DNA from: Verrucomicrobiota bacterium
Lineage (GTDB): Bacteria; Verrucomicrobiota; Verrucomicrobiia; Opitutales; Opitutaceae
Reading direction: 5' to 3'
Length of the DNA stretch: 16,118 nt
Assembly: GCA_030916665.1 (NCBI GenBank)
Contig: JAUPWC010000251.1
Location: 1 to 16,118 of the forward strand
Below the pieces are notes generated by a model that saw only the letters and a program-made list of their open reading frames with translations, did no database searches and was not told the origin of the DNA. Shown one piece after another: positions 1 through 16,118 of the stretch (positions within the stretch are counted from its first letter, which is position 1; each line of letters begins with the position of its first letter). The position numbers and the translations under genes are program-made.

Positions 1-380
1 GCGCGATGGTGCACGGGACCGAGGGCTCCGCGCTGCTCGACGGCGAGTATTACGCCTTCTACGACCCGAAGAACAAGCTCATCAAGGAAGTGAAGCCCGG
101 GAGCGCCGTGGATTCGACCAACACGCTGAGCAGCACCGGACTCGAGGCCGACAAGGCGCACTTCCGGAACTTTGCCGATGCGATCCGCGAAGGAGCCAAA
201 CTCACATCGCCGATCTCCGAGGCCAATCCGAGCGTCACGATGCTGCACCTGGGCAACATTGCCGCCCGCGTCGGTCGCACCCTCCAGTGCGATCCGACCA
301 ACGGACGCATACAACACGACGCCGAGGCCGCCAAGTTGTGGCGCCGCGATTACGAGCCGGGTTGGGAGCCAAAAGTGTGA
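1..380 (+). CDS. Gfo/Idh/MocA family oxidoreductase, C-terminal fragment (cut by window edge)
   Basis: Only the last ~126 residues are present; the reading frame is open to the window edge, so the ATG at position 6 is not the real start. The C-terminal part carries a stretch like LHLGNIAARVGRTLQ, followed by a DPTNGRI segment and RRDYEPGW near the end. This is the typical tail of planctomycete and verrucomicrobial Gfo/Idh/MocA proteins that act as NAD(P)-dependent sugar or polyol dehydrogenases. The N-terminal Rossmann domain with the cofactor site and the EKP motif lies outside the window, so substrate and cofactor cannot be judged. Its stop codon (378-380) lies inside one arm of an imperfect inverted repeat. 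The next gene starts 364 bases downstream, so it probably belongs to a different transcription unit. Confidence 0.8.
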   Translation, partial: AMVHGTEGSALLDGEYYAFYDPKNKLIKEVKPGSAVDSTNTLSSTGLEADKAHFRNFADAIREGAKLTSPISEANPSVTMLHLGNIAARVGRTLQCDPTNGRIQHDAEAAKLWRRDYEPGWEPKV

Positions 381-455
381 ACCAGCAAAGTCTCTGATCC
401 AATCGCGGTCGAGCCACCTCGATCGGCGCCTCTGCCACGAGGTTTCACATTTTGG
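369..455. repeat. Imperfect 15-bp inverted repeat straddling the stop codon, with nested stem-loop
   Basis: Bases 369-383 (CCAAAAGTGTGAACC) and 441-455 (GGTTTCACATTTTGG) pair over 14 positions if one single-base bulge is allowed on each side. Nested inside, 406-413 and 418-425 form an 8-bp stem including one G-U pair with a CCAC loop. The left arm includes the stop codon of the upstream gene. No T-run follows, so it is not a classical intrinsic terminator; it may be a 3'-end RNA structure or the relic of a small repeat. Confidence 0.4.
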
Positions 456-521
456 AGCTGTGCCGCCCTCGCGCAGGCTGGCTACAGTGCCGGCAGGCTC
501 TTGTCCGCAACCCAGATATAT

Positions 522-555
522 ATTGCTGCGCCAGCTTTTGGCGTGCAGCAGCAAT
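522..555. promoter_or_regulatory. Strong stem-loop in the leader region of the operon
   Basis: ATTGCTGC at 522-529 is perfectly complementary to GCAGCAAT at 548-555. Inside it CGCCA (529-533) can pair with TGGCG (539-543) around a five-base loop, leaving a small bulge on the right side. No T-run follows. It lies about 190 bases upstream of the first operon gene and could be an operator, a leader RNA structure, or the terminator region of the upstream gene. The structure is seen in the sequence; the role is unknown. Confidence 0.4.
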
Positions 556-650
556 CCTTACCTGAGTACGGACAGGGGCAAGAGGCCGCCTGCTCCCCCG
601 AACTCCAGGCCTGCTCCGGTCGTCTCAATCGTGCGCAAATAAGCATGCCT

Positions 651-681
651 TTGCCGCCACAGACATGGCTGCTCGCGGCAA
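651..681. promoter_or_regulatory. 7-bp inverted repeat just upstream of the operon (possible operator)
   Basis: TTGCCGC at 651-657 is repeated in inverse orientation as GCGGCAA at 675-681 with 17 bases between, so the half-site centres are about 24 bases apart. The sequence ends 8 bases before a TATATT at 689-694. The position fits a repressor or activator site for the operon at 745, but no regulator gene is in the window and the repeat is short enough to be chance. Confidence 0.25.
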
Positions 682-744
682 CAAAGGCTATATTAAGCGC
701 GTTTTCGCCCGGTTCGTCTCACCCAACCTGATGCTGAAACCGAT

Positions 745-1932
745 ATGGATCACACCATGCCACGGCCAACTCCTGCCTCTCCCACTGCTGCCATCGTCGG
801 CACCGGTTTCATCGGCCCAGTTCACCTCGAGGCCTTGCGACGCCTGGCGATTCCCGTGCGCGGAATTCTTGGCTCGACGCCAGAAAAGTCCACTGCCGCC
901 GCGCGCAGCCATGGACTTGCTGTCGGCTACGCCTCCTTCGCCGAAATCCTCGCCGATCCAAACGTACAGGTCCTCCACCTCACCTCCCCCAACCGGCTCC
1001 ACCACCGGCAGGTGATCGACGCCCTAGCCGCCGGCAAACACGTGATCTGCGAGAAACCGCTCGGCATGACCTCGGCGGAGACAGCCGAACTGGTGGCGGC
1101 GGCCGCCGCGAATCCGCACCTGATCTGCGCGGTAAACTACAACATCCGCTTTTATCCCTGCATGCTGCACGCCCGGTCGCTTATCCAGCGCTGGGAACTG
1201 GGCGAGGTGTTCCACCTGCACGGCAGCTACGAGCAGGACTGGCTGCTCCTGCCGACCGATTTCAACTGGCGCGTGCTCGCAGAGGAGGGCGGCGAACTCC
1301 GCGCCGTCGGCGATGTTGGCACACACTGGCTCGATCTGGCCCAATTTGTCACCGGCTTGGAGGTGGAGGAAGTCTGCGCGGACCTCCGCACGGTCCACCC
1401 CGTGCGCCAGCGCCCCGCCCAAGGCTCGGTTGAGACTTTTTCCGGGAAGAAAGGCGCCCCACCCCCCGCGGTTAAACCCGTGGCGATCACCACCGACGAC
1501 TACGCATCGATCTTGCTGCGCTTCAAGGGTGGCGCGCGCGGCTGTGTGACGGTTTCCCAAGTCACAGCCGGCCGAAAAAACTGTGTCCGCCTGGAAGTCG
1601 CAGGCTCCAAACAGGCCCTGGCTTGGAACAGCGAGCGCCCTGATGAGCTCTGGCTGGGCCAACGCGGTGCGCCCAATCAGCTCATGTTGCGTGATCCGTC
1701 GATGCTGAGTGCGGATGTCGCCGCCTATTCGAACTACCCCGCCGGCCACGCCGAGGGTTTCCCCGACGGCTTCAAGCAACTCTACCGGGCCATCTACGCG
1801 GACATCAGCGCCGGGCGCCGTTCCGCCGAACCGCTTTATGCGACTTTTGCCGACGGTCACCGCGAACTTCTGCTTTGCGAAGCCATCGCCCGCAGCCATC
1901 GCACCGGAGCCTGGGTGAAAGTCGGATCCTGA
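745..1932 (+). CDS. Gfo/Idh/MocA family NAD(P)-dependent oxidoreductase
   Basis: The 395-residue protein has the two-domain layout of this family: an N-terminal Rossmann fold with the dinucleotide loop GTGFIG at residues 19-24, the EKP motif at 103-105 whose lysine takes part in catalysis, and a GDVGTHWLD segment at 189-197 whose His194 is the expected catalytic histidine. Family members oxidise or reduce hydroxyl groups of sugars, inositols or their derivatives in the cytoplasm. A second in-frame ATG at 757 gives a more typical start, since the first residues before AAIVGTG are Pro-rich and probably disordered; neither start has a Shine-Dalgarno sequence. It is the first gene of the plus-strand operon and is followed after 26 bases by a TIM-barrel isomerase, a pairing common in inositol and sugar-acid loci. 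The exact substrate is not predictable. Confidence 0.9.
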   Translation: MDHTMPRPTPASPTAAIVGTGFIGPVHLEALRRLAIPVRGILGSTPEKSTAAARSHGLAVGYASFAEILADPNVQVLHLTSPNRLHHRQVIDALAAGKHVICEKPLGMTSAETAELVAAAAANPHLICAVNYNIRFYPCMLHARSLIQRWELGEVFHLHGSYEQDWLLLPTDFNWRVLAEEGGELRAVGDVGTHWLDLAQFVTGLEVEEVCADLRTVHPVRQRPAQGSVETFSGKKGAPPPAVKPVAITTDDYASILLRFKGGARGCVTVSQVTAGRKNCVRLEVAGSKQALAWNSERPDELWLGQRGAPNQLMLRDPSMLSADVAAYSNYPAGHAEGFPDGFKQLYRAIYADISAGRRSAEPLYATFADGHRELLLCEAIARSHRTGAWVKVGS

Positions 1933-1958
1933 AAAACTGTTAACCCCATCCCTACCCC

Positions 1959-2876
1959 ATGAAATTAGGATTCGTTTCCGCCATTCTGCCTGATCAGTCC
2001 CTCGACGAAGTGCTGGCCTTCGCCAGGGCCAACCGTTTTCAAACAGTTGAGATCATGTGCTGGCCCGTCGGCAAGGCCGAGCGCCGCTACGCGGGCGTGA
2101 CCCACATTGATGTCACGACCCTCGACGCCGCCGGCGCCGCCGCCATCCGGGCGAAATTCACCGCCGCCGGCATCGGCCTTTCGGGACTTGGTTACTATCC
2201 CAACCCGCTCACCCCTGATGCAGCCGAAGCGGCCGTGTACATCGAACACCTGAAGAAGGTGATCTCTGCTGCCGCCCTGTTGGGCGTGAATCAGGTCAAC
2301 ACCTTCATCGGCCGTGACCCGGCTCGTTCGCTCGCCGACAACTGGCAGGTGTTCGAGGAACGCTGGCCGGTCATCGTTTGCCATGCCGAGCAAACGGGGG
2401 TGCGGATCGGCATCGAGAACTGTCCGATGTTCTTCAGTCAGGACGAGTGGCCCGGCGGGAAGAACCTCGCCACCTCTCCGCGCAATTGGCGGGAACTCTT
2501 CCGCCGCATCCCCAGTCCGGCCCTCGGTCTAAATTATGATCCGTCTCATCTGGCCTGGCAGATGATGGATCCGATCAGCCCACTGCGGGAGTTCGCCAGT
2601 CGCATCTTCCATGTCCACGCCAAGGATGTTCAGATCGATCGGGCAAAGCTGAACGACGTCGGCATCATGGCCACGCCCTTGGAGTTTCACCAACCGGTGC
2701 TGCCCGGCCGGGGTGTGGTCGACTGGCCCCTCTTTTTCCAGACCCTTTCCGCCATTGGCTACCAGGGGCCCGTTTGCATTGAGGTCGAAGACCGCGCCTA
2801 TGAGGGCTCCCTCGAATCCCGGCAAAGGGCGCTGCGCGAAAGCGGGGCATTCCTGCAGCCGCTCCTGTCCAGATGA
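1959..2876 (+). CDS. Sugar phosphate isomerase/epimerase-like TIM barrel (AP endonuclease family 2 fold)
   Basis: This 305-residue protein belongs to the xylose-isomerase-like TIM-barrel superfamily that includes IolE, IolI, hydroxypyruvate isomerase and ketose 3-epimerases. The expected metal-binding carboxylates and histidines are visible: Glu153 in IGIEN, Asp194 and His197 in YDPSHL, His218 and His220 in HVHAKD, and Glu275 in CIEVED. The enzyme probably isomerises, epimerises or dehydrates a keto-sugar or keto-polyol with a divalent metal. Its stop codon overlaps the ATG of the ROK kinase gene by four bases (ATGA), so the two are very likely translationally coupled. The leader is pyrimidine-rich (ACCCCATCCCTACCCC) and has no Shine-Dalgarno sequence. 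The specific reaction (IolE-like dehydration or simple isomerisation) cannot be told apart here. Confidence 0.87.
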
Positions 2877-3853
2877 GCCCGGATAAGAAGAGACTGTTTG
2901 CCGGCGTCGATCTCGGTGGCACCAACTTCACCGTCGGTTTCGGCGACGCCAGCGGCCAACTCGTGGCCGAGGAAAAGCAGCCGACGGCGAGTCATGAAGG
3001 TCCGGCGGCCGTGGTGGAACGCATCGCCGATACGATCGACCGCCTGGCGGCCCGGGCCGGACAACGGCCGGCCGCGGTGGGGCTCGGCGTGCCCGGTCTG
3101 GTGGATGTCCCCACCGGCGTGACTCGTTTTCTGCCCAATTTGCCGACCCAATGGCGCGATGTGCATGTGGGGGCGAATCTTTCCGCCCGACTGAAATGCC
3201 CCGTGTATCTGTTGAATGATGCCCGGGCGGCGACCTTGGGTGAATTCATGTTCGGCCACGGACGGGACGTCCAGTCCATGATCTTGTTCACCCTGGGCAC
3301 CGGTGTTGGCGGGGGAGTGGTCATTGACGGACAACTTCGGCTGGGCCCGTTGGGAGCGGCGGGTGAGCTGGGCCACATTTGCGTGCAACCGGACGGCCCG
3401 TGGTGCAGCTGCGGCAGCCAGGGTTGCTTGGAAACGCTGGTGAGCGGACCGGCCCTGACCGCCGAGGGCATCCGCCTCCTTCTCAGTGGCAATGCCCCCC
3501 GCTTGCACGAGCTCTGCGCCGGTGATGTCGCCCGGGTCAGCTGCGAACTCATGGGAGCGGCGGCGCGGGCCGGCGATCCCGGCGTGCAGGCCGCCCTCGA
3601 CCGCGCCGGCAGCTACCTGGGACAGGTGGCGGCGGGCGTGGTGCTGACCCTGCATCCTGAGCTGATTGTCCTCGGTGGCGGCGTGGCGGCGTTGGACGAC
3701 CTGCTGATCGTCCCGCTTCGTCGCACTCTCCTGCAGCGGGTGAAAATGTTTCCCCCCGACGATATCCGCATTTTGCGCTCCCAACTCGGAACTCGCGCCG
3801 GCGTCTTGGGCGGTCTCGCCGTCGCGGTCCAAGGCGGCGTGCGCCGAGCATAG
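2873..3853 (+). CDS. ROK family sugar kinase (glucokinase-like)
   Basis: The 326-residue protein shows all hallmarks of a catalytically active ROK kinase: the phosphate loop DLGGTN at 13-18, the catalytic Asn-Asp pair at 115-116, the GTGVGGG ATP-binding stretch near 142-148, the substrate-binding ELGH at 165-168 and a complete zinc motif with Cys178, Cys180 and Cys185. There is no N-terminal helix-turn-helix, so it is a kinase and not a ROK repressor. It would phosphorylate a hexose or hexose-like compound with ATP. It overlaps the preceding isomerase gene by four bases. In this operon it takes the place a PfkB-type kinase (IolC) holds in inositol loci, upstream of an aldolase that would need a phosphorylated substrate. 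Sugar specificity is unknown; glucokinase is only the nearest label. Confidence 0.92.
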
Positions 3854-3890
3854 TAACTTCTCCCGCAATCAACCTTTTGATCCCAAATCT

Positions 3891-5372
3891 ATGAATCCAT
3901 CAGCTTCCACGGCCCCGACGCTCAAGGCGGTCGATCACTACATTGGCGGTCAACGCCTGCCTAGCTCCGGCGCGGCCGGCACAACCTTGAATTCCCCGGT
4001 GGATGGCAAGCCTCTGGGTCTTCTCCATCCCGCCTCGACCGCCGAGTTGGACCAAACCGTGGCGGCGGCTCAAAAGGCCTTCCTTGAGTGGCGCGCCACC
4101 CCGGTGAAGGAACGGGTGCAACCGCTCTTCCGCTTCAAGCAGCTCGTCGAAGACAACATCGCCGAACTCTCGCAACTCGTCACAGCCGAGAACGGCAAGA
4201 CCCCGGCCGAGTCCGAGGCCGGCATTCGCAAGGGCCTTGAGGTCGTCGAGTATGCCACTTCCCTGCCGCAGCTCATCACCGGCGAACTCCTGGAAGTGAG
4301 CAGCGGGGTCGACTGCTACACGCGCAGCTACCCGCTCGGCGTCACCGTCGGCATCACCCCGTTTAATTTCCCGGCGATGGTCCCCTTTTGGATGTTCCCC
4401 TTGGCGATCGCGACAGGAAACAGCTTCATCCTGAAGCCGTCTGACCAGGTTCCGTTCACGCCCCTGCGGCTGGCCGAGCTGCTGAGCCAGGCCGGGCTGC
4501 CGGCCGGTGTCTTTAACGTGCTGCAGGGCGGACGCGAGACCGTCGAGGCTCTGCTCGATCATCGCGGCATCGCCGCCGCCGCCTTTGTCGGCTCCACCCC
4601 GGTGGCCCGCACGGTCTACGCCCGCGGTACCGCCGCCGGCAAACGCATGCTGGCCCTCGGTGGAGCCAAAAACCATCTCGTCGTCATGCCGGATGCCGAT
4701 CCGGAGGTCACGGCCCGCAACGTCGTCAGTTCCGCCATGGGCTGCGCCGGCCAGCGCTGCATGGCCGCCAGCGTGCTGCTCGCCGTCGGCAACTGCGACC
4801 ATATCATCGACGCCATCATCAATGTGGCTCGCGGCATCCGCTTGGGCCAGGACATGGGCGCCATCATCAACCCGAAGGCGCGCGACCGCATCGTCGGCTA
4901 CATTGACCGCGCTGCCGCCGGGTCCACCAAGGTCCTGCTCGACGGCCGCGGCGCCAAGGTGGCGGGCAAGGAGGGCGGCAACTACGTCGGCCCCACCATC
5001 ATTGACGGCGTGGTGCCCGGCCAGGAATGGGCCTGCGACGAGATCTTCGGACCGGTGCTCTCCATCCTGCGGGTGAAGACCCTGGACGAGGCGCTCGCGA
5101 TCGAGAACGCCAGCCACTTCGGCAACGCCGCCGCCATCTACACCAGCGATGGCGGCACCGCCGCCTACTTCGAGGCCCGGGCCAACGCCGGCATGGTCGG
5201 CATCAACATCGGCGTGCCGGTGCCCCGCGAACCCTTCGCCTTCGGCGGCTGGAACGAATCCCGTTTCGGCATCGGCGACATCACCGGCCGCGATGGCCTG
5301 GCTTTCTGGACCAAGACCCGGAAGGTCACGAAAAAATGGTCCGCCGCCTCCGCCAAGAACTGGATGAGCTGA
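3891..5372 (+). CDS. mmsA: Methylmalonate/malonate-semialdehyde dehydrogenase (CoA-acylating)
   Basis: The 493-residue enzyme is a member of the CoA-acylating branch of the aldehyde dehydrogenase superfamily (MmsA/IolA). It has the family signature GVTVGITPFNFP around 150-161 with Asn159, Lys182 in the NAD pocket, the catalytic cysteine Cys290 in GQRCMA, and the diagnostic GINIGVPVPREPFAFGGW segment. The ELGG glutamate used as general base by hydrolytic ALDHs is replaced (LALGGAKNH around 254-262), as expected when CoA rather than water attacks the thioester. The reaction would be malonate or methylmalonate semialdehyde plus CoA and NAD to acetyl- or propionyl-CoA, CO2 and NADH. In inositol loci this is the last step (IolA). 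Start at 3891 has no Shine-Dalgarno; the gap to the kinase gene is 37 bases and to the next gene 13 bases. Confidence 0.93.
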   Translation: MNPSASTAPTLKAVDHYIGGQRLPSSGAAGTTLNSPVDGKPLGLLHPASTAELDQTVAAAQKAFLEWRATPVKERVQPLFRFKQLVEDNIAELSQLVTAENGKTPAESEAGIRKGLEVVEYATSLPQLITGELLEVSSGVDCYTRSYPLGVTVGITPFNFPAMVPFWMFPLAIATGNSFILKPSDQVPFTPLRLAELLSQAGLPAGVFNVLQGGRETVEALLDHRGIAAAAFVGSTPVARTVYARGTAAGKRMLALGGAKNHLVVMPDADPEVTARNVVSSAMGCAGQRCMAASVLLAVGNCDHIIDAIINVARGIRLGQDMGAIINPKARDRIVGYIDRAAAGSTKVLLDGRGAKVAGKEGGNYVGPTIIDGVVPGQEWACDEIFGPVLSILRVKTLDEALAIENASHFGNAAAIYTSDGGTAAYFEARANAGMVGINIGVPVPREPFAFGGWNESRFGIGDITGRDGLAFWTKTRKVTKKWSAASAKNWMS

Positions 5373-5385
5373 ACCCAATCTTCCC

Positions 5386-6432
5386 ATGAAAGCTGCTGTC
5401 TATCTCGGAAAAGAACAACTGCCCGTCCAAACCGTCGCCGACCCCACCCTCGACGATGGGGAAATGCTGCTGGCCATCGACTCATGCAGTGTTTGCGGCA
5501 CCGACCTGCGCACCTATCGCCATGGTGACGCCAAAATCAAGCCGCCGCGGATCCTGGGCCACGAGTTCTGCGGCCGCGAGGTCGAATCACGCGCCCCCGA
5601 CTCCCCCATCAAGGTCGGTGATCGGGTTGTCATGTACATCGTGCTCGTCAGTGGCACGGACCGCTATGTCGAGGCGGGGCGCGCCAACCTGACGGCGAAC
5701 CGCACCACCATTTCCTATCATCATGACGGGGCCTTCGCTCCGCTCATGAAGGTACCCGCCCTCGCCGTTCGTCAGGGCAATCTCTTCAAGGTCACCAACG
5801 ACCTCCCTTCCGATCACCTCAGTGTGGCGGAGCCGCTGGGCTGTTGCATGAACGCCCACAGCCGTCTCGGCATCGGCCTCAAGGACACGGTCGCCGTCAT
5901 CGGTGCCGGTCCCATTGGCATCATGCATGCCACGCTCGCCCGCCTGCAGGGCGCGCAACAGGTCATCGTCCTCGACAACAATCCGCGCCGGCTCGAAATG
6001 GCCCGCGCGTTCGACATCGACGCCACCGTGCTGGTCAAGCCTGACGGCTCCCACCGCGAGGAAGTGGCCCGCCTCACGGGCGGCTTCGGCCCGGATGTCG
6101 TAATCGTCGCGGTCAGTGCGGCCGCCGCCCAGAACGACGCCCTCGAAATTGCCGGCAAGGCCGGGCGCGTGAACTTCTTTGCCGGTCTGCCGAAGTCGGC
6201 GCCGACCGCCACGCTCAACGTGAACACCATCCACTACAAGGAACTCGAGATCAGCGGCTCCTATTCGGAGAAGAAGAGCGATTTCCAGGCGGCCTTCGCG
6301 CTGATCAACAGCGGCCGCTTCCCCGCCGGCAAGATCGTCACCCACACCCTGCCGCTCGCCCGGATCGAAGAGGCCTTCGGCCTGATGGAGTCCGGTGAAG
6401 CCCTCAAGGTCTGCATTCATCCGCAACTGTAA
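5386..6432 (+). CDS. Zinc-dependent alcohol/polyol dehydrogenase (MDR family, sorbitol/idonate dehydrogenase-like)
   Basis: The 348-residue medium-chain dehydrogenase keeps the catalytic zinc site: Cys37 in CGTD, His59-Glu60 in GHE, and Glu149 in AEPLG. The Rossmann loop GAGPIG is at 173-178, followed by an LDNNPRR segment whose acidic residue at the end of strand beta-2 favours NAD. The lobe that in most relatives binds a structural zinc through four cysteines is present but all four are replaced (Ser89, Asp92, Val95, Thr103). The likely reaction is reversible oxidation of a secondary hydroxyl in a polyol, sugar acid or keto-inositol, or reduction of a small ketone. It is preceded by a 13-base gap with no Shine-Dalgarno and followed after 18 bases by an aldehyde dehydrogenase. 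Substrate is not predictable; L-idonate 5-dehydrogenase, sorbitol dehydrogenase and IolM-like enzymes are the closest classes I would consider. Confidence 0.88.
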   Translation: MKAAVYLGKEQLPVQTVADPTLDDGEMLLAIDSCSVCGTDLRTYRHGDAKIKPPRILGHEFCGREVESRAPDSPIKVGDRVVMYIVLVSGTDRYVEAGRANLTANRTTISYHHDGAFAPLMKVPALAVRQGNLFKVTNDLPSDHLSVAEPLGCCMNAHSRLGIGLKDTVAVIGAGPIGIMHATLARLQGAQQVIVLDNNPRRLEMARAFDIDATVLVKPDGSHREEVARLTGGFGPDVVIVAVSAAAAQNDALEIAGKAGRVNFFAGLPKSAPTATLNVNTIHYKELEISGSYSEKKSDFQAAFALINSGRFPAGKIVTHTLPLARIEEAFGLMESGEALKVCIHPQL

Positions 6433-6450
6433 TCCGATTCCTTTTTCGCC

Positions 6451-7911
6451 ATGCCACTTACTGAAACCATCCACGAAATCCGCAACCTCATCGACGGCCG
6501 ACCGTGCCCCGCTGCTGATGGCGCGACCTTCACCATCAAGTCTCCGGCCACCGGTGAGCCGATCGGCCAGATTGCCAAGGCCGGTCAAGCGGATGTCGAC
6601 CGGGCCGTCGGCTCCGCGCAAAGCGCGTTTCCCGTTTGGGCCGCACTTACCGCCTACGAGCGCCAGAAGATCATCACCAAGGCAACGGGCTATGTGCGCA
6701 CGCGCGCCGACCACATCGGCCGCCTCATGGCGCTGGAGCAGGGTAAACCGCTCGCCCAGTCGGTTTCGGAGATCGGCGGCTCCTGCGACACCCTGGACTA
6801 CTACGCCGCCGAGGGCGTCCGCATCGAGGGCGTCATCAGCCCCACCGAGGATCGCGCCTACCGTTCTTCCATCATTTATCAGCCGGTGGGCGTCTGCGCC
6901 CTCATCACGCCTTGGAACTACCCGGTCTCCCTGCTGAGTTGGAAACTCGGCCCGGCCCTGGCCACAGGATGCACGGTGGTCGTCAAGCCCACGACGGTCA
7001 CGCCGATGTCGCCGACCGCTTTCTGCCAGGCCCTCGTCGAGGGGGGCATTCCGGCCGGTGTCATCAATGTGCTCAACGGCCCCGGCGCCTCGCTGGGTGA
7101 GGCGCTCATGCAGCATCCGTTGGTCAAGAAGATCGCCATGACCGGGTCCAGCGAAGTGGGTAAACGGATCATGCAGGTCGTCTCCCCTTTCCTCAAAAAG
7201 GTGTCCCTCGAACTGGGCGGCCACTGTCCGGCCATTGTCTGCGCCGATGCGGATCTCGACCTCGCCGCCAAGATCATCGCCTACAAGGGATTCAGGAACT
7301 GCGGCCAATCCTGCAGCTCCGTGAACCGCGTCTATGCCCATCGCTCCATTCACGACGCGCTCGTCGCGAAATTGAAGGCCATTGGGGAAAAGATGACGAT
7401 TGGTGACGGCATTACCGATCCGAAGGTGGACCTCGGGCCCATGGCCACCGCCAGCGGACCCGAGACGTCTCTGGCTCATGTGAAGGACGCCGTGCAGAAG
7501 GGCGCCAAACTGGTTACCGGCGGCCAGCGTCTCACCGGCGCGGCGTTCGCCGCAGGCCACTATTTCCCGCCCACCATCCTCACCGGTTGCTCCGCCGACA
7601 TGCTTGTCATGCGCGACGAGACTTTCGGCCCCGTGATCCCCTTCCAGGCGTTCGACACGAACGAACAGGCGATCGCCCTCGCCAATGACACGACCTACGG
7701 GCTCGCCGCCTATCTTTTCACCAAGGATCATGCCGCCACCGTAAAGATCTCGGAGGCCTTGGAAGCGGGCACCGTCTGCGTCAACCACGGCGCCGTGAAT
7801 ACCAATTACGGTCCCTACGCCGGCTGGAAGGACAGCGGCTACGGCGTCGAATTGTCCCGCAAGGCGGTCTTCGAATACCTCAAGACCAAGCACATCAAGA
7901 CCGCGATCTGA
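6451..7911 (+). CDS. NAD(P)-dependent aldehyde dehydrogenase (hydrolytic)
   Basis: This 486-residue protein is a classical aldehyde dehydrogenase: PWNYP at 154-158 with Asn156, Lys179 in VVVKP, the GSSEVG cofactor loop at 232-237, the general base Glu254 in LELGG, catalytic Cys288 in GQSCSS, and ETFGPV near 390. In contrast to the MmsA homologue earlier in the operon it keeps the glutamate base, so it should release a free acid. Succinate-semialdehyde, glycolaldehyde and lactaldehyde dehydrogenases are the nearest functional classes; the small-aldehyde product of the neighbouring aldolase or of a radical lyase would be a sensible substrate (inference). It is spaced 18 bases from both neighbours, with pyrimidine-rich leaders. 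Confidence 0.92.
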   Translation: MPLTETIHEIRNLIDGRPCPAADGATFTIKSPATGEPIGQIAKAGQADVDRAVGSAQSAFPVWAALTAYERQKIITKATGYVRTRADHIGRLMALEQGKPLAQSVSEIGGSCDTLDYYAAEGVRIEGVISPTEDRAYRSSIIYQPVGVCALITPWNYPVSLLSWKLGPALATGCTVVVKPTTVTPMSPTAFCQALVEGGIPAGVINVLNGPGASLGEALMQHPLVKKIAMTGSSEVGKRIMQVVSPFLKKVSLELGGHCPAIVCADADLDLAAKIIAYKGFRNCGQSCSSVNRVYAHRSIHDALVAKLKAIGEKMTIGDGITDPKVDLGPMATASGPETSLAHVKDAVQKGAKLVTGGQRLTGAAFAAGHYFPPTILTGCSADMLVMRDETFGPVIPFQAFDTNEQAIALANDTTYGLAAYLFTKDHAATVKISEALEAGTVCVNHGAVNTNYGPYAGWKDSGYGVELSRKAVFEYLKTKHIKTAI

Positions 7912-7929
7912 GATCTCCCAGTCTCCCCC

Positions 7930-8901
7930 ATGCTCCTCTCCCCTTCCCAGACCCGCGCACTCATCGTCGACGCGCTGCAACACAAGTACGCGGTGCTCGC
8001 CGTCAACGCTGACAGCCCGGCCGCCGTCTACGACGTGCTCGAGGCCGCCCGCCAGTGCGATGCACCCGTCATCATCGAAACCAGCCTCTGGCAGTTGAAA
8101 GGGCGCAGCTTCGGTGCCGGGGATGCCCTGCTCGGGCTCTCCCGGTATCATGCCGAGCTCAACGTGCTGGCCAACCACGCCACTTTTCAGCAGGTGCCCG
8201 TGGTCCTGCATACCGACCATATCAAGGGGCCCGAAACGACCGCGATTCTGGAATCGGCGATGCCTCGTTTCTCCTCCCTCTCGCTCGATTCCTCGGAAAT
8301 GACACCGGCGGAGAACATCGCGGCCATTGGCAAATTGTGCGCCAGCGCGACGCAGAGGAATCTTCCGCTGACGCTCGAGATGGAGGCCGGCGTGGACGCC
8401 GGCGTGTCGCCTTTGACTGATTGCGATACGCTCTTCGGTGCCGCCGAGAAAAACAATCCGGGCTACCTCGCTTGGTGGGCCCCCGGCGTAGGCACGCAGC
8501 ACGGACTCGGTTCCGATGGCTACCCGACCTTCAGCGCCGAGGCGGTTGGCGCGCACCAGAAACGGGCCACCGCGTTGGCGGGACGCCCCATTGGCATAGC
8601 CTTGCACGGTTCTTCCGGGTTGCCCGTCGCCAGCTTGCAGGCCGCCGTTCAGGCCGGGGTGTCCAAAGTCAACTGGTCCAGCGAGTCCCTCTTGCTCAGG
8701 TCGCAAGCGGCCCAGGAATACTTCTCCGCCCATCTCGCGCAGCTGGACAAAAAGCACAAGGATTGGAAAAACACGGCGATGGACAACGGACTGCAGGCGT
8801 TCGTCGCCTCCCGCTATGTGCCCAAGGTAGTTGATCGCATCAAACTGCTGGGTGGATTCTGTGCCGGGACTCGATTCCTCTCCACACTCGGCCGTAGTTG
8901 A
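7930..8901 (+). CDS. Class II (zinc) ketose-bisphosphate-type aldolase, divergent
   Basis: The 323-residue protein has the class II aldolase pattern: HTDH at 94-97, where Asp96 is the expected catalytic acid and His97 a zinc ligand, further zinc ligands His191 in GTQHG and His226 in LHGSSG, LDSSEM at 119-124, and a possible metal-site or catalytic Glu150 or Glu152 in LEMEAG. The phosphate-anchoring stretch, usually Asn-x-x-Thr/Asp, reads Asn248-Trp-Ser-Ser-Glu, so the substrate may differ from fructose or tagatose 1,6-bisphosphate. It would cleave a phosphorylated keto-sugar made by the upstream dehydrogenase, isomerase and kinase into two three-carbon units, like IolJ in inositol catabolism. 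It is the last gene of the operon; a 156-bp repeat begins at the base directly after its TGA stop. Confidence 0.87.
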   Translation: MLLSPSQTRALIVDALQHKYAVLAVNADSPAAVYDVLEAARQCDAPVIIETSLWQLKGRSFGAGDALLGLSRYHAELNVLANHATFQQVPVVLHTDHIKGPETTAILESAMPRFSSLSLDSSEMTPAENIAAIGKLCASATQRNLPLTLEMEAGVDAGVSPLTDCDTLFGAAEKNNPGYLAWWAPGVGTQHGLGSDGYPTFSAEAVGAHQKRATALAGRPIGIALHGSSGLPVASLQAAVQAGVSKVNWSSESLLLRSQAAQEYFSAHLAQLDKKHKDWKNTAMDNGLQAFVASRYVPKVVDRIKLLGGFCAGTRFLSTLGRS

Positions 8902-9057
8902 CCCGGATATTTCACACCTTGATCCAAAACCTATGACAAAATACCCGTTTTCTTCGACGCTGAGTCGAAGAAAAGCGACCAGGTCGCGGTTAGCCCCGAC
9001 CGAGTCGGCCCGACAGGGCGAACATTCCACACCAGCAGGTGTGAAATGTTCGGGCTA
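8902..9057. repeat. 156-bp multi-hairpin repeat with terminal inverted repeats, copy A (MITE-like)
   Basis: This segment matches 9721-9876 at 143 of 156 positions with no gaps, in the same orientation, and the similarity stops sharply on both sides. The first 17 bases (8902-8918) and bases 9038-9054 are inverted repeats matching at 15 of 17 positions. Inside are five consecutive stem-loops: an 11-bp perfect stem (8948-8958 with 8964-8974), GCGAC/GTCGC (8975-8979 with 8983-8987), CCGAC/GTCGG (8996-9000 with 9004-9008), GCCC/GGGC (9008-9011 with 9016-9019), and a 15-bp stem with one mismatch (9019-9033 with 9038-9052). It starts one base after the aldolase stop codon. AGTTG occurs at 8896-8900 and 9058-9062, a possible target duplication. 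It may serve as the operon's 3'-end structure. Confidence 0.85.
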
Positions 9058-9088
9058 AGTTGTTTCGGCTTCCTGTAACTGCGACTTT

Positions 9089-9616
9089 GTGTCCGTGACT
9101 CCCGTACTCAAATTCTGCCCGCGCTGCGGGTCACCGAATTTTCCGGCAAGATCGCCCAAGCATCACGTCTGTAAGGATTGTGCGTTCGAGTGGTTCATCA
9201 ACCCGGCCGCGGCGGCGGCATGTTTCGTCTTCGACGATGCGAACCAAGTCCTGCTGATCCGGCGGCAGAATGACCCCGGCAAGGGCATGCTGGCTCCTCC
9301 GGGCGGCTTCATCGATGTCGGCGAAACCGCCGAAGACGGCCTGCGGCGCGAACTACGCGAAGAAACCGGGCTCGAGATCAGGGATATCTCCTTTCTCTGC
9401 TCCCAACCCAATACTTACGCCTACGGCGGCTACCGCTATCCCGTGCTGGATCTTTTCTTTCGGGCGCGCGTCCCCAGCTTCAGCGGTGCGTTTGCGGGTG
9501 AAGAAACCACGGCCCTCGTGATCAAACCTGCTACCCAGATTGATCCCGCGGAGTTGGCCTTCCCCTCGATGCAGTCAGCGTGGCGCCACTATCGTAGTAA
9601 CGCAGCCCGAGAATAA
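9089..9616 (+). CDS. NUDIX hydrolase with N-terminal zinc ribbon
   Basis: The 175-residue protein begins with a zinc ribbon (Cys10, Cys13, Cys28, Cys31) followed by a NUDIX fold with a complete NUDIX box at 73-95 (GFIDVGE, seven residues, RELREETGL). Such enzymes hydrolyse nucleoside diphosphates linked to another group, with Mg or Mn bound by the box glutamates. A SQPNTY sequence follows at about 107-112, recalling the SQPW motif of NudC-type NADH pyrophosphatases, but NudC assignment is not supported beyond that. I chose the GTG at 9089 because the frame is closed by a TAA at 9056-9058 and no ATG or TTG lies between; GTG at 9095 is also possible. The gene sits alone between the two 156-bp repeat copies and is functionally unrelated to the surrounding sugar operons. 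Confidence 0.9.
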   Translation: MSVTPVLKFCPRCGSPNFPARSPKHHVCKDCAFEWFINPAAAAACFVFDDANQVLLIRRQNDPGKGMLAPPGGFIDVGETAEDGLRRELREETGLEIRDISFLCSQPNTYAYGGYRYPVLDLFFRARVPSFSGAFAGEETTALVIKPATQIDPAELAFPSMQSAWRHYRSNAARE

Positions 9617-9720
9617 TTTTGCGCAGAGAGTGGGCGGGCGCACTTCGACCAGATCATTCAAGATCGGCGAGGCATGATGTCGGATTCGCACCGCCTATTC
9701 GCTCCGGACAAAGTTCCTAT
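9617..9720. other. Short intergenic gap between the NUDIX gene and repeat copy B
   Basis: About 100 bases with no gene, terminator or clear inverted repeat that I can recognise. The last four bases (CTAT, 9717-9720) recur as CTAT at 9874-9877 at the other end of repeat copy B and could be a target-site duplication. Confidence 0.5.
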
Positions 9721-9876
9721 CCCGGATTTTTCACCCATTGATCCCAAACCCATCACAAAATATCCGTTTTCTTCGACGCCGAGTCGAAGAAAAGCGACCA
9801 AGTCGCGGTTTGCCCCGACAGAGTCGGCCCGACAGGGCGAACAATTCACACCAGCAGGTGTGAAATGTTCGGGCTA
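9721..9876. repeat. 156-bp multi-hairpin repeat, copy B (MITE-like)
   Basis: This is a direct repeat of 8902-9057 (13 substitutions, no gaps). The right terminal inverted repeat (9857-9873) is identical to that of copy A; the left one (9721-9737) has drifted and matches it at 12 of 17 positions. The stem arms of the central hairpins are intact. The copy ends at the base before the stop codon of the converging dehydrogenase gene, which reads TGA on the minus strand (9879-9877) followed directly by TAG from the repeat, giving tandem stops. CTAT at 9717-9720 and 9874-9877 flanks the 153-bp core and could be a 4-bp target duplication. Confidence 0.85.
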
Positions 9877-10995
9877 TCACCCACCCCGTGGCAATCTGAA
9901 GCCGCGCGAGTTCTTGATCCGCTGCGCCAACTCCCGGGCATATCTTTCGCCATCCAGCGGCAAATCGACCGCGCGATTCTCCCAGGCCGACAAGATCATC
10001 GCATTCGCCAACTCGAGCGAATGGGCCCCCTCGTGCAGCGCCGCGATCAATGGCCCCCCGTGCCGAATCGCCGCCACGAAGTTGGCCATGACATCCGCAT
10101 GCCGACCACCCGTATCAGCGGCCAGGTGTGGCACCGTCGCGCAAGGCAAAGTGGCAAAAGGCGCCGACGCCTGACGGGAAAAGACGGTCATGTCCGACGC
10201 ATTCTGCTGATGCTGCAACTGGCCATTCTCGTAAACAAGCCGTCCGCGCTCCCCGACAATTTCCAGGCGATTGGTACCAGGTGACTCGCCGGTTGAGGCG
10301 ATGAACACCCCGGAGGTTCCGTTCTCGTACTCCAAATAGGCGGTTACGTCATCCTCAACCTCGATGTCGTGATAGCGGCCAAAGCCACAAAAGGCCCGGA
10401 TTCGGCACGGCCTGCCGAAGATCCATTGCCAGAGGTCGAGTTGATGCGGGCACTGATTCAACAGCAGACCGCCCCCCTCCCCCGCCCAGGTACCCCGCCA
10501 CGGGGAAGTGGCATAGTACGCAGCCGGCCGAAACCAATTGGTCACAATCCAGTTGAAACGGCGAATTTCACCGAGTTCCCCACCCTGCACCAGGGCCCGG
10601 ATCTGCTGGAAGATCGGATTGGTTCTCTGCTGAAACATGACCGCCATCACCTGGGAATCGGAGCGCCTCGCCTGCAAGATCGCCGCCACATCACTCTTCT
10701 GGATGCCCACCGGCTTTTCCACCAAGACGTGCAACCCCGCTTGCAGGGCCCGAATGCACAGATCTTTGTGCGTCGGATGAGGTGTGGCCACCAGCACGGC
10801 ATCCACCGCGGCGGACTCAATCAGCGCCTCCGCCGATGGGAAACAACGGGCCGATGATGACCCGAGGAAATCCGCCGATTCACATTTGGCCAATGCGGTC
10901 AGCTGCAGACCGGGAACATGCCCCGCCGCCACACTGGCCGCATGGGCTTTGCCCATCACGCCAAGTCCGATGACGCCAAGACGAATGGCTTCCAT
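9877..10995 (-). CDS. Gfo/Idh/MocA family NAD(P)-dependent oxidoreductase
   Basis: The 372-residue protein has the Rossmann loop GLGVMG at 10-15, the EKP motif at 93-95 and the catalytic histidine His184 in LLLNQCPHQLDLW, so it looks active. It differs clearly in sequence from the dehydrogenase at 745-1932 and the partial ones at the window edges. It is the last gene of the minus-strand set and starts seven bases after the stop codon of the glycyl radical enzyme activase, so it is almost surely co-transcribed with the GRE. A weak AAGG lies five bases before its ATG, the only Shine-Dalgarno-like match among the genes here. The role is probably oxidation or reduction of the GRE substrate or product; a 1,5-anhydrofructose reductase type activity is one option because known enzymes of that kind belong to this family (inference). 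Confidence 0.9.
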   Translation of the reverse strand: MEAIRLGVIGLGVMGKAHAASVAAGHVPGLQLTALAKCESADFLGSSSARCFPSAEALIESAAVDAVLVATPHPTHKDLCIRALQAGLHVLVEKPVGIQKSDVAAILQARRSDSQVMAVMFQQRTNPIFQQIRALVQGGELGEIRRFNWIVTNWFRPAAYYATSPWRGTWAGEGGGLLLNQCPHQLDLWQWIFGRPCRIRAFCGFGRYHDIEVEDDVTAYLEYENGTSGVFIASTGESPGTNRLEIVGERGRLVYENGQLQHQQNASDMTVFSRQASAPFATLPCATVPHLAADTGGRHADVMANFVAAIRHGGPLIAALHEGAHSLELANAMILSAWENRAVDLPLDGERYARELAQRIKNSRGFRLPRGG

Positions 10996-11002
10996 GCCGG
11001 CC

Positions 11003-11911
11003 TTATCCGATGCGCACCTTCTGACAACCGAGCCCGTTCAGGGCTTCGATCCACTGTCCCGGTTCGGTCGCGGTCGGAACGCGCAGCTGCGAAGATGCCT
11101 CGGCGATTCCGATACTCGGCCGCTTGCTGTTCCCGAAATCATGATACGGCATCAGCTCAATGCCGCGTATGCGCGGGTATTTTTCATCCAGCGCCCTGAT
11201 TCCCGCGAAGTGCTCCGCGGTGTCGTTCAACCCCGGCACGATCGGACATCGGAGCAGGATATCATTCCCCCGCTGATAGGCGGTGTCGAGGTTCGCCAGA
11301 ATGAGCTCGTTCGAAACCCCGGTAAACGAACGGTGATCCTCATCTTTCGTGGCCTTGTAATCGAAGAGCAAAAGATCCACCGCGGGCAGCACGGCCTCGA
11401 ACTTCTTCGCCGCGACAAATCCCGAGGTCTCGACGCAGGTGTGGATGTTCATCTGTTTGGCGCGATTCAACAGTTCCAGGGCGAACGCCTGCTGGTAGAG
11501 CGGTTCCCCCCCGCTGAGCGTCATCCCGCCGCCCGAATTGCGATAGAATTCCACATCGGCCAACACCTCCGCCATGATGGCATCCGCGTCCATCTCCTTG
11601 CCGACGATCCTCAGGCCACGCGAATTGCATTCATCGACGCACCGCGAGCAAGTGGCACATTGCCCGAACTCGATCGCATGGTCGGATGGCCCGACGTGAT
11701 GGACCCCGTTGGAGCAGACCGCCTCGCAGGACCCGCACGCCACGCAGCGCTCTTCGGCAAAGAAGAGCTGCGGTCGCGGTGCAATCGCCTCTGGGTTGTG
11801 ACACCAGAGGCATTGCAACGGGCACCCCTTGAGGAAGATCGTAGTCCGGATTCCCGGGCCGTCGTGCAAGGAGGCCCGTTGGATATCGGTTACGATGCCC
11901 CGTTTGCTCAC
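11003..11911 (-). CDS. Glycyl radical enzyme activating enzyme (radical SAM, PFL-AE family)
   Basis: This 302-residue protein is a radical S-adenosylmethionine activase. The CxxxCxxC cluster motif is at Cys30, Cys34, Cys37 (GCPLQCLWCHNPE), the SAM-binding TLSGGEP follows near 130-136, and between them is an inserted ferredoxin-like region with two four-cysteine sets (Cys56, 59, 62, 66 and Cys85, 88, 91, 95), expected to bind two extra 4Fe-4S clusters. Such extra clusters are typical of activases for eliminase-type glycyl radical enzymes and absent from the pyruvate formate-lyase activase itself. It would abstract a hydrogen from the glycine of the GRE encoded 11 bases upstream. The start is a GTG (minus strand 11911-11909); a GAGG lies too far upstream (about 13 bases) to be a good ribosome site. 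Confidence 0.95.
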   Translation of the reverse strand: MSKRGIVTDIQRASLHDGPGIRTTIFLKGCPLQCLWCHNPEAIAPRPQLFFAEERCVACGSCEAVCSNGVHHVGPSDHAIEFGQCATCSRCVDECNSRGLRIVGKEMDADAIMAEVLADVEFYRNSGGGMTLSGGEPLYQQAFALELLNRAKQMNIHTCVETSGFVAAKKFEAVLPAVDLLLFDYKATKDEDHRSFTGVSNELILANLDTAYQRGNDILLRCPIVPGLNDTAEHFAGIRALDEKYPRIRGIELMPYHDFGNSKRPSIGIAEASSQLRVPTATEPGQWIEALNGLGCQKVRIG

Positions 11912-11922
11912 AGGCGAGGGCC

Positions 11923-14184
11923 TCAGTAGGTCTTGCGGCTCAGGATCTCAAGCTGCACATCCTTGGGCAGGTCGATATAGCGGGCGCTAAACCCGCCGAT
12001 CCGGACGAAGAGATCCTGGTACTTTTCGGGCTCGGCGAGCGCGTGTTCGAGATCCCCCTTGTTGATCACCGTGATCATGGCCTGCGCCCCACCCTTCTTG
12101 AAGTAGGTGGTCAGGGTCGCCTCCAGCTTGGCCTTGTCCTTGCTGAAGAAATCATACCCGAACCGCATGTTCTGGACCGCCCCGGCGTGGATCGCGTGGC
12201 TCGGTTTGACGATCGAGTTGATCAGGGCGGTGATGCCCTTCTTGTCGTTTCCGCCCGCGGGGGTGTTCGCATTGGCCATGGGTCCACCCGCCTTGCGTCC
12301 ATCGGGTGTCGCTCCGACCCAGCGTCCCAGAATGGTGTTCTGCTTGTTGTTGATGAGCACGTTCAGGTACCAATCGAGGTTCGTGCGCTTTCGCTGGTCG
12401 CGCACGGTGTTGCAGATGAATTCGTGCAATTCCACCATGATATCATCCGCATAGGCATCGTCGTTGCCATATTTCGGGCAGTCGATCATCAGGCGGCGCT
12501 CTTTCTCGAAGCCCACGAAATTGGCGTTCAACGCCTGGATGAGCCGCTCGGCGGAGATCACCTTGTCATCGAAAACCAGTTTCTTGATCGCCGTGAGGCT
12601 GTCCGCGGCATTGACCGTGCCAAAGGACTCGAGCGAGCCGCCCAGGTACTTGATGCCTCCGGAGAAGATGGCTTTTCCGCGCGGCAGGCAATCGTCGTAG
12701 AGCAGGCTGAGGTAGAGATAAGACGCCTGCTTGCCGGATTCGACATACTCCAGCTCCTCATGGTCGGCCAGAATCTCGATGAAGAATGCCAGCTGCTTTT
12801 TGAAGGCGGCGAAGAAATCTTCGAAGGTGCGGAAATCACGCAAATCACCGGTCGGCAAGCCCAGGCGCTTGCTCATGATGTGATCGACGCCATCACGCAT
12901 GGTTACATCCAGGGCCTTCAACACGTTGAGGGAGCCGCTCGGGGTACCAAAACCAACATGGTCCAGAACGATTTCCCCGCAGCCCAGGGGCATGTACTGC
13001 TCCGCCTCCTCGACCGTCACTTCGTAGGCATGGGCCACGCCGGGAACCAAAACGTCGTCGTTATACAGCAGCGGGAAGGTGTGACCGGCGCCGATCAGCT
13101 CAAGGGAGCGTTCCATCAAGAGGGGATTCATGCCCTCATAGAAGCGCAGGGTCAGCTGCGGCAGAATCGCCCGCCCGTAGGTCCGCGTTGTCTCGAGCGC
13201 CAGCAGGGCAAACCGGTCGGCATTGGCCTCGTTGCGCCGGCCCCGGCCGCCGATGATGATCCGACCATCGACATCGCGGAACAGCTGGTTGATCAGCTTC
13301 CAGAGAGACTGCATCAAGGACAGCGCTTCCGGTTCCGTGATGATACCCGCCTCGAGGTCGTGCACGTAGAGATCGCCGAGATAGACGTCCATCCGGCCCA
13401 ACTCCAGCGAGCCGCTCACGAGCGTGTAGAGCCATGACAGCTGCAAGGCCTCGTAGAACGACTCCGGCTTGCGCACGGCATTCCAACCCAGGACCGCGGC
13501 CAACTTTCTCAACTGCTCGGCCCGGACCGGATCCGAACAGGCCTGCGCCTTGGCCTCGGCTTCCTTTTGGAAGTGGAGGGAGGAGTCGACCAGCACCTGG
13601 ATGGCCATGAGCAGGCCCTCGAACAGCAAATGGTCGCCCTGTGAGGCTTTCGCCTTGTCGCGGTATTCCGTCACTTCCTGCTTGAGTCCGGGCAGACCCA
13701 GCCGAACCAGCTTCTCGTAGTCGACGAAGACGCCCGCCATCCGATAGATCGGCTGGGCGATCATCGGCTTGAAATTATAAGGGAGCGGCACGATCTCATC
13801 GCGGAAGAGCACCGGCAGCATCTTCGGGGTGAAGGCCGACTCCACCTTGGCCTTGGAATTTTCCTTCTTCCAGAAGTGGAGCATCTCCATGACCGCATCG
13901 CGTTGGGCGATCGGGATGTTTCCGCGCTCGACGGCATCGATGATTTTCTGCTCATGGCAGAAATACCCATAGGCGCAGTTCGGCGGGGCATTATGGGGGG
14001 AGAATCCAACCCAGCCCCAGTTGGTGCGACCGGCCAGCCGGTCGCCGTCCTGAATCGTACCCAAGGTCGCGGGAAATTGAACCCGCAGGCAATTTGCCTC
14101 CCGGATGGCAACATGGGATTGCATGTTGTTGCGGTAGGTTTGGGTGAACTCCAGTTCCATGGAGAAATCGTCAATCTTGGTCAT
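11923..14184 (-). CDS. Glycyl radical enzyme of the eliminase type, substrate unknown (often annotated pyruvate formate-lyase family)
   Basis: The 753-residue protein has both radical sites. Cys402 lies in a Gly-Cys-Gly-Glu motif (401-404), and the C-terminal glycine loop is VRIGGFSARY with the radical expected on Gly731, 22 residues before the end. The Glu two residues after the cysteine is the general base pattern of dehydratases and lyases (glycerol, propanediol, choline, hydroxyproline, isethionate), whereas true pyruvate formate-lyase has Cys-Cys; formate production is therefore unlikely. Other family stretches are SGGIKYLGG, AADSLTAIKKLVF and VGATPDGRKAG. The middle residue Gly in GCGE and a cysteine- and histidine-containing N-terminal part (residues 56-79) differ from the characterised enzymes I remember. 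The activase follows after 11 bases; a GH130 gene lies 66 bases upstream. The ATG at 14184 has no Shine-Dalgarno. The enzyme would be oxygen-sensitive. Confidence 0.93.
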   Translation of the reverse strand: MTKIDDFSMELEFTQTYRNNMQSHVAIREANCLRVQFPATLGTIQDGDRLAGRTNWGWVGFSPHNAPPNCAYGYFCHEQKIIDAVERGNIPIAQRDAVMEMLHFWKKENSKAKVESAFTPKMLPVLFRDEIVPLPYNFKPMIAQPIYRMAGVFVDYEKLVRLGLPGLKQEVTEYRDKAKASQGDHLLFEGLLMAIQVLVDSSLHFQKEAEAKAQACSDPVRAEQLRKLAAVLGWNAVRKPESFYEALQLSWLYTLVSGSLELGRMDVYLGDLYVHDLEAGIITEPEALSLMQSLWKLINQLFRDVDGRIIIGGRGRRNEANADRFALLALETTRTYGRAILPQLTLRFYEGMNPLLMERSLELIGAGHTFPLLYNDDVLVPGVAHAYEVTVEEAEQYMPLGCGEIVLDHVGFGTPSGSLNVLKALDVTMRDGVDHIMSKRLGLPTGDLRDFRTFEDFFAAFKKQLAFFIEILADHEELEYVESGKQASYLYLSLLYDDCLPRGKAIFSGGIKYLGGSLESFGTVNAADSLTAIKKLVFDDKVISAERLIQALNANFVGFEKERRLMIDCPKYGNDDAYADDIMVELHEFICNTVRDQRKRTNLDWYLNVLINNKQNTILGRWVGATPDGRKAGGPMANANTPAGGNDKKGITALINSIVKPSHAIHAGAVQNMRFGYDFFSKDKAKLEATLTTYFKKGGAQAMITVINKGDLEHALAEPEKYQDLFVRIGGFSARYIDLPKDVQLEILSRKTY

Positions 14185-14212
14185 GGCAGTAAGTGTCTTT
14201 GGTTAATTAATT

Positions 14213-14229
14213 CGGCCTGGTACTGGCCG
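14213..14229. promoter_or_regulatory. Stem-loop between the GH130 and GRE genes
   Basis: CGGCC (14213-14217) and GGCCG (14225-14229) form a 5-bp GC stem with a seven-base loop in the 66-base gap. On the minus strand it is followed by AATTAATTAA, which is AT-rich but not a T-run, so it is at best a leaky terminator, an RNA processing or stabilising structure, or the edge of a separate GRE promoter region. Confidence 0.3.
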
Positions 14230-14250
14230 GCTTGAAGAGTGTCCGGGTGA

Positions 14251-15264
14251 TTACTTGGTGGCGTGCTTCTTTACATACGCGACGAGTTCGTCGGCTTTCG
14301 TGTAGGCCACCGCCGTGCAGGTGTCGGCCGCGCCATAGTAAATGGCGATCCGTCCGGTGGCGCTGTCGGTCAGGGCCGCCGTGGGGAAAACGACATTTCC
14401 GACATACCCGGCGGTCTCGTAGATCACCTCGGGTGACATGATCGGGAATTGGCAACGATAGAGGACCTTCCACGGTTCATCGAGATCGAGCAACGCGGCG
14501 CCCATGCAATAGACGAAGCTGTCGCAGGTGTCGGAAACGCCGTGATAGAGCAGCAACCAACCCTCAGTCGTTTCAATCGGCACGGGGCCGGGGCCGATTT
14601 TAACGCGTTCCCATTTACGTGGTCCCCGGGTCATCACGATGCGGTGCTTGCCCCAATAGGTCAGGTCCGGGCTATCGCTATAGAAGATATCGCCGTAATT
14701 CACCGCCATGCCCAGCCCCATCGGCCGGCTCAGCATCGCGTACTTGCCCCCGATCTTCTTGGGAAAGAGGACGCCGTTGCGGTTATAGGGCAGGAACGCG
14801 TTCTCGAGCTGGTGAAAGGTCTTGAAGTCCTTGGTCCACGCCTGGCTGATCGTCGAGCCGTAGTAGGAGTTGCACCAGGTCACGTAATACTTGTCCCCGA
14901 TCTTACAGAGGCGGGGATCATAGGCGAAGGTCGGCTTGCCCAGAAGCGGATCAGCCCCCTCGAAGCGAATCGGGGTGGGATCGAGCTCCCACTTCAATCC
15001 GTCCGGGCTCCGGCCGAGGTGCAGATACGGCGTCATGCATAGCCAATCGACGCGGAATACTCCGATGAAGCCATCCCCCCACGGCATGGCGCAGCTGTTG
15101 TAGGCGCTGCGCGCGTTCGCAAAGGGATGCAGATCGATGATCGGATTCCCACTATGCCGCCAGACCAAGGCGTTGGAATCAGCCGGGCGCTCCTCCCAAG
15201 GAATATTGGGCAGGGGTTTCCCCACCAAGATGCGTTGATTGACCGCTGCTTTTTTCGTTTTCAT
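14251..15264 (-). CDS. Glycoside hydrolase family 130 protein (beta-mannoside phosphorylase-like)
   Basis: This 337-residue protein reads as a five-bladed beta-propeller of family GH130. The catalytic aspartate is Asp116 in the YDPRL motif; other family stretches are ARSAYNSCAMPWGDGF (51-66), NRNGVLFPKKIGGKY (161-175), KIGPGPVPI (222-230), YHGV with His241, and IAIYYGAADT near the C-terminus. Characterised GH130 enzymes mostly phosphorolyse beta-mannosidic bonds to give mannose 1-phosphate. Basic residues and His241 that could bind phosphate are kept (Arg162, Lys169-Lys170), favouring a phosphorylase over a hydrolase. I see no signal peptide, so it acts in the cytoplasm on an imported glycoside. 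It is upstream of the glycyl radical enzyme gene on the same strand. The leader lacks a Shine-Dalgarno. Substrate and subfamily cannot be fixed from sequence reading. Confidence 0.9.
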   Translation of the reverse strand: MKTKKAAVNQRILVGKPLPNIPWEERPADSNALVWRHSGNPIIDLHPFANARSAYNSCAMPWGDGFIGVFRVDWLCMTPYLHLGRSPDGLKWELDPTPIRFEGADPLLGKPTFAYDPRLCKIGDKYYVTWCNSYYGSTISQAWTKDFKTFHQLENAFLPYNRNGVLFPKKIGGKYAMLSRPMGLGMAVNYGDIFYSDSPDLTYWGKHRIVMTRGPRKWERVKIGPGPVPIETTEGWLLLYHGVSDTCDSFVYCMGAALLDLDEPWKVLYRCQFPIMSPEVIYETAGYVGNVVFPTAALTDSATGRIAIYYGAADTCTAVAYTKADELVAYVKKHATK

Positions 15265-15325
15265 GAAGGGCGCGTATGATTCTTACTCTTTGACGGAGCA
15301 AATCGCGGTGTCGGGGCCCTTCCTG

Positions 15326-15387
15326 CCGGGCCCTGGCCCGGTCTAATTCGTTAGAGTCACATAAAAGGTGCTGTTTCGTTAAGAAAC
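15326..15387. promoter_or_regulatory. Palindromes in the gap upstream of the GH130 gene
   Basis: In the 172 bases between the partial dehydrogenase and the GH130 gene, CCGGGCC (15326-15332) and GGCCCGG (15335-15341) form a near-perfect palindrome with a two-base centre. A second inverted repeat GTTTC/GAAAC (15373-15377 with 15383-15387) surrounds GTTAA. Read on the minus strand neither is followed by a T-run. They could be an inefficient terminator of the upstream gene plus an operator for the GH130-GRE unit. Functions are inferred from position only. Confidence 0.3.
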
Positions 15388-15436
15388 GGGGTGCTGAGGT
15401 TAATTTCGTGCGGGTGCTTGCGCTGACCGTGCTGGC

Positions 15437-16118
15437 TTACGAGATGAACTCGGCCACGGATCGCACTTTCGCGACTTGCCCGGTTCGGATGGATTCCTTC
15501 ATGGCCTCAACCACGCATTGGGCTTGCAAGGCGGCCTCCAACCCACACGCGGTGGCCCGCTTTTCAAGGATGCAGGAGACAAACTCACGGAGGTTATAAC
15601 GCATCAGCTGGAATCGTGGCGGGGTCTCCCAGGATTGGGAGCTGGGCGCCTTGTCCATACGGGTGGCGAAATTGATCGCCTTGTACTGCCAATCCCGGCC
15701 GGTGACGATGGCCTCGCCGTTTCGACCAAACACATGCATGGACATCGGTTCGGCCGCCATGGCGTTGGTGCCGAGTCCACCGCCATTCAAGACCGCCACC
15801 GAGCCATTTTCATACCTGATCGTGAGCACGGCTGAATCTTCCAGACCAGTCGTGCCAAAATAGTGGCGTCCCACGGCGTACACTTCCACCGGCTTACCAC
15901 AGACAAAGTTCGCCGAATCATACAGATGGATGATGGCCTCGTTTAGCAGTCCGTTGCCATTCGCCGGATCCCAAGCCCAGTGCCCTTCCGGCGGATTCCA
16001 ACCGGTCTGCAATTCCGCGTTCAGCGAGAGCACCGGACCCACGACCCCGGTATCGATCAGCTCACGCAGCTTAACCATCGGCGGCATGTAGCGCATCGGG
16101 TACTCCATCATGAAGAAG
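15437..16118 (-). CDS. Gfo/Idh/MocA family oxidoreductase, C-terminal part (cut by window edge)
   Basis: About 227 C-terminal residues are visible and the frame remains open at the window edge; the ATG at 16111 is internal because the family needs an N-terminal Rossmann domain that is not here. The substrate domain is recognisable from YMPPMVKLRELIDTGVVG, the NEAIIHLYDSANFV helix with the presumed catalytic histidine, and an ESIRTGQVAKV tail. It is transcribed in the same direction as the GH130 and GRE genes but with a 172-base gap containing palindromes, so it may or may not share their transcript. It is the fourth member of this family in the window. Substrate unknown. Confidence 0.85.
   Translation of the reverse strand, partial: FFMMEYPMRYMPPMVKLRELIDTGVVGPVLSLNAELQTGWNPPEGHWAWDPANGNGLLNEAIIHLYDSANFVCGKPVEVYAVGRHYFGTTGLEDSAVLTIRYENGSVAVLNGGGLGTNAMAAEPMSMHVFGRNGEAIVTGRDWQYKAINFATRMDKAPSSQSWETPPRFQLMRYNLREFVSCILEKRATACGLEAALQAQCVVEAMKESIRTGQVAKVRSVAEFIS

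Follow-up and report, generated by a model that had tools for sequence, protein, structure and literature searches.

What does a glycyl radical enzyme (GRE) act upon when its gene lies among genes for glycan breakdown? The question is raised by a locus in a 16,118-nucleotide stretch of DNA (the window) from a member of the genus Lacunisphaera. Few other enzymes can carry out the reactions of GREs, and the characterisation of further GRE subfamilies has tended to bring new anaerobic pathways to light.

Organisation of the locus

The minus-strand order is a GH130 gene (14251–15264), the GRE gene (11923–14184; 753 aa), a gene for a three-cluster radical-SAM GRE activase (11003–11911; 302 aa) and a Gfo/Idh/MocA dehydrogenase gene (9877–10995). 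In the list of open reading frames (ORFs) the gaps are 66, 11 and 7 bases. An earlier note had described this arrangement, with a complete GRE, and the ORFs, Pfam matches and residues agree with it. A second, lineage-specific Gfo/Idh/MocA gene, recognised by Pfam and from relatives, is just upstream of GH130 (15437–16117, minus strand), outside the span 9877–15264; its 5′ end is lost at the contig end. A minus-strand ORF at 5587–9030 (1,147 aa) was rejected as a real gene: it shadows three genes on the plus strand. The gene caller picked part of this ORF and other shadows; gene orders in GC-rich loci should therefore be taken as rough, and genuine genes may have been masked in places. Contamination of the metagenome-assembled genome is unlikely because the same block also occurs in G018 and in the near-complete genome G017, there on a contig of 3.3 Mb.

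The GRE falls outside the characterised subfamilies compared

The GRE matches Pfam families PF02901 (357 bits) and PF01228 (59 bits), and is alone in matching PF02901 in the assembly, which is 85% complete. It has the features that define the superfamily: PFL-like and glycine-radical domains, a radical glycine (G731), an active-site cysteine (C402) and an adjoining activase. The activase scores 323.5 bits against TIGR02494 (cut-off 174) and contains one CX3CX2C and two CX2CX2CX3C motifs.

Identity to 12 reference GREs is 21–29%. In a tree, the GRE is in a fully supported clade (100/100) of 38 sequences from four phyla; YbiW and PflD both fall outside. C402, E404 and G731 are conserved in 38/38 members. 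A clade signature of R308, G403 and N612 is likewise present in every member and in none of the 12 references. None of the NCBIfam equivalog models for named GRE families reached its cut-off: scores were 270.6 of 1100 for HypD, 237 of 1050 for CutC, 258 and 241 of 1000 for HpsG/HpfG, 190 of 1100 for indoleacetate decarboxylase and 169 of 1150 for HPA decarboxylase. The GRE is thus outside every characterised subfamily compared, by cut-offs, tree and signature residues, as the earlier note had supposed. Tight clustering with one of them, named beforehand as an outcome that would count against a new activity, was not found in the tree with 12 references.

A pyruvate formate-lyase (PFL) isoform, near glycan genes by chance, would fit the PFL-like Pfam family, and pyruvate arises from sugar catabolism. 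However, the TIGR01255 score of 83 bits falls short of the cut-off of 994, and the GRE has C-G-E where three PFL references have C-V-S. This reading is largely refuted and we give it almost no weight. As identities for the GRE, PFL and the named eliminase families are ruled out by curated cut-offs, tree and residues.

The GRE could also be an ordinary glycerol or 1,2-propanediol dehydratase that serves as an electron sink, the phosphorylase splitting a mannosyl-glycerol-type compound. Both dehydratases are among the best sequence and fold neighbours, but identity to the diol dehydratase 1r8w is 28.8% and the tree groups the dehydratase with other GREs, apart from the window clade. Pocket residues were compared through sequence alignment. 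Residues H164, H281, Y339, D447 and Y640 of 1r8w, which we take to be its substrate contacts, are all replaced in the GRE, by G151, G258, D306, S416 and I611, respectively. In an alternative alignment, H281 and Y339 face gaps and D447 faces P415. Nor did we notice any microcompartment gene among those of the block. We consider a dehydratase of this kind very unlikely.

GRE relatives adjoin many types of glycosidase gene

In four phyla, gene neighbourhood connects the GRE subfamily with the breakdown of carbohydrates. A glycosidase or phosphorylase gene is within three genes of the GRE in at least 24 of the 38 clade members, 12 of them with GH130; at 14 loci no glycosidase was found in that range. 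A recognised activase gene is within two genes in 28 members, and at 10 loci none was. The earlier note had named the absence of GH130 and dehydrogenase genes near relatives as evidence against its proposal; proximity to GH130, or to any glycosidase or phosphorylase, instead recurs. Other neighbours include GH94, GH38, GH5, GH16, GH26, GH127 and others, together with GH130 of two other types. The next relative, a 58% identical GRE of the cultured anaerobe Ruminiclostridium termitidis CT1112, has a laminaribiose-phosphorylase-like gene beside it in place of GH130. Because the subfamily adjoins so many GH families, a link between the GRE and one aglycone may hold only for the clade of the window. 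We also weighed whether all members have one substrate in common; this may or may not be so, as their neighbours include three types of GH130 and many further GH families.

As a control, we scanned ten neighbours around three other GREs (L018, L019 and L020). The five scanned neighbours of L019, a PFL, and of L020, which clusters with it, included no glycosidase. One of the five scanned around the unrelated GRE L018 encodes a GH106 rhamnosidase; a nearby glycosidase is thus not peculiar to the subfamily.

A remodelled GH130 protein accompanies the GRE

The GH130 protein (PF04041, 202 bits) is the sole PF04041 match in the 85%-complete assembly. Residues D116, R162, K222 and H241, presumably the catalytic aspartate and the basic phosphate-binding residues, are invariant in 32/32 aligned proteins. 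Basic residues mark GH130 phosphorylases, according to PMC4599007. Pfam and the alignment point to a beta-mannoside phosphorylase of a distinct, GRE-linked subclade. Its nine aligned members are at least 70.7% identical to one another and at most 56.6% identical to 23 others. Moreover, a survey of 374 Verrucomicrobiota genomes and 386 from the order to which G424 belongs gave GH130 matches above 57% identity only in G000, G424 and G426, in each of which the gene adjoins the GRE.

The GRE-linked proteins differ from ordinary relatives in the RPSD-GHTPF loop, which we take to line the +1 subsite. Residues S, D, H, T and F of this loop are present in 23/23 ordinary relatives and replaced in 9/9 GRE-linked proteins, as are several other columns. 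In the alignment the loop site corresponds to residues 180–192 of the window protein (RPMGLGMAVNYGD; 14689–14727, minus strand). The beta-mannoside-like glycoside of the earlier note is a fair inference, but since columns invariant in ordinary relatives are changed, the aglycone is likely to be something other than the usual Man, Glc or GlcNAc.

A conserved block suggests a catabolic module

The conserved block comprises an SSF symporter, GH130, GRE and activase. The SSF gene is past the window edge and was seen in relatives; in Lacunisphaera it is separated from GH130 by three genes, for an aldo/keto reductase, a TonB receptor and a Gfo/Idh protein. Lacunisphaera and Bacteroidota have SSF, GH130 and GRE in common at equal divergence: 74–78% identity for GRE, 72–78% for GH130 and 74–77% for SSF, with SSF taken from G017 for the comparison. 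Activase identity is lower (53–59%). The Bacteroidota blocks showed no aldolase, kinase or reductase gene among their conserved members. Joint inheritance of the GRE and a mannose-releasing GH130 points to an unstudied anaerobic breakdown of a mannose-containing compound. Searches of open-licence literature turned up no account of such a pathway.

The window dehydrogenase is 41.5% identical over 364 residues to the P2B11 glucuronide-3-dehydrogenase (8tdi), which scores 262 bits, the runner-up reaching 101, and is glycoside-3-dehydrogenase-like. NCBIfam scores were 30 of 750 for BT_2158 and 28 of 650 for BT_2159. Among the loci compared, its orthologue is confined to Lacunisphaera; Gfo/Idh genes of other types occur at a few other GRE loci (L023, L035, L042 and L044). 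We therefore set it aside as a core pathway gene and regard it as probably an add-on. The tie that the earlier note drew between GRE and GH130 stands on the neighbourhoods, whereas the case for Gfo/Idh/MocA as a pathway member is weak.

We tentatively propose, at somewhat less than even confidence, that the GRE is a functioning eliminase-type enzyme of an uncharacterised, glycan-associated subfamily and, jointly, that SSF symporter, specialised GH130, GRE and activase form one catabolic module in which the GRE acts on the released aglycone. Read as one pathway, the pair would have GH130 phosphorolysing a beta-mannoside of unusual kind, with the GRE acting on whatever is set free or on the glycoside itself. 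We infer the following order of steps. The symporter would import the beta-mannoside. Cleavage by GH130 with phosphate would then yield alpha-mannose 1-phosphate together with an uncommon aglycone, probably a diol resembling a polyol or a sugar. The activase would install a radical on G731 that then moves to C402. The C402 thiyl radical could abstract hydrogen from a C–OH carbon of the aglycone, and a neighbouring group would leave with help from E404, giving a deoxy-carbonyl product. In Lacunisphaera, the Gfo/Idh dehydrogenases may be an addition that oxidises or reduces a sugar intermediate. The acceptor used by GH130 with mannose 1-phosphate would name the likely GRE substrate.

Alternatively, the GRE may act on the mannoside or on mannose 1-phosphate, a C2 ketyl radical expelling the C1 substituent (aglycone or phosphate), with GH130 a parallel or downstream route. 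A shared sugar reaction explains the spread of the subfamily better than one aglycone, given its links to many kinds of glycosidase in the neighbourhoods above. The replaced diol-dehydratase residues also fit, and the loops bearing H281 and Y339, shorter than in the dehydratase, may admit a larger substrate. Conversely, the energy saved by phosphorolysis would be wasted, and the altered GH130 loop indicates the aglycone side. We know of no precedent among GREs for radical cleavage of a glycosidic or glycosyl-phosphate bond, and think this route unlikely.

The GRE might instead be an unphosphorylated counterpart of YbiW/PflD, a lyase opening the ring of a 1,5-anhydrohexitol or cyclic polyol and feeding radical glycolysis. 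Structures of YbiW and a PflD were, by their titles, solved with anhydrohexitol 6-phosphates, so GREs do bind sugar-derived rings, and the module showed no PTS gene. However, the GRE is 24–25% identical to these proteins, which lie outside its clade, and the conserved block showed no FSA-type aldolase, while E. coli ybiW is two genes from fsaA. Such a lyase seems improbable.

Taking the subfamily as a whole, a wider reading than the aglycone module can be framed. The subfamily, across four phyla, may be dedicated to glycan breakdown with glycosidases and phosphorylases, attacking unphosphorylated sugars, glycosides or aglycones, possibly by radical beta-elimination of the glycosidic substituent. 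The co-evolved GH130 of the window clade would pass on a beta-mannosyl compound new as a GH130 substrate. To our knowledge, no GRE has been demonstrated to use an unphosphorylated sugar. We hold this wider reading to be conceivable, though doubtful.

Comparison with known systems

The B12-independent glycerol dehydratase (1r8w) and propanediol dehydratase (5i2g, 5i2a) resemble the GRE in fold (TM 0.87 and 0.86–0.88, respectively), and have in common with it the thiyl cysteine, a glutamate two residues on and the glycyl radical. Conversely, they belong to diol operons and the window GRE to a glycan operon. YbiW and PflD also have the C-x-E motif and act on sugar-derived molecules; they differ in clade and, in E. 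coli, in the PTS or FSA genes that lie close by. P2B11 is like the window dehydrogenase, a likeness known here from sequence, and that dehydrogenase is outside the conserved module. The GH130_2 beta-1,4-mannoside phosphorylases TM1225 and RaMP2 are 53.8 and 53.3% identical to the window GH130, and their catalytic acid and basic residues are common to it. The S, D, H, T and F of the RPSD-GHTPF loop, and several other columns, are replaced in all nine GRE-linked proteins (Uhgb_MP, another phosphorylase of this kind, was outside the alignment), and the remodelled subclade is a candidate for a new phosphorylase specificity.

A glycyl radical enzyme gene next to a GH130 gene

The earlier note described four neighbouring genes, and these were borne out. 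All are on the minus strand and encode a Gfo/Idh/MocA dehydrogenase (9877-10995), an activase (11003-11911), a glycyl radical enzyme (GRE; 11923-14184) and a GH130 protein (14251-15264). Counted from the GH130 gene, the intergenic gaps are 66, 11 and 7 bases. The Pfam domains are PF04041 for the GH130, PF02901 and PF01228 for the GRE, radical SAM for the activase and Gfo/Idh/MocA for the dehydrogenase. The activase also passed TIGR02494 (323.5 bits, cut-off 174) and has one CX3CX2C and two CX2CX2CX3C motifs. In the source assembly the GRE is the sole PF02901 match and the adjacent GH130 the sole PF04041 match; further copies could be absent from the data because the assembly is 85% complete.

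A divergent plus-strand run (745-8901) encodes a Gfo/Idh dehydrogenase, an AP_endonuc_2 TIM barrel, a ROK-family protein, an aldehyde dehydrogenase, a Zn-alcohol dehydrogenase, a second aldehyde dehydrogenase and a class II aldolase-like protein. It again adjoins the GRE block in genome G017 of the source genus, probably Lacunisphaera, and, in part, in G018. A 1,147-residue open frame on the minus strand (5587-9030), antisense to three real genes, was rejected as a GC-rich shadow ORF.

The best solved relative of the dehydrogenase at 9877-10995 is the P2B11 glucuronide-3-dehydrogenase 8tdi, with 41.5% identity across 364 residues; it scored 262 bits, and the chain in second place 101 bits. Against the NCBIfam glycoside-3-dehydrogenase models it scored far under the cut-off. 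The enzyme could plausibly belong to a 3-keto pathway of glycoside cleavage. The gene lies in the set as the note describes; among the loci compared, its orthologue was seen in Lacunisphaera only. Gfo/Idh genes of other types lie at L023, L035, L042 and L044.

The GRE belongs to a separate subfamily

The GRE reached none of the NCBIfam cut-offs. Scores were 270.6 bits for HypD (cut-off 1100), 258 for HpsG and 241 for HpfG (both 1000), 237 for CutC (1050), 83 for PFL (994) and 297 for the broad TIGR01774 (678). Identity to 12 reference GREs was 21-29%. The references were YbiW, PflD, three PFLs, glycerol dehydratase 1r8w, HypD 6vxc and five others; the 1r8w and 6vxc rows comprised aligned parts alone, and neither CutC nor the sulfonate lyases were among the references. 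A maximum-likelihood tree with 50 rows united the 38 subfamily members with 100/100 support; their stem is long (1.5 changes per column), and none of the 12 references branched within the group. The earlier note had called the substrate of this GRE unknown, and tight clustering with a subfamily of known substrate was not found among the 12 tree references.

The GRE is sparse in Lacunisphaera, occurring in 2 of 20 other genomes (100% identity in G017, 89% in G018). A search of genome contigs gave 26 loci: one in Lacunisphaera (89%), nine in Bacteroidota MAGs (74-78%), one in Ruminiclostridium termitidis (58%) and 15 others (39-45%). Strong matches were found in 10/387 Verrucomicrobiota genomes (E <= 1e-100). 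At E <= 1e-90 they were found in 5/393 genomes from the order of G424, 6/294 from the phylum of a planctomycete and 1/58 from the order of R. termitidis (R. termitidis itself). Each count takes in the starting genome of its search.

Glycosidase and phosphorylase genes often accompany the subfamily

Neighbourhoods were built from our own gene calls; chosen genes were annotated by Pfam and others by BLAST to those. The counts are lower bounds, since the scan covered part of the neighbours and contig ends truncate some loci. In at least 24 of the 38 tree members the GRE has a gene for a glycoside hydrolase or phosphorylase no more than three genes away (17 by gene label, seven more by Pfam). The proposed association with GH130 recurs at this distance in at least 12 of the 38 (the window, L021-L027, L030, L042, L082 and L083). 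These GH130s are of more than one type: L082 carries one of mannosyl-glucose-phosphorylase type, scoring 609 bits against 3was, and L042 a distant one; a beta-1,2-oligomannan-phosphorylase-like GH130 at L036 is five genes away and so outside the 12. Other partners within three genes are GH94 (L031, L061), GH38 (L039, L068), GH16 (L064, L066, L069, L070), GH43 (L029), GH127 (L033), GH5 (L062) and a GH42/GH26-like protein (L063). At L084, a partial GRE locus outside the 38, an apiosidase-like gene adjoins the activase gene.

No such gene was found within three genes in 14 of the 38 loci. These comprise L037 (a short contig), L036, L032 (with an acetylesterase) and L034, whose neighbour shares 83% identity with a gene of L016 for which the one match, MGH1-like, fell below the cut-off. 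Five have a PhyH dioxygenase gene nearby instead (L040, L041, L043, L045, L088), and at L038, L044, L065, L085 and L086 the scan covered some or none of the neighbours. In 28/38 loci a recognised activase gene lies within two genes of the GRE. None was found at that distance in L033, L036, L038, L039, L040, L045, L070, L086 or L088, nor in L031, where it is four genes off.

In a small control, five neighbours were scanned at two loci of PFL type and none was a glycosidase, but a GH106 rhamnosidase gene lies near the unrelated GRE of L018. Because of the latter, glycosidase proximity alone is suggestive and not proof. The L018 region (3212-12165), with its GH106 alpha-L-rhamnosidase, sugar transporter and aldose 1-epimerase genes, represents another sugar-linked GRE type.

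PhyH-type dioxygenase genes lie within two genes of a subfamily GRE at L040, L041, L043, L045, L046, L068 and L088 (two of these are Cerasicoccus), with a TIM-barrel gene also alongside in L040, L041 and L043. An oxygen-dependent PhyH beside an oxygen-sensitive GRE is odd; they might offer two ways of carrying out a single step.

A block shared between phyla

Of the nine close Bacteroidota loci, six (L022-L024, L026, L027, L030) show the order SSF symporter, GH130, GRE, activase, and two of these six have two extra genes between GH130 and GRE. L025 has GH130, GRE and activase, its contig starting just before; the L028 and L029 blocks are cut by contig ends. In Lacunisphaera, aldo/keto reductase, TonB receptor and Gfo/Idh genes separate SSF from GH130. 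Identity between Lacunisphaera and Bacteroidota is 74-78% for the GRE, 72-78% for GH130, 74-77% for SSF and 53-59% for the activase. The tree sets the two Lacunisphaera rows beside the eight from Bacteroidota, and R. termitidis branches outside them. We read this as probable movement of the block between phyla, in either direction, with the activase showing lower identity. In R. termitidis a gene in the vicinity of the GRE closely resembles laminaribiose phosphorylase (950 bits), and no GH130 was found in that locus.

At L023, L026, L027, L029 and L030 the block is accompanied by genes clustering with a metallophosphoesterase-CBM6/CBM35 protein and a DUF5010-CBM35 protein. One member was scanned per cluster, and those scanned have secretion-sorting tails. 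These companions hint at an extracellular glycan bearing phosphate.

GRE-linked GH130 proteins form a subclade

Nine GRE-linked GH130s share at least 70.7% identity among themselves and at most 56.6% with TM1225, RaMP2 and 21 unlinked relatives, the 21 being the best-scoring unlinked matches that had an assigned locus and no random draw. Ordinary relatives are common: counting GRE-linked ones, matches at E <= 1e-90 were found in 44/386 genomes of the G424 order and 30/374 Verrucomicrobiota, with up to five candidates scored per genome. Among these genomes and candidates no match fell between 57 and 72% identity, and every match of at least 72% (G424, G426, G000) adjoins a GRE.

D116, R162, K222 and H241 are kept in 32/32 sequences. 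The loop RPSD-GHTPF keeps its S, D, H, T and F in 23/23 ordinary GH130s; in 9/9 GRE-linked ones these residues are replaced, and the loop reads RPMG-GMAVNY (one has L for M; there are other single changes). Positions 248 and 249 are D and S in the linked group versus N (20/23) and G (23/23) in the others. The altered loop is expected to border the +1 subsite. On these alignments, we infer that the GRE-linked GH130 probably uses a different aglycone. According to published work, three basic residues that bind phosphate are conserved among GH130 phosphorylases, which differ at the +1 subsite according to whether Glc, Man or GlcNAc is accepted (PMC4599007), TM1225 is a beta-1,4-mannooligosaccharide phosphorylase (PMC8950772) and the catalytic Asp of Uhgb_MP is Asp104 (PMC10619541).

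A candidate pathway and comparison with known enzymes

The GRE and GH130 probably serve one pathway. The best account, held tentatively and at slightly under even chances, is that a substrate would be transported by the SSF symporter and phosphorolysed by GH130, and that the released aglycone would undergo radical elimination by the GRE. Less probably, the radical would attack the glycoside or Man-1-P directly; the subfamily's varied glycosidase partners favour something sugar-like.

A 2024 review states that many abundant gut GREs lack known function (PMC11574389). In open-licence PubMed Central, with subscription papers and preprints mostly outside its scope, GRE and GH130 co-occurred only in unrelated places of one review, and GRE with 'anhydroglucitol' gave nothing. 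Among the matches listed there by title or start of abstract the gene set is, provisionally, not described.

The residues C402, E404 and G731 are present in 38/38 subfamily members. R308, N612 and G403, which directly follows C402, are found in 38/38 members and 0/12 references; R316, Q343 and R735 in 37/38 and 0/12; and G730 in 38/38 and 1/12, with one reference gapped at 730 and 735. The AlphaFold2 model of the GRE (mean pLDDT 90.3) has 1r8w as its best solved match (TM 0.87, 25% identity). Opposite glycerol dehydratase H164, H281, Y339, D447 and Y640, which we take to be its substrate-contacting residues, the GRE has G151, G258, D306, S416 and I611. Which residues pair up varies with the alignment: with phmmer, H281 and Y339 face gaps and D447 faces P415. 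With the pocket judged by alignment and not coordinates, we take the GRE to be a probable eliminase-type barrel in which the pocket would have been re-made.
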